Position numbers and translations under genes: made by a program. Shown here piece after piece: positions 1-64,000 of a stretch of 64,000 nt of DNA; positions within the stretch are counted from its first letter, which is position 1, and each line of letters starts with the position of its first letter. The DNA lies in the NCBI GenBank assembly GCA_907163375.1, contig CAJQUW010006815.1:62001-126000 (forward strand), in the 5' to 3' direction. Below the pieces are notes generated by a model. It saw only the letters and a program-made list of their open reading frames with translations, made no database searches and was not told the origin of the DNA. The DNA is from Prostheceraeus crozeri. Taxonomy: Eukaryota > Platyhelminthes > Polycladida > Euryleptidae.

Positions 1-120
1 CTTTCCATCATTGAATCGTTTTTCCAGTGTTTGCAAGACACCAAGACCACTTCGTGGCTTTCTGTCATCAACTTCAAGAAAATCTGAGTATTCATAGGTT
101 CCGGGACCAAGCTTCCGTTT
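1..120 (-). CDS. CIMAP2: CIMAP2 (LEXM) homologue, coding exon 4 (cut by window edge)
   Basis: Forty codons downstream of a TTACAG acceptor (121-126). It encodes KRKLGPGTYEYSDF followed by a KPRSGLGVLQT stretch, a second LGPGTY repeat in frame with exon 3. The exon runs off the left edge of the window, so the rest of the gene lies outside. Acceptor and frame are seen directly. Confidence 0.75.
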
Positions 121-2056
121 CTGTAATAAAATGAAAAAATAATACTCGTACGAGTATGTATGAATTTGCCGTGAATATAGTATTCTCTCTCTCTGTACAT
201 TGCTGTATATATTTTCATTAACTTCCACAATGTTTCTTTCGCTTCAGCATAATTCGAAAGCTTTCTATAGAGATGCATATTGCGCTCATATGAAGGCAAA
301 TATTTCTTCGACGATATTTTATGATGAAGATTAACAACCATGTTGACTCCTTCCAAAAATCTCGTGCAAGACAAATGAAGTCAAAACAGCCAAAATTGAG
401 CGACAATGAATTAATGACATGGGACAAAGCTGAGGTTTACAAGACTCGTCTGGAAATGCGTTTATTCTGCTTGACAAGAATTGAAAAGGAGCTTCTAAAT
501 CATTGATTCAAATTATTAATTATCCAAGTTTTGCATAAAATGTGGTTTGTTATGACACTGATTGTACAAGGTGTCATCATCAATCATGTGCGCAAACAAG
601 CAGCTCGATTTGATAAGGTCTTCTCAATGAAAGTAATTTTCCTGCATATCTTGCCGATTTGTTTGTGTAACATGGCTTTACAAAAAGATTTTTTGAATTT
701 CCAGTCATAATGGAATTCGCTAGGTAAACGGAACCATACCGATAACATTCGTGGTAGTAAATTTTCTTTTCAACAATGATGTAAGAATTGTCTTTTAATT
801 TTCACTTTTTCCATAGTCTCATATTCTTTGATCAAAGTCTTATAGATAAGTCTACTTCTTTTGCCACATGGATCAGTTAGATATGGATCATTTTTTAAAT
901 ATCGATAGTAAGGAACCCAAGTACTTGTAAAATGTCTTTCTTTGCTGTAAGCCTTGATATACTTCGACCAGCTCTTTGGTCATCGTCAGAAGAAAGGATT
1001 TTATAGGGTGACACAATTGAAAATTCATGCATGAAGAGAAGCATAGAGAAATACATATAATGACAAATGATGGGAACCGTTGAGTTCGAAGGAAAGGAAG
1101 GAAGTGGGCCTCTATGATCTATGTTCTGTATTGTCCATAAAATCAAATATGAAGTAGGCTACACAAAGCAGGAACAACGGAGGCACACTCAAGGTAAGTG
1201 TTACACACATAAAAAGTCTGAGAGGGCTTCTGGTTAAATTGTATTTAATGTGTTGAAAGAAATAAGAGTGAAAATTTTCACAACGCTTTGCTCATCGCAT
1301 GTTGAGCATTTTCAAGGGTACATGTAAAAATAAATGAAGAATATCACGATAAATTTTGCAGGAAGCTCTTCATCATGAAAATCGAAAGCGAGTACGTGAG
1401 TGTCATCGCCCTTCATTATCTGATCCTCTAAAGTTCTTTAAAATTTTTCTTTTTATAACCGCAATAACATCCTCTCCTTAAGTACATTATCAACTAAAAT
1501 CGCAGGATTGTTGAGGTCAATGGAATCGGAATTCTGGAATCTTGTTCGATGCAATTATCGGAATAATTCGACATTTAATGACTCTCAACTGGTGTAAATT
1601 GAAGTGTTTGCAGATTTGATTTACCATCATATTTGAGGAAAATAGCTGCCAGATTGTCATATGTCGACAATTTGATTTCCTCGCCCATCGTAAAATGATG
1701 GAATGAGGCTCTTCAGCCTTGTTAAGGAAAGTTTTTGACATTTTCATGCACATGAGAAATAGAAGAAAATTATCAAACATATTTCATTGTCAATATACAC
1801 GTCACCTAAGGACGTAATTCATCCTTCTCATAGCAGAAAAGAGTTGGATAACAATAAATGCATTGGACTTTCTCCAGAGTGCAGTACCTAGAATATTTTG
1901 AAAGTCCATGCATATCGACAAATATGATTTCCAACCCCTCTATAGTCATAAGTTGTGAGTCTAATTGGTTCACTTGAAGTAAGACTACGATCAATTAGCC
2001 GCTTTCAGAAACTAACAAAAACATATTCAAGAGGCAGCTGCATAAATGAGGCTATC
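121..2056. other. Intron 3 of CIMAP2, proximal part; nothing recognised
   Basis: AT-rich sequence between exon 4 and the first LINE remnant. A short CT-rich run lies near 181-200. The ORFs here are below 90 codons, in both strands, and show no domain I recognise. Confidence 0.5.
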
Positions 2057-2071
2057 GTCTATGATGACTAA

Positions 2072-2202
2072 TGAGGACATGATGGAGCTGGGAATATCTG
2101 CGGGTGATGCTCAGGACCGTTCTCGATGGAGAAGTCTCACATCGTCCAACCCTCAACAGAAGAGGAAAAGAAGACGTTAAAAGGAGAAAGTGAAGTAAGT
2201 AA
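2072..2202 (+). mobile_element. Severely 5'-truncated LINE copy with 15-bp target duplication
   Basis: A 131-bp insert bounded by identical 15-bp copies of GTCTATGATGACTAA (2057-2071 and 2203-2217). It encodes the last ~35 residues of a LINE ORF2 (a GISAGDAQDRSRWRSLT-type end followed by a basic tail and stop) and finishes with a short GTAA tail. Both the target duplication and the simple-repeat 3' tail are read directly. The tail resembles RTE-like LINEs, but the family is not settled. Confidence 0.75.
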
Positions 2203-2562
2203 GTCTATGATGACTAAATAGACATAACTTAATTAAGTCATTCACTAATAGTCGTGGAATGTCCGCCTATCATAAAATGCCTATCTTAAGTTCCCTGGAA
2301 CTGAAGTTGAGTGAAGCTATCTAAAGTTGACTAGAATTGACTCAAGGCTGCGACATCGCCAGAAGAAGTAAGTTGGTACTTGAATGACCAATAAATAGCT
2401 ACAAATTCAGCATGCGACTGCTTTTAACTCAGCGACTAGGCTGGACTTTTTCGTAACAAATGTTTAATTTTTCGTGCAGATTTTCACTTTTTTGCATTTA
2501 AAGACACCGAAATTAGCATTTCATCGGTCCTTTTATACGCATTTTGTCGTCACTATCATTAC

Positions 2563-3545
2563 TTACTCACTCACTCAGTGACTCCCGTTTCACGTCCGTT
2601 GAGCCCGTCGAACAGGTTGGACGATTTTTTCCAAATTGCGCGTCTCCATTTAACTCGATCGTTGGCGAGTGAGGGTTGGAGGTTCAGGATCTTCATATCT
2701 TCCGTTACTATTTAGAACCACGTCTCACAGGGTCTGCCGATCGATCTCTGTGCATTCGCCTTTCGACGTGACCGAACCAGCGGAGCCGCAGACGACGCAA
2801 AATGCACAACAGCTACACGACGAAACACACGTCCTATCCATTACCGAACACCTCACACTACATACAAAACAGCTTTTAAACGAAGCAAAATCTCAACACC
2901 ACCCTCTTCATCTCCTCACACAACAACCACCACCTCTCAGACAACAGAACCCCATAATTTTCAGCACAGGGACGTACCCCCACCCACACAGTCACCCAAG
3001 GCAACAAAAATCTGCTGCTCAAACAAACACAAGCACAAACAAAACAGCAAAGTCATTAACGCAATCCTTCCACAGTTCACAAATCAGAACAAACACTCGA
3101 CAGACATTAAAAGAACCCTCATTAAAAGAATGCTTTCACAATATAAACCCCTCTGTCCACTCTTCACCTCTTTGTCATCTATGCAAATCTCAACCGCACA
3201 ATACAGAACACCTCTTCTCCTTCACACACATACACGCGACGCTCACACCATGGGATCTGTGGGTTGCCCCATAGGTGATCGAAGCTCCTCCGCCGCTGAG
3301 AGCGGGCAATTGGCCGCCCAACATCTGAAGGCCCCCTGGACCCCTCCCAATGGCAAGGTGAGGATGCGTTGACACCACGACGCAAAATACAGCTAATGTC
3401 CTCTTGGCCCAATTTCCCTCCTTCTTCACTCTTTCGATCACTAAGCCTGACTCGCACATTCTTCCTATCATGGCATTGTCGGTCATCTGAAGCTTTTCCT
3501 TGTGGTTGGTCTTAATTGCCCAGTTTTTCACTTCCTTCATCAGTA
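2563..3545 (-). mobile_element. LINE ORF2 3' remnant (RTE-like), interrupted
   Basis: On the minus strand, 3545-3379 then 2806-2563 read as a LINE ORF2 C-terminus: a TDNAM-IxRM block, DISCILRR, then LRWFGHVERRMHRDR and a terminal segment ending in a GAGT/GTAA-type simple tail near 2563-2583. The RWFGHV motif is typical of the C-terminal part of RTE-like elements. Frameshifts are present. The copy is split at CILRR by the insertion at 2807-3378. Confidence 0.65.
2807..3378 (+). mobile_element. Second LINE 3' fragment nested in the first
   Basis: A 572-bp C-rich insert flanked by near-identical 13-bp duplications (GACGCAAAATGCA at 2794-2806; GACGCAAAATACA at 3379-3391). Its plus strand encodes a Pro/His/Gln-rich ORF ending SPLCHLCKSQPHNTEHLF then a TPWDLW block. 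A CxxC-x8-H-x4-H knuckle of this type occurs at the C-terminus of CR1-like LINE ORF2 proteins. A one-base shift separates the WDLW segment from the final LKAPWTPPNGKVRMR end. Base composition differs sharply from the surroundings. Confidence 0.7.
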
Positions 3546-3559
3546 GGCCTATATCTTAA

Positions 3560-4695
3560 TTTGGGGATAAAAAGTCAAGAATGCCTATATGCTGTCGAAT
3601 AAACATGCCTTGCTTGATGATCTGTCAGCGTCAGGTATGTAGCTGTATTTGTCAAGCTGATGAAACCATCTGTCAATTAATATAAATTTGCCATTCATTT
3701 GACATAGAGCTAAAAGCTCATGAATGTATTTCAAGTTTGACAATCGATTGCTTGCCTCATCAGAATCCAGTTTCACGGCAATTTTCATAGAAATTAGTAA
3801 AATAAATCATTAGGAATTCTCTCGCATCTTCTGATTGCGAAGTAATGGAAACTTCTCAGACTCTGAATTCTAATCATAAAAGGTAAATCTGTTATTGAAT
3901 ATCGTACAGTCTGAAACTAAAAGGAAGATTATTATTCGGTAAAGTTAATCAAATGACTATTCAAATCATTCAAAGATCATAAATATATATTTTTCTCTAC
4001 AGACCTACAATTTGTGTCTAAAATTCAATGAAAAAATTTGACCCAGAAAAGATCGGAGCATGGAAAATTTGAGGGGGGGGGGGCAGCCCCCTATCCTACG
4101 ACACTAAAAATCGCCCGGTCCTGATAGGGTTAAGCAAGAATGTGTGAATGAAGCGTTGTTGTGTCAAATCGTGCCTATAGAAATAAAAAGTGTCAGCATT
4201 AATGTACTCGTCATCAATTTTACTGTAACTAATCGCATTACTGCACCCAGCTCGCAAGAATCAAAGTTGGCAGAGTGGTAGTCAATTATTTATCAATTTA
4301 TGTCACCTGTGTTTACTCTCAAACAGACAATTTAAATATCTATGTTCCATATCTGTTTTCTCACGCTCAGTCATGATTCATATTATTGGACTATTCCGCG
4401 CTGTCGATGCACGCATTAGTATGGAGAAAGCTATGTACAGCGTTGTCGACTGAGCGCGCTGTAAGAGCTTGGATTCTGTGAAAGTGATTCATAACTAACA
4501 TCACCTTGGTTGAATACAGACACTTGCTGCAGACGAAGGATGGTTTTTTAACTTACCGTAGATCATTCGCGGGAAACAGCATATTAATTACGTAAAAGTA
4601 ATTACCGGTATATCACCTTTAGGCATGAATAATTTCAATATACCACAACAGAATTTAATGACAAGAAATGAAACGTATAGCTGTGTCTCACAAAC
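3560..4695. other. Intron 3 of CIMAP2, distal part
   Basis: No gene seen. A run of 12 G lies at about 4073-4084, followed by a GC-richer tract to 4135 that may be the end of a decayed repeat. No coding potential is recognised. Confidence 0.4.
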
Positions 4696-4866
4696 CTGTT
4701 CGCGCTTCAATTCCCATTGATCTTTGTACAATAAATGAGGTATTGCAGCCAAACGACTGACCTCATACGCACGTTGCCAACCGGGTCCAGATGCCTTTTC
4801 TCCTAAATTCTTTTCACTGAAATCACTCGTCGTGGTGATGACATCATAATAGCCAGGTCCAAGTTT
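4696..4866 (-). CDS. CIMAP2: CIMAP2 (LEXM) homologue, coding exon 3
   Basis: A 171-bp, 57-codon exon of phase 0 at both ends, between a TTTTAG acceptor and a GTTTGT donor (4695). It encodes a LGPGYYDV repeat, the conserved stretch SGPGWQRAYEV, and a basic end. LGPG-x-Y is the signature of the sperm-tail PG-rich repeat, and the GPGWQRA block is what points to CIMAP2/LEXM rather than the ODF3 or STPG relatives. The reading frame is open throughout and the phases agree with the flanking exons. Confidence 0.78.
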
Positions 4867-7573
4867 CTAAAATGTAAATTCATTTGCTTCAGAGCCTTAC
4901 ATGACAATAAATTTATCATTAGTTGTTAATAGGCAAATAAAAACACCATTATAACGTTAGAGCTATATGACAGTGTGAAATTCTAGTGTTAGAAAGCGAT
5001 ATATCATACCAAACGAAAGGATTCGGAGTCGTCCTTGAAATACAACATCCATGATGAGCTATATGTTACATAGTCTAAATAAATAGTTTGAAAGTTAAGG
5101 CTTACTATATAAAGATACAATTAGTGATGAAAGTTGGCTATGACAAAGAAATGTGAACCCATTATGTCTGTTTGAAAAAAGTAATTGTTGTAGTTATGGA
5201 AGGGGGGTTCGTAAAAAGACGCGTATGACACGGTGATGTAGCAGGTAGGATGAATGATTCATAAATCCGTTGAACAATATTAATTTGCCTTCTTTATACA
5301 TACAAGTACATTATATTCATCCGAATTTCGAAAGCATGTCAAAACATCAGGGACCACATCAAAGCAATGAAGAATAACGTTAACTGATATAAATGTGGAG
5401 TTTTGTTTAACTTCGAATATATTTTACAACATTTATTTAATATTATATTATGTGTTTATATTATATTTACATTACATTTAACACATCGTTGAGAATAATT
5501 GTTAAAAAATTATTGCTAAGAATAGACATACTCGTATTTAATAATTATTGTAATACGAGCATTGTGAAGAATTTGGACAAGGAAATATGGTTCCATCAAT
5601 CGAGTGAACCATTCGCTAAGTGAATCGTGAAATTCCCATTAACTTCCTCTCCATTTTGTTGTTCATGGGTTTTATGTTTAATTCTCGCCTACTTTAGCAG
5701 TAGCCGTACTTTAGCAGTATTACCTTAGCAGTAGTTTCTTTTAAATTAGTTATCTATAGATTCTATGTGTACTGTACTTTGCCATCTCGTTCCATCTGAC
5801 GGTGTTCACTTCTGGCATGATATTCTAATGTATGGATTTGCATGTACCTGATGCTGGTCGCCTGGTGCGTCCGAAAGGTCTCGTCTGAATACAGCAAACT
5901 TTTATTGGCAACAAGGATTTCTCTCAACCTATATAGTAAATACATTTCGTAGCAACATCTCAGTTTCTCATTTATTCAGAGTACGATGGGGCTTACATGA
6001 GCTTATTGCAATATCAATAATCTATATGCCTACAGCTACAATGCATGATGCGTATTTCCTATTGCGAGTACGTATTATTAGATGTTGATTTTATTCCTTT
6101 AACTTGATTTCCTTTTATGATCATCTGTCACATGATAGTCGCGAATGCATAAATTTGAAACTGTTGTAACTGGAGGAATGGCAACTTTGATGAATCAGCT
6201 CAGACATGCATGTAGTTGTCTGAACAGAAGAGAGAAGCCAACTACAGGTGAATCAGAATCTGTGATTTTACTTAATTTTTTAAAAAACAGATGAGGATTG
6301 AAATCATTTGCTATCATTCGTGTACACGACTGTTACCCTAAAGTTAGAGGATGCTGACATTATTTTAGCATTGACGAAGTCTGTGTAATGCTCAAAAAAA
6401 TTTCCAATATTCCCGTAAATTTACATAATATACAATATACAAACCCGAAGAATTTCCACCGAAGTTAAGTAAGTTTAATAATTGGGTGCGGTCTTGGATT
6501 AAATGCTTTGCAATTAACTTACGAAATTGTTTGTCGTATAAAACATTGTGCAAACACAAGTAAGATATACATATTTCCGGGTATTCAAGTGTGAGCTAGA
6601 GGTGCGAATGCATAGCGGGTCCACATTGTTAATGAAAGTCTCGTTATATAGTTCCAAGAAATAATGTCAGAAATTGGTGTTAAGTAGAGTTGAACGGAAT
6701 AAATAATAAGACGACAAGAAATATATGAATGAAATAGCATATCTACATACTAAAGATGTTAGACCTAAGAAATAAAATTAATTTAGATATTTTCTGTTAC
6801 TATCAAATCTGAAAGAGATAACAAAAGTTAAATGCAATACCATGAAAGAATTTTGATAATTACAATACGAAAATATCACACGCTAAATTCAAACGGATAC
6901 ATACAACATTTACAAGTAGACCTTTGCCATTTTCAGAACATTATTTTCAAGATGACGGGAGTGATAGACTAATTACTAATGAGCTGTATATGGTTGCACG
7001 GGCTTATGTTTTATCGCTTTATTGCAGCTACTCAGTGGTGTACTATTTAAGATAGGAACAATGTCAATAACGTTGATCATAGTAATAGCAGCAACAATGA
7101 TAAATATGAACAATATATTCAGAGCAAATTTCTCGGTAGAAAAGGATATCTAGTCTTTTCCTTTTGAGATCTGAGTGTCGATGACCCATGTCAGTCGACT
7201 ACACCCAAACAATTACATGTATATTATGAACAATTAGATCAAATAAATTGAAGTAATTCACATGACTGAAGATGCATTTGTAAGTGAATGTCAAAAGCAT
7301 TTACTTTCCATAAAAGCGAATATTTGTTGAGCATTCAGTCGTGTATTCTGCTTCAAAATCAATTAATGCAGCATGACAGTAAAATGATCAGTTTAAGTCA
7401 TGAACCAGAATAAAAAATTTTTTAGCGTCTTCGAGCATTGATAACATCTCTTCTGATAGTTATGCAAGAAAGGCAACCAATTTTGAACTCGAACAGTATT
7501 GGTTGTCGATTTAATTATATGTCAGTAAAGCAAAAATAATTGAGAAATTCAATTTATGAACTTTTCAACTCAC
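4867..7573. other. Intron 2 of CIMAP2; nothing recognised
   Basis: AT-rich, no ORF above 60 codons, no clear repeat boundary. It looks like ordinary intron. Confidence 0.5.
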
Positions 7574-7652
7574 AGTATCTACCGAGGTATGACCAACTTG
7601 TGTGAATGTACCAGGAACCTTCCTGTTTGGATGAACACCTGAGATATCGAAT
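7574..7652 (-). CDS. CIMAP2: CIMAP2 (LEXM) homologue, coding exon 2
   Basis: A 79-bp exon between an AG acceptor (TTTCAG just upstream on the minus strand) and a GTGAGT donor at 7573. After one leftover base it encodes 26 whole codons, FDISGVHPNRKVPGTFTQVG and on, ending on a codon boundary. The next exon also begins on a codon boundary. The PGTF motif resembles the degenerate PG-rich repeats of sperm-tail proteins. The preceding intron (7653-16121) contains the GGCX-like gene on the other strand. The splice sites are read directly; the function is inferred from family resemblance. Confidence 0.72.
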
Positions 7653-7754
7653 CTGAAATAATGAGGAGAAATAATTGACTTTCCATAGAATCATTAATCA
7701 CAATCAGATTGTCAAATGATATAAGATACACGTGAGCTAGAGAAACTTGTGCAC

Positions 7755-7763
7755 TATATAAAG
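7755..7763 (+). promoter_or_regulatory. Candidate TATA box for the GGCX-like gene
   Basis: TATATAAAG lies 57 bp upstream of the ATG at 7820. This spacing suits a short 5' leader on an intronless gene. No experimental start is available, and the AT-rich background makes chance matches common. Confidence 0.45.
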
Positions 7764-7819
7764 GTTGTTAAATATGAAATCTGTGAATTTTAAGATAGAA
7801 GCAGTAAACGCCAACCATC

Positions 7820-9397
7820 ATGAAATATTACATGTTTTCTCGGATGTTTGCCATTTTAATGACAATTGATTTGCTTACAGAGAGAAGAAAATCATTCCTG
7901 AAAGGAAATGAAATTGCTACTCCAAAGAAATGCAAATTTCCGTTGTTTGATAATTGGATCCAATTTAGCAACATGGAGAATATGGTGATCTACATTAGTA
8001 TGTTAATTGCACTGTCACATTATGTTTTCAGTGGCAAAGTATTTGGATTAAAATTTTATTTCATATTTTACTGCAACTCTTTGTTACAAGATGTGTTAAC
8101 ATGGAACAACCACAGTGTCTTGTATGCTCTACTTACTCTGGACATCATTTTAGTAGAATGCTTCGCGGAAAAGTGCAATGATCAGATACTTACCACAAGA
8201 TGGATAAAGTCTATGTTTAGAATTCAGCTATCATGGGTCTACTTAATGGCAGCGATAAAGAAATGTGATCAAGATTGGATAAGTTGTCAATCTCTCCCAT
8301 TTTATGCTGACCACTGGGTTTTTAATTTTGTTGATTGGATTTTATATCCCTTCGAAAAAATTATTAAATCAAACGCGAGAGTAATATTCCTTCATGTTGG
8401 AGGTTTATTCGTCGATGGTTCTCTTCCTTTCTTACTCAATTGTAAAAAATGTCGAAAAATTGGCTTAATATTGAGTTACAGCTTTCACATCATGAATTCG
8501 TTCATGTTCAGAATTGGAATGTTTCCCTATGTAATGATTTTGTCAAATATATGGTTCGAAAAATCATCTGATATCAAAAGAGCAATTTCTTTTCTAGGAA
8601 AATTTTCTTCAAAAATTCGGCAGTTTTCATCTTTGGAGCTTAAATGCAAACTGACGGTCAGCGGTACGTCAAAACTGACAAAAATAACCGTTCTCTTTTA
8701 TAGTGTACTTCAAATCAGTTTGCCGCACATTCATTATGCTTTGCCTGGTTTACAGTCTTGGCGCGGCAGTCTCTATGGAATTTCATGGGATATGATGGTT
8801 TACCAATGGCGAGCAGCAAAATCTTCAGCCAAACTAACTTCGATAATCGATCAATCGGATATCTATATCAATATCGATGCCTTTGTAGACAGACATCAAT
8901 ATCGATGGAAATTTCATCCTAAGACAATACAGCAACTATCTAAATGTCTTAAAAATAGTTTTGTGGCAGAGATTGGGATAGCACCAAAAAATTACACTTT
9001 TAACTTAGATTTATGGCTTTCAATCAACGAAAGACCTTTCCAGCAGGTAATTGATTCAAATGCGAATTTATGGGATGAAAATGGTTGGCAATGGACAAAA
9101 TCAACGTCTTGGATGAGAGCATTATCAGAGAATAACGCAAATAAGAAACTATTCACGTCTTCCTCATCACTTTTTGAGGGTACACCAGGACAACGGATAA
9201 CGTTCTACAATAATCACGGTAATGATGGAAAAAGATCATTCATCAAAATCCAAAAGGGTGCAATCAAAATCGTAAGTGCAGGAAGTATACTATTGATTAC
9301 ACTTTTGCATGTGAAGAGATACCAACTTCCTGAAGGAAAAATTACCATGTTCATTGTACCACCACAACACGCCTTGTTTGAGCTTAACGAGTCGTAG
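7820..9397 (+). CDS. GGCX: Vitamin K-dependent gamma-carboxylase-like protein, intronless
   Basis: A 525-residue open frame with several hydrophobic segments, matching the membrane domain of gamma-glutamyl carboxylase, an ER enzyme that carboxylates Glu residues using reduced vitamin K. Family landmarks in order: TWNNHSVLYALL (about 95-106), AIKKCDQDW (145-153, whose second Lys at 148 aligns with the lysine proposed as catalytic base), HVGGLFVDGSLPFLL (192-206), MNSFMFRIGMFPYVM (225-239) and LYGISWDMMVY (318-328). It is shorter than the ~750-residue vertebrate enzyme, chiefly at the C-terminus. No introns interrupt it, unlike vertebrate GGCX, and it lies antisense in CIMAP2 intron 1. AATAAA occurs at 9673. 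Whether it acts on Glu or is a paralogue cannot be told. Confidence 0.85.
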   Translation: MKYYMFSRMFAILMTIDLLTERRKSFLKGNEIATPKKCKFPLFDNWIQFSNMENMVIYISMLIALSHYVFSGKVFGLKFYFIFYCNSLLQDVLTWNNHSVLYALLTLDIILVECFAEKCNDQILTTRWIKSMFRIQLSWVYLMAAIKKCDQDWISCQSLPFYADHWVFNFVDWILYPFEKIIKSNARVIFLHVGGLFVDGSLPFLLNCKKCRKIGLILSYSFHIMNSFMFRIGMFPYVMILSNIWFEKSSDIKRAISFLGKFSSKIRQFSSLELKCKLTVSGTSKLTKITVLFYSVLQISLPHIHYALPGLQSWRGSLYGISWDMMVYQWRAAKSSAKLTSIIDQSDIYINIDAFVDRHQYRWKFHPKTIQQLSKCLKNSFVAEIGIAPKNYTFNLDLWLSINERPFQQVIDSNANLWDENGWQWTKSTSWMRALSENNANKKLFTSSSSLFEGTPGQRITFYNNHGNDGKRSFIKIQKGAIKIVSAGSILLITLLHVKRYQLPEGKITMFIVPPQHALFELNES

Positions 9398-9429
9398 TGC
9401 TCTGACAGACAAAAAATGTGACACAAAAT

Positions 9430-11110
9430 GTATATGTCAATTTATTCAGCACACATGCACAGTAACTAGTGAATACATATATGCTCTGTATGAATTTCAT
9501 TTCTGTCTTTAGAAATTGAAATGTCTCGTCAACGGAAACCTTGAGAGAATTATTGTCATAAACTAACCCTATTTTCTCGAATATAACTAGCGGATTACAG
9601 CTTTTAACACTTTAAGTGCTTAGTTCTTTTGGGGTCGGGTTACAGTAATTTTGAACATTGATGATGAGGCGGAATAAAAAAGGCAAAAGTAGAAGAAAAG
9701 ATGATTCCGACAAGGACAACGCACTTGAGACGTCGGTGTAGTAAGAAGTAAAACCAGAAGCCTTTGTTGAGTGACGATGCAGCATTGGCAACTTCGTTTT
9801 TTTATTCGGTCTTTATCGATTAGTTGAGCTATTAGCGATTCCATAATCTTTTTGAAGAAGATCAAGCGCCATACAAGTTTATCGGTTCAGTCGGTTCAAG
9901 TTTATCAAAATGAAAAAGGAGAATATGCTTCACGGTCGTTCAATTCCAAGTTTTAAATTAGATTTGTAACAGAAGCGAAATTTGTAATCTGAAATTTGCC
10001 AGGTGGTCATTTTCTACAAACCCATGACATCGGTTTTTTTGCCTACCAAGAGAGGTAAACACATTTTAATTATCATCATCACTTTCAATTTTTTTCGATG
10101 AACAACTTTATGTATTCCCACAGTGATCGATGTTTCATCATATGTATGCTACTATTTCTGCCTACTTCCTTGTCATTTCTTCGTTATATTCGAAATATTT
10201 TTTTCCATTGAGCAAACTGGCTCATTATTCGTCAATTAAAATTCTAAACGTGTCATAAAACTACTGTTTATTTTCCATTGTTTCAAATACAAAGTTGATC
10301 AAATGAACAATCTCTGTAACATCCATGTATAGCTATAGGCAAACTACTAAACGCATAATGGCAGTTTCGAATTATAAAAAAATTGGTAGCAAGTAAAGGC
10401 AACAGTAGAAATTTTTATTTCATTCTCGTACTTTTCATACTTTAACCTAGGAATTAAAAGATCGAGAAGTATATTTCCTTCTTGTTTTAATGCCTATGTA
10501 GGAAAGTCAACAATCCCTGTGCATGAGATAACAATGAAAATGTATCTCTTTAACAGGTGCTTCTACTCTATGATGTTTGCAAGAAATACTACAGTGGCAA
10601 CAAAATAATCTTGAACATGAGTTATGTTGACTAGTTAAAAATCAAGAACTGATGATAAGACCAACCAAAGAGAGCGGAAGATACAAAGACTGTCAACTCG
10701 TGTCCTACTTAGAAACAAGTGTACAATCTCGGAGCAAAATATTTATACGGGATTGTACACCTTGAGAAAGCACTATTAGATTCATGCAGATTGCGGACTT
10801 GCGGTTTCTATCTACGATTTTGCCTTTGTATACTTTAATATTGATTAAATAGGCGCACTGATTCCAAATGGCAATAAAAAAGCTGATCATCATTTATAAT
10901 TACGAATGTGAGCAATTTCTTTAGTCATTACATCATTTTTTTAAAAAATAAACTTTTACGTCATATGCACTTGCACTTGCACAACATTTTCTCGCTCACT
11001 TCATTTAAACACCGACTACATGATCAAGAGAGATGATTAGATGAATAACAAAACAGTAGACAAGCCTACCGAAACTCTAACGAAGTTATACTTGCATGAA
11101 TGTCTGCTTG
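9430..11110. other. Intron 1 of CIMAP2, no gene seen
   Basis: AT-rich sequence 3' of the GGCX-like gene. ORFs are below 85 codons and unrecognised. A possible polyadenylation signal at 9673 is the only feature noted. Confidence 0.45.
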
Positions 11111-11115
11111 AAATA

Positions 11116-11330
11116 TCATTTCAAAATGTACATGTCATTCAAGGTGCCATCGGTGATACGACTTCTGACTTTCGAAGCAAAGGTCCCAGTGACGTTGAAG
11201 GCAAGCTCGCACTCCACGCTAGCTGTTGGCACAGAACGAAGCCATCTTGCCACAAATGATAACAGCTTACCTCGGACCTTTGTTACAAGAAAACGATCTA
11301 ATTCCTTTCGCACGACGGATTCCGTGGCCG
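11116..11330 (-). pseudogene. hAT transposase C-terminal dimerisation remnant
   Basis: The minus strand encodes about 65 residues ending ARWLRSVPTASVECELAFN followed by a V-x-SKVRSR and L-x-ILK pattern. This fits the hAT C-terminal dimerisation motif (small residues, S-x-E-x-x-F, G, R-x-R-L, LxFLK). The sequence upstream on the minus strand is GC-richer and carries no full transposase. It is a fossil fragment. Confidence 0.6.
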
Positions 11331-11419
11331 ATTTGCGCTTTAGAAAAAGAATGGGAAAATGTTGTGTGCATTTTGTTTTTCCTTTGCTAGTAATTTCGTA
11401 ACTAAAGACTGATGGATGA

Positions 11420-11525
11420 AGAAGTCAATCCTCAAAAACCTTGGGATTTTATGATCGAAAATCCCGGGATTTGAATCCCGAAATTTTTGAAAGATCCCCA
11501 GATCCGGGATTTCGGGATTGTACAC
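11420..11525. repeat. CCCGGGATTT-type repeat tract
   Basis: Reiterated GGGATT/AATCCC words including an inverted CCCGGGATTTGAATCCCG core. It borders the hAT remnant and may be part of the same or another decayed transposon. Confidence 0.35.
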
Positions 11526-11529
11526 CCCA

Positions 11530-14500
11530 TTAGAAACTAAGGATATACATGATCAGTATCAAAACAACTATGACAACTCCTTCTTTCAATGTATGAAAAT
11601 CGTTCGATAGCTCCATTGAGAACAAATTAGATGTTTTCTAAAGTTTTCTATACAGAGATGACGTTATCCGTCTTTGAGGTCAACTCTTGAAAAATAATAG
11701 TTATTAACAGCTATTTTAGATAACGCTGAAGTCTCATTGGAAATGTACAGTAGATTCATGATGCGTTTCGGATTCATAATTGACGAACAATTAAACAACT
11801 TACTCAACGAAAAAAATGTCTAGAATATAACGAAGAGATGACGAGGAAGTAGACCTAAATCTATAAGTGATTAAGTTCATCGAAAAAAATTGGAAGTGCT
11901 GATCGCAATAAAAATGTGCGTATCTCTCTCAGAAGGTTAAAATATCAATGCGATAGGGCTCTCAAAATATGAACACCGTGTAAATTTCAAGTGGCACGCA
12001 ATTGTTTATCCTATCCGCTTAACCCATCAATAGAGTGGCTATTTTCAAAAGTTGAAGGTTTTTAAAAAAAGTTTAGACACAATTTTCGAGCGTTCTAGTC
12101 ATTATAGAGATTAGGAGAGGCGCGATTAGAATCGCCCTGGTCTAATTTTTGAATTAATTTCTAATTTGCTAATTTTTTCTAATCGGGTCAAATTTTTGAC
12201 GCTGTCAAAACAACTTCGCAACACTGACGCAAAAATCTTTCCGTCTTCCTCATCTCCTATGGGCCAGTCGTGAAGTAAAGTATGCTTTCGTTATGAGGTC
12301 GCACCAAACATAGTTAACATAATTTTCTGCTAAAACAGAACATAAAATTTTGAAATAATATACACCAAATTAAGAAATCGCAATATCAGTCTATCATTGC
12401 AGTATGCATGAGGACAATAGTTTCATGAAAAAATGAAAGATTAAGAAAGAGGAAATCAAGTTTAAAACGAAAGATAAGGCTCATTGAGAAGAAACATTAC
12501 AATTTCTTTCAATATTAAATGCCTATTATCTGAGTAAAGAAAATATATGGCATTTACCGTGAGTTAGAGAATAATGAGCTCCATCTTTGAGGCCAAAATT
12601 TTCAGAATGTGTGGGTGTCCGTGAGAACCGCTGACACATGAGTGTAACCATGTAGTTAAGCTACGTGTATCTAGACGGTGTCTCAAAAGTCATTCATCTT
12701 GTGATGAAATTTCATGCACTTCAGGAGACGTGAAGTCACACAATTTTCATTAAGTTTCACTAATGTTTGAGATAACAATCTGTGCAGCTCATGACACAAA
12801 AGTGTCCATGTCTCAAAAATGTGTAACCTAGTTTTCTTTCATGGAATGTAGTCGCTCACACGAATATACATAGACAATTCACAGAATTTCATTGGAGGAA
12901 ATAGGTTAAATATTTTCTCTAAATACTAAACGATAATCTTCATTCCAACCTCTTAGTATAATATGCTTCTATGCTGCTCCATTTTGCGACAGCATACTGC
13001 GTCATCGCATTAGGCTTAATAGTGAATAGAATTTCTACCAACAAACAATTTTCGGGACGTTGGATTGGTCAAATTTCGGCAACACATTCTAACAATTTAA
13101 CTGATCTAACCCCTCGACCATTTTATGAGAAGTAGCAAGGCTGATGCCTATTTAGACAAACCAACAAAATGACAGAAACCCTTCCAGTGCAAGTGCTTCG
13201 CAAATGTCATAACTAAGAAGCACTTTGTTAAACAATGAAAATCATTATGTAAAATTGTCTCTTCAAAGTTGCCAATTCCTTTCAAGCAATGAATATTTGC
13301 ATAAAAAATCCAGGAATAAGAACGTCCGATAACTACACGTCTCCTACTATGCATGTAAATAAGAACAAATTTCGCAGAAAGACTCATAATCTTGAAACAC
13401 ATTACTTCAAAGATCCGGTTCTGACTTGGGGTCATCTTTACTTAGTTGAATATGTAGCCTGAAATATTTCATAGCTTGAGCTGTTTCATCAAGTCATTCA
13501 TCACGAATTTTGACAAAGGAGATCCTACAACAACTAAGAAAGACAAAAAACCATGCGTTTCATACCTTTTCAAAAGTAAAGTTGATTATAATAGACTAAA
13601 TACACGGCGACATGATGACCATTATTGTATTGCTATGGTGACAGCTATCACACAGTGAGATACTTTTGACATGAATATACAGATTTCGTGCTTGCCAATT
13701 GTTAGTTACGTAAACATTTATAACTACAAACCATGGTTTGCTTTCAAGTGACTGAAATAGAAAACGATAGATCTATCGTTACACATCATCTCATTCATGT
13801 TAACTGCTAGATTATTTCTGATTGATCCTGTATGGACGAGTTCATAGCTATTCTACAAAATTCGCAATAACAATACATGAAAAATTGTTCCGATTAGCAT
13901 GCAATAATTATCAGAATTGTTATGTAACTAGGGAAAAGATTAAAAAATGAACCCCCGGAATTTACTGTTTTCGTTGGCTCACATCAAGAGCATCGCATAT
14001 GACATCAAACTAATCTGTTAAAAAATGGATCTTGATCTCTGATCAGTACAACAAATCATTAAGATAATCAAGCTGGTTCATGCTTACTTGTAGGGAAATG
14101 CATACCAAAGCAAACTTTTACAATTCTACTCGGTGATCAAATTTTGGATCCATTTGTCTCCTAGTCAAATCTATGTCAGATTCGATGCTTTTGAATTGAG
14201 CCAGGAAATTGCGCATAACAAGTGCAAAAATTGAAAATGCAAAATATCGAACATTGCCTACAGGCATACGTATTAGAATACTTGCAGTTGCCTGAACCTA
14301 TGTTAACAAGTTAAGCCATCGTTTCATGTTCAAACATTAAGAACGTTTATGTTCAACTTCAGAATACGGAGATCGTGAATAAAAAAAAATCTAAAAATTC
14401 CAAGCACATCCGCAAACGCGAGTGTGTTCTACTACATTAGTGTGAATTACTGTTCCATAATACTGGTAATAAATCTTAATTTGATACTTCATGATCTTCA

Positions 14501-16121
14501 AAGCAGAATATCAGCCAATATGAGCAAATTTGATTGTTCAATTTATGGAACTTTTTGCCAACATTGGAAATGTAGCACAAGATTTGATTACATTGATACA
14601 TATGTTTGAAAGGACGGAAAAGGACACGCGAGGTGTAAAAAAGACGGAAAGAACGGAAAAGAGCGAAATCATGAATTTCATACACTGGATTAGATTAAGC
14701 AAAACTGGTCGGCAAATATTGCTGCTCTTATCAAGGATCTATCATCTATCAATTATCTATCATGTCATCTGAAACCTGATACAAAAAGGTCGCATGACTT
14801 CATCATCGTCATCGCTACTTGACAATCCTGCACGGCATGTAGCCGATACAAAATAGGTCTGCGACTAAGAGTGAAATAGCTTAAAAACATCACAGGACAT
14901 CAGTCCAAATTATTCAACTTTATTATTCAATATCATTGAACATACAGGTGAGTGCATCATGTGTCACAGACGTTTTCTTTCGCTCCACTGTTATTGCTGT
15001 TTGAAATTGGAATTTGATCATTGCCATCTTTACTTTTTGACTGTCTCAATCAATTGAAACAAAATCTTTTGACCTTCTTGCTCATCTTTTAGCATCTCCA
15101 TCATAATCTGTGTTAACGATCAATTATCATTTTCAACTTGTTTTTGACCAGTAGCCCCTTTTGAAATATCAGCATTACACAAATCTGAATAATTTGTCAA
15201 TAACGTGTCCAATTACAGCAATCTTTTTCCCATTCCTTGAAACATTTAATTCATCACATATATGTTGCAACTCATTGAAGTTCTTCTTTGACAATGCTTC
15301 TTGTCCTTAAATGTGGCATGGTTGTCTCAATACTTGTTGTGAATTCTATCTACATGTGAGCAAGGTTGTATATGGGCTCAATATATTTCATTGATTCAGG
15401 ACCATTCAGAACAATTTCGTATTGCTGACACAATAATCATGAAACAACTGTCTTTACAGAGCATCTAGCAACATGGATTCAAAATGCAAAATTGATGGTC
15501 ATCTATATCCTGGATGATACAATTCATGTCTATGTGCAATGTGCATGAATGCGATATCCAGAAACATGACCTTCACATTCCAAACCGATTAGCATGATAA
15601 TATCCATGTACATATTAGATCACAGGTATCACAGGCACCATCTCATCATCCACGATGACAATGTACAACTGCACAGAGCACACCAACTAAGTGGTCATTG
15701 CTCAGCAACTGAGTAATTCTCATGGCCTTTACACTATCCTGATCTTTCATCGATCGAGCTTACGTGGGATGAGCTTGGTAAAAGGGTGAAAAAAAACGCA
15801 TCCACATTCTCCTACCAATTTCGAACCACTTTCCAAAAGATTGGTTGAAGAGCAGTGAGAACGCATTGAACAAGAAAGAGAGAGATCGTTTTAACTCAAT
15901 GAGCAATAGAAGTTGAGCCCACATTAATACTAGGAGGGGTATGAAAGTTGCTAGATATGTGTGAAATAAATTTTTGTTAATTAAAGTTGTAGTTTCGATA
16001 CTACTTCATTAATGAAAATAATGCTCCCTATAATTCTATGCATTAAGATTTCTTTGTCACGCAGTATATGACTTTTTAATACAAAGAAGGCATTCGTTTA
16101 TGTCGGAGAGAGGATTCTTAC
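11530..16121. other. Intron 1 of CIMAP2, upstream part; nothing firm
   Basis: AT-rich. A stretch at about 15000-15740 shows broken, low-quality coding-like sequence on the minus strand, but no domain can be named. No splice-supported exon was found between exon 1 and exon 2. Confidence 0.4.
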
Positions 16122-16168
16122 CTATGTGATTGCACTCCGAAGGGAGCACCCTTAAAACCTTTGGTCAT
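16122..16168 (-). CDS. CIMAP2: CIMAP2 (LEXM) homologue, coding exon 1
   Basis: First coding exon of a ciliary/sperm-tail PG-rich-repeat protein. The minus strand starts with ATG at 16168, encodes 15 residues (MTKGFKGAPFGVQSH) and leaves two bases, AG, before a GTAAGA donor at 16121. Exon 2 begins with the single base A, so the junction makes an Arg codon followed by FDISGVHPN. That phase match across 8.5 kb is the main support for joining the exons. Proteins of this family are thought to be microtubule-associated in cilia and sperm tails. The exon is too short to be found as an ORF. The family name is from recognition of the combined exons, not from a search. Confidence 0.7.
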
Positions 16169-19100
16169 TTTCAATTACTGAATTTATCAGTCGCAAATAA
16201 TTTTATTGTTTTACATTCAAGTTTCGTTACTACGATACTTTTTAAATTTAGACAGTTAAAACAAGTTAATAAGCAGGTGTCCATAGAGCACATCTGACGA
16301 ATACATGCTTCATGACCATGTTTATAACTATAGTCCACACTCAATCTTCGATCCCAGTAAGCTGCAAGTAAACAAGAGCAAAAATCCAATGCAAGTTTAC
16401 CTCAGTGATCGTTCAATTTTTTCTGATTGGATAGGAACTGCACTGCTTTCCAGTTATCGGTCTATGTTACGTCCATAGACATCGAACAACAACAACTAGG
16501 TCTAGACCGGACAGCTCCTATTTGCTTCATTAAAATTCGTGGCAAGGTCATTTGGTCGACCAAGTGAGACTTTAATTCAGAATTTTGTTTTAAATCATCA
16601 AATTAGCTGTCCGCCAACTCAAGTTTTCGTCAGTTCTTGGAATTCTGATTTAGTTAATTCTTCAAAATAATACACAATATATTGATTATGCATGATGAAA
16701 TCAGACACCAGCGGTTTTTTATGTTCTATCTTGCTCGCATAATAGCAAAGTTTCTTTAGGGTGCAACTTTCCTTCGAATATTGCGTGACTTACTTGGCTA
16801 CTGCAATCAGATATATATCAAGATAAAAATATCGGAGTATAAAGATTGCTGAGTGCCAATATTGACTTCTTATTTTTTCTTGCTTAAACTTTGCTTGGTT
16901 TTGCTTCGTTCCTTTTGGTTCTTCTTGGAAATGTAATGATTTCTCATGCAAATCAAACTCGTAAATATAAAATAGAAAATCATCAACACCAAATAATGAA
17001 GCGGTCAAATGATTTTTCATAACTTTGGGTGTTTCGGAGTCGCTTTTATCTAAAAAATGAGCTATTTTTACCGGCCCATCCGGTGATATCACCACTGGCA
17101 CTCTTTTGACTACTCATTTTTGAGTTTTTGTGATTATCTGAAATGACTCGGCGTTCTTTGGTCACTTACCCACTTGTCAGTGTGCTTGCAAATTCATGTC
17201 AAGGATTCGTGATAATTTCACAGCTTGCAATTCACACTTTCTGAAAAGCATAACGCCTCACACTAGACAGGAGGTTCACTGTTGCGGTCTGATAATTTTT
17301 AAGTAGGTAACCAGAGGTAACCAGAATACTAATGAAAAAAATATAAGCTGAATAAAATGAAATGAATTCAGAATTGCCACCCAAATAAAAATATCTAGAA
17401 CCGGGAAATATTCCGCTATCACCCTGGATTTCCCGAGGTCATACTAAATCATGTCCACTACTGCAAACAATAATCGCAGGCTTTTATGTAATTGTACATG
17501 TACAATTCACAGTATTGCTACTTAATTCGCGCACTGAATGAAAAAATTGAGAACGAAATACTTATATAAAATAAAATAAATATTAATTATGCCAATTCAT
17601 GATAGAGAGATAGCTTTTTTCTTAATGGTCAACCAAAATTCCAAGCTGATTGTGCATGTAATTTTATTTCTATTATAGGCCCACTACATAGGTGTATTGT
17701 TTTGGAATGATTCATATTAAGGCTATGCGCTAGCCTCTCCTTCTCGCACCGATAAACCGTTCGGTGAGCTAAAAATTGTAAATCGTTACACCAAAGCATA
17801 TGTTTAAGTACAATCGAAATGTAATTGTAATGTATAATGTGTGAAGGCCCTACCCGGAACCACAAAACCATCAATGACGAGTTTCTCAAGCAAAACTAAC
17901 CACTCCCTCTATCTTTTTTTCTCTCTGAGATGCTACGATGTCACTCCGGCGGAACTCTGGACCCACGGATGCTACTATACATCTTAGCATGATGGGCAAG
18001 ATCATCGTACGGAGCACCGGTATTCATTGACGGAGTACTCATTATAAGATTCCGAATTTCTGAAGTCGCGGGTATTGAGATTTCGTGGTCTAAAATGGTC
18101 TATCATGAACTTGAATTATCTAAATTCGGTCTACTTCTAAGTTCAGATATATAGTATTGCTTTACGTATCATAAAAATACAATAAATACAAGAAATATGT
18201 TATTACTGCAGTTGAACACTGAAGGTATTTAATTACTTGGAAAATCAAGCGTTAGATGAACTAGAGCAGCTTGGTTCTCCTCTTTCTAAATACATCACAT
18301 GAAAGCTGTCGAACTTCCTATCCAATTAATGGGCAAAAATCTCAGGATCGACTATCTCTAATTTGGTCCTGCTGTCCTTCAGCTTGTTTTAAGTTGAATT
18401 AAAACGGCAGTAAATTAGTCTATGAATCTAGTAAATTTTCTGACTCAATTTTGCATGAAAAGCTAAAGTCTGCTAAGCAAAAAATGCCTAAAACGCAAGT
18501 TTCAACTTAACAGACATAGTCGTTTGTAAAGATGATTTTGACTGGGTTTGCTGTTTTTGAAAATGATTGGAGCAAGGAATGATTCAAATATCAGAACTTT
18601 GAATAAATTTCATGTCCATATACATATAATAATATGTATGTCTCACAATGCAAGCATTAAAATATGAAATAAGATTTCACGGAATTAAGCCTACATCATC
18701 AAAGCGTATTTTCAATGTTCATGTGTAAATATCTTACCCAAGTCTATTTGTATTAACTGAATGCGACTAATCAATAAATTGATAAATAATGTTAGGTGGT
18801 CTAGACTAGCCTACGCTACACCTAGATTATTGAACATGGCGTGTAGGTATTTTATACCTTTGTTAGTAGATGTGACTTACATGTGTTGCTTTAGAAATAA
18901 ATTTGATTAAAAATTATACTGATTCTGTTTTTGCTGTGTGTTGCATATGGAGGTCAGTGTATTTGCATCGGAGTTGAAAAACTCCACTCCGGTAATGCAG
19001 GAGTTCTGATGCAAACACAGCGACAAGCGGGGAATTAATCCAACCAAAATGGCAATTTTAAATTTCAGCTTGTTTCTGCATACATACATGTGTATGATAG

Positions 19101-22100
19101 TGATAAGTCGCAAGAATAGAATTTTCTGTGGTATTTTGTTTTCGCTTACTTGGACATCAGTGCAGCAAATGGCTGTTGTTAAGATACGATTTAAGCGTGC
19201 GTTTGTCTTTCAAAAGCAAGGTGTTGCTTACCTATACTTTCAAATTTCTGTAAAACATTGAACACATCTACAACAAAATCACGGAATGTCACATATTGGC
19301 AACATGTATGACCACTACAAATGAAACCTCAAGATTTTTAATTGGTCATGAAAGTATTGATGACACATGTATACATGTTTTGATGATAACAAAGTCTGTC
19401 AGCTTTTGCATCTTCCAAAATCTCTGTTACACTGAGACTGGAGATTCGAACTCCAGATGCATGAAGACCGACATGATGATGATAGATGGCAATTGATTAT
19501 CTCATATAGCCCTAATTGTTGGAATAGTACGCCAAGGAGTGCTAAGTAAGATTTTGAAGAATTCTTTGTTTTCTCAGGAGAATTTAGGTCTAAATCAAAT
19601 ATTTTAGATAAAATAAAATTGAAAAAAATCATTTTTTAAATAAAATCGTAGGAATGACAACGTGGTAACAGGGCCCCAACGTCGTTTTTGAGGCATAATT
19701 GTAGTTATTTCCTGTCTTGCCACTCACTCTGTTACTACTTTTGTTATCATCTGATCAACAAAATGTGGAATAGTCCCCTATTATAATTTTGCAAAGGAAT
19801 AGAGATGCGAGAAAGTTGTTAAAAACAAATCCTATCTGCAATTCGCGCTTTAGGGTGAATATGCACCTATTTAGACTTTTCGAAACGGCAGTCGCCACCG
19901 AACTGTGATCTGTACAGGGCCGAACTTACTTTGGCCGGCTTTGGTGCACTGGCGGGTGCTTGGTTTCTGAAATTCTAGAAATAGATCACACGTCTGCCGC
20001 GCAAGTAACGTTGTATCTGGCGCGCTCGGCTCTGACCTCCTCACGCCTGGTCCTGGCTTCGGTGCGCCTTGCCTCGAATTCGGCGCAATTTTTTCAGGTA
20101 TGCTGTAAAACATCATACATCTGACGCACTCGAAATTCGGAAATTCGAAATGCGGTCTATGTACAGATTGCAAATGGGAGTGGCCATTACTACGCCTGGT
20201 CTGATGCAATTTTGGTCTTGCGGCTAATGCACCGGCAGATCAGCTGAACCGTTGACATTGACTGCTGCATAGACAGATAAGCAGGCAGGAAAAACAAATT
20301 ATCTGCAAAAAATCGCTTAAAGATGGGAAATGCGTTTCCCTTGCTACAAAGGTCACTAAGTTTTTCAAAACAACTTAGAAGACGAAGAAAAACAAATCAA
20401 CTTTCAAGACACACGGATGCTCATTTCTTGCTATAGGCCTATTGAGTTATTTGAAGTCCTCTAAAGCTACGAAACATGAGGCGCGGCAATAGAAGAATGA
20501 AGAGTAATGGACAGGATCATCCGGTGAAATATCTACTGGCTTACTGACTTTACATGTGGAAACACAACATTTGCATGATGTCTGACTCATGTTTTTGACA
20601 TATCTTTACAAACATGTCATTACCCATTGAGTATTTTGTCAGCCACAATGTTTGGTACCCCTCTCGTCTAGGTTTGAGTGTTCAAGTCAGGGGTCGAAAC
20701 ACAACTAGACGAGTACCTGCTCATGACTGACGGAGGAAGTATTATGCTTTATATACCTTAATCGGTAGGTGAAGTATTGGTCGAAGCATTGTAATTCTAA
20801 TCAAGTAATTGTAGATGTCGACAAATGAAGAAATCCTTGATTCCATGAAGTATTGTCGGCAGATTAAGAGACTGGCGATAACAAATTCAAGTGGATAAAT
20901 TGTATTTTCCATGTATAGTCTTAGGTAGAGTGTGTATAGTTCGATTTTTCTCGGAGTAGTAGTGTTTACTAGAGAGTTATATTGCTTACCTCCATTATCC
21001 ACTTTCCACTTGTCCACTACTAACATTAATTACCGCGTGTAGTATCAGTTATTGTGTAGCATCAGTCCACTTGTAATCGATGTAGTAGTATGATTGAATT
21101 TCTATGTTCTACCTACACTTTTCCAATTTTTATCTATTGGCCTCCTGTTGTTTTATAATATCCATTTCTAATTTTCTCAACACATGGTGATCATTGTCCT
21201 TTTTAGATTTCCAATACCAGCATCTGCAGTCGGTACAGCCGTCTGTTTAGAGCGTGTATGCGGCAGTATTTGGAATCCATGGTGGTACAGTATGCCAACA
21301 GTAAAATGAGTGGTGTCACAGGTCTTAAGATTTCAACTTTTACCAGTAACTGTGCCAAAGCTGATCAATTTCAATTCGTTGCCACCAGAAAGATCCATTG
21401 AGTTCTTTTTAGAACTGATTAATCCAATGGCTACAACATCACTGCATTTGTGCATTTGCTGATTAGAGAGCTACATCAGTTCTCATCAGGACTACTTCAC
21501 TTAATAATTTAGATTAGCAAACAATTTATTATATTGTAAATGGCTGCTGTGATGATTTTCATCATCGTATGAGAATTAGTAGATTAAAGACATGAATCTC
21601 TCCAGCCAGATCGACAAGAAATTTAATCTAATGCAAATTATAATAAGTAGACTGCACATATTTTGTTTCTTCGCTAACTCTGATATTCACCAATGTAAAG
21701 GACAAACCACGTGCTTTTGTGGAAACATATGGAAATTTCAAAACATTTCATGTAATAAAACAAGAAAAGTGGTCGACATAGTGAGGCTTTAATTGCTGTG
21801 ACCTTGACCAGCTGTCCAGTATGGACCTTAATGATTAATGTTCGATGTCTATGGTTACGTCTTTTGCGAGACCTGGATGCTCTTTGCTGACAGCATCGCA
21901 TCTTAAAACACTAGATACATACCGAGAATCTACGCTCAAATCATGAGATACTTGCCTGGAGTGAAACTCGTTGAAGTTAGCAGCAGATCTAAATGTCGCT
22001 CTTAAAGAATTGGTCAGTCCTGCTTTCATAATTTGCTACAGACACAGAGTAGGCGTCAGTTACAGGCAGACCATGGAGCAAGTATCAGCGATGCTGGAAG

Positions 22101-22380
22101 GTGAGGGACTTTAGGTGCTTGACCCTTAAGCTTTTAAATGATGGGGCTAATCCCTAATTAGCCACTCCAATGCCGAGAAAAGTTAAAACAAAAAACAGTT
22201 GTGGAATTTTTTTTGATGTTAAAACTGTCCAGTGTCCATGCGTCGACGTTGATTTCTTCATTTTGCGAAAGAGATATCAACGGTAACATGCTTCCATACA
22301 GTATGCATTAGAATTGTTTCCAAATGTGAGCTATGCCCATTTATGCAGTTTTGAAGAAATTACAACCATTGAGTAAGTAT
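16169..22380. other. Intergenic; no gene recognised
   Basis: Upstream of CIMAP2. The longest ORF (19871-20209, minus) lies in a locally GC-rich patch at about 19880-20230 and has no recognisable domain. A word shared with 21838-21856 and 22955-22975 (CATAGACATCGAAC, in either orientation) occurs at 16475-16505, suggesting small transposon ends. Confidence 0.4.
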
Positions 22381-22384
22381 TTTA

Positions 22385-22960
22385 AGTAGAGTGGTAACTC
22401 TGGATTTATTAAATCCCTAATGTGCATGCATGCTTTCGATTTTATTAAATGAACTGAAGGGAGATGCAGGTGGTATTGGGCCTGTTCATTAACTAAAATT
22501 CTGCCGACAGAAAATTAAACCGATTTAATATTCTGTTGGCAGAATATTAAATCGGTTTAATTTTCTGTCGGCAGAATTTTAGTTAATGAACAGGCCCTTG
22601 TCACCAAATGTGAGATATGCAATTTTTTACAATTTTGCCGAAATTTCAACGGAATTGATTTATCATGATAGTAGTGCAGAAGGAATGATGGAATTTCACA
22701 GATTCTCAGTTTCATGACAGCCTTGGAGATTTAATGTTAACTAAATAATCAATTCGATGGGTTCCTGTTACTTTCATGCTCAACCTCAAGAATATTTTCT
22801 AAAGCGTGATCACAGGCAATTTGTTGTATCCTGTAAATAGCAGCCTTACAAACTTGACATGAATAACAGATCGAATGCGTAAAAACACAGACATCGAACA
22901 TTAATCATTAAGGTTGTTGTTGTTCTAGTTGTTGTTGTTGTTCCTAGTTGTTGTTGTTCG
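22385..22960 (+). repeat. Non-autonomous repeat family, copy 1
   Basis: It begins with GTAGAGTGGTAACTC and a TTTATTAAAT-rich end and continues into GTGAGATATGC and later blocks shared with 22994-23879, 60641-61305 and 61530-61940. The copy is interrupted by a 120-bp palindrome. No coding capacity. Confidence 0.6.
22478..22597. mobile_element. Near-perfect palindromic MITE
   Basis: A 120-bp inverted repeat with arms of nearly 60 bp, opening GGGCCTGTTCATTAACTAAA and closing with its complement; only a few central bases fail to pair. The related repeat copy near 61617 lacks it, giving a nearby empty site. Such foldback structure is typical of miniature inverted-repeat elements. Confidence 0.75.
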
Positions 22961-22975
22961 ATGTCTATGCGTAAA
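22905..22975. repeat. GTT microsatellite between inverted ends
   Basis: A (GTT)n tract interrupted twice, flanked by ACAGACATCGAAC and its inverse GTTCGATGTCTATG. The inverted flanks suggest the microsatellite is the interior of a tiny foldback element. Confidence 0.5.
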
Positions 22976-22993
22976 ACCATAGAGTAAATATAT

Positions 22994-23879
22994 TAGGTAG
23001 AGTGGTAACTCCGCATTTATTAAATCCCCAATGTGTATACACTTTCGAATTTATTAAATGAACTCAAAAGAGATACACATAGAGTAGGGATATATAGGTA
23101 GAGTGTCGACTCCAACAAGTATATGTATACAGTGAACATTTTTATATGAAAAGATTCAATTTTTTGCGGAGATTACGTTCCCGTGGTCCAAAAAATTATT
23201 TGAGCAGTTTCAAAAAAGTCAAAATTTTGCAAATTTTTATACTATCGAGATGACTCCTCGTTGTAAGTAGTATAAAGGAAATTGGATATCAAAAAGGAAT
23301 GAATATTTGCTAGTAATCATCCTAACTGAGCGGAAATCAAGCTGATCATCAAGGGAATTTCATGCTCCGTATTATAATGGAAGTCTTCATGAAAGAGTTG
23401 CGATATTATCCGTGATTTCTTGACTGAAATGTCAAGTTTTTAATTGAATTTTCACAGGCTTGATTTTATGATTCACTAGATTCATGTTTCATTTCATGGA
23501 TCTGAATTGGTCTGGACCCATTTACATCTTTCAAAGTTAATTGAAATCATTGTCTTTGAATCTGTGATTTTTCCATGCCACTGGCAGGTGTTGCCTGATC
23601 TTGAGGTTGAGCAAGAAAGCAAAAGCGTGTCATCGAGTTGCCAATTTATCAAACAATAAAGTCTGTCATGACACGGAGGATCTGTAAAATGCTATCATTT
23701 CCTTGCTTTACGCTATAATTATCTCTCAATTCCGTTGTAAGTTCTTCAAAACTGCATTTAAATGTGCATATCTCACAATTGGAAACAATTCCGACTGCAT
23801 CTCCTTTGAGTTCATTTAATATATTCGAAAGTGTATACACATTGGGGATTTAATAAATGCGGAGTTACCACTCTACCTA
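22994..23879. mobile_element. Non-autonomous element with ~80-bp terminal inverted repeats
   Basis: The sequence TAGGTAGAGTGGTAACTCC and the following ~70 bp at the left end recur as the inverse complement at 23800-23879. The ~880-bp interior has no real ORF. A related boundary word (TAGGTAGAGTGTCGACTCC) at about 23097 suggests two related elements are nested. Matching interior sequence occurs inverted at 60641-61305. Confidence 0.7.
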
Positions 23880-23884
23880 TAGTG

Positions 23885-24825
23885 ATAAAAATTTTCCGGA
23901 AATTTTTGAATCAAAAGTTTCCGTGGAAAATTATGAAAAAAATTGGAAAATTTTGGCAAATATTGGAAAATTTTGAAAGTTTTGATTTTTTTGATAGGCC
24001 TTATGATTTGAGCGCTTCCACTGCCGAGGCAGCTACGTACCAATAAATTGGGTGTAAAACTCTTAATTTCATCATTATTTCGATTAAAGCGATCGTAGCA
24101 ATGCGAGTTCCGTCCGCAGATTTTTGAACATTCCTTTGTCACCAGTGGCTTGTGCCATTTTGTTAGCAGTTTTAATTATCATACAGACACCGTTTGGGAT
24201 AACGTGAATCTTGCTTTACAATAGGAACCTGGAGCTTTTCTGGAGCAAAAGATAATTTTCTAAGATCTGGAGCAAAAATAATGTACTTCAGCATATTAGA
24301 GTTTGCTTATTAGCTTGAAAGTAAGCTTTATTATGCGGCGTTGATCAGTGAAAGAAATTCTTCATGTGTTGATGAACAAGTGAAGTATAAGCACAGCCCA
24401 CGCAGCATTCCTGAGCGACCATATTGGTAGACATAAATGTTGACGAAAGGGAAAACAAGTCGTTCGTTCTTTTCAAATGTCTGTAATTGCGACAACAATA
24501 GCCCGGTATTTATACTCTCCAGGCGGTCTCCGTGATTCTAATCAGTCTCACATAGATGAGGATCATGACGTCACAGTTAGAGTCTCAGCAAAGTCTTGTT
24601 CCTATGACGCCACTCTTCAACAGAGTCAGATGAAATGCCTTGAGATGACAGATGGAGTGCTGCAATACACTCAAATATATATACACTCAAATACCAAACC
24701 AACCAACATGCATGATTAACAGCTCACGTCTCCACAATAAAGACTGTAAACTCGTGAGATATTTGGTCACTAAAGATATCTGTGATGAGTAAAAGAATAT
24801 CTATGATAGCCTCTAACTTCTGGCC
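23885..24825. other. Spacer; no gene recognised
   Basis: It begins with A-rich TTTTGGAAAATT reiterations (23920-23985), echoed at 27490-27555 beyond the piggyBac element. No ORF is convincing. Confidence 0.4.
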
Positions 24826-24964
24826 TTAACCCCTTGAGTACCAAAGCTGAAAAACGAAAGTCGACGCCAGATCCCAAAGATTTATGGAAAAAATGAAAAA
24901 AACTCAATCCAGTTGAAATTGTTTTTTGTGCAAGTATATGACTCAATAAGCAACAACAAGTGAA

Positions 24965-26692
24965 TTATTTATGAAATAAGTCAAAGCAGTCACCATTTAT
25001 GCAGAGTCCAGGCTCACCAACACAGCCCAGACATTGATATCGGGACTCCTTCCGCTTGTCTTTTGAACAAATCCGGCATGGCTTTGTTGGATACTTCTTC
25101 CGCTCAGATTCTGGTATTCTTGTCAGTTTGTGAAGGGTTGCTGGGACTGTTTTTGAATCACACGACCGTCTGCCAGAAGAAGTTCCCGGCTTTGCTGGTT
25201 CTGACGGTATTCTTGTGAAGTGTCCAATTGATAACTTGATGAAACTTTTCAGTCTCATGTTGTTACCAGGCTTATGATTGAAACGGACAAATGCATTTAT
25301 CAACATCCTTTGCAGAACATTGAAGCCAACTTTCTTGAACCATGCATGGCTCCGTCGGGTGCAGTCATAGGGAGCTATAAGTTGGTCTATGAGGTCAACA
25401 CCGTTCATCTTCAGATTGTAGTTGCACACGGTAACTGGCTTTTGCACAGCACATCTTTTATTTCCAGGAAGATTTTGAGTCTTTTCAACAAACCCAGCTG
25501 CTTCAACAGTGCTGATCAGGAACACATCTTTCTTGTCTGCATATTTCATGCAGAGAGTCGCTCCTCTTCTCGCGAATTTAGTGCTGCCTCTCTCTACTAC
25601 AGAGCGAGATAACTCCCCGGGAACTCCTCGATTCACCCGTATCGTTCCTCGTATACCAGTGCTTCTAGAGAATAAGTACTCACTCAGTCGAACACTGCAG
25701 TACCAGTTGTCACAGGAAACAACGTGTCCTGTGTCGAGCAAGCCTGCTTTTTCCAACAAGAAGACCACAACTCTTTCACTTTTCGATAGCTCAAACTGCT
25801 CCACGCCAGATTCGTCTTCAACCTTCAAATCAGTAGCGGCACCAACATAGGGATGAAAGTATAGCATATATCCGGACGCGTCTGTGAGAACATAAGACTT
25901 GATTCCAAACCTCGCACGCTTTATGCGAATGAACTGTCTACAGGACAATCGGCCTTTGAAAAGAAGCAAAGTCTCGTCTATCGATAAGTCCTGCTCTGGA
26001 TTCCATTGCTTGCAGATCTCGTGAATACAGTCAATAAATTCTTGAATACGACTCATTTTGTCGTTCAGGATGGCAGCTTCGGGATCACTAAATCGGATGA
26101 ATTTCAAAATCATGAGGTATCGATTTCTCGATAGGCTATTCTGGTGACCGAAATATGGAGTAGACATGAGAAGCTCGGTAGACCAATAATCTCGAAGTTC
26201 AGGCTTTCTAATCAATCCAGTGCAAAAAGTCAAACCGATAAATGTCTTCATCTCGGGAACAGTAACGTCTTTCCAATGCAATTCATTGCCTTCGCCAAGA
26301 TCTTCTTTTGCAATCTCTGCTCTTTTGTTCGTCCACGTCACAAGTAACTCGAATATGTGGTCGCTCAAATACATTGAAACGAAGTCCACTGCCTGCATTT
26401 CATCAGGATTTGTCACTGTAGGAGACCAGCCTTCTTGACTATTGAAGGCGAGGTCAGGTGGACCAGGGTCTGTCTCGGGGGTGACGAATGTCCACTGTGC
26501 TGAGGAGGCACTAACTGGGACGTCGGGAGCGTTGTCGTCAGAATCAGAGTTGTCGGAAGTCTCAGAGTCTTCACTAATCGATGCGTCAGAATGCAGATAG
26601 TCACTTTCACCATCCGTCACATCATCCTCACTATCTTCCGTGAATCCATACTTTCTCACCGGTACGTGATGTCGTTTCGGTCTACCAGCCAT
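24965..26692 (-). CDS. piggyBac transposase (PGBD-type)
   Basis: A 575-residue DDE transposase that cuts and pastes at TTAA. An acidic, Ser/Asp-rich N-terminus (15-60) is followed by the DDE_Tnp_1_7 domain. The catalytic aspartates are recognisable in LSIDETLL (Asp239), VVSCDNWYCS (Asp328) and NGVDLIDQ (Asp433/436). The C-terminus has a cysteine-rich zinc-binding domain starting CRICSKDK, usual for full-length piggyBac proteins and used to bind the element ends. Length is normal for the family and there are no breaks, so the protein may be functional. Confidence 0.93.
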   Translation of the reverse strand: MAGRPKRHHVPVRKYGFTEDSEDDVTDGESDYLHSDASISEDSETSDNSDSDDNAPDVPVSASSAQWTFVTPETDPGPPDLAFNSQEGWSPTVTNPDEMQAVDFVSMYLSDHIFELLVTWTNKRAEIAKEDLGEGNELHWKDVTVPEMKTFIGLTFCTGLIRKPELRDYWSTELLMSTPYFGHQNSLSRNRYLMILKFIRFSDPEAAILNDKMSRIQEFIDCIHEICKQWNPEQDLSIDETLLLFKGRLSCRQFIRIKRARFGIKSYVLTDASGYMLYFHPYVGAATDLKVEDESGVEQFELSKSERVVVFLLEKAGLLDTGHVVSCDNWYCSVRLSEYLFSRSTGIRGTIRVNRGVPGELSRSVVERGSTKFARRGATLCMKYADKKDVFLISTVEAAGFVEKTQNLPGNKRCAVQKPVTVCNYNLKMNGVDLIDQLIAPYDCTRRSHAWFKKVGFNVLQRMLINAFVRFNHKPGNNMRLKSFIKLSIGHFTRIPSEPAKPGTSSGRRSCDSKTVPATLHKLTRIPESERKKYPTKPCRICSKDKRKESRYQCLGCVGEPGLCINGDCFDLFHK

Positions 26693-27030
26693 TGCTTATG
26701 AAAAATGAATCGTTTGATGGAGGCGTGATCGCTCTTCATCATGCAAGCGAGCGTCCAATCATTGCGTCTTTGTTTGAGACACATCAATCGAATAGATAAA
26801 CCTGCAGCCCGCGTCATTATGTGCTGCAATCTAGCAAGTTTTTGTCTCACTGCCTACTTCACACGTACGCGCACGCGCACGTGAAAGATCGATCAACAAC
26901 ACACGATTGAAATGTCATTATGTGTGTTAGAGTCATAAAATATTCCGCAGAATGCGCCAAACTCATTAACGATGCGACTCTACCAGATCCCGAGTCAGCA
27001 GAAACGCAATGTGAAATAAAGTAGATGAAT

Positions 27031-27089
27031 ACGAGATATTCTCGTAGTGGCGCATGATATGGCAAGTCCCTACTACGAGATTATCTCGT
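27031..27089. repeat. Paired subterminal palindromes of the piggyBac element
   Basis: Two 15-bp inverted repeats, ACGAGATATTCTCGT (27031-27045) and ACGAGATTATCTCGT (27075-27089), lie just inside the right end. They are plausible transposase-binding sites. I saw no counterpart at the left end. Confidence 0.5.
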
Positions 27090-27109
27090 GATGGTACTCA
27101 AGGGGTTAA

Positions 27110-28199
27110 TTGTCCGACATCTTCGATGAGGATACACATCTTCCATTTCTAGTTCAGACGGTTCAGATAGTTCCAAATCGATTTCAGATCTGCCCAAATG
27201 AATTTCAGATATGATCCAGATGAATTGGAGATCTCCAGTTGAATTAAAGATCTTTTCCAAGTTGAGCTTGTGACAGATATCTGAAATTCAGCAAGAGAAA
27301 TCTGAAATCCATCTAATGTCTGAAATTCATTTGGAAAGATCTGAAACAGACATGGAAAAGGTGCAGCTGGTACCAAAAGTTAACATACAGGGATGATAGA
27401 GAAGTTTTCGGACTTTGAATATTACATAGTCTTTTCAAACGACTATAAAAAGTCTCCAAAACAAAGGAAAAAACATCAATCACAGAAAAATAAATTTCAA
27501 AATTTTCCAATGGAAAATTTTCCAGCAAATTTTGAAAAATTGGAAAATTTTCCATTTGCATCACTAACTCTACCTAATATATTTACTCTATGGAGATACA
27601 GTCGGAATTTGTTCCAGATGTGACCAAAGATATTTAATATTATAAAGGGCTAGATAGGAAGTAGACGTGTTTTAACCTTGTTTGCGACGAAACCAGTGAA
27701 AATCAGCTGATATTGCATGAATTTGAAAATATTTGTAGGCGAGCAACACAGATTCCTTTTCATTGCCTCTTTTCAGTAATTACAGAAATAAAACGCATTT
27801 TAATAATATATCAAGATATTTTTATAGGCCTATATGTCTAAATACAGCGTCCAAATTGCAATAAATAATAGTCTATTCTACTTTTTCAGATGTTTTGCAA
27901 AACACAGTTGTAAATAAAAGCATCCTGTTGATACAATTCTTTCAATTAGACATTATCGCATCGCATTATTTTATGTCAGTTGTTTATTAGACCTGAAGAG
28001 ATAACATGTTATATAGGAATAGTACAAATGAAAACCAATTGTTTCATTCTTAGATAAAAGCAGAGTGAAGTTCACTTACAATTTACCAAATACATGGCTA
28101 AATGACTTTTCTGAACAGAAAAATGAGCCGCGTCTTTACTTTTGATCATGCAGATTGTTTCTTTGTAATAAGTACGAAGCCTGGCCATGGTTGTGGATG
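27110..28199. other. Spacer with repeat scraps
   Basis: GAAATTCA/AGATCTGA-rich reiterations at 27170-27350; TTTTCCAATTGG-type repeats at 27490-27555; a fragment of the AGGTAGAGT-type repeat end at about 27563-27612. No gene recognised. Confidence 0.4.
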
Positions 28200-28514
28200 T
28201 ATATAGAAAATATATTTATTCCCCAAACAAAATGAGTTTCATGCATCTTTTACAAATGTGAATACAAATTTTTCATGACATAACGTAAAGACTGTCAATT
28301 GGAGAAAAGGAACAGATGACCCGCACATGGGGTATAAGGCCTGGCCCTATTTTTTGCTTACAAGAAAGAAAATATATAATACGAGTACAGAATAATACAA
28401 GAGCACGTGTATATTAGAATATATAATACGGGTATGTACATTATGCATGCACGCATAATTATAAAGCACATAGAAGGATATTTGACCTATTCATGCAGAT
28501 CTATGAACATCATA
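28200..28514 (-). other. 3' untranslated region of the host LINE
   Basis: Minus-strand sequence following the ORF2 stop, with an AATAAATATA word near 28210-28221 that may mark the 3' end. The exact end and any target duplication were not resolved. Confidence 0.4.
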
Positions 28515-30929
28515 TCAAAAGTAATTCATCTTATCTATCATTAGTGATTTTAATTTTTGCTTGAATTCTTTTGTTGTTTTAGCTTTTTTAATGTTGCTCG
28601 GAAAACCATTCCACAAAAATGGTATTCTAAATTTACTACTCTTTTGCTCTAGTGATGTACTAAAATATGGGATTTTAAAGTTTTCACTACGCCTAGTTGA
28701 TTCTTCTAAATGGGTTTTGTAGTATGCTGGCAAGCTGCTATCTTTGTATTTTATTTTATATGCGAGAGTCAGTAGCTCGAATTCATGCATAGTTTCCACA
28801 TTCATATACTGTTCACTTTTGTAAAACGATATATCCAATGACTGTTTTTCCTTGCGGTATATTATCTTGATCAAGGTATTATGTAAACGCTGTAGTTTGT
28901 TAAGTGACCGTTTGTTGCCACTACCATATGCTATTAAGCAGTATTGAATAGAAGGGAGACATAGTTGTTCGTGTAGTACGCGTAATGTTTTTAATGGCAT
29001 GATATCTCTTAGTTTGTATAATGTCGGTATAAATGTTTTCAATTTATTGATTGACGATGAGATATGATTATCAAATTTAAAGTTATTATCGAATTTGATT
29101 CCAAGAAATTTAGTGCTGTCTACTTGAGATAACTTGCAGTTTTCTATTGTCAAATCAAAATGGACATTTTTGGTTTGGAGCTTGGGAGGAATGAACAAAT
29201 ATTCACATTTTCCTAAGTTTAGCTTTAGTCTATTATTTTTCATCCATGCTTGAATTTTGTCCAATGACATTTGGGCTTTTTCTATGGCACATTCAAGAGT
29301 CCCATCACTTACGATTAGATTGGTGTCATCCGCAAACAGACTGAGATCACCACAGACGTCTATATTTTTCATGTCATTAATGTAGATCAAAAATAATAGT
29401 GGTCCTAAAGATGAGCCTTGTGGCACTCCTGTCTTTACCGTTAACACCTTTGATTGTACCTTATTGACGAGGACTTTATGTGGTCTGTCTCTCAGATACG
29501 AAGAAAACCATTCATGTACAAAGCCACGAATCCCTACCCTGTATAATTTTCCTAGCAGTATGTCCATTTGAACAGTGTCAAAAGCCTTCGATATATCGCG
29601 ATTTAATGCTATTGTAAATAAATTATTGGCTTTTGCGTAGTATATTTTATCCGTCATTTTTAAGAGTGCCAAATTTGTAGAGTGATTCTTCCGGAAACCA
29701 TATTGATTCTCAAATAGTATTTGGTTTTTCTCTAAGAAATTAAATACTCGCTTATGGATCATCTTTTCAAAAATTTTTGTTAGATAGCTTAATAGACAGA
29801 TTGGTCTATAATTTGATGGTTTCCTTCTGTCACTTTTTTTATATATTGGTAATACCACCGATTCTTTCAAGCATTCGGGATAGATTCCTCTTTTCACTGA
29901 TTCATTATATACACGGCACAGATGTGAAAAAAATTCTGATGAGCATTGTTTAAATATTTTCAAAGGTAACTTGTCATACGTAGATCTGTTGGCATTCATA
30001 GTACTTATAGTTTCAGTAAGTTCTGTGAGTGTAAAGTCATCAAACTTGAAAGTTTGATTACATCGATCACCGTGTTTTTCATCATATTTTTCGTTAATTG
30101 AGCTGTTTGTCAACTTGTCTGCTACATTGACAAAATGCTCATTCAAAGCGTTTGCAATGTCAACGGGATCATACTTAACATGTTCTTCCGTATGAATTTC
30201 TGCTATGTAATTATCAGTCTTGATTTTACCTCTTATGCTGTTGATATGTTTCCATAATTCCTTTGTGTCTTTTTTTATTGTTAGAAATTTGATGCTATGA
30301 TATTGTCTTTCTTCAGCCCTAGCTATCTTCTTAAAATACTTCATATAATTTTTATAACTTATCTCATCCACCTCAAGTTTTGATTTTTTCCACTTGTAGT
30401 ATAGCCTCATTTTCTTCCTGTGACAGTTTTTTAAATTCTCAGAGAACCATTCCTTTTCTTTAAACATTTTCCTGGAAATGCGTTTTAATGGAAATACAGC
30501 GTCATGCAGCTCTAGTAAATTATTTTGTAAATAGAGGAATTTTTCTGACGGTGCAGTCAATGCAGTGCTGTCTAAATCTATGTCAGTAGTTTTGGTTTTG
30601 AATATTTCTATATTTTCTTTTGTATAAGAACGTATAAATGGTCTTTCCTTGATTGTGTATTTCTTTTGGTTGGCATCAATATGCTGAATAATTAGATATT
30701 GTCCATAATGATCAGTCAAATCAGAACAGATATTACCGGTAAATATATGATTTTTCGGGTCATACAACACCTTATTATGCATAAGTATTTGGTCTATAAT
30801 GGTTTCACTGTCTTTTGCGATGCGAGTAGGTGTACAAATCAAAGGAGAGAAATTGAAGTCAATCATTTGATCGTAGAATTTACTAATGGAAGTGTCTGTT
30901 AGCTTATTGTAGTTTAGGTTGAAGTCACC
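28515..30929 (-). CDS. LINE ORF2, 3' portion: end of endonuclease domain and reverse transcriptase
   Basis: About 800 residues of a CR1/Jockey-type non-LTR retrotransposon. It resumes inside the AP-endonuclease at TGDFNLNYNKL, continues through a linker, then the reverse transcriptase: YRPICLLSYLTKIFEK, GFRKNHST, DISKAFDTV (motif A), GVPQGSSLGPLLF and FADDTN (motif C). A long C-terminal region follows. There is no stop. The frame is continuous with the segment at 51391-51825 once the intervening 20-kb insertion and one target copy are discounted, for a total ORF2 of about 947 residues. This LINE was therefore intact in ORF2 when it was hit. Confidence 0.9.
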   Translation of the reverse strand, partial: GDFNLNYNKLTDTSISKFYDQMIDFNFSPLICTPTRIAKDSETIIDQILMHNKVLYDPKNHIFTGNICSDLTDHYGQYLIIQHIDANQKKYTIKERPFIRSYTKENIEIFKTKTTDIDLDSTALTAPSEKFLYLQNNLLELHDAVFPLKRISRKMFKEKEWFSENLKNCHRKKMRLYYKWKKSKLEVDEISYKNYMKYFKKIARAEERQYHSIKFLTIKKDTKELWKHINSIRGKIKTDNYIAEIHTEEHVKYDPVDIANALNEHFVNVADKLTNSSINEKYDEKHGDRCNQTFKFDDFTLTELTETISTMNANRSTYDKLPLKIFKQCSSEFFSHLCRVYNESVKRGIYPECLKESVVLPIYKKSDRRKPSNYRPICLLSYLTKIFEKMIHKRVFNFLEKNQILFENQYGFRKNHSTNLALLKMTDKIYYAKANNLFTIALNRDISKAFDTVQMDILLGKLYRVGIRGFVHEWFSSYLRDRPHKVLVNKVQSKVLTVKTGVPQGSSLGPLLFLIYINDMKNIDVCGDLSLFADDTNLIVSDGTLECAIEKAQMSLDKIQAWMKNNRLKLNLGKCEYLFIPPKLQTKNVHFDLTIENCKLSQVDSTKFLGIKFDNNFKFDNHISSSINKLKTFIPTLYKLRDIMPLKTLRVLHEQLCLPSIQYCLIAYGSGNKRSLNKLQRLHNTLIKIIYRKEKQSLDISFYKSEQYMNVETMHEFELLTLAYKIKYKDSSLPAYYKTHLEESTRRSENFKIPYFSTSLEQKSSKFRIPFLWNGFPSNIKKAKTTKEFKQKLKSLMIDKMNYF
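30924..30929. repeat. Left 6-bp target duplication of the Polinton-like element
   Basis: GTCACC immediately outside the left end; an identical copy lies immediately outside the right end at 51391-51396. Six-base duplications are characteristic of Polintons. Confidence 0.92.
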
Positions 30930-31830
30930 AGTAATGGGAAGAAGACCGTTCCAGGACACCATAAAATCAAAAAAAATAGTATCTTTAAAAACGACATAAA
31001 TTCATGAATTTAGACCCTTTTTCAGGTTTTTAAGACCTAAATTCATGAATTTGTTCATTCAAAAAGTACCATTTTTTTCAAAAATGGTACTTTTAAAAAC
31101 GACATAAATTCATGAATTTAGGTCTTAAAAACCTGAAAAAGGGTCTAAATTCATGAATTTATGTCGTTTTTAAAAGTACCCAATTTTCAAATTTTTCAAA
31201 ATCTCAAATTTGAGAATTACAATTTTTACCTTGAAAATCATGACCGTTCCAGGACACCGAAAAATCAGAAAAGTTAAGAATCTCAAATTTGTGAATTACA
31301 ATTTTCACCGCTTAAATCATGACCGTTCCAGGACACCGAAAATCATAAAAGTTAAGAATCTCAAATTTGTGAATTACAATTTTCACCCTCAAAATCATGA
31401 CCGTTCTAGGACACTAAAAATCAGAAAAGTTAAGAATCTCAAATTTGTGAATTACAATTTTTACCTTGAAAATCATGACCGTTCTAGGACACCGAAAACC
31501 CGGACACCGAAAAAATCATAAAAGTTAAGAATTTCAAATTCATGAGTTTAGACGTTTTTCAGGTTTTTAAAATATATCATGTGATTTGCGGGACATCTGA
31601 GATGTCTTCCAGGGCTTCGCCGTTAAAAATATTTCTTTAAAAATGGAAGAAACAAAAGTGGAAGGAACTTCAGAAATGGATGAAACCGCAAGAATATATC
31701 CTTCATTATCATATGAAATGGATATTGCAAAACACAAAGATAGAGTACGTTATATGAAAGATAAGGAATCGCAATTATTACTTAGATTAGAACATTATAA
31801 TAAATTAAGAAAGAGATGGTCTAATGCTTT
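30930..31830. repeat. Left terminal inverted repeat
   Basis: It matches the inverse of 50490-51390. The outer ~260 bp form large nested palindromes with GGTACC-bearing cores (about 30985-31185). Then comes an ~84-bp tandem array (31210-31540) and the start of a membrane-protein gene, also present in the right repeat. Similarity is near-perfect at the outer end and falls off within the gene. Confidence 0.85.
31210..31540. repeat. Left TIR ~84-bp tandem array
   Basis: About four copies of a unit containing ATCATGACCGTTCCAGGACA and AAGTTAAGAATCTCAAATTT. The word CCGTTC[CT]AGGACACC also forms part of the outermost TIR bases (30945-30961), so the array reiterates the element's own terminus. The array is matched inverted at 50800-51110. 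Confidence 0.8.
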
Positions 31831-31921
31831 AATAATTGTCATTTCATCTGGCGTTCTTACAATTCCAGTAGTTGCTACTGCTTTAACTCGATACAAAATG
31901 AAAACACATTTCCATCTTTGA
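31643..31921 (+). pseudogene. Shortened copy of the TIR-borne membrane protein
   Basis: Ninety-two residues starting MEETKVEGTSEM. The N-terminal 60 residues match the protein at 49995-50684, but the copy then jumps to the second hydrophobic stretch and ends in unrelated residues. An internal deletion and truncation relative to the right-end copy are evident. It may be non-functional. Confidence 0.7.
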
Positions 31922-31954
31922 AATATTTTATTCACATCACAGACAAGTACTATG

Positions 31955-32310
31955 TACAAGTAGCATCGTTTACAACGAATAAAATATGTTGACTAGAAAA
32001 TGTGTTATGACATGATACAATTGTTTCTGTATGAGTAAAATAAAGTAAGGCTCATAGAACTATAAAACCAATGAGGACAAGTAGCATCGTTTACAACGAA
32101 TAAAATATGTTGACTAGAAAATGTGTTATGACATGATACAATTGTTTCTCGTAAATTGAAATAAGGGAAGGGTCATAGTACTATAAAACCAATGAGGACA
32201 AGTAGCATCGTTTACAACGAATAAAATATGTTGACTAGAAAATGTGTTATGACATGATACATTTGTTTCTCGTAAATAGAAATAAGGTAATACTCATAGT
32301 ACTATTATCC
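31955..32310. repeat. 121-bp tandem repeat, about three copies
   Basis: The word TAGCATCGTTTACAACGAAT recurs at 31961, 32082 and 32203, each starting a unit with TATGTTGACTAGAAAATGTG. It lies between the left TIR gene and the minus-strand gene at 32331-32921. Confidence 0.85.
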
Positions 32311-32330
32311 ATTGCGAGTAGCTTACCGTT

Positions 32331-32921
32331 TCAATTGATTGAGTTTAGTATTTCATCAAGGGTTGGGCGCTGTCTCCCATGGCGAAGATACGAGTCAATA
32401 ATAGCGAAGTTCCTTTTGAAAAATGATATAGATTCCGTCGAGTTCTTAATAAACGGAAATCGTAAATATAGTTTATAAAATTTTCTTAAAAAGATGCTAT
32501 AGCCTCTCGAATAACCTAATTGTTTACAAACATGGCCACTTCCCCGGATTGTAGTCAAAGCTCTTCCTTTTAACAACGATAACTTCACAGTATTGTTCAC
32601 CGAAATGTCTTCTTCTCTTCTTAAATGTGCTAAATAATTAGTTAGCTCTGATGCCAAGATGTCTCTTTGAATTTCTTCTTCAAAATTATCGTTTGAACTG
32701 ATATTGATGGCGTTATCTTGCAATGTGTCTTCAAATCGATTTATCACTAAAAATTCTCTGAATGTTTTTGATGCGTGGATGTCTTCTTCTTCCCTTGGTT
32801 TAAGATATTTCTCCTGAAATTCTGTTAGCATCTCAATACACTTCTTCCGTTGATCTTCGTTCACAATAGTGTCTGAAATTTTTCTTTTCAAATCGGCAAA
32901 GGCGATGCTTGAACGTGCCAT
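32331..32921 (-). CDS. Unknown protein, 196 residues
   Basis: Open frame starting MARSSIAFADLKRK. Charged, mostly helical-looking N-terminal half; basic and aromatic C-terminal half (LRKFYKLYLRFPFIK and RHGRQRPTLDE). No domain recognised. It is less AT-rich than the other element genes, so it may be a later acquisition. It lies between two tandem-repeat blocks and reads away from the protease. Confidence 0.5.
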   Translation of the reverse strand: MARSSIAFADLKRKISDTIVNEDQRKKCIEMLTEFQEKYLKPREEEDIHASKTFREFLVINRFEDTLQDNAINISSNDNFEEEIQRDILASELTNYLAHLRREEDISVNNTVKLSLLKGRALTTIRGSGHVCKQLGYSRGYSIFLRKFYKLYLRFPFIKNSTESISFFKRNFAIIDSYLRHGRQRPTLDEILNSIN

Positions 32922-33314
32922 TTTCGTTAAAACGTAGTGAATTAATTATGATAAAAAATAAAATTGTTGAAAGTCGCTGATGAAATTGACCAAAATAGAT
33001 AAAGGTCACAGATGATTCGTAAGCAGTCACAGTCTCGTAGAACGCTCGCAGAATGAATACACGCAGTAATACGTGGAATAATGGCAGCAGCTGTTCAAGT
33101 GAAAAGTTGAGTTATGCGGGTCACAAAGAATTCTCTCATACTGAATAGCTTAAACTGCTAGCAGCTGTTCATGTTGAGAAATTTGGTAACAGATGTTGCT
33201 AATGTCTTAATACAGATAAAACAATCAATATTCTCTTAACAAGAGTTCATAAGAATAAAATGCAACAATGTAACGTTTAAATTTAGATTAAATTAAATAA
33301 TTTCAAAATCGAAT

Positions 33315-33620
33315 AAGTAGTAAGGAAAGACATCATTAGAGAACAGTTTTAAATCAATACCCCCTCCCTTCTGACTAAGTAGCAAGGAAAGTCATCATTG
33401 TGGAACAGTTTTAAATCAATACCCCCTCCCTTCTGACTAAGTAGTAAAGAAGGACATCATTAGAGACCAGTTTTAAATCAATACCCCCTTCTGACTAAGT
33501 AGTAAGGAAAGACATCATTAGAGAACAGTTTTAAATCAATACCCCCTTCTGACTAAGTAGTAAGGAAAGACATCATTAGAGAACAGTTTTAAATCAATAC
33601 CCCCCCCCTCCTTCTGACTT
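33315..33620. repeat. 58/62-bp tandem repeat, five copies
   Basis: Units begin AAGTAGTAAGGAAAGACATC and contain TTTTAAATCAATACCCCC. Starts at 33315, 33377, 33439, 33497 and 33555 give spacings of 62, 62, 58 and 58 bp. The 4-bp difference is a CTCC-type duplication in the C-tract. The array sits just before the protease gene. Confidence 0.9.
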
Positions 33621-33654
33621 CTAGGGGTCCCTTAAGAATTTTTTTTATTATAAA

Positions 33655-34083
33655 ATGAGCAACATAAATGAGTTTTTTAAATTATATGGAACGCAAACTA
33701 CGACAAACTTCGACCTAAAGAAAATCGCAAATGAATTAGGAATAAAGAATTTTCATGTTCTAATGAGAAACGAATTACAATTCCTAAAAAATAGGCCAAC
33801 AATAACTGTAAATTTCATAACGAATCTTCACACTTCAGACCAAAACGGCGTACATTGGTCAGCAGGTATCTTTAGTAAAAACGGAGATAATTATTATTTT
33901 GACTCATACGGGCTTCCACCTACAAATGAAGTAAAAGAATTACTTGGAACGGGAACATACAATACGTTTCAAATTCAAACACCAGGCACTACCTATTGTG
34001 GACAATTATGTTTATACGTTTTGTACAAATTACAAAAAGGAGTACCATTTCTAGATATTATGTTAGAGTTAAACAATCTATAA
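33655..34083 (+). CDS. Adenain-like cysteine protease
   Basis: A 142-residue maturation protease of the adenovirus endopeptidase type. The catalytic set is visible with family spacing: His67 in GVHWSA, Asp83 in YYFDSYG, and Gln108 seven residues before Cys115 in TYCGQLCLYVLYK. In adenovirus the oxyanion Gln and nucleophile Cys are likewise seven apart. It is shorter than adenovirus adenain (~200 residues). It presumably processes virion proteins such as those encoded just to the right. The frame is open and starts at an ATG following a T-rich leader. Confidence 0.88.
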   Translation: MSNINEFFKLYGTQTTTNFDLKKIANELGIKNFHVLMRNELQFLKNRPTITVNFITNLHTSDQNGVHWSAGIFSKNGDNYYFDSYGLPPTNEVKELLGTGTYNTFQIQTPGTTYCGQLCLYVLYKLQKGVPFLDIMLELNNL

Positions 34084-34117
34084 CTCAAGCGAAGCTAGCT
34101 AAAGCGCCACCTAAAGG

Positions 34118-35422
34118 TTAAAGCTCTGTTTTCTGTAATTCATTTTGATAAAAACGACCTCTGATATCCTCATTATCTAAATCTTTAATTTCATAAGTAA
34201 TCGGATAAGTTTTATTTATTTTGCAAACTTCAAATATTTCTTTAGTCCAATAGCCAACAAAGCCTTTTTCAAATTTATTCTTATATTTAAATATTCTAAC
34301 TCTATCTCCAATTTTAAATTTCGGCTTAAGTTTCTGCAAATTCGGATTACTCTCATTCGAATTATTATTCTCGAATATTTTTTTTCGTATCAAATCAGGG
34401 TCGTCAGAAGCATTCTTTGGAGTTTCTTCAATACCAGAATGAACTTTATTATTGTAATCTTCCACATTTCCTGGTAATATCTTCAACCATTTCTGATTTC
34501 TTTGCTCAGTAAATTTCTTGAATAATTTATTTTTTAACGTCCGATTGAATCTTTCTATCACTACGGCCTTCCCAGCGTTTTCAGTTGAATAAACAATTTC
34601 AAATAGTGGCTGAACGTTTCGGTTATAAAATTCCGACCCTTTATCAACAAACAATTTTTTTGGCTTTCTATTACTTTCTTTAAAGATTTCTTCAAACGCA
34701 TATTTAACTGAAAGACCACTTTTATTTTTTAAAGGTTTTACCCAAGCGTATCGTGTATATAAATCTATAACTGTCAATGCGTATTTGTAGTCCCTTTCAT
34801 TCGGCATATGAATAAGATCAGCACTCCAAATATCATCTTTATTAAATACTTTTACTTTTAATAAATATTTAGGCTTTCTATATTCTTTATGAATTTCAGA
34901 TGCATAAACGTCTGAATTATGATTTTCATTTAAACCCTGACCGAATAATATTTTAGCTTGTAAAGCTTTCTTAACAAACATTCTTTCAATTTTTTCTCTA
35001 AATGTAGGATTCTGAATACTATCTAATTCTTGAATCATCTTCTTGTCAGCTGCATGTCGAGAACTTAGATCATGATTTCGATAAGCTAAATCATGCCTGT
35101 AAGCGGCGGCATCTACTCTATTTATTGGTTCTTCACCTGGTTTCGGATTATTATTCTCATCTAGTCTTATATCTAATCGAGTTCCTGGACCGGTATATGA
35201 ATGACCAGGAAGATGTTTTTCTTTCGAATATTTACTCCAAATAAATCCAGGAAAGTTTTCTAATGTTTTTTGTATATCACCACCGAAGTGGTGTGGAACT
35301 TTGTTCTTGTCACCTCCAATATGCTGACAGTTTGAGTTTTTATTTTTGTTTAATAGATAATTCAATAAATCTAAATTAGAAATTTTTAATTTAATTAAAT
35401 TTTCGGAATTTTTAGTATTCAT
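34118..35422 (-). CDS. PLA2 domain fused to retroviral-type integrase
   Basis: 434 residues. Residues ~57-165 resemble the parvovirus VP1-type phospholipase A2: calcium-loop YTGPGT (77-81), catalytic pair in AAYRHDLAY (His110-Asp111), then a helical segment. Residues ~195-300 are an rve integrase core with Asp202 (WSADLIHM), Asp260 (FVDKGSEF) and Glu290 (VIERFNRTLK). The C-terminus (367-432) has the GDRVRI...GYWTKEIFEV block of Polinton integrases. The usual N-terminal HHCC zinc module is not seen; the PLA2 domain occupies that place. The Asp260-Glu290 gap is 29 residues, shorter than the usual 35. Roles inferred: membrane breach at entry and integration. Confidence 0.85.
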   Translation of the reverse strand: MNTKNSENLIKLKISNLDLLNYLLNKNKNSNCQHIGGDKNKVPHHFGGDIQKTLENFPGFIWSKYSKEKHLPGHSYTGPGTRLDIRLDENNNPKPGEEPINRVDAAAYRHDLAYRNHDLSSRHAADKKMIQELDSIQNPTFREKIERMFVKKALQAKILFGQGLNENHNSDVYASEIHKEYRKPKYLLKVKVFNKDDIWSADLIHMPNERDYKYALTVIDLYTRYAWVKPLKNKSGLSVKYAFEEIFKESNRKPKKLFVDKGSEFYNRNVQPLFEIVYSTENAGKAVVIERFNRTLKNKLFKKFTEQRNQKWLKILPGNVEDYNNKVHSGIEETPKNASDDPDLIRKKIFENNNSNESNPNLQKLKPKFKIGDRVRIFKYKNKFEKGFVGYWTKEIFEVCKINKTYPITYEIKDLDNEDIRGRFYQNELQKTEL

Positions 35423-35494
35423 TTTAAAAGATAAAAAAAATTAAGAAGATAAAAAAAATTGTTTTACCGAAAAGAACCAAAGGTTCTGAGGTTA

Positions 35495-36037
35495 TTACCT
35501 TATCATACTAGGACTTAGATATATTCCAGAACCATCTTTAGTTTCTTTAATTTCAATTAAATCATCAACATTGTGGAGAATATTTTTAAGAACTCGTTTT
35601 CCTTCATCAACTAATTTTAATTTACTAATAAAATTATCTACTATTCCTTTTCCTTCGGGCGAAGCCCTGGAAGACATCTCCGTTGACCCATGAACCGATG
35701 TCCCTTCTCCCCTAGCAACTTTCTCTAACTCCCTATTATGACGTTTTTGTTCTTCTAATGCTGCCTTCTCTGATTTATTTTTATTTACTGCTTGGACAAT
35801 ACCAGCTGTCCCACCTGCAACACTTCCTGCTGCAGCTATGCCACCTATTATTAGGGGAATTAATGGGAGAATCCCGCCATTCTTTTCTTCTTGTAATTGA
35901 ATATTCTCTATCATTGGTTTACTTATGTAATACTTTTTTTTATTAATCGTAATAGTTTTAGGGGTATTTTTGTCAACAATATTACGTAATTTTAATTCAA
36001 CAGTTTTATTATTAATATTACTTTTCGCTTGCGACAT
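35495..36037 (-). CDS. Membrane-active minor virion protein candidate, 180 residues
   Basis: A Gly/Ala-rich hydrophobic segment (about residues 55-82, ILPLIPLIIGGIAAAGSVAG), a charged helix, and a C-terminal amphipathic part ending GSGIYLSPSMIR. Short proteins of this build sit beside capsid genes in Polinton/adintovirus elements and are compared with adenovirus core or lytic proteins; that role is inferred. A GC-rich hairpin repeat (35654-35705) is read in frame here as a segment containing SSRASPEG. Confidence 0.6.
   Translation of the reverse strand: MSQAKSNINNKTVELKLRNIVDKNTPKTITINKKKYYISKPMIENIQLQEEKNGGILPLIPLIIGGIAAAGSVAGGTAGIVQAVNKNKSEKAALEEQKRHNRELEKVARGEGTSVHGSTEMSSRASPEGKGIVDNFISKLKLVDEGKRVLKNILHNVDDLIEIKETKDGSGIYLSPSMIR
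35654..35705. repeat. GC-rich hairpin repeat inside the minor virion protein gene
   Basis: Contains GGGCGAAGCCC, a stem-loop, followed by GGAAGACATCTCCG and a GAACCGATGTCCC half. It matches the intergenic copy at 38136-38182 almost base for base and partly the TIR copies. It is read in frame (Arg-Ala-Ser-Pro). Confidence 0.85.
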
Positions 36038-36203
36038 TTTTAATAAAAAATTTTAAGTTAAGAATTTAAAGTTATCAAAAAATTTAAATCTATTCTAGTT
36101 ATGAAAAATTTTTAGTTAAGAAATTTTAAGTTAACAAAAATTTTAATCTATTCTAGTTATGAAAAAATTTTAATTAACCTATCGGAGCGAAGCTCCTCTG
36201 GCT

Positions 36204-37538
36204 TTAGCCGATCCTAACCATCTTTCCATTAAGAATTTCAATAGAATATTTTACATCTTCTAGCAATAAACCATAAGCCATCAATGAAGTTGTGGAATCT
36301 TTCTTTTCAATATTAATCGTTACATCACAACCATTTTTAATAATATCTTCAGATTGTGCACTTAAATCGAAACAGAAAATTGGATATAAATGTCTCCAAT
36401 CTCCAGGAGTTAATTGTGGTTCAACTCCAAATTCTATACAAAGATTTCTATAAGAATCATATCCTTCCATAAATTGATTATTGGTATCATCGAATCTTAA
36501 TGGATCAATTGGATATCGAGTTTGATTTAATGAAACTTGTAAACTTCGAATTGTATTAATATGAAAAATATTATTGTTCTTATCAAAACTTGGAGAATTA
36601 TTTCTTTGAAATGTTAGTAATAAATATCTTGGGGTATTCGCAGTTCTAGTAAAATGCCAGTTAAATCTTTGTTCGGAAAAAGTTACTGAACTAGCAGTTC
36701 TCTTTAGAAAATTTACTGGAATTGGTTTGTTAGTATTTAATCTTTTTGCAATAGCTGTTTCAACCTCTAAACTAGGAGTAATATGCTTAATCCACCATTC
36801 AAGTCTATCAATTTTTAAATATGCTTTTTTTCCAGTCTTACCAAAAAAGATTAATTCATTATTTGCTGTACGATGAATTATTAATTTAAATTTTAATTGA
36901 TATGATATTTTATCATAATCTAAATATCCGAATAATGGAGACAATGACCAATTTACTGTCTGTTTACTTTTTTTGTTAAATTCACGTCTTTCTTTATATG
37001 CATCATTATTTGTTTTATTTAAATGTTTTGCAATATTTTCTACATCTTTCGCAATTCCTGCTGCATCTGTTCCAGCGTGAGTTAAATCATCAACAATTAT
37101 ATCATCATTAGTATCAGGAAACCAACCTTCGATTTCATGCTTTTTATTATTTTCACCAATTGTTATAAATCTAAGCATTGTATCAATTACACCTGGGGAA
37201 TCACTTATTGTTTCTATATTTTGAGTTGCAACATCTAAACGCATTTGTGTAAATAAACTTGGGAAAAAATTATTCTCTAGTGTAATATTATCGGTATCTG
37301 GTAATGGTGTTGTAAAATTAGCATCACTATATAAAGAATATTCGCAGTGTAAAAATGAATCAGGTAAATATAAATAACTCTGCTGATTATCAACTTCAAA
37401 AATTAAATCACCTCCAGTGTTTACTCTACTAGAAGATCCGGGATTCATGGCAATTCTTATATAGTCATTCTTTTTTTGATTATAACTGACGAACGGAGGA
37501 TCGTCTAATTTAAATTTATTTTCGATAAGCGAAGACAT
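36204..37538 (-). CDS. Major capsid protein candidate (double jelly-roll)
   Basis: A 444-residue β-rich protein starting MSSLIENKFKLDDPP. Features include an early YLYLPDSFLHC strand, NNFFPSLFTQMRLDV, a central SLSPLFGYLDYDKISYQLKF block, EWWIKHITPSLEVETAI, then GVEPQLTPGDWRHLYPIFCF followed by DLSAQSE near the C-terminus. Length and position between two minor virion genes, next to integrase and protease, fit the hexon-like capsid protein of Polintons and adintoviruses. No single motif is decisive; a structure prediction would be needed. The frame is intact. The stop lies within a GC-rich palindrome (36179-36215). Confidence 0.75.
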   Translation of the reverse strand: MSSLIENKFKLDDPPFVSYNQKKNDYIRIAMNPGSSSRVNTGGDLIFEVDNQQSYLYLPDSFLHCEYSLYSDANFTTPLPDTDNITLENNFFPSLFTQMRLDVATQNIETISDSPGVIDTMLRFITIGENNKKHEIEGWFPDTNDDIIVDDLTHAGTDAAGIAKDVENIAKHLNKTNNDAYKERREFNKKSKQTVNWSLSPLFGYLDYDKISYQLKFKLIIHRTANNELIFFGKTGKKAYLKIDRLEWWIKHITPSLEVETAIAKRLNTNKPIPVNFLKRTASSVTFSEQRFNWHFTRTANTPRYLLLTFQRNNSPSFDKNNNIFHINTIRSLQVSLNQTRYPIDPLRFDDTNNQFMEGYDSYRNLCIEFGVEPQLTPGDWRHLYPIFCFDLSAQSEDIIKNGCDVTINIEKKDSTTSLMAYGLLLEDVKYSIEILNGKMVRIG

Positions 37539-37609
37539 TTTTATAAAAAATAATTTGACTTTTTGTTTTTCTCACAGACAGAAAAAAAAATTTTTACTAA
37601 AATATAATT

Positions 37610-38095
37610 TTAGAATTTTGCTAGACCAGCTCCGCTACAGCTTTGCTGGTTAGACCGAAGGTTGCTGCTCACGCCATTACCTCTTATTTCTTCAATTGTT
37701 TTTTCATTTTGTTTACTATCACCCTCTACAGCTATGTTAGCAATTTTGTTTTTTGTTTCATCTGAAAGTTTTTTTAATTTTTTTAGTTCTTCAGAATCAT
37801 TCTTGAGTTTACGAATAGCTTCTAGTTGTTTTAATTCGTTTTGAGACTTGACAGCATTTGATATTGCACTAGCTGTACTACCTATAGCAGCTGCTCCTTT
37901 AGCAGCAGATGTAATCAAATCTTTATTATTTTTAATTAAGTTAACGATACTACCAATACCAGAAAAGATGCCATCCCCTTCTTTTTGAACGGTTTCTCTA
38001 TTATCATAATGGTAAACCGGATTCATACGTGGTTCATGAGCAATTTTTTGATTTGAAGCAAATTGTTTAAGATTGTGTTTATAAATTATAGGCAT
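37610..38095 (-). CDS. Minor virion protein candidate, 161 residues
   Basis: N-terminal HNLKQFASNQKI, a central hydrophobic/amphipathic stretch (IFSGIGSIVNLI ... GAAAIGSTASAISNAVK), a Lys/Glu coiled coil, and a low-complexity GC-richer C-terminus. Similar in build to the 180-residue neighbour. It is likely a capsid-internal or membrane-lytic protein, by context only. Confidence 0.55.
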   Translation of the reverse strand: MPIIYKHNLKQFASNQKIAHEPRMNPVYHYDNRETVQKEGDGIFSGIGSIVNLIKNNKDLITSAAKGAAAIGSTASAISNAVKSQNELKQLEAIRKLKNDSEELKKLKKLSDETKNKIANIAVEGDSKQNEKTIEEIRGNGVSSNLRSNQQSCSGAGLAKF

Positions 38096-38135
38096 TTTTT
38101 AGTAATAAATTTGACTTTTGGGAAAAATATAAATA

Positions 38136-38182
38136 CGGGCGAAGCCCTGGAAGACATCTCCGATGTCCCATGAACCGATGTC
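38136..38182. repeat. GC-rich hairpin repeat, intergenic copy
   Basis: CGGGCGAAGCCCTGGAAGAC and the following GAACCGATGTCC half, nearly identical to 35654-35705. It lies between two virion-type genes in otherwise AT-rich sequence. Confidence 0.85.
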
Positions 38183-38197
38183 CATTATAAAAAATGT

Positions 38198-38371
38198 TTA
38201 TTTTTTGTTCTTAACTTTTACAGATTGGGTTTTTGGTTTAACTTTATCAGGAACCAAACCTGCATCAATCATTCTTTTTATTCTATGATTTTCTTTCATA
38301 ATATTTCTTTGTTTTATTAACTCTTCTAATTGTTTTATTCTTTTAAAATTATTAGCTCTAATTTTATCCAT
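38198..38371 (-). CDS. 57-residue basic protein, paralogue of the 47109 gene's N-terminus
   Basis: ATG at 38371, stop at 38198-38200. It starts MDKIRANNFKRIKQLEELIK and continues QRNIMKENH, matching the first ~30 residues of the protein at 47109 with few changes, then diverges into a Lys-rich tail. It uses the same A-rich leader before ATG as its neighbours. Function unknown; probably a duplicated oligomerisation or DNA-binding segment. Confidence 0.65.
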   Translation of the reverse strand: MDKIRANNFKRIKQLEELIKQRNIMKENHRIKRMIDAGLVPDKVKPKTQSVKVKNKK

Positions 38372-38555
38372 TTTTAAAATTATATACTTTTATATTTTTA
38401 AATTTTTTTAAAAATTATATTTATACTTTTATATTTTTAAAATTATATTTATATTTTTTAAATTATATTTATATTTTTTAAATTATATTTATATTTTTTA
38501 TGATTTTTATTTTTTGTAGGTAAAAAATATTTAAGTTAATATTTACAATACTCGT

Positions 38556-39443
38556 TTAAGATTTACGTTTATGAATATCTAACAACTTCGAGATAACTTT
38601 ATTAATTGCTTGTTGCCCTTTATCTATTGCATCAAGAAGCGTGTGATGTACTTTAATTTCTTTTTCAGTCATTTCTAATTTTTTCTCACTTTTCTTTAAT
38701 TCTGTTTTTAAAGCATTTAATTGAACTTTAAGACCATCTACTTTTCTTTTAACGGAATCTAACTGTTCTTTATTTTCTTTAGAGTTTTCTTGTAAATTTT
38801 TCTTTAATTCATTTTCTAAATTGATTTTCAGAGTTTTCATTTTATCAACTTTTTCATTAAGTGATTTTACTTCAATTTTTAATTGATTTATTTTTTTAAT
38901 TTGTTGAGCAATTTTAGAACTCAATTCATTCACACTTTTTTGGAATGTAGTTTGTAACTGCTTTAAATTTTTTTTAATTCTTTCAGGTAGTTTTTCTATT
39001 TCATCTTCTAATTGTTCTTTTAACATTTTTATCTGATGTTTATTTTTAATTACAGCAGATTTTAAATTTATAGAAAGTAATATTAAAATTTTTGATTGTT
39101 CAGAAATCTTTTTAAAAAGTTTTGCTATATCTGCTTCTAGCTCTCTATCCTTTTTATCAAGTTTTAATAATTTTTCGTTTAATGATTTGTCATTAAGTTT
39201 AAGCAACTTTAATTCGTTCATCAGCGGAACCATAACATCGTTTATATATTTTTCTTTTAAGTCATTGATTTGTGTATCAACATATTGTTTATTTGTTAAC
39301 TCTGTATTTTGTTGTGGAAGAATAGAAAGATGTAATGGACCAGATAAAACGTCTCCAGTTTTCATTATATAATTTTCTAGTTCTATTTCTGATTCACGAT
39401 TATTCGGGATATATGCACCTCCACCAACATTTGGTAACATCAT
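38556..39443 (-). CDS. Coiled-coil fibre-like protein
   Basis: About 295 residues from the preferred ATG at 39443 (MMLPNVGGGAYIPNN, preceded by the TTTAAAA leader seen at other genes); an upstream ATG at 39488 is possible. Near the N-terminus it has MKTGDVLSGPLHL and then TNKQYVDTQ, the pair of motifs common in phage tail-fibre shafts. Nearly all the rest is heptad-rich coiled coil (Leu/Ile with Lys/Glu). A trimeric spike or fibre is inferred. Gene intact. Confidence 0.65.
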   Translation of the reverse strand: MMLPNVGGGAYIPNNRESEIELENYIMKTGDVLSGPLHLSILPQQNTELTNKQYVDTQINDLKEKYINDVMVPLMNELKLLKLNDKSLNEKLLKLDKKDRELEADIAKLFKKISEQSKILILLSINLKSAVIKNKHQIKMLKEQLEDEIEKLPERIKKNLKQLQTTFQKSVNELSSKIAQQIKKINQLKIEVKSLNEKVDKMKTLKINLENELKKNLQENSKENKEQLDSVKRKVDGLKVQLNALKTELKKSEKKLEMTEKEIKVHHTLLDAIDKGQQAINKVISKLLDIHKRKS

Positions 39444-39528
39444 TTTTAAACAATAAAAATAAAATATTTTCTGATTATAAAAATACATAAATTATAAAAA
39501 TAAAATTTTTCCTAATAAAAATAAAAAA

Positions 39529-40398
39529 ATGGAAATGACTCAAATTTGTCAAGTTTGCAATATGCGTTTTTTAAATCAAACACTATTATATTCTCATATG
39601 AAAAACACACCATGTGGTATGCATATGAATCAATTACAACCTAATAATAGTATGCAACCTAATAATAGTATTCAGTATAATAATATTCAACCTAATAATA
39701 GTATTCAGTATAATAATATTCAATCAGAGCAACCATTACAAAGATTAAAGCATTTATTTATTTCAGATAAAGAACAAAATCTTTATACTGCTAGAATAAA
39801 TACACCTAGGCAAAATACACCTAGGCAAAATAATAATAATTATTTAGCACAAAATAATAATGTAGCACAAAATAATCCTTTTGTTCAAAATAATCCTTTT
39901 GTTCAAAATAATAATGTAGCTCAAAATAATAATGTAGCTCAAAATAATTATATTGATAAAAATCAATTTGTTGAAAGTAATAACAAAAAAATATGTTCCA
40001 AATGTAATAAAAATATAACATCAAAAAATTTTGCACGTCATTTAAAATTATGCGAACAACCAGAAGAGGTTAAAAAAAATAAAAAAGATAAATTAAAAGA
40101 TCAGTTATGTCGTAATTGTAATAAATATTTTACAATTCAAGGAATTGCTAATCATTATAATTCTTGTATAAGTTCTACAAGACAATGTACAAGTTGTCAA
40201 ATTACTAAACCTAAGACAGAGTTTTATGATAGTAAATATCAGTGTAAGGATTGTTTAAAAGAAAAAGTTAAATGTAGAGGTTGTCAAAAAATTATATTAA
40301 AGAAAAATTTTCAGCGACATGTAACACTATGTCCAAAACTTAATCAACATAATAATCAACATAATAATAATTTATATCAAAATAATAATTTATATTAG
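39529..40398 (+). CDS. Multi-zinc-finger protein with Asn/Gln repeats
   Basis: 289 residues. An N-terminal C2H2 finger (CQVCNMRFLNQTLLYSHMK) is followed by Asn-rich repeats (QPNNSIQYNN, QNNNVAQNN), then fingers at CSKCNKNITSKNFARHLKLC, CRNCNKYFTIQGIANHYNSC, a CxxC pair near TKPKTEFYDS, and CRGCQKIILKKNFQRHVTLC. The last ones are C2HC type. It is divergent from the coiled-coil gene across a 41-85-bp gap, so both probably share a bidirectional promoter. Nucleic-acid binding is likely; the role is unknown. Confidence 0.75.
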   Translation: MEMTQICQVCNMRFLNQTLLYSHMKNTPCGMHMNQLQPNNSMQPNNSIQYNNIQPNNSIQYNNIQSEQPLQRLKHLFISDKEQNLYTARINTPRQNTPRQNNNNYLAQNNNVAQNNPFVQNNPFVQNNNVAQNNNVAQNNYIDKNQFVESNNKKICSKCNKNITSKNFARHLKLCEQPEEVKKNKKDKLKDQLCRNCNKYFTIQGIANHYNSCISSTRQCTSCQITKPKTEFYDSKYQCKDCLKEKVKCRGCQKIILKKNFQRHVTLCPKLNQHNNQHNNNLYQNNNLY

Positions 40399-40420
40399 TA
40401 TTTCTATTAAAATAGACTTA

Positions 40421-40492
40421 TATATTTAAATAGTTGTATTTCAACTAAAATAGTTGTATTTTAACTAAAATAGTTGTATTTCAACTAAAATA
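40421..40492. repeat. ~23-bp tandem repeat
   Basis: About three copies of AAAATAGTTGTATTTCAACT, each with an internal inverted repeat (AGTTG...CAACT). It follows the zinc-finger gene and may terminate or process its transcript. Confidence 0.7.
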
Positions 40493-40558
40493 ATCTTATA
40501 TATATTAAAATATTATTTTTTTATAAAGAATAAAATATTATTTTATTAAAATATTCTT

Positions 40559-40690
40559 AAGCATTCCGGAAGAGAGGAGAGGTTCGGAACATACTTCTTT
40601 TGAGTATAGGAACAAAAAGTCCGACACATTCCGGAGGTTCTACAGAGGTTAAAAACACTCATAAGAGTGTAAGAATGCGAGTCCGGAATT
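40559..40690. other. GC-rich intergenic block with several potential hairpins
   Basis: In a strongly AT-rich spacer lies a compact GC-richer tract with two ACATTCCGGA-like words, a terminal CCGGAAT complement, GTTCGGAAC, an ATACT...AGTAT stem and ACACTCATAAGAGTGT. It precedes the ATPase gene by about 40 bp. It could be a structured leader or non-coding RNA; no known family is recognised. Confidence 0.45.
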
Positions 40691-40731
40691 AAAAAATAAT
40701 AATTCCTAAATTTTTATTTTAAAAATATTAA

Positions 40732-41106
40732 ATGAATAAAAACGAAAATTTGGAAGATTTATATTCACCGGTTATAATTAAAAGTAATAAAAGTAATAAA
40801 AGTAATCTAAGTCGTCATAAATCTCTTAATGCAATAAACGAAATAATAAATAATTATATGAATAACACTGAGTTTCAAGATACACTAACCCCTCAAGATC
40901 CGAATCTCAAAGATATTAATAATATTGTAGAAAATCCTATATATAATACTAAATATAATAATAATATAGATAAAAATATATATAATAATATAGATAAAAA
41001 TATATATAATAATATAGATAAAAAATATTTAGAGACACTACCCCCTAATTCATCTCTTAATAAAAAATACCACAATCAGATCTTACACGTCTTTGGAATT
41101 TTTTAA
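40732..41106 (+). CDS. N-terminal part of frameshifted ATPase gene
   Basis: 124 residues, Asn/Lys-rich with a thrice-repeated NNIDKNIY motif, no recognised domain. Its frame ends at 41106, but the +1 frame from about 41065 is open and runs through a hydrophobic segment (LLACILIFFIYHLVICIG) straight into the ATPase. The switch lies at an A-run (about 41062-41067). This is most simply the start of the same gene. Confidence 0.55.
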   Translation: MNKNENLEDLYSPVIIKSNKSNKSNLSRHKSLNAINEIINNYMNNTEFQDTLTPQDPNLKDINNIVENPIYNTKYNNNIDKNIYNNIDKNIYNNIDKKYLETLPPNSSLNKKYHNQILHVFGIF

Positions 41107-41126
41107 AATTTCATTGTATAAAAATA

Positions 41127-42272
41127 TTGTTAGCATGTATTTTAATATTTTTTATTTATCATCTTGTTATATGTATTGGAAATCAATGGGGTTACTTTCT
41201 AACAGAGGAACAAAAGAGAATAAATTTTTATAAACAAGAAATAAAAACTTTTAAAGGATGGAAGACTGAGGAGGATAAGATTAAGGATAAAACTAATAAT
41301 AAAAATATTAAACAAGGTAAAATGTATCAAGAAAATTTACATTTCATTGTTTACGGTAAAACTGGAAGTGGTAAGACTACGTTTATTAAAAAATATATAA
41401 ACCAATATTATAAGGACGAAACAAAAGTACATATTTTTTGTATGCATACTTCTGAATGGCCAACTTTTACAAACGTCTATAATGATAAACAATTAGATGA
41501 GTTACAAGATATGGAAAGTTTTGCTGGTACACCTGAAAATAAATCTTTATTAATTTTAGATGATGTTGCAAGTTTATCAAAACAAAAAAATATGTCAGAA
41601 ATATTTACAAAAGGAAGACATCAAAATATTCAAATAGTTGTATTAGCTCATAAAGCTTGTGATGTAGATAATAAGATTAGAGAAAACATTCAAACATTTT
41701 TTACAACTACACAAAATAATGCAGCATTCTTTAATGATATTAATAAAAATTATAAAATGAATATGCCTTTATCATATTATACACATCATAAATATGGAAT
41801 AATACGTGTTGACACCATAAGTGAACATATGCAAGTATATGATAAAGATTTAAATATATTAGTAGATACCGAACATGAAATCTATAATAACTCTCAAGAT
41901 TTTGATATTAGAATATATGCAAATGCAAAACATTTATCAAATCAAGTTATAGAACAAATAATTATCTTTTTAGAGTCTGAAGCAAAAGTACCACTAAAAA
42001 TTATTCCTGATACATTTTATTTTTATTTTGATCATTATTTAAATGCAAAATTTGGTATACCAATACCAAAAAGATTACAAGATAATGAAACATTAAACTA
42101 TTTAAAAATTGCAATAAATGATGTTAGAAACGGTTTAAGAAAAGCAACACCAATAATAACTGATGTTAAATCTACATTTTCTGATGCTAAATCTACATTT
42201 GATGAAGCCAAAAAAACATATAATGATATAAAACCATTAATAAATGGTGTAAGTGAAATACTTAATAATTAA
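41127..42272 (+). CDS. P-loop ATPase 1 (A32/FtsK-like), membrane-anchored
   Basis: The displayed frame starts at TTG; the real start is probably at 40732 through a frameshift. A membrane segment (residues ~1-20) precedes Walker A YGKTGSGKTTF (~76-85) and Walker B LLILDDVA (~140-147). FTKGRHQNIQIVVLAH follows, resembling the sensor region of packaging ATPases. The C-terminus is helical. The gene set has a second ATPase at 48973-49762, so one is the packaging motor and this one may have another role. Confidence 0.72.
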   Translation: MLACILIFFIYHLVICIGNQWGYFLTEEQKRINFYKQEIKTFKGWKTEEDKIKDKTNNKNIKQGKMYQENLHFIVYGKTGSGKTTFIKKYINQYYKDETKVHIFCMHTSEWPTFTNVYNDKQLDELQDMESFAGTPENKSLLILDDVASLSKQKNMSEIFTKGRHQNIQIVVLAHKACDVDNKIRENIQTFFTTTQNNAAFFNDINKNYKMNMPLSYYTHHKYGIIRVDTISEHMQVYDKDLNILVDTEHEIYNNSQDFDIRIYANAKHLSNQVIEQIIIFLESEAKVPLKIIPDTFYFYFDHYLNAKFGIPIPKRLQDNETLNYLKIAINDVRNGLRKATPIITDVKSTFSDAKSTFDEAKKTYNDIKPLINGVSEILNN

Positions 42273-42287
42273 ACAAATTTATCATAA

Positions 42288-42317
42288 TCGAACCGAAGGT
42301 TCTAGGGCTTCGCCCGA
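42288..42317. repeat. GC-rich hairpin repeat, intergenic copy before polymerase
   Basis: TCGAACCGAAGGTTCTAGGG followed by CTTCGCCCGA; identical over the core to the copy inside the polymerase at 42762-42791. It contains two stem-loops (GAACCGAAGGTTC and GGGCTTCGCCC). Confidence 0.88.
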
Positions 42318-42446
42318 TTTTACAGATATATTAGAATTTTTCCATTATATATATTTTAGAATTTTTTTCTCTAAAAATTAAAACATAAATTTTTTTTTAA
42401 AAAAAAAATTTCTCAAATTTTCTCTAAAAAAATAAAAAAATAAAAA

Positions 42447-45400
42447 ATGGAAAAATTTTATTGCAACTTATGTAAAAAAAAGTTACAAACAAAAATAAGT
42501 TATCAATCTCATCTACAAAGTAAAATGCATTTACAAAATGTAGAACGAGTTGATGATGGAAATATATTAAAATTAAATAGTTATAAAAACTATCTAGAAA
42601 CATTGCCTACTGATATAAAAGTTAAAAAAATGTTTGATGATTATTCACATTCGGAATATAAAAAATTTTTTAATAGTGAAGATGAAGCCGTAACAGATAT
42701 AAAATATTTATTTAGCGATACTGATGAATTTAACGAAATAGATGAATTTGATGAAGCCGTACGAACCGAAGGTTCTAGGGCTTCGCCCGAAACAGATATA
42801 AAATATTTATTTAATCAGTCTTTTGAATATAATGAAACCGATAAAACTTTTTCTGATATTCTAACCAACTTTTATAATATATTTAAGAAATCTTTCAAAT
42901 GTTATATGAATGTAGAAGTACTTTATACAAAAAATGGACCTGATGGAATTCCTGAAGAAATAATACAAGGACATTTTACAAATTCGCAAGAAATTCATAA
43001 TGTAAATGATATACAACCCATATTTGAATCGATGATACTTAAATTAGAAAATTGTATAATTGAAGCCCAGTTACGTGAATCTGGTTGGAGATTTGTTAAA
43101 ATACTATCTAAGAAAATAGTAATTGATAAATATAAAAATAATACTGGTGGTAGTTATGTTCCTTTGCCTTTCAGTTCACCACAATTAATCAACATAAAAA
43201 ATGAAGATGATTATTGTTTTCTGTGGAGTATTATAGCACATTTACATCCTGCAAAATATCATAAAGAAAGAGTAAGTCATTACAATAATGAAGAATACAT
43301 AAGTGAATTTGATCTTTCTGATGGCTTAGATGAATTTCCATATGATTATAATAGGTTACTAAAGTTTCATAAAAAGAATAAAAATTTAATTGAAGTAAAT
43401 GTTTTTGAATTAAATGTGAATTATGTTTCTATTGGTAAAATTATTCCACTTTACTCAGATTCAAAAGAATTTTATTTGAATAATAAAAATTTATGTCAAT
43501 CAGAAATAGTATATAATGATAGAGGAAATTACATGCATCATAATATTTTTTACCAAGGAAATATAATATGTACTGAAAAATTTGAACTTGTTAAAACACT
43601 ATCACCAATAATGATTAATCACAATAATTATAAAGGACGTAATGATGATTATAATTACAAATATTCATCTTTATCTTCAGAATATCAACAAAAATTAGAA
43701 AATTTAAATAAAAGTTTACAAAAATGTAAAATAGATTATCAACAACAAACAAAAATGTTACTACAAGAATATCACCATAAATATCAAAATAAGATAGAAA
43801 CAATTCAAAAATTAAATGAAGAAAATAATAAAAAATTAGATGAAGAAAATAATAAAAAATTAAATAATAAAGAATTAAATGAATGTTTAAAAAAATGTCT
43901 ACAACAATATAAAGAACAATATGATAAAGAATATATTTATCAGCTACAAATATTAAATCAAAATTATTATCAAAATACATTTAATATTACAAAAGAAATT
44001 AATGAAACACATGAAATATATAAAGATGAATTTGAAAAACTAGAACAGTCAAAACAACCAGCACAAGCGAATATATTATATTATCAGGGACATTTTATAT
44101 TGTGTAAAGATGTTTCTATATTTACAAAAACTTCAGATAATAAAAATTTTCCTTGTCTTCAATGTATGACAAGTTTTAGAACTTTAGAAGAAATGAATAG
44201 ACATTTGGAGAATTGTCAACAAAATGAAGCAGTTCAAAATACTTTTCCTAAAGATGATTATTTAGAATATAATAAATGGTATTTTAAAAATAAAGTACCC
44301 TTTACTATTTATTGTGATTTTGAAGCATATAATGTTAATATGACACAAAATCAAACGGAAAGTTCCAGGGCTTCACCCGATTCTGAAAATTATAATTCTG
44401 AAAATTATAATTCTGAAAATTATAATTCTGAAAAAAGTGCGCCTGGAAAAAGTGCACCTGGAAAAAGTTCAACTGAACAAAGTAAAGAAAAATATTTATT
44501 TGAACAAAAACCATTATGTTGGGGAATGTACATTCATTCGAATTATCCTGAATTATTTAAATCAGAATATTTACAATACTATGGTGAAGATAGTTCAGAA
44601 ATATTTACAAAGAAAGTAGAAGAATTACAAGGACGTTTTTCACAATTGCTTGAAACAAATAAACCAATGATACCATTAACGGATGAAGAAAGAAAAGAAT
44701 TTTATGATGAAATAAATTGTTATTACTGTGGAAAAGGTTTTACAAATAAATATAAAACTGGCAGAGGTAGATATATTAATAAAGTAAAAGATCATGATCA
44801 TCTAAATGGATTATATAGAGGTGCAGCACATAATTCTTGTAATCTTAATGCTAACAAATTTAAATATAACTTTGTTCCTCTATATTTCTACAATGGTTCT
44901 AAATATGATTTCCATCTAGTAATGAAAGATTTATTTTCATCTGAAAAATTACATCAACAAAAAATAAATGTACTATGTAAACAAGAAGAAGAATATTTTT
45001 CAATGCAATTAGGTTGTATTAGAATTTTAGATGCATTTAGATTTTTTTCTCCTTATTCATTAGATGTTATGGGAAAAACTTTGAAACCTGAACAATGTAA
45101 AATATTAAATAAATATAATTTAAAACCTTTAAAAGGAATATTTCCGTATGAGTATATAGCCTGCGGCTCACAGTCGAAGACTGATATAACTGGAGATAAA
45201 ACCTGTGGTTCACAGTCGAAGACTGATTTTAATTCTGTGAATAAAATTATGGAAGAAGAACAACTTCCTCCAATAAATAAATTTAAATCAACATTAAAAC
45301 AATCACAATTATCTGAAGAAGATTATGCAGAAGCTGAAAAAAATTGGAGAGAGTTAAATTGTAAAACAATGTATGATTATACAATGAAATATCTACAGAT

Positions 45401-46043
45401 AGATGTATTAATACTAGCTGATCTTTTTGAAAACTTTCGTGATATGTGTTTAGAATATTACGGAATAGATCCATGTTATTGTTATTCTACACCAGGTTTA
45501 ACATGGCTAGCAGGATTAAAACATACTGGTGTTAAACTTAAACATTATAAAGAAAATACATATGATAAATTATTATTTTTTGAATCTGGAATTAGAGGTG
45601 GAGTTTCATCAGTTTTAGGTAATAGATATGTTAAATGTTATAATAAGAAAGTAAATCCACAAGAATATGGAATAATGAAACCTTTATCTCCAGAAGAAAA
45701 AGAAAAAATATTAGAAATTTTTCGAACGAAACCAGAAGGAGTAGAACGTGAAAAAGCAATTGATGAATTCATGAGAGAAAACTATTTGTTATATTATGAT
45801 TTTAATAGCTTATATTCTTCTTGCATGATACAAGAATTACCAACAGGTGAGATGACATGGTGTAATAATCTTGATTATCAAAAAACATATGATGGAAATC
45901 GTAATTCTGGTTATATATATGAAGTTGATTTAGTATACCCTGATTATATAAAAGATGCAACAAAATATTATTCCTTTCTGTCCAGAAAACAAAATTCCCA
46001 ATATAGAAGATTTTTCAGATTATCAAAAATCTTTAATTCCTAA
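42447..46043 (+). CDS. Protein-primed DNA polymerase B, N-terminal and exonuclease part (frameshifted)
   Basis: 1198 residues in this frame. N-terminal C2H2 finger (4-27), a second at ~571-592, Exo I YCDFEAYN (~621), a CYYCGKGF...DHDHLNGLYRG zinc/HNH-like insert (~757-790) found in many Polinton polymerases, Exo II YNGSKYDFH (~815), Exo III YLQIDVLILAD (~983) and polymerase motif A YYDFNSLY (~1115). The frame ends early at 46043; the remaining polymerase continues in another frame from about 45970. The gene contains several in-frame GC-rich inserts and a tandem Ser-Ala-Pro-Gly-Lys repeat. Protein-primed replication of the linear element is the family role. Confidence 0.9.
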   Translation: MEKFYCNLCKKKLQTKISYQSHLQSKMHLQNVERVDDGNILKLNSYKNYLETLPTDIKVKKMFDDYSHSEYKKFFNSEDEAVTDIKYLFSDTDEFNEIDEFDEAVRTEGSRASPETDIKYLFNQSFEYNETDKTFSDILTNFYNIFKKSFKCYMNVEVLYTKNGPDGIPEEIIQGHFTNSQEIHNVNDIQPIFESMILKLENCIIEAQLRESGWRFVKILSKKIVIDKYKNNTGGSYVPLPFSSPQLINIKNEDDYCFLWSIIAHLHPAKYHKERVSHYNNEEYISEFDLSDGLDEFPYDYNRLLKFHKKNKNLIEVNVFELNVNYVSIGKIIPLYSDSKEFYLNNKNLCQSEIVYNDRGNYMHHNIFYQGNIICTEKFELVKTLSPIMINHNNYKGRNDDYNYKYSSLSSEYQQKLENLNKSLQKCKIDYQQQTKMLLQEYHHKYQNKIETIQKLNEENNKKLDEENNKKLNNKELNECLKKCLQQYKEQYDKEYIYQLQILNQNYYQNTFNITKEINETHEIYKDEFEKLEQSKQPAQANILYYQGHFILCKDVSIFTKTSDNKNFPCLQCMTSFRTLEEMNRHLENCQQNEAVQNTFPKDDYLEYNKWYFKNKVPFTIYCDFEAYNVNMTQNQTESSRASPDSENYNSENYNSENYNSEKSAPGKSAPGKSSTEQSKEKYLFEQKPLCWGMYIHSNYPELFKSEYLQYYGEDSSEIFTKKVEELQGRFSQLLETNKPMIPLTDEERKEFYDEINCYYCGKGFTNKYKTGRGRYINKVKDHDHLNGLYRGAAHNSCNLNANKFKYNFVPLYFYNGSKYDFHLVMKDLFSSEKLHQQKINVLCKQEEEYFSMQLGCIRILDAFRFFSPYSLDVMGKTLKPEQCKILNKYNLKPLKGIFPYEYIACGSQSKTDITGDKTCGSQSKTDFNSVNKIMEEEQLPPINKFKSTLKQSQLSEEDYAEAEKNWRELNCKTMYDYTMKYLQIDVLILADLFENFRDMCLEYYGIDPCYCYSTPGLTWLAGLKHTGVKLKHYKENTYDKLLFFESGIRGGVSSVLGNRYVKCYNKKVNPQEYGIMKPLSPEEKEKILEIFRTKPEGVEREKAIDEFMRENYLLYYDFNSLYSSCMIQELPTGEMTWCNNLDYQKTYDGNRNSGYIYEVDLVYPDYIKDATKYYSFLSRKQNSQYRRFFRLSKIFNS
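42762..42791 (+). repeat. 30-nt in-frame hairpin insert in polymerase gene, with empty-site twin
   Basis: The stretch GATGAAGCCGTA...ACAGATATAAAATATTTATT occurs twice. At 42684 it is uninterrupted; at about 42750 exactly 30 nt (ten codons) of the hairpin repeat separate its halves. The insert adds RTEGSRASPE without disturbing frame. Confidence 0.9.
44356..44380 (+). repeat. Diverged hairpin repeat inside polymerase gene
   Basis: CGGAAAGTTCCAGGGCTTCA followed by CCCGA, read as ESSRASP in the polymerase, the same repeat frame as at 42762 and in the gene at 35495. It is just before tandem SENYN and SAPGK repeats, in a loop before the second half of the exonuclease domain. Confidence 0.8.
45159..45227 (+). 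repeat. Second type of GC-rich in-frame insert, tandem pair
   Basis: Two copies of CTG[CT]GG[CT]TCACAGTCGAAGACTG, 42 nt apart (45161 and 45203), encoding CGSQSKTD twice. Each contains the hairpin CAGTC-GAA-GACTG. Its GC content contrasts with the flanking polymerase sequence. Confidence 0.8.
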
Positions 46044-47001
46044 GAAATATAGGCCAACAAAAAAACTTATGTTAACACAAAGCAATAAAGGAAAGTATGT
46101 TGTTGAAGGAAGAATGCTAGATTGGTATTTAGATCATGGAATGATTCTCACAAAAATTCACCGGAAACTAGTGTATAAAAAATCTAAATGGTTAAAAGAT
46201 TATATTGAGTTCAATATTGAAAAACGCAAAATATCTAAAAGAAATAAAGATGATTTTGGAAACGTGTTCTTCAAATTAATGAATAATGCATTTTATGGTA
46301 AGACTTTAGAAAATGTGCGTAATAGACAAAATATTGAAATAGTTTATGATAAAGATAGGTTTCAAAATTTAACAAGGAAACCTACATATAAAAGAACTAC
46401 TAGATTCAGTGATGAACTTTGTGCTGTTCATCTAAGAAGAAGCATTGTAAAACATGATAAGTTTAATTTTATTGGTTTCACTATATTAGAATTAGCTAAA
46501 CTATTTATGTATAGATTTATATATGATTATTTAGCGCCTGCTTATGGCAAAAACTATAAATTACACTTTACAGATACCGATTCTGTTTTCTTAGAATTAG
46601 CAATACCGTATAATTCTACACTTGATGAAGAAATTAATAAAATAAAAGATATCATTCATCCTTCTGATTTATGTAAAGTAAAAGATGAATTAGAAGGAAA
46701 TGAAGATTTCATAACAGAAGCTATATTTTTAAAATCTAAATGTTACTGTTATAATACAACTAATAATATTAAAACACATAAAACATTAAAAGGAATTTCA
46801 AAGGCATCAGTGGCTAATCAAATAACATTTCAAGATTATAAAAATGCATTATTTAATAATGAAATAAAAACAGCATGTAATTATAGACTTAATTCAAAAA
46901 AACATAAAATGTATTTAAAAGAAGAACATAAATTAGCATTAGATCCATTTGATGATAAAAGAAAAATTTTGCCTGATGGAATAACTACTTTACCTTTTTA
47001 A
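45955..47001 (+). CDS. DNA polymerase B, C-terminal part (after frameshift)
   Basis: In-frame from about 45970 onward relative to the polymerase palm. Motif B is at FKLMNNAFYGKTLENVRNR (~46280-46335) and motif C at HFTDTDSVFLEL (~46565-46600). A C-terminal thumb-like region ends at 47001. The break from the upstream frame is a one-base difference close to 45968-45978. Whether this is a mutation, an assembly error or programmed shifting cannot be decided here. The ATG at 45955 is internal and unlikely to be a true start. Confidence 0.88.
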   Translation: MQQNIIPFCPENKIPNIEDFSDYQKSLIPKKYRPTKKLMLTQSNKGKYVVEGRMLDWYLDHGMILTKIHRKLVYKKSKWLKDYIEFNIEKRKISKRNKDDFGNVFFKLMNNAFYGKTLENVRNRQNIEIVYDKDRFQNLTRKPTYKRTTRFSDELCAVHLRRSIVKHDKFNFIGFTILELAKLFMYRFIYDYLAPAYGKNYKLHFTDTDSVFLELAIPYNSTLDEEINKIKDIIHPSDLCKVKDELEGNEDFITEAIFLKSKCYCYNTTNNIKTHKTLKGISKASVANQITFQDYKNALFNNEIKTACNYRLNSKKHKMYLKEEHKLALDPFDDKRKILPDGITTLPF

Positions 47002-47108
47002 TTTTCTAATTTCTATTTTCTAAATATAACAATATAACAATATAACAATATAAAATATAAAATATTATAAAATAAAATAAAATAATAATATAAAATTATC
47101 ATATAAAA

Positions 47109-47798
47109 ATGGATAAAGTTAGAGCTGATAATTTTAAAAGAATAAAACAATTAGACGAATTAATAAAACAAAGAAATATTATGAAAGAAAATCATCTTCA
47201 ACATAGAATGACAAAAGCTGGTATTCAATCTGATATGTTTGATAAATTAAAATTAACTGAAGAAGTAAAAACTGATTATGAAAAAACTGTCGAACCATTT
47301 AAAACTCTTGAAAAGGAACTTAATGAAAAACGTGTTGATATAGCGGATCCTGTACTTAAAACACTATTAGATGACTATGGTTTATTAGAGGCAAACATAG
47401 ATAAAAAATTACCAAAATCTATGTTATTCGAACATTCTACTTTCTTTTTAGATAAAAAATTATTTGCAAGATTTTATCTTGGTGGTAAAGAAATATTTCC
47501 ACAACCTTTACGAGGATTAATTTTTACGCCAGATAAAAAACCTATTAGTTTAGATAGAAATTTTGTTGATCTTTTAAGAGGAGCAGATTTAAAAAATTAT
47601 GCTGTAGAAGATCTAATAAAATATAAAACTATATTAGATAGAGTAGGTGTAGTAAAATCTCTTAGACGTTATAAACAATTAGAAAATTTATTATCATCGG
47701 GAGTTAAAGTAGGGAAAGGTTTATCTGAAAAACAGAAAACAAATAACAGAAAACAGAAACAACTGTATTTTTACCAGATGATCCACAAGAATTACTAA
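47109..47798 (+). CDS. Unknown conserved-looking protein, N-terminal part (frameshifted)
   Basis: 229 residues starting MDKVRADNFKRIKQLDELIK, basic and helical, with a middle block (FLGGKEIFPQPLRGL-like; FYLGGKEIFPQPLRGLIF at ~141-158) and K/R-rich segments. The last ~15 residues are probably out of frame: another frame opens at 47747 and carries a plausible C-terminus to 47944. Its N-terminus is duplicated as the 57-residue protein at 38198-38371. Genes of this position in Polinton-like elements are often poorly characterised virion or replication factors; no function is assigned. Confidence 0.65.
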   Translation: MDKVRADNFKRIKQLDELIKQRNIMKENHLQHRMTKAGIQSDMFDKLKLTEEVKTDYEKTVEPFKTLEKELNEKRVDIADPVLKTLLDDYGLLEANIDKKLPKSMLFEHSTFFLDKKLFARFYLGGKEIFPQPLRGLIFTPDKKPISLDRNFVDLLRGADLKNYAVEDLIKYKTILDRVGVVKSLRRYKQLENLLSSGVKVGKGLSEKQKTNNRKQKQLYFYQMIHKNY

Positions 47799-47944
47799 AT
47801 AGATTAAATATTTTAATATCGGCAATAAAAGAAGGACATAATTCTAGTTTTAATGAAATTCATGCTATATTGAAAAGACTGTTAGAAAAGAAGATTCTAA
47901 ATGAAGAGGATTATAAAAGTGTAGCTGAAATATGTTGTTTCTAA
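47747..47944 (+). CDS. C-terminal continuation of the 47109 gene in another frame
   Basis: An open segment containing TVFLPDDPQELLNRLNILIS, then a helical part, ending at a TAA (47942-47944). It lacks its own start, follows the A-rich stretch where the upstream frame fails, and looks like the natural end of the upstream protein. Confidence 0.6.
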   Translation, partial: QKTETTVFLPDDPQELLNRLNILISAIKEGHNSSFNEIHAILKRLLEKKILNEEDYKSVAEICCF

Positions 47945-48013
47945 TTTTTATAAAAAAAATTTCATAAAAAAATATTTCATAAAAAAATATTTATTTAATT
48001 TTTTAGTTTGAAA

Positions 48014-48802
48014 ATGTGTTCAGCAGATTTAGACAAAATTAATAATCATTTACAAAATTTAACAGAGATTTTGGGTTCATCAAAATTTAGTACGACGTTA
48101 AAAATTATAACAACTACTTCATCACACACTTGTAATTTAGAACCCATTCTACATTTGGAACAAAATAAAAATTATCAAATTGCATTGACTAGTTTCTCTA
48201 CATTTAACACTATTCAAAACGTTATCAAAGATGTGAATGATCAATTTAGATATTCTACTGATAAAGGCAAAACATGGAAAATACTAACTTTTCTTCCTGG
48301 TTCTTACGAAGTTGAATCAATATCAAATGAAATTAAGAGGCATTTAGGTATACCATTTAAAGATAAGAAACAATTACATTTTGCAGTTGAACCGGCAGTT
48401 AATAAATTTTCTCTTACTTTAGACGAAAATCATCAAGTTGATTTTAATCATGATAGATCATTGTCAAAGCTATTAGGATTTAATAAACAAACCTATAGTC
48501 AAGGTTATCATTTAGGTGAGAAGATTCCAAAAATAACTGAAATAAATTCAATTGTTGTACATTGTGACATTATTGAAGGAGGATATATAAATGGTAAATT
48601 ATCAAATTTAATATTCAGTTTTCCAGCTTTTACTGTACCCATTGGTTATAGATTAAATGTATTTCCACAAACATTAATATATTTTCCTATTACAAGAAAA
48701 ACTATTAACAACATTAACATTAAAATCACTGATGAAAAAGGACAAGAAATAAATTTTGGAGGTGAAGAGATTATGATAGATCTTTTGGTACGGGAGGTAT
48801 AA
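48014..48802 (+). CDS. Penton-like minor capsid protein (single jelly-roll)
   Basis: 262 residues from ATG 48014. The protein is β-rich, with YQIALTSFSTFNTI, GSYEVESISNEI, KLLGFNKQTYSQGYH, a VHCDIIEGGYINGKLSNLIFSF strand pair, and a C-terminal ITDEKGQEINFGGEEIMIDLLV. This order matches the penton-base-like minor capsid protein of Polintons and adintoviruses, which would occupy the five-fold vertices. Gene intact. Confidence 0.82.
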   Translation: MCSADLDKINNHLQNLTEILGSSKFSTTLKIITTTSSHTCNLEPILHLEQNKNYQIALTSFSTFNTIQNVIKDVNDQFRYSTDKGKTWKILTFLPGSYEVESISNEIKRHLGIPFKDKKQLHFAVEPAVNKFSLTLDENHQVDFNHDRSLSKLLGFNKQTYSQGYHLGEKIPKITEINSIVVHCDIIEGGYINGKLSNLIFSFPAFTVPIGYRLNVFPQTLIYFPITRKTINNINIKITDEKGQEINFGGEEIMIDLLVREV

Positions 48803-48850
48803 ACTTTTACGCTACAATAGAGAAGTTTAATTTTTTTTATCATTTTCATT

Positions 48851-48900
48851 ATTAATCTTATTAATCTTATTAATCTTATTAATCTTATTAATCTTATTAT
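48851..48900. repeat. Short tandem repeat ATTAATCTT(A)
   Basis: About five copies of a 10-bp unit in the spacer after the penton gene. Confidence 0.75.
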
Positions 48901-48972
48901 TAGAAACAAAAAAATAAACTTAAATTAAAATTTTATTTTTATTTTTTTGTTTCTAAAAACACTAATTCAATA

Positions 48973-49762
48973 ATGGATGAATTTATTACTTTAAAAATGA
49001 ATGAAATGTCTTTAAAATAAAAAAAAACTTAAATTTAATCATCATCCAAATTTATCTAATAAAGTTTTGTCAGTTATTTGTGGAAGATCAGGATGTGGAA
49101 AAACATATCTATTATTTAAAATTTTAACGACTCCAAATTTTTTGGATTATAACAATCTTATAATTTATACAACAACGGCAGAACAACCCGTCTATCAATT
49201 TTTAAAATATGGATTTGAAAATAATCTTACAAAAACAGCAATTGCTTCTCTATTCGAAGAATACGAAAAATCTGAATATGAAGAAGAAATAAATTTGTGG
49301 TGTGAAGAAGCAGCAAAAAATAAACAATTAGTTGAATCCAATAAAAATAAGCATATAAAAATACAATTAATAGATGATAGTGGTAATATGCAAGATCCTA
49401 GTAAACTAGATAAAACAATGAAACATTGTGTAATTTTTGATGATTGTGTTAATGACAGAAATCAGTCAGTTCAAAGAAATTATTTCACAAGAGGTAGACA
49501 TAATAACTGTAGTGTATTTTATTTGACACAAAGTATGTATTCATTAGATGGAAGTGTTATTAGAAAGAATGCAAATATATTTATACTATTTGAAATAAAT
49601 GCAAGAAACTTAAGTGATTTGTTAAGAGATTTATGCATAAGAGATAAAGATGAATTTAAACAATCGTGTAATAATGCTTGGTCAAAAGATTATGGATTTA
49701 TCACAATTAATATTGATAAAAAAATTCATGAAAGAGTTATCGAACAATTGTTTACCGAGTAA
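48973..49762 (+). CDS. P-loop ATPase 2, A32-like packaging ATPase (frameshifted near start)
   Basis: ATG at 48973 begins a short frame (MDEFITLKMNEMSLK) that stops in an A-run at about 49014-49027. The next frame is open just after it, with FNHHPNLSNKVLSVI, Walker A CGRSGCGKTYLL (~49082) and Walker B CVIFDD (~49430). YFTRGRHNNCSVFYLTQSMY and a helical end follow. Size (~260 residues) and the FTRGRHxN...TQ signature fit the genome-packaging ATPase of Polintons. A one-base slip in the A-run explains the broken start. Confidence 0.8.
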
Positions 49763-49926
49763 TAAAAATATACAAATATAATGTTTTAATACTTTATTTT
49801 TTATTATCAGCTTTAATTTTGTCTATTTTTTTAAAATATAATATTTGAATTTTGTGGTAACATTGGTATACAGCAAAAACATTTTACTGAACAAATTATT
49901 TTTTTATTACTTTGTTGTTTGTAATC

Positions 49927-49992
49927 TTTTCGTTTAAAGTTTTCACGTTTAAAGTTTTCACGTTTAAAATTTTCTCGTTTAAAATTTTCTCG
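49927..49992. repeat. 18-bp tandem repeat
   Basis: Four diverged copies of a unit like AAAGTTTTCACGTTTAAA, downstream of the minus-strand membrane-protein gene. Confidence 0.7.
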
Positions 49993-49994
49993 TA

Positions 49995-50684
49995 TTAAGT
50001 TTTGTTTAATAAAGTTTTGTCTAATAAAGTTTTTAGCTCTTCTAAAAAAATTTTATCATTTTCTTCATTAAAAATTTTATCATCAATAAAAGTTTTACCA
50101 TCACTAGAAATTTTACCATCCTTTTTATTTTTATCATTAACTTTTTCTGTCTGTGATTGAAATGATATTTGATTTATTTCATTAGCTATTTGATCAAATT
50201 TTTCAATCTCATCTAACGTAATAACATTATCATCACATACTCTTTGAAAGTAGTAGTGTAGTTTATCATAGACTTCTTTAATATGTAAATGCTTAGTTTT
50301 TAATGATTTTCGTTTCTTAGTTATTAAAGATTTATCTAACATTGTAGCAAGTGAAGTTGCAAAAACACCCGTACCTGTTAAAGCTGTAGCAACTACTGGA
50401 ATTACTAAAACACCTGAAGATATAACAATTGTTAAAGCACCTAAACTTATTGTTAAGAATATGCCAATTCCTTGTGTTACATTCTTAACTTTAGTCCATC
50501 TCTTTCTTAATTTTTTATAATGCTCTAATTTAAATAATAATTGTGTTTCCTTATCTTTCATATACCTAACTCTATCTCTGTGTTTTTCAATATTTAATTC
50601 ACTTATTTTTAATTGAGACAAAGAAGGATATATTCTTGAGGTTCCTTCCATTTCTGAAGTTCCTTCCACTTTTGTTTCTTCCAT
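49995..50684 (-). CDS. TIR-borne membrane protein, full-length copy
   Basis: 229 residues starting MEETKVEGTSEM. A charged coiled coil (25-65) precedes two hydrophobic segments (about 73-108; IGIFLTISLGALTIVISSGV and on), then a charged C-terminal half rich in Lys, Asp and Glu. No family recognised. Its 5' part lies inside the right TIR, so a diverged, shortened copy exists at the left end. The leader contains one of the GC-rich hairpin repeats. Confidence 0.7.
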   Translation of the reverse strand: MEETKVEGTSEMEGTSRIYPSLSQLKISELNIEKHRDRVRYMKDKETQLLFKLEHYKKLRKRWTKVKNVTQGIGIFLTISLGALTIVISSGVLVIPVVATALTGTGVFATSLATMLDKSLITKKRKSLKTKHLHIKEVYDKLHYYFQRVCDDNVITLDEIEKFDQIANEINQISFQSQTEKVNDKNKKDGKISSDGKTFIDDKIFNEENDKIFLEELKTLLDKTLLNKT

Positions 50685-51390
50685 TTTTAAAGAAATATTT
50701 TTAACGGCGAAGCCCTGGAAGACATCTCAGATGTCCCGCAAGTCACATGATATATTTTAAAAACCTGAAAAACGTCTAAACTCATGAATTTAATCATTTT
50801 TAAAAATACTAACTTTTATGATTTTCAGTGTCCTAGAACGGTCATGATTTTCAAGGTAAAAATTGTAATTCACAAATTTGAGATTCTTAACTTTTATAAT
50901 TTTTGGTGTCCTAGAACGGTCATGATTTTCAAGGTAAAAATTGTAATTCTCAAATTTGAGATACTCAACTTTTATAATTTTTAGTGTCCTAGAACGGTCA
51001 TGATTTTCAAGGTAAAAATTGTAATTCACAAATTTGAGATTCTTAACTTTTCTGATTTTTCGGTGTCCTGGAACGGTCATGATTTTCAAGGTAAAAATTG
51101 TAATTCTCAAATTTGAGATTTTGAAAAATTTGAAAATTGGGTACTTTTAAAAACGACATAAATTCATGAATTTAGACCCTTTTTCAGGTTTTTAAGACCT
51201 AAATTCATGAATTTATGTCGTTTTTAAAAGTACCATTTTTGAAAAAAATGGTACTTTTTGAATGAACAAATTCATGAATTTAGGTCTTAAAAACCTGAAA
51301 AAGGGTCTAAATTCATGAATTTATGTCGTTTTTAAAGATACTATTTTTTTTGATTTTATGGTGTCCTGGAACGGTCTTCTTCCCATTACT
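50490..51390. repeat. Right terminal inverted repeat
   Basis: Inverse counterpart of 30930-31830: hairpin-rich outer end (about 51140-51345), ~84-bp tandem array (50800-51110), hairpin repeat (50705-50739) and the start of the membrane-protein gene. It ends ...CCCATTACT at 51390, next to the GTCACC duplication. Confidence 0.87.
50705..50739. repeat. GC-rich hairpin repeat in right TIR (twin at 31588-31622)
   Basis: CGGCGAAGCCCTGGAAGACA and then TCTCAGATGTCCCGC, upstream of the membrane-protein ATG in both TIRs. It shares GAAGCCCTGGAAGACATCTC with the copies at 35654 and 38136. Confidence 0.85.
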
Positions 51391-51825
51391 GTCACCAGTT
51401 AATATTATTTTTCCTGTTTTCTTAATGCTTTTTAAAGCTTCTGATACACTCTCATTGAATGGTCCTATATCTAGTGATGGGCTCCTATATACGCAGATTA
51501 TACAATTCTTATCTGAAGTTTGGGAATTGTAATACAGCCATAAGTCATCACAATTCTTTAATTTGTTAAATTCTATGCTCGTTACTTCCATAGTTGATGT
51601 GTTCACATAAACGGCGACTCCACCGCTCCTATTAGTAGAGGAAAAAAGGTAATGGAATTTATATCCTGGTAGTATGTTATTGAACATTTCAATGTTGCAA
51701 TGCCAAATTTCAGACAATACTATTATATCTATTTTTGTCTCTATGTCTGATAGTAAGATCACAAGTTCTCGATAATTTCGATTTAGGGATCGAATGTTCA
51801 TATGGATAATTTTTACAGGTAACAA
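51391..51825 (-). CDS. LINE ORF2, 5' portion: AP-endonuclease domain
   Basis: 145 codons from ATG 51825: HMNIRSLNRNYRELVILL, an IDIIVLSEIW block, RSGGVAVYV and KIILTGD. These are the N-terminal motifs of the apurinic-like endonuclease of CR1/Jockey LINEs. The frame passes across the insertion to TGDFNLNYNKL at 30929. The stretch that appears to continue beyond 51391 on the minus strand is element sequence. Confidence 0.9.
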
Positions 51826-51980
51826 TTCATGTTTTTTAAGAAGACCACTGAATTCATCTATAAATTATTTGAGTAATTGGTGGCAAGCTTTTGCATATTG
51901 GTGTTGCTTTGGTTGCTAATTATTGTTCGGAAAAAATACTACGAGTATTATTAGTTCTTACACAAGTAATCTAGACATTT

Positions 51981-52705
51981 TTAGCACGCATCACAAAGAT
52001 CTAATGTTGTACGATCTTTGACACGTATGTGCCGTGAGTTTTCATCTTTCCTCAAGAACACATTACCGTTTTTTGTCCATACGAATTTGTAGTTGATTTT
52101 TATGGCAAATTCCTTAGTGTCTCTGAACAGTCGGTATCGACTCTCCGTAAGGTTTTCTTTCACGAACAGGTTTCTTTTCACGAACAATTTTTTGTGAGAT
52201 AAAACGGCTCTCTTCAGGGCCTCTCTCCTGAGGGTACCGATGAAAGTTACTTTTCCGTGTGTGTTTCTTTCAGGGATCACTCTCACTCTCTCGATATCAC
52301 TGTCTTGTAACACTTCTCCCCCATCAGCGCAGTGTTGACCGTGCGCTGCAGTTGCTTTTTAATGTCCCCGGTCGGTTGCTCGCAGTTGCTCAAAACGATG
52401 TCCCTCCTCCTCTCCGCTTGCTCCATCTCGTCGATGCGTCCATTCAGGTAGCTCACTTCGCCGCTCAGATACTTTATGTCATCATTTAACTTATGGTTGT
52501 CTTCCTCCAGTCTTCTCCTTGCCTCTTTCTCCCGGTCGAGCTCGCCCTTCATTTCAAATATTTCATGTTGTAAGACTTCTAACTGTTTCTCGAATCCATC
52601 CTTGATCATTTTGGTGACGTTTTCCATGAACTCCTTCATGCTCCTCATCATGTCTTCATTGGAGTCGGTGTTGCTGTTCTTCTTGGTCATATTGGTCGTG
52701 TGCAC
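51981..52705 (-). CDS. LINE ORF1 (coiled coil plus C-terminal domain), one frameshift
   Basis: ATG 52705 begins ~125 residues rich in Glu/Lys heptads (coiled coil, 15-110), with the frame closing at 52283. A second frame, from about 52313 to 51981, carries GKVTFIGTLRREAL, LFVKENLTESRYRLF and YKFVWTKNGNVFLR, the RNA-binding C-terminal domain common in LINE ORF1 proteins. The two overlap at a run of five C (about 52317-52321), where one base explains the break. ORF2 follows 155 bp downstream. Confidence 0.75.
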
Positions 52706-53020
52706 TTTGATGCTTTGCCGTGTCCGCTCTTGTGTGGTCGCTGTGCTCCTTCTCCTTTGCCGCGTTTTCTGTCGTTAATCGATTGTAAGATCCTCCTGGC
52801 CTTCTTAGTTGCTCGCCTCCTTTGCCGCGTCCGCTCTAACTCCTTTGCCGCGCGCGGTTTGTTCCGTCTCTTTCCCTTGCTTCGCCTGTCGCTCGCTTGT
52901 CATTCACCCTGCAGCACTTGTAAGGGCTTCAGCTAGATTCGCTTACACCTTCCTGCACTTTCTCTTTTGCCGCGCTGGCCAAAACGTTGCTGTGCCCACC
53001 GTTGCCCGGCCACGCTAAAC
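52706..53020 (-). promoter_or_regulatory. GC-rich 5' untranslated/promoter region of the LINE
   Basis: Sequence upstream of ORF1 is markedly GC- and CpG-rich (repeated TTTGCCGCG words) and ends abruptly near 53020 where AT-rich DNA resumes. This fits the internal promoter region of a near full-length LINE. Confidence 0.5.
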
Positions 53021-53764
53021 GCGATTGCCAAGTTTGGTAATAATCTAACGTGTGTATGTAATTTTGTGGTATGATATTGCATGATACAACAGAAAAAATA
53101 AATATGAACTATCAGAAAATTTGATATAAAATTGGCTTAAGCAAATAAAAACAAACAACATATAGGCCTACCAATATGTATGTTATACGATGCACATTGT
53201 CAACATCTTTGACATCGACAGACATGCGATGATCGATTCCAGTTGGCCCTAAAATACCCTCTGTTTATTATTTGCAATACATATCCATATTGTAGTTTGA
53301 GCCTGGTGAATAGCTCGAAGAGTGTTGTTGACATGGCTGTGCCCTATTAATAGGCAATTCCTCAGTGTAATATTCGAATTCTCACTGAAATTGTTAATGG
53401 TCAAAAATTCTACAGAGGGAGTTGAGTGTCCATCAACACCCCATCAGTCTTCATCTGAATACTTTTCTTCGAAATTGATAGTACTGCATTAAATTGCTGT
53501 ATTACCGCTCTCATCTTTAACAATTTTTTTCAGAGAAGCTGCTGAACGAATTGTCTTGAGATTAATCATACAATATCAGTAAATTATGCTTTACATCATG
53601 TGCCATTTCCAAGGCTTTTTGTCGCATTGCACACCGCATAGCCGACAAAACAGCGATTTCGCCCTATTGCCGTAATGCTTTTTTGCCACGATAAGGACCG
53701 TACTAAAATGGGTTCAAATTTAGGCATCTATTTCTCATCTAGCCCTTTTAAGCAATTAAATATC
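53021..53764. other. Spacer; nothing recognised
   Basis: AT-rich sequence upstream of the LINE. No ORF or repeat boundary is convincing. Confidence 0.4.
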
Positions 53765-53860
53765 TTTGAAAGTGACATGTGCACATTTATGCAGTTTTGA
53801 AGAAATTACAACGGAATTGACTGATCATTTTCCATCTTTATCGGTACTCTGACAATAAAA
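53765..53860. repeat. Fragment of the repeat family seen at 22300 and 23700
   Basis: GTGCACATTTATGCAGTTTT and the following GAAGAAATTACAACGGAATT words match internal parts of the other copies. Confidence 0.55.
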
Positions 53861-53869
53861 TCTTAGAGT

Positions 53870-54116
53870 GGAAAGCTTGTCAAGTATGCTGATGACCTCA
53901 CGCTTATTGAATCCTGTACGAAACATCAGCCGAATCCAGATCATATGTCAATTGTATCATCGTGGTCGCATGTGAAGAAACTATTTTTGAACTCAAGGAA
54001 GTGCAAACAGATGTTTTTTCGTCGCAAAAAGGATGCTCCCACATTTGCTTACACAGATGTTGAGCTTGCTAGCACAATTTCTATTCTTGGTGTAACATTC
54101 ACAGATGACTCACGGC
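53870..54116 (+). pseudogene. LINE reverse transcriptase fragment, upstream part
   Basis: Plus-strand frame with KLVKYADDLTLI (RT motif C, YADD), a LNSRKCKQMFF block and ISILGVTFTDDSR, the region after the RT palm. It is 5'-truncated near 53870 and interrupted at 54117 by a DNA transposon. It continues at 58208. Confidence 0.8.
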
Positions 54117-55089
54117 TCCACGGAACTAACATTCAGAAGAAAAAAATGCGACCCCTTTAGTGAATATATATTCTAGAAGTACTTTACATGTGTAACACGG
54201 CTATATCTGTCACTGAAATCATAACCTAGCTTTTCCATAGATATATCGATTTTGAAAAATGTACTACTTACTACTATTATTAGAAAGTAGTCAATCACAA
54301 TTTTCTTTGATATTATGAAATATTGACATTTATTAGTTGATTATTGAGCTAATAATGCAAAAAGCATGCTAAAAGTAGAGAAACAATACAATTATGCATC
54401 AATTCATGGACAATTTCTGAAAAAATAGACTAATCATTTCTATAGATAAGATTATCAAGTATTGATGTTAAGTTCTATACTCACATCATTCTTACTACTT
54501 TCATATTGATTTATTAATTTGAATAAGCTGCATCAGACATATGCCATTTCTCATTTTTGTAATGATATACACTTAACTTGTTTTATGAAAATTTAGTAAA
54601 ACATTTATCGATAGGCCTACCACCGATTCAAAAATTATTGATCTATAATGCTACGATTGTATGTATGATGTACACACAATTATTTGATTCTTTTATGTTT
54701 ATTAAGCTTCAATGTAAATATTTTGTAATTGATAAGATGCCAAATAGTAGCTTAACTAGCATTAATACTTTTAAATGAATATGTACCTTATAGCTAGGTA
54801 CCGTTACCTACTCTCTATCTTGAATTCTTTTGTTTTATACATGCACATTGAATTGAATTGTTATCAAACGAGTTTCACGATAATTATGTTTTATACCATT
54901 TATGCTCTAGTTACAAGATATCATTCTATCATTAACGCTTTAGCTTCATTATTATCATGAGTGGTAAGATTTCTGGCTTGATACCATCTAAATGATAATA
55001 TCATGATTTCTTATAAATTAAAAACAGTTAATGTATTCCAGCGTCATTGTATTAGTAAAAAGTCAACATCTGAAATTGTGATGATGAAT

Positions 55090-57065
55090 TTATTCTTTTA
55101 AATGACGTCCATTGTTCCTGATCACCGTATCAAGAAGATTCCTATCGTGCTTCGAATGCTTTGGATCCACTTTTCCTGATGACTCCTATAGACATAAGAA
55201 GTCTCGATGCACTGATTCTGATGCCTGTTCACTAAAATATCCCAAGGGCAAGTTATGATATTTGTAATGCACAACATGATTGAAAACTACATGAGCTGCA
55301 GTTGTTACACTGATTTTCAGACGCATGTGTGAGTTTTCAAAATCTCGAATTCTTTCCTCGAAATTGCCATAGAGCGTTAAAGAGCCGAAGCATGAAATGC
55401 AAACTTCGTTGAACTTCTTCAGGCAAAATACAAACGGTATTGCGTCATACTCTTCACCGTGTTCCAGAAGGGACTGCAACTAGTCCAATTGTTTCAAGAG
55501 ACGTCGACACATGTTGTCATTAAACTCGCCCGAATGCAGTTGTGGGCGTGTGATTCCCACTATTTCATAGAACTCCATAGAAATGGAATTCGACTTAGAG
55601 GAGAATTTTTCCAACTCACTGAACAATTTGTTCGTCAAACGAAGAATATGTATCTCTGGGGGAGGTACGTGATTAATAAAAATGTCAGAATTATTGCCGT
55701 TGATTAGAGGCTCGTGAACACAGTTCTTGAAATCTTTAGCTGTAACCCTTCTTGAAATTTCACGCTGAGAGTTGAAACGAATAGCAGCTTCTCGAACTGA
55801 ACCCAAAGAGCGTACAGGGTGTCTTTTAGAAGATCGGCTGGAGAATTCGGACTTCGGACATTCACACCACAGGCAGGGATGAGATGAACCGTGTGCCTGT
55901 ATTCCGGAAATTATGTTTCCCAATTTCAAATCAGCAGCGAATATTGTGTATCCAATCTCCAATTTCTCAATATTCAGCAGCTCGAGTATTTGCTTTATGT
56001 TCTGATTCGTCTCCTTTACATCAGGAGCAATAGCTGCGATTATGATCTTTTTCACACTTTTGTCAGAAAACTTGACATCTGCGTTTGCGTCATCTTGAAA
56101 TATACTGAGGCAAAATTTCAAAAAACCGCCACCTCCATCGATTCCAAATTTGATAGAAGTTTCATCGATATCAAAACTTCTTTCGTCGCATACCACTTGT
56201 ACAAGTTGTTCAATATCACAACAGCAGATCACACACTTGGTGACAATTTGAGAACCATCCTCAAACTGCAAGTATGAGAAAGAGAAATAGTCACTGAGTT
56301 TCCGGTCTCTTGCTCGCAAATGGACAATAGTGTTTGCCTCGACAGATGACTTTTCTTCAAGACTTTTCGAATAAATGGCATTACTTTTCTCACCATGGTG
56401 TTGTTCGAGGCCCCAAGCTGAAGTTGTAGAGAATTAATGTCAGAGGAAGAAAAACTCGGTAAATCACACTTCTCCAATAAAGATATTGGTAAATCATTAG
56501 ACCCAGGAGTATTCAAAGAGATATTTCGTGTGTTCATTTGGACGCATTTTTCTCGGACAACCTTACTAGCAATGACTTCCTTGGTGCGACTATCAGTAGA
56601 ATTGCACAATTCAATCATGTTCGAGCGTAAAGTGGATACATTTCACTTATGAGAGATTCCACGGCGTATAATTCCTTTACATGCAGTACAGAGTTTGACA
56701 ACAGATTTCTCAAACCGCGGAAAATCACCAGTGTCATTTAGCGAAGATCGGGGACTTCCTTTGTGACGAACATTTACAGTTTTAGCTTTGGCTCTAGCCG
56801 TTTCATAAATACGACAATCACAAATTGGATGAGGAATGGATCGTAGGACACGAACATGTGGTTGAATCAAGCTGAAGTCGAATACCTCTGGTAAGATGTC
56901 GATAGATTTTGCCCCCGTCGAAATGTTGAGTAGATCTGATCGGCACTTCGCACAAATTGCAGATGGACAACAGTCGTCGTTTGGGTCGTAATTTTCAATG
57001 AAATATGCTCGTATTCGATCAACAACTATCTGTGTGATATTGTAGTTGCCCTTGTCCATGCACAC
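55090..57065 (-). pseudogene. Decayed transposase candidate of unknown superfamily
   Basis: About 650 codons from ATG 57065 to TAA 55090, broken by in-frame stops at about 56643, 55480 and 55186 and one frameshift near 56330. An N-terminal cysteine-rich region (CCPSAICAKCRSDL, then PHPICDCRIYETARAKA) suggests a zinc module. The core has KFGIDGGGGFLKFCLSIFQD and FAADLKLGNIISGIQAHGSS followed by a CLWCECPK knuckle, which could be the first two acids of an RNase-H-like DDE site. A conserved-looking YFSEQASESVHRDF lies near the end. I associate this pattern with unnamed repeat-derived proteins of invertebrates but cannot give a family. Confidence 0.65.
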
Positions 57066-57119
57066 AATGTGTCATTATTATGTAGATTCTGCATTGTTAC
57101 ATAGCAAAATCTACATAAA

Positions 57120-57210
57120 AATGATATTGTCCTAAGCTGTATTTCTATGGAAAAATATTGATATGATAAGTTTTGGGGAAACTATCATGGAAAAGCTTAG
57201 GACAATACAG
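57120..57210. repeat. Inverted repeat inside the transposon
   Basis: TATTGTCCTAAGCT (about 57126) and AGCTTAGGACAATA (about 57196) can pair across ~55 bp, close to the transposase start. Confidence 0.6.
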
Positions 57211-58207
57211 ACTTTCCTTCGATTTTCGGAATGATTCAATGCTCGCACATTATGTCCTGCTGCTGTAGCCATGATGTTGATGACAAGATTTCAAAAATAA
57301 ATGATTGCAACTTCTTAAATCAATCGACAAATTCTTTCGTTGTGAAAAACATCATAGAGCTATGAAATTCAATTCAATTCAAACGTCACTAAATAAACCA
57401 TAGACATCTACTGTACAACATTTTCAGTGATGAACATGGTAATGCTGTTGTTACTTTGATTTTCGACAAGTGTACTACCGTAGATATCAAAGATACATTG
57501 CAATGTTTCATTTTGTATGTAGACTAAATCTACATGTATAGCCTACGTTGCAGTTTTTTGATTAAATCAGTTTTAGGCTACTTCATCATACATGTCAAAC
57601 TGATAAATTCTATCTCAACGACTCTTGACTGATTGGCCTATCAGCTTTTACTAATTACTAATTTTTACAAGATAAGTTAAATGTAAAGCCATCATTTTCT
57701 CAATGGCATAGTAGGCCTAAATGTTTCCAGTATCTAACATCGACCTTGTGACGATTATAAATTTACAAATAAGTATTTATAGAGCTTATTTCATAGTCTT
57801 ACGCGCGTCTGTGCGCGCTACGCTAACCTTCAGCAGTCACGAAATAAAGAATCAATAGCCTACTTGATAATCTTATCTATAGAAATGATTAGTCTATTTT
57901 TTCAGAAATTGTCCATGAGTTGATGCACAATTGTATTGTTTCTCTACTTTTAGCATGCTTTTTGCATTATTAGCTCAATAATCAACTAATAAATGTCAAT
58001 ATTTCATAATATCAAAGAAAATTGTGATTGACTACTTTCTAATTATAGTAGTAAGTGTTCATTTTCCAAGATCGATGTATCTATGGAAAAGCTAGGTTAT
58101 GATTTCAGTGACAGATATAGCCGTGTTACACATGTAAAGTACTTCTAGAATATATATTCACTAAAGGGGTCGCATTTTTTTCTTCTGAATGTTAGTTCCG
58201 TGGAGGC

Positions 58208-58666
58208 GTGGACTTAAAGTGGAACAAGCATTTTGATAACATTTTACTGTCTGCAACTCGTCGTTTGTATGTGATACGCACTCTAAAACCATATGTTTCC
58301 AAAGAAAAGTTGCTAGAAGTATTCCACAGTTGCATCGTCTCACTTTTGATGTATGCAACTCCTTTGTTTTGTGATATGTCAACTGAAATATGTCACAGAA
58401 TCAAGAAATTTCGAAAACGCGCCCATCGTTTAATTTGTAGCCAAGAGTGTAAATGCTCAATCATCCCTGATTTCGATAACATGCATAAAAGTTTGTCGTG
58501 TAAATTTCTTGCAAAGTGTAGATCTCCAGATCATCCTTTACATGAACATGTGCCTCCAAAAATGCCTTGTACTGGACATTTTTGTTTACCTCATTTTTCA
58601 ACGTTTAGACGTCAGAATTCATTTTTTATCTGGTGTTGCATGATTGATAACGCTGCTGAAATCTGA
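58208..58666 (+). pseudogene. LINE reverse transcriptase fragment, downstream part
   Basis: 152 codons: DLKWNKHFDNILLSATRRLY, LKPYVSKEKLLEVFHSCI, LMYATPLF and a Cys/His-rich end, the C-terminal region that follows the RT palm. It reads on from 54116 after the transposon but with a one-base frame change. The 3' untranslated end carries AATAAACG and an ATTACTT-type tail near 58790-58825. Confidence 0.8.
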
Positions 58667-58858
58667 CTTCTCCATTATTGTTGTATATATTTGTCAAAGC
58701 CTGCATGTTACAGAAAGTGATCATTTTATATGTAAGTTCGTGCTGATTTGCTATTTCTGTGTTTGTATATTTGATTTCTATTTACTTTCAATAAACGCAT
58801 TACTTACTTACTTTACTTATGGTAGCATAGTAGAAGGAATAGTTATTTACACAACAAG

Positions 58859-58975
58859 TGCAAAGTATCCAGCTTAATTGCATTTTTTGAGATCAACAAA
58901 CTATGCCCTCGCCCTTCGGGCTCGTGCATAGACATGTTGATCTCAAAAAATGCAATTAAGCTGGATATCTTTGCA
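58859..58975. repeat. Long hairpin (foldback element)
   Basis: Arms of about 42 bp (GTGCAAAGTATCCAGCTTAA ... and its complement) surround a loop that is itself palindromic around CCCTTCGGGC. Only one or two mismatches. Probably a miniature foldback transposon. Confidence 0.75.
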
Positions 58976-58993
58976 CGAGTTCTGTAAGTAACT

Positions 58994-60640
58994 TTATATT
59001 TCACAGTGCTATAATCTCTATGATTATTGCTTCCATAATATAGTTTATGCTTTCCAAAATGTGCACAAATTTCAAAGAGTGCAATAAACAGTCTTTATTG
59101 CACTCCTTCATTGAAATACATTAGCACATAGAAAGTTTTCTCGACTTCTGTAACACCTAAATCTTGTAAAATTTTGATATCTTGTATGAATGGATATTGC
59201 ATACTCGTGCATACTCAATTCACACAAGTGGAAGAGGAAGGAATCGAGAAATGAGAGAGAAATGAAGATGAATTTATATCAGGTTGCATTAAATGAATGA
59301 TGTTTTTGTTTAGGTCATCCCAAAAAATTATTTTCATGTATATTACGGTACACCTGCGTATTCTGCTCATCTTCCCATGTTCCATTTTTCGATATGACTA
59401 ATTAAATGGGCGCAAATATTGTCTCTTTGCAGTGACTTAAATGCTTCATTTTAGGCGGTTCTATTGAGAATATTTTTTCCAAACTTGCTCCATGCCCTTT
59501 AGAAATATAAAACTCACAATGTCATGTACGTTAGTGTTTTCAATGTTTCCATTTTACACTGGTTATTAGCCATAGAAAAAATACAGCATAATTTTATGGC
59601 TTTTTTGAAAAATTGTCACACCCATGTCAATGGGCGAATCACTGAAATTCAACAATACACTTTTGTATGATGCCCTCAATTCTAATATATCCTAGTTTGA
59701 GTGTCGTAGACTGCAAACTCTGTTGGCGACAGTTGAAAAAGGGCCAAAATCCATGTTTTATCTTTGAAGAGCTGCAGTGAAAATCCCATGTTGAAATTGA
59801 TATGAACGGATCGACAGTTTTTTCATTTTTCCCTTAAATTGACTGTCAGAAAATGTTAGACCCACATATTCCTTCATAAGCGTGAATAACTGTGCACAAT
59901 TTGGCGTGATTTTGACCCTCAAAAATCTTTCTTCGCCTCTGCTCGAATTGGTATTGAGATGAAGCGTTAGATCTTCTGATGAGGTCGAGACATTCACTAA
60001 AGCTTTGTATTCCAAGTTTAAGAATTAGAAATTTCTCAAAACTCTTGTCTGCAGGCTCGTCGAAAGGAAAAGTCATTGTTTTTTTCAATAGATGCTTTCT
60101 CAGAGTTGTAGGTGAATTTGAGAAAACTGTACGATGAAAACATGTTAAATTTGCTGAATTTTCAATTGTCATGTGTCCCATGATGATGACGTAAACACTG
60201 TCGCCTACAGACGCTCCCAAACGTAGATTTGGCCGATTTTCAAGGCGAGATTGCGACCAAACTGTTGACATTTCAATATCCAGTATAGAACATACAGGAA
60301 AGCTACCTAGTATCCATCGATGCTCAAAAAATCAGTCACCATTGATTGACGCTGCGACCTGTAGCCTGAACCAACCGATTGGCTTGACTGTTTGTTGATG
60401 ACTAGTTGTTGATGAGATAAATCTGCATGTACAATGGACAGAGAAGCAGGCTATCTGATTTCAAAATTGCTTTGGTTTGATTTTCACATCATGTGAAGGA
60501 TCATGATTATAGATTCTGGTAGTTCTGTGAAATATAAAGACTGTTTATTGCACTCTTTGAAATTTATGCACACTTTGGAAAGCATAAACTATATTATGGA
60601 GGCAATAATCATAGAGATTATAGCACTGTGAAATATAAAT
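58994..60640. mobile_element. 1.65-kb element with ~105-bp inverted repeats
   Basis: 58994-59098 recurs as the inverse complement at 60534-60640 (TATATTTCACAGTGCTATAA ... TGCAATAAACAGTCTTTA) with few differences. The interior has two minus-strand ORFs (59846-60271 and 59758-60015) in different frames and without a recognised domain, possibly remnants of one gene. Confidence 0.6.
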
Positions 60641-61305
60641 GACATTATTTTACAGATCGTCCGTGTCATGACAGCCATGGAGAGGTAATGTTTGTTAAAT
60701 TAGCAACTCGATGACCTGCTAATTGCTTTCGTGCTCAACCTAAAGAGAATCTTCTGAAGCAAGATCATATCATAAGCAACCTGCCACTGGTAGAGGAAAA
60801 TCACATAATCAAAGACAATGATTTCAATTAACTTTGAAAGATGTTTATGGGTCCACATCATTATGCAGATTCATGAAATGAGACATGAATTTAGTGAATC
60901 ATGAAATCATGCCGGTGAAAATTGAATTACAAAACTTGAAATCTCAGCCAAGAAATCACGGATAATATCGCAACTCTTTCATGAAGACTTCCATTATAAT
61001 ACGGAGCATGAAATTCCCTTGATGATCAGCTTGATTTCCGCTCAGTTAGGATGATTACTAGAAAATATTCATTCCTTTTTGATATCCAACTTGCTTTATA
61101 CTACTTACAACGAGGAGTCATCTCGATAGTATAAAAATTTGCAAAATTTTGACTTTTTTGAAACTGCTCAAATAATTTTTTGAACCACGGGAACGTAATC
61201 TCCGCAAAAAATTAAATTTTTTCATATAAAATGTTCAGTGTATACATATACTTGCTGGAGTCGACACTCTACCTATATATCCCTACTCTATGCGTAAAAC
61301 ATTAC
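60641..61305 (-). repeat. Inverted copy of the 22994-23879 repeat family
   Basis: Long stretches match the inverse of 23100-23700, including AAGAAATCACGGATAATATC and the GGAGTCGACACTCTACCTAT end. It abuts the preceding inverted-repeat element. Confidence 0.75.
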
Positions 61306-61529
61306 TTTACTTCCTGAAGTCAAAAATTATTTTCCTCCACCAAAATCATACTTCATGTAATGACGTGGATATTGTTTAGGTGCCTACCCTATTGTTATGA
61401 TATACCGTATTTAAAAAAGAGATGGAGATAGGAGAGAAGTTGGAGGGAGAGCGACTACAAATTGGATGAAGCTGACTTGGATACAGTTATCCACTTTATT
61501 TTTCATTCCGCCACTGCTAGTAAGTATAT

Positions 61530-61940
61530 ATCATGAGTAGAGTAGCAACTCAGCATTTATTAAATCCCCAATGGGTATACAGCTTCGGTTTTATTAAATG
61601 AACTCGAGGTGGACATACGATATTGTTACCAAAAATGTGAGATATGCAAATTTTTGTAGTTTTGACGACATTACCATGGAATAGACTGATCATGATGGCA
61701 ATGCAGCAGGAATGATACTGTTTTACAGATACTCCGGGTCATGACAGCCTGGGAGATGATGTTTGTTAACTAGGAAATTAGTAATAGGCTGCTATTACTT
61801 TCAAGCACTGTCTTTAATTGCGTTATTTATTGCTCTAGAGCAAAATAACACAATCAAAGACAATGATTTCAATTAACTTTAAAATATATAAATGGGTCCA
61901 CATCAATATTCAGATTCAAGAAATGAAACATAAATTTAGT
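61530..61940 (+). repeat. Another copy of the GTAGAGT...TTTATTAAAT repeat family
   Basis: It starts GAGTAGAGTAGCAACTCAGC, then the GATATTGTTACCAAAAATGT block. It lacks the palindrome found at the equivalent point of the copy at 22385 and so serves as its empty site. Confidence 0.65.
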
Positions 61941-61975
61941 TAGGTCGACAAATTTAGCAGCTGTCCACAATTTTT

Positions 61976-62385
61976 CCGTCATCACATCGACGCCTCCAAA
62001 TTTTGATTGACACATCAATTCAAGCGAAACTGCACATGTAGAATGTTTAACTGATCTTAATTCATAATCAAAAGTCCCTTAATTAATGCTCATTGATTTT
62101 GTACAATTTTTCTTGGAAAATGCCATATTTTCTGTAAAAAAGTGACCACAATTCGTCATCACATCGACGGCTGCTAATTGTGATCACCTAACCAGAAGAA
62201 ATGCTCAATCGATCTAATATTTCCATGATAAATAGCCTCCCCTAAGACTTCCATAATGGCATAATTGTATTTGTCATTCGACCCTTCGACTTTTTCAACT
62301 TTTGCTCTGTGCTTCGAAAATAGCACAAACCGTCATCATATCAACGCCGTCGAAATGATGATTTTCAGCGTCGATGTGATGATGG
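61976..62385. mobile_element. Small element with 18-bp terminal inverted repeats
   Basis: CCGTCATCACATCGACGC at 61976 and its one-mismatch complement GCGTCGATGTGATGATGG at 62368-62385. The same word recurs internally (about 62152 and 62332) and again at 63885-63920. No coding capacity; MITE-like. Confidence 0.5.
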
Positions 62386-62389
62386 AAAC

Positions 62390-64000
62390 TTAACTTCACC
62401 CTTTAATCTAAATTACTTGACATAATATCCTTGGACGATACTTGATGTACCAACGACACAAATATCTCATGTGTGTACCGACTGGAAAAGTAAGGCGCCG
62501 ATTGCCCTGTTATACACACAACATAATTTATAATAATTCCAACACCCTGCGAATATCTTTTTCATGCTGTACTCAAATGCCATAGACCTAACGTTGGATT
62601 TTCTCAATCAGTTTAGCAGCATTTTGATGCTGTGGATTAAATGTCATTGGTCTGGTGATTGTCATTTAAGGATCACGATGACGTGGTGGCAAAATAGTAG
62701 AGTAGGCTATGGCAATATGAAGCATGGCGATAAGCTTGAGCTTGAGCATTGCACATTATGGCTACATTATGAAAAGCATTTGTGTATATGTTAGGCCTAT
62801 ATGTACACGCACATGTCTTGGTGTATGGTTTTGGAGAGGCCTAGACCTTTCATGGAAGCAGATGTCTCATCAAGCATACTTCAATTCAAGTCTTTATTGA
62901 TTACCTATCACATTATTTGAGAAAATGTCAACAATTTTGTTGTCGGCAGAGCTTTGATGAATTTTATACGTTGAATGATGTGTAGGCCTGTCACGAGGCC
63001 TACTTATAAAGCAATCACGCTAAAAATAATGCATGGGACACAGGCTACTAAGACAAACCCTGAACAAAACCTGAAATCCAACAATAAAGCAGCCGAAAAT
63101 TGGTCGTAAAAAACCCTAAGTTTATTCGATAAACTAATAACGCAAAACTCATTTTCATTCTAAATTAATTGTCGCGTAAACCGCATGATAAGAGGATATT
63201 CGAAGTCGATGTAGCTTAAATGTATCCCACCTATATTTTAGTCATAGCACTTATTCATGCATGCTCATCCTAAAATAAGGCTTAAAACATGCATAAACCC
63301 ATAACTTTAAAACTCAAACTTCAAAAATATAACTGTCAAAAGAATCTCCGGTGCGACAACTTCCTTAAATCCTATAAATAGGCCTATGATTAATTGGATA
63401 TGTACTGCAAATTCATTGTCAAGCATGCATGCAAGCATGCCGGCATAAATCTACGTAAGGGATGAGACCAGTGGAGACAGTTGTGTCCCCTCTATTTGAC
63501 ATTCATTTTATTATAGTTGACTATTTCAAGTAAGCCTATTCTAGGCCTACTCCAATTCATGACGCTGTAATGTGAATATAAGAGAATAACCACAAAGTAT
63601 GCAAGTTAATGCATTGATGATGATTTCAGCTATTAACTCTTGCCATAGAATCAGTATATTATGGTAGCTAGAAACATTCTCGAAATTTGAATTTAGAATC
63701 GTGTCTATTGCAGGCTAATTAGGCCTACTTACATTGCACCATAGGTCTAGATTGGAAGCTTTTGAATTCATCGTGAATGTTTCGAGATGTCAAATTGTAA
63801 GTACATGTCCTCAGCACAACCATTGAAGTAGAAAAAATGAATAAAAGCATGCGTATATGGATGGATATCTATTAACTTTCGGTCATCACCGACGCATCAG
63901 CGTTATCACATCGACGCTCTGATATCAGAAACTCGGATATAGATCTCCTAATAGTAATTAGATTGTGGTTTAGCACACATCATGTATCTTACAAGAACCA
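62390..64000. other. Right end of window; no gene recognised
   Basis: AT-rich with several AGGCCTA words. The ORF at 62564-62794 has no recognisable domain. A further CATCACATCGACG-type word lies at about 63902-63915. Confidence 0.4.

What the first reader, a model, noticed from the sequence alone, without database searches (positions are those of the whole stretch)
42684..42795. Rickettsia-palindromic-element-like insertion caught with its empty site inside a viral polymerase gene
A ~34-bp segment of the polymerase gene is present twice about 70 bp apart. The second copy is split by exactly 30 nt of a GC-rich double hairpin that also exists between genes (42288-42317). The insert adds ten codons and keeps frame. 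This looks like movement of a tiny palindromic element into coding DNA, a behaviour known from Rickettsia palindromic elements but, to my knowledge, not described for Polintons.
Basis: partly seen in the sequence, partly recalled or inferred. Interest (0 to 1): 0.9.

Follow-up and report, generated by a model that had tools for sequence, protein, structure and literature searches.

The report
Tiny hairpin transposons in Polinton genes
Very short GC-rich double-hairpin DNA pieces appear to have jumped repeatedly into the genes of a large family of virus-like Polinton elements in one genome, adding a few amino acids to the viral polymerase without breaking it.

Summary
In detail: window 42762-42789 is a 28-nt double hairpin (net +30 nt, ten codons) in the N-terminal part of a Polinton PolB gene, with an identical copy at 42289-42316. 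The host assembly (2.05 Gb) holds 3,211 exact copies of its 27-nt core (backwards-read control 0). All 68 loci read around such copies lie in Polinton sequence of this family. Paralogous Polintons give natural filled/empty pairs: eight PolB sites are empty in some copies and filled in others by hairpin type A, E or F. Seven of ten A/E sites with empty alleles show a 2-bp AT, TA or TT duplication in at least one copy; net lengths are mostly 30, 36 or 39 nt. Four of 17 PolB paralogs with several cassettes are one open stretch of 1,526-1,565 aa. The closest relatives that cover the sites lack the blocks. The two repeats in the finding are an old tandem repeat; its first copy is itself an insertion site, filled in other paralogs. 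The closest known kind is the mobile GC clusters of yeast mitochondrial DNA rather than Rickettsia palindromic elements. Mobility is well supported; the inserting enzyme is unknown.

The parts
42762..42789 (+). Type A double-hairpin element (28-nt core CGAACCGAAGGTTCTAGGGCTTCGCCCG) in PolB, site P1; flanking dinucleotides TA (42760-42761) and AA (42790-42791)
   Evidence: natural empty alleles GCCGTAACAGAT in paralogs, (10 hits to one empty allele, overlapping loci included)
42289..42316 (+). Type A element, identical, 16 nt after the packaging-ATPase stop codon; flanked by AT and AT; no empty allele found
42681..42714 (+). First copy of the 34-bp repeat = site P0, empty here; filled by A, E or A+E in other copies
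42823..42823 (+). Site P2, empty here; filled by A or E in other copies
44352..44379 (+). Decayed type A element in PolB (site D; SRASPD); an intact A sits here in L048/L067 (one copy) and L085, an E in L065; empty in L070
45158..45183 (+). Type F double hairpin in PolB (AGCCTGCGGCTCACAGTCGAAGACTG); empty in other copies
45200..45225 (+). Second type F double hairpin in PolB, with a compensated stem change; empty in other copies
45868..45868 (+). PolB site empty here; filled by A (L073) or E (L058, L066, L069, L071) elsewhere
46769..46769 (+). PolB site empty here; filled by E in L059, L071, L073, L075
35656..35706 (-). Type E element inside ORF 35495-36037 (..STEMSSRASPEG..)
   Evidence: SRASP absent in the 20 relatives aligned (of 33 found)
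38136..38186 (-). Type E element between genes; shorter allele in L074
31590..31622 (+). E-like element in the left TIR
50705..50737 (-). E-like element in the right TIR
36183..36211 (+). Type B double hairpin overlapping the MCP stop codon
35473..35501 (+). Double hairpin overlapping the stop codon of ORF 35495-36037
42447..46043 (+). PolB ORF, upstream piece, carrying 4 cassettes; the frame breaks near its 3' end and continues in ORF 45955-47001
45955..47001 (+). PolB ORF, downstream piece (PF03175, E 8e-5, below the curated cut-off)
30930..51390 (.). Polinton: TIRs, integrase/PLA2-like ORF, DJR capsid, A32-like ATPase, PolB; 6-bp duplication GTCACC at 30924-30929 and 51391-51396

Best explanation
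These are non-autonomous micro-transposons of the GC-cluster kind that live inside one expanded Polinton family. SHOWN: 28-37-nt GC-rich double hairpins occur at many sites in paralogous Polintons. Filled alleles differ from natural empty alleles by the whole cassette plus, at 7 of 10 A/E sites in at least one copy, two duplicated target bases (AT, TA or TT). In PolB the A, E and F cassettes found are all sense, and A/E cassettes in open frames all read in one codon phase (..SRASP..). One site can hold A, E, A+E or nothing. INFERRED: a staggered 2-nt cut in AT-rich target DNA receives a copy of the cassette, probably while the Polinton is single-stranded or replicating by its protein-primed polymerase, where the hairpins can fold and be recognised. 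Filled alleles then spread by Polinton amplification and by recombination between co-resident copies. Selection removes insertions that break frame. The inserting enzyme is not identified.
For: 3,211 exact 27-nt cores in the host assembly, backwards-read control 0. 68 of 68 loci read lie in Polinton sequence. Natural filled/empty pairs, with perfect duplications at the TIR site, P0, P2, D, 45868 and 46769, and at P1 in L074. At 45868 the same E cassette is flanked by AT/AT where the local allele is AT and by TT/TT where it is TT, so the duplicated bases come from the target. 16 PolB copies show 14 occupancy patterns over 8 sites, and 18 of 28 site pairs show all four combinations (coded by hand). 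All 29 A/E and 21 F cassettes that the patterns found in PolB are sense. 41 of 46 SRASP-type cassettes (sense strand searched) lie in open stretches >200 aa, all 41 in the same frame. E and F stems vary less than loops (0.042 vs 0.256; 0.056 vs 0.194 changes per position).
Against: The duplication is imperfect at P1 in the window, L060 and L072 (TA/AA) and L062, L103 (AA/TA), at ~40928 (AA/AT), at 47922 (AA/TA, gap -3), at the TIR-E site (CT/TT), and in some P0 (TA/CA) and P2 (TG/TT, TA/TT) alleles. No transposase or donor strand was identified. Type A stems are not better conserved than its loops (0.080 vs 0.065), and 20 of 162 of its pair cells are broken. By my count 56 of 73 exact A places read sit at the same TIR position, so 3,211 copies are not 3,211 insertions. 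Template switching at 2-nt microhomology could mimic a target duplication. The copies are related and were picked near A-bearing places, so counts of copies are not counts of events.
Confidence: 0.8

Rival explanations
1. Replication error, not transposition: the cassettes are copied by template switching or snap-back of the protein-primed polymerase at hairpins, and then spread and swapped by gene conversion among co-resident Polintons.
For: Cassettes swap in place: window and L072 (A) and L060 (E) share the derived right flank GAAACAG at P1. Tandem A+E in L059/L075. Arrays in L059/L060. F1 and F2 differ by a compensated stem change. Imperfect flanking dinucleotides at several sites.
Against: Cassettes in the filled/empty pairs are whole with nearly constant ends (truncated ones exist, e.g. 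L050/L068 at the 42289 site). At 45868 the two-base duplication follows the local allele (AT or TT) and not a donor flank.
Confidence: 0.3
2. Functional hairpins (transcript ends, packaging or replication signals) that belong to the Polinton, with copies in genes as by-products.
For: Several copies sit at gene ends (42289 after the ATPase stop; 36183 and 35473 over stop codons). Mimivirus transcript ends follow a hairpin rule (seen as a citation in PMC5799277).
Against: Each of the eight PolB sites is empty in some copies. L001, a related element, has none. A terminator inside PolB would be harmful (inference).
Confidence: 0.12
3. The ten residues are an old conserved loop and the short alleles are deletions.
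For: None found.
Against: P0003 and P0004 lack the block. P0111-P0114 lack the block in the other ORF. None of the 262 homologs listed contains SRASP. Empty alleles show one dinucleotide where filled ones show two.
Confidence: 0.03

Closest known systems
GC clusters of yeast mitochondrial DNA (GC42; PMC4478555, first part of the text and passages read)
   Same: GC-rich palindromes of tens of nt in AT-rich DNA; presence/absence at homologous sites; a 2-nt putative target duplication (AG there); merger and shuffling of units; [quoted passage not shown] stems less variable than loops (here for types E and F only); mechanism unsettled
   Different: Mitochondrial, not in a nuclear virus-like element; target AG rather than AT/TA/TT; no sequence similarity by eye; mostly intergenic; the commonest unit has 25 identical copies in S288c (its Table 1)
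Double-hairpin elements and repetitive hairpin-forming elements of organelle DNA (PMC2800124, passages)
   Same: Hairpins, scattered, diverse, thought to invade repeatedly
   Different: Mitochondrial, mainly intergenic; no 2-bp duplication in the passages I read
Rickettsia palindromic elements (PMC10969869 and PMC1950309, passages)
   Same: Palindromic element inserted in frame in unrelated genes, adding a peptide
   Different: Longer (about 150 bp in the review), bacterial
Polinton/Maverick elements (PMC11071308 and PMC12220804, passages)
   Same: The carrier: PolB, rve integrase, DJR capsid, ATPase, TIRs, 6-bp duplication
   Different: The passages read mention kilobase-sized nested retroelements in polinton-like viruses, no hairpin micro-elements

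Membership tests
Yeast mitochondrial GC clusters (GC42 kind) | GC-rich palindromic unit of about 30-50 nt in an AT-rich genome | tested here: met
   28- and 37-nt cores, slightly shorter at the low end; carrier 22-28% GC over 38-52 kb
Yeast mitochondrial GC clusters (GC42 kind) | 2-nt target duplication | tested here: met
   perfect at 7 of 10 A/E sites in at least one copy; AT/TA/TT, not AG
Yeast mitochondrial GC clusters (GC42 kind) | presence/absence polymorphism, merger and shuffling | tested here: met
Yeast mitochondrial GC clusters (GC42 kind) | location in mitochondrial DNA | tested here: not met
   68 of 68 loci read are in Polinton sequence
Rickettsia palindromic elements | length about 100-150 bp | tested here: not met
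   28-37 nt; RPE length
Rickettsia palindromic elements | insertion in frame in coding genes | tested here: met
Rickettsia palindromic elements | rickettsial genome | tested here: not met
   2.05-Gb assembly with a piggyBac-like transposase ORF
Tc1/mariner-derived MITE (features recalled) | TA target duplication only, with terminal inverted repeats | tested here: not met
   AT and TT duplications as well as TA; no terminal repeats beyond C..G
Polinton (carrier element) | PolB, rve integrase, DJR capsid, ATPase, TIRs and 6-bp duplication | tested here: met
   the PolB hit in the window (PF03175) is below the curated cut-off, but close homologs carry it

The most novel reading that the evidence does not exclude
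A new class of nuclear, virus-borne micro-transposons (28-37 nt) moved by a structure-specific enzyme acting on hairpins exposed during protein-primed replication. It would be the nuclear counterpart of mitochondrial GC clusters, and it would act as a generator of short peptide insertions in viral proteins.
Probability: 0.35. Interest if true: 0.9.

Novelty: new variant of a known kind. Interest (0 to 1): 0.8.

Why it matters
How mitochondrial GC clusters and palindromic elements move is an open question, studied in small genomes with few copies. Here one genome holds thousands of copies in an expanded carrier with natural filled/empty alleles, target duplications, type swaps and coding insertions, so models of movement can be tested by counting. 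It also shows a route by which a viral polymerase gains short in-frame peptides. In the listings (20 of 310 shown; 12 of 12; 12 of 17; 10 of 22) I saw no paper on such elements in Polintons; beyond titles and abstract starts I read only passages of a few. The adintovirus and nematode-Polinton papers were not held.

Tried and rejected
Conserved-loop/deletion reading: rejected by outgroups and by the two-versus-one dinucleotide pattern. Tiny intron: not needed, since many frames stay open, and by eye no GT..AG pair matches the insert ends. Rfam: 0 matches at gathering scores in 30900-51400. Relatives in IMG/VR: none by motif, none confirmed by PolB, MCP or integrase. GTDB genomes gave 29 loci; L001 (57% identity, the rest 26-43%) is the only close one and has no double hairpin; none of the 29 holds GGGCTTCGCCC. 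In that scan some other contigs exceeded expectation (L025 27 vs 12.7, L028 4 vs 0.8, L027 3 vs 0.5, L021 2 vs 0.3), so the bare hairpin count is not specific. A double hairpin in the integrase ORF (35278-35306) lies in a variable N-terminus; its status as an insertion is inconclusive (22 relatives aligned of 1,430 found). The type B line used a structure string one character short and is dropped. Fold energies are only modestly below shuffles (z -1.5 to -2.3 as DNA, -0.9 to -1.6 as RNA). Genome-wide counts of type E and of TIR alleles did not complete.

Full report
WHAT THE CARRIER IS. Window 30930-51390 is a Polinton about 20.5 kb long. It has terminal inverted repeats, a 6-bp target duplication GTCACC (30924-30929 and 51391-51396; read from the flanks), an ORF with rve integrase and PLA2-like domains, a double-jelly-roll capsid and an A32-like ATPase. 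PolB is split over two overlapping ORFs (42447-46043 and 45955-47001): the window's copy has a broken frame near 46 kb, while open copies exist elsewhere. The Polinton is AT-rich (22-34% GC in 2-kb steps, against 33-42% around it). The surrounding DNA holds a piggyBac-type transposase ORF and LINE-like ORFs (by eye), so I take the host to be animal-like; it is not named in the tools.

THE OBSERVATION. The finding is real. The 28-nt element CGAACCGAAGGTTCTAGGGCTTCGCCCG is two hairpins (stem 5 with loop GAA; 2-nt spacer; stem 4 with loop TTC). It splits the second of two repeats in PolB (42762-42789) and is repeated exactly at 42289-42316. A scan for perfect tandem hairpins finds 7 in the Polinton against 0.08 expected, and 2 against 0.94 in the flanks. 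They fall into types. Type A is the reported one. Type E is GACATCGGAGATGTC + spacer + GGGCTTCGCCC, sharing hairpin 2 with A. Type F is AGCCTGCGGCT CA CAGTCGAAGACTG. Type B is GGAGCGAAGCTCC + a second hairpin.

COPIES IN THE HOST GENOME. The 27-nt core of type A has 1,670 + 1,541 exact matches in the 2.05-Gb assembly; the same pattern read backwards has 0. A 301-bp piece of PolB around the insert has 2,182 first-look candidates, of which 40 were scored, at 98-100% identity; the others were not examined. I read the surroundings of A copies in 68 loci (28, 40; 20 of these 40 are also shown). All 68 match Polinton sequence; the last 20 were also compared with the window's non-Polinton part and gave no hit. 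By my count they hold 73 of the 100 places that one search listed (the first by contig number, not a random sample), and 56 of the 73 sit at the same position of TIR repeat units, so copy number mostly reflects amplification of the carrier.

FILLED AND EMPTY SITES. The larger pieces (L058-L077) were picked near A-bearing places, so the sample favours such Polintons. Alignment of PolB from 17 paralogs and the window (L058 and L077 incomplete) shows eight sites with both filled and empty alleles: P0 near 42691, P1 at 42761, P2 at 42823, D at 44351, F1 at 45157, F2 at 45199, 45868 and 46769. P0, P1, P2, D and 45868 each hold A in some copies and E in others. L059 and L075 hold A and E in tandem at P0. 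By hand coding of 16 complete copies (one chimeric F allele, L074, counted as F1) there are 14 occupancy patterns, and 18 of 28 site pairs show all four combinations, which needs recombination or repeated gain or loss. Comparison of filled with natural empty alleles covers ten A/E sites. Seven show a perfect two-base duplication in at least one copy: AT at the TIR, D and 45868; TA at P0 and, in L074, at P1; TT at P2, 45868 and 46769. Three do not: ~40928 (AA/AT), 47922 (AA/TA, gap -3) and the TIR-E site (CT/TT). Within the seven there are also imperfect alleles: TA/AA at P1 in the window, L060 and L072; AA/TA at P1 in L062 and L103; TA/CA at P0 in L078, L087 and L092; TG/TT and TA/TT at P2. 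Type F also adds 30 nt, read here as a 28-nt core plus AT; that split is my reading. The 46769 allele adds 36 nt. The best single case is 45868: the same E cassette is flanked by AT/AT in L066 and L069 and by TT/TT in L058 and L071, matching the local empty alleles. Random dinucleotide pairs in PolB match with probability 0.104.

CODING CONSEQUENCES. Net lengths are 30, 36 and 39 nt, plus 69 for A+E; a decayed E at P2 in L071 has an extra base. All 29 A/E and 21 F cassettes that the patterns found in PolB are sense; the type B motif, whose strand is arbitrary, reads antisense in 7 of 7. Of 46 SRASP-type cassettes found in 18 PolB segments, 41 lie in open stretches over 200 aa and all 41 read ..[S/T]RASP.. 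or a point variant (that script searched the sense strand only); 5 do not lie in such stretches. PolB in L059, L068, L073 and L075 is a single open stretch of 1,526-1,565 aa with several cassettes; the window and most of the other paralogs are broken into two or more stretches. So cassette-bearing polymerases are at least not excluded by selection.

OUTGROUPS. PolB relatives P0003 and P0004 lack the ten residues at P1. P0002 starts downstream of P1; it, P0003 and P0004 lack the SRASP block at D, and P0002 and P0004 lack both F blocks (11 of 109 relatives aligned). In ORF 35495-36037, SRASP is absent in the 20 relatives aligned of 33 found; the four nearest (77-89% identical over the alignment) lack the block entirely, while some distant ones have other residues nearby (P0115, P0119, P0124, P0125, P0127). 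SRASP occurs in none of the 262 homologs listed. L001, a related 7.2-kb element, has no such hairpins.

CASSETTE SWAP. At P1 the window and L072 (A) and L060 (E) share the derived right flank GAAACAG (empty: GTAACAG), which suggests one insertion whose cassette was later exchanged, probably through the shared hairpin 2. This resembles the shuffling described for yeast GC42 (PMC4478555).

STRUCTURE CONSTRAINT. In L058-L077 and the window, counted over distinct sequences, type E has 0.042 changes per stem position against 0.256 in loops, and F 0.056 against 0.194, with two both-side compensated cells in F and one in E. Type A shows no difference (0.080 against 0.065) and has 20 of 162 pair cells broken, against 9 of 130 in E and 1 of 54 in F. 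The copies are related, so this is suggestive only. Reversed controls for A, E and F gave 0.

MECHANISM. Shown: whole cassettes present or absent with small target duplications, repeated use of sites, and swaps. Inferred: a 2-nt staggered cut and copy insertion, likely tied to single-stranded stages of protein-primed replication; spread by carrier amplification and recombination; purifying selection on frame. Passages of PMC11071308 relate Polinton polymerases to those of mitochondrial linear plasmids; whether this links the two settings of GC clusters is speculation.

COMPARISON. It works like yeast mitochondrial GC clusters and, in its coding effect, like Rickettsia palindromic elements. It is filed as neither: the location test for the first and the length and host tests for the second fail. 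I would call it a new variant of the GC-cluster kind, in a nuclear virus-like carrier.

Noticed in passing
window 28515-30962 (-) and 51313-51801 (-): The Polinton appears to sit inside a LINE-like element: an RT-like ORF lies on one side, an endonuclease-like ORF on the other (by eye), and a 6-bp duplication GTCACC bounds the Polinton.
   Followed up: partly
window 42447-47001: PolB of this copy is split by a frame break near 46 kb, while some other copies are open throughout.
   Followed up: partly
window 34118-35422 (-): One ORF carries both a PLA2-like domain and an rve integrase; homologs with both Pfam domains are common in the protein search.
   Followed up: no
window 31195-31522 and 50811-51139: TIRs contain 78-bp tandem repeats; in many copies these units carry the type A element.
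   Followed up: partly
L077 2459-3661: Two PolB 5' ends lie in opposite orientation in one locus, suggesting a Polinton inversion or nested copy.
   Followed up: no
L071 4720-4774; L059/L060 arrays matching window ~47922: Arrays of several different double hairpins in a row.
   Followed up: partly
L001: A 7.2-kb Polinton-like contig with integrase and a PolB-like ORF is binned in a Muriicola (bacterial) MAG, probably contamination.
   Followed up: no
window 24965-26692 (-): Uninterrupted piggyBac-type transposase ORF, 575 aa (PF13843).
   Followed up: no
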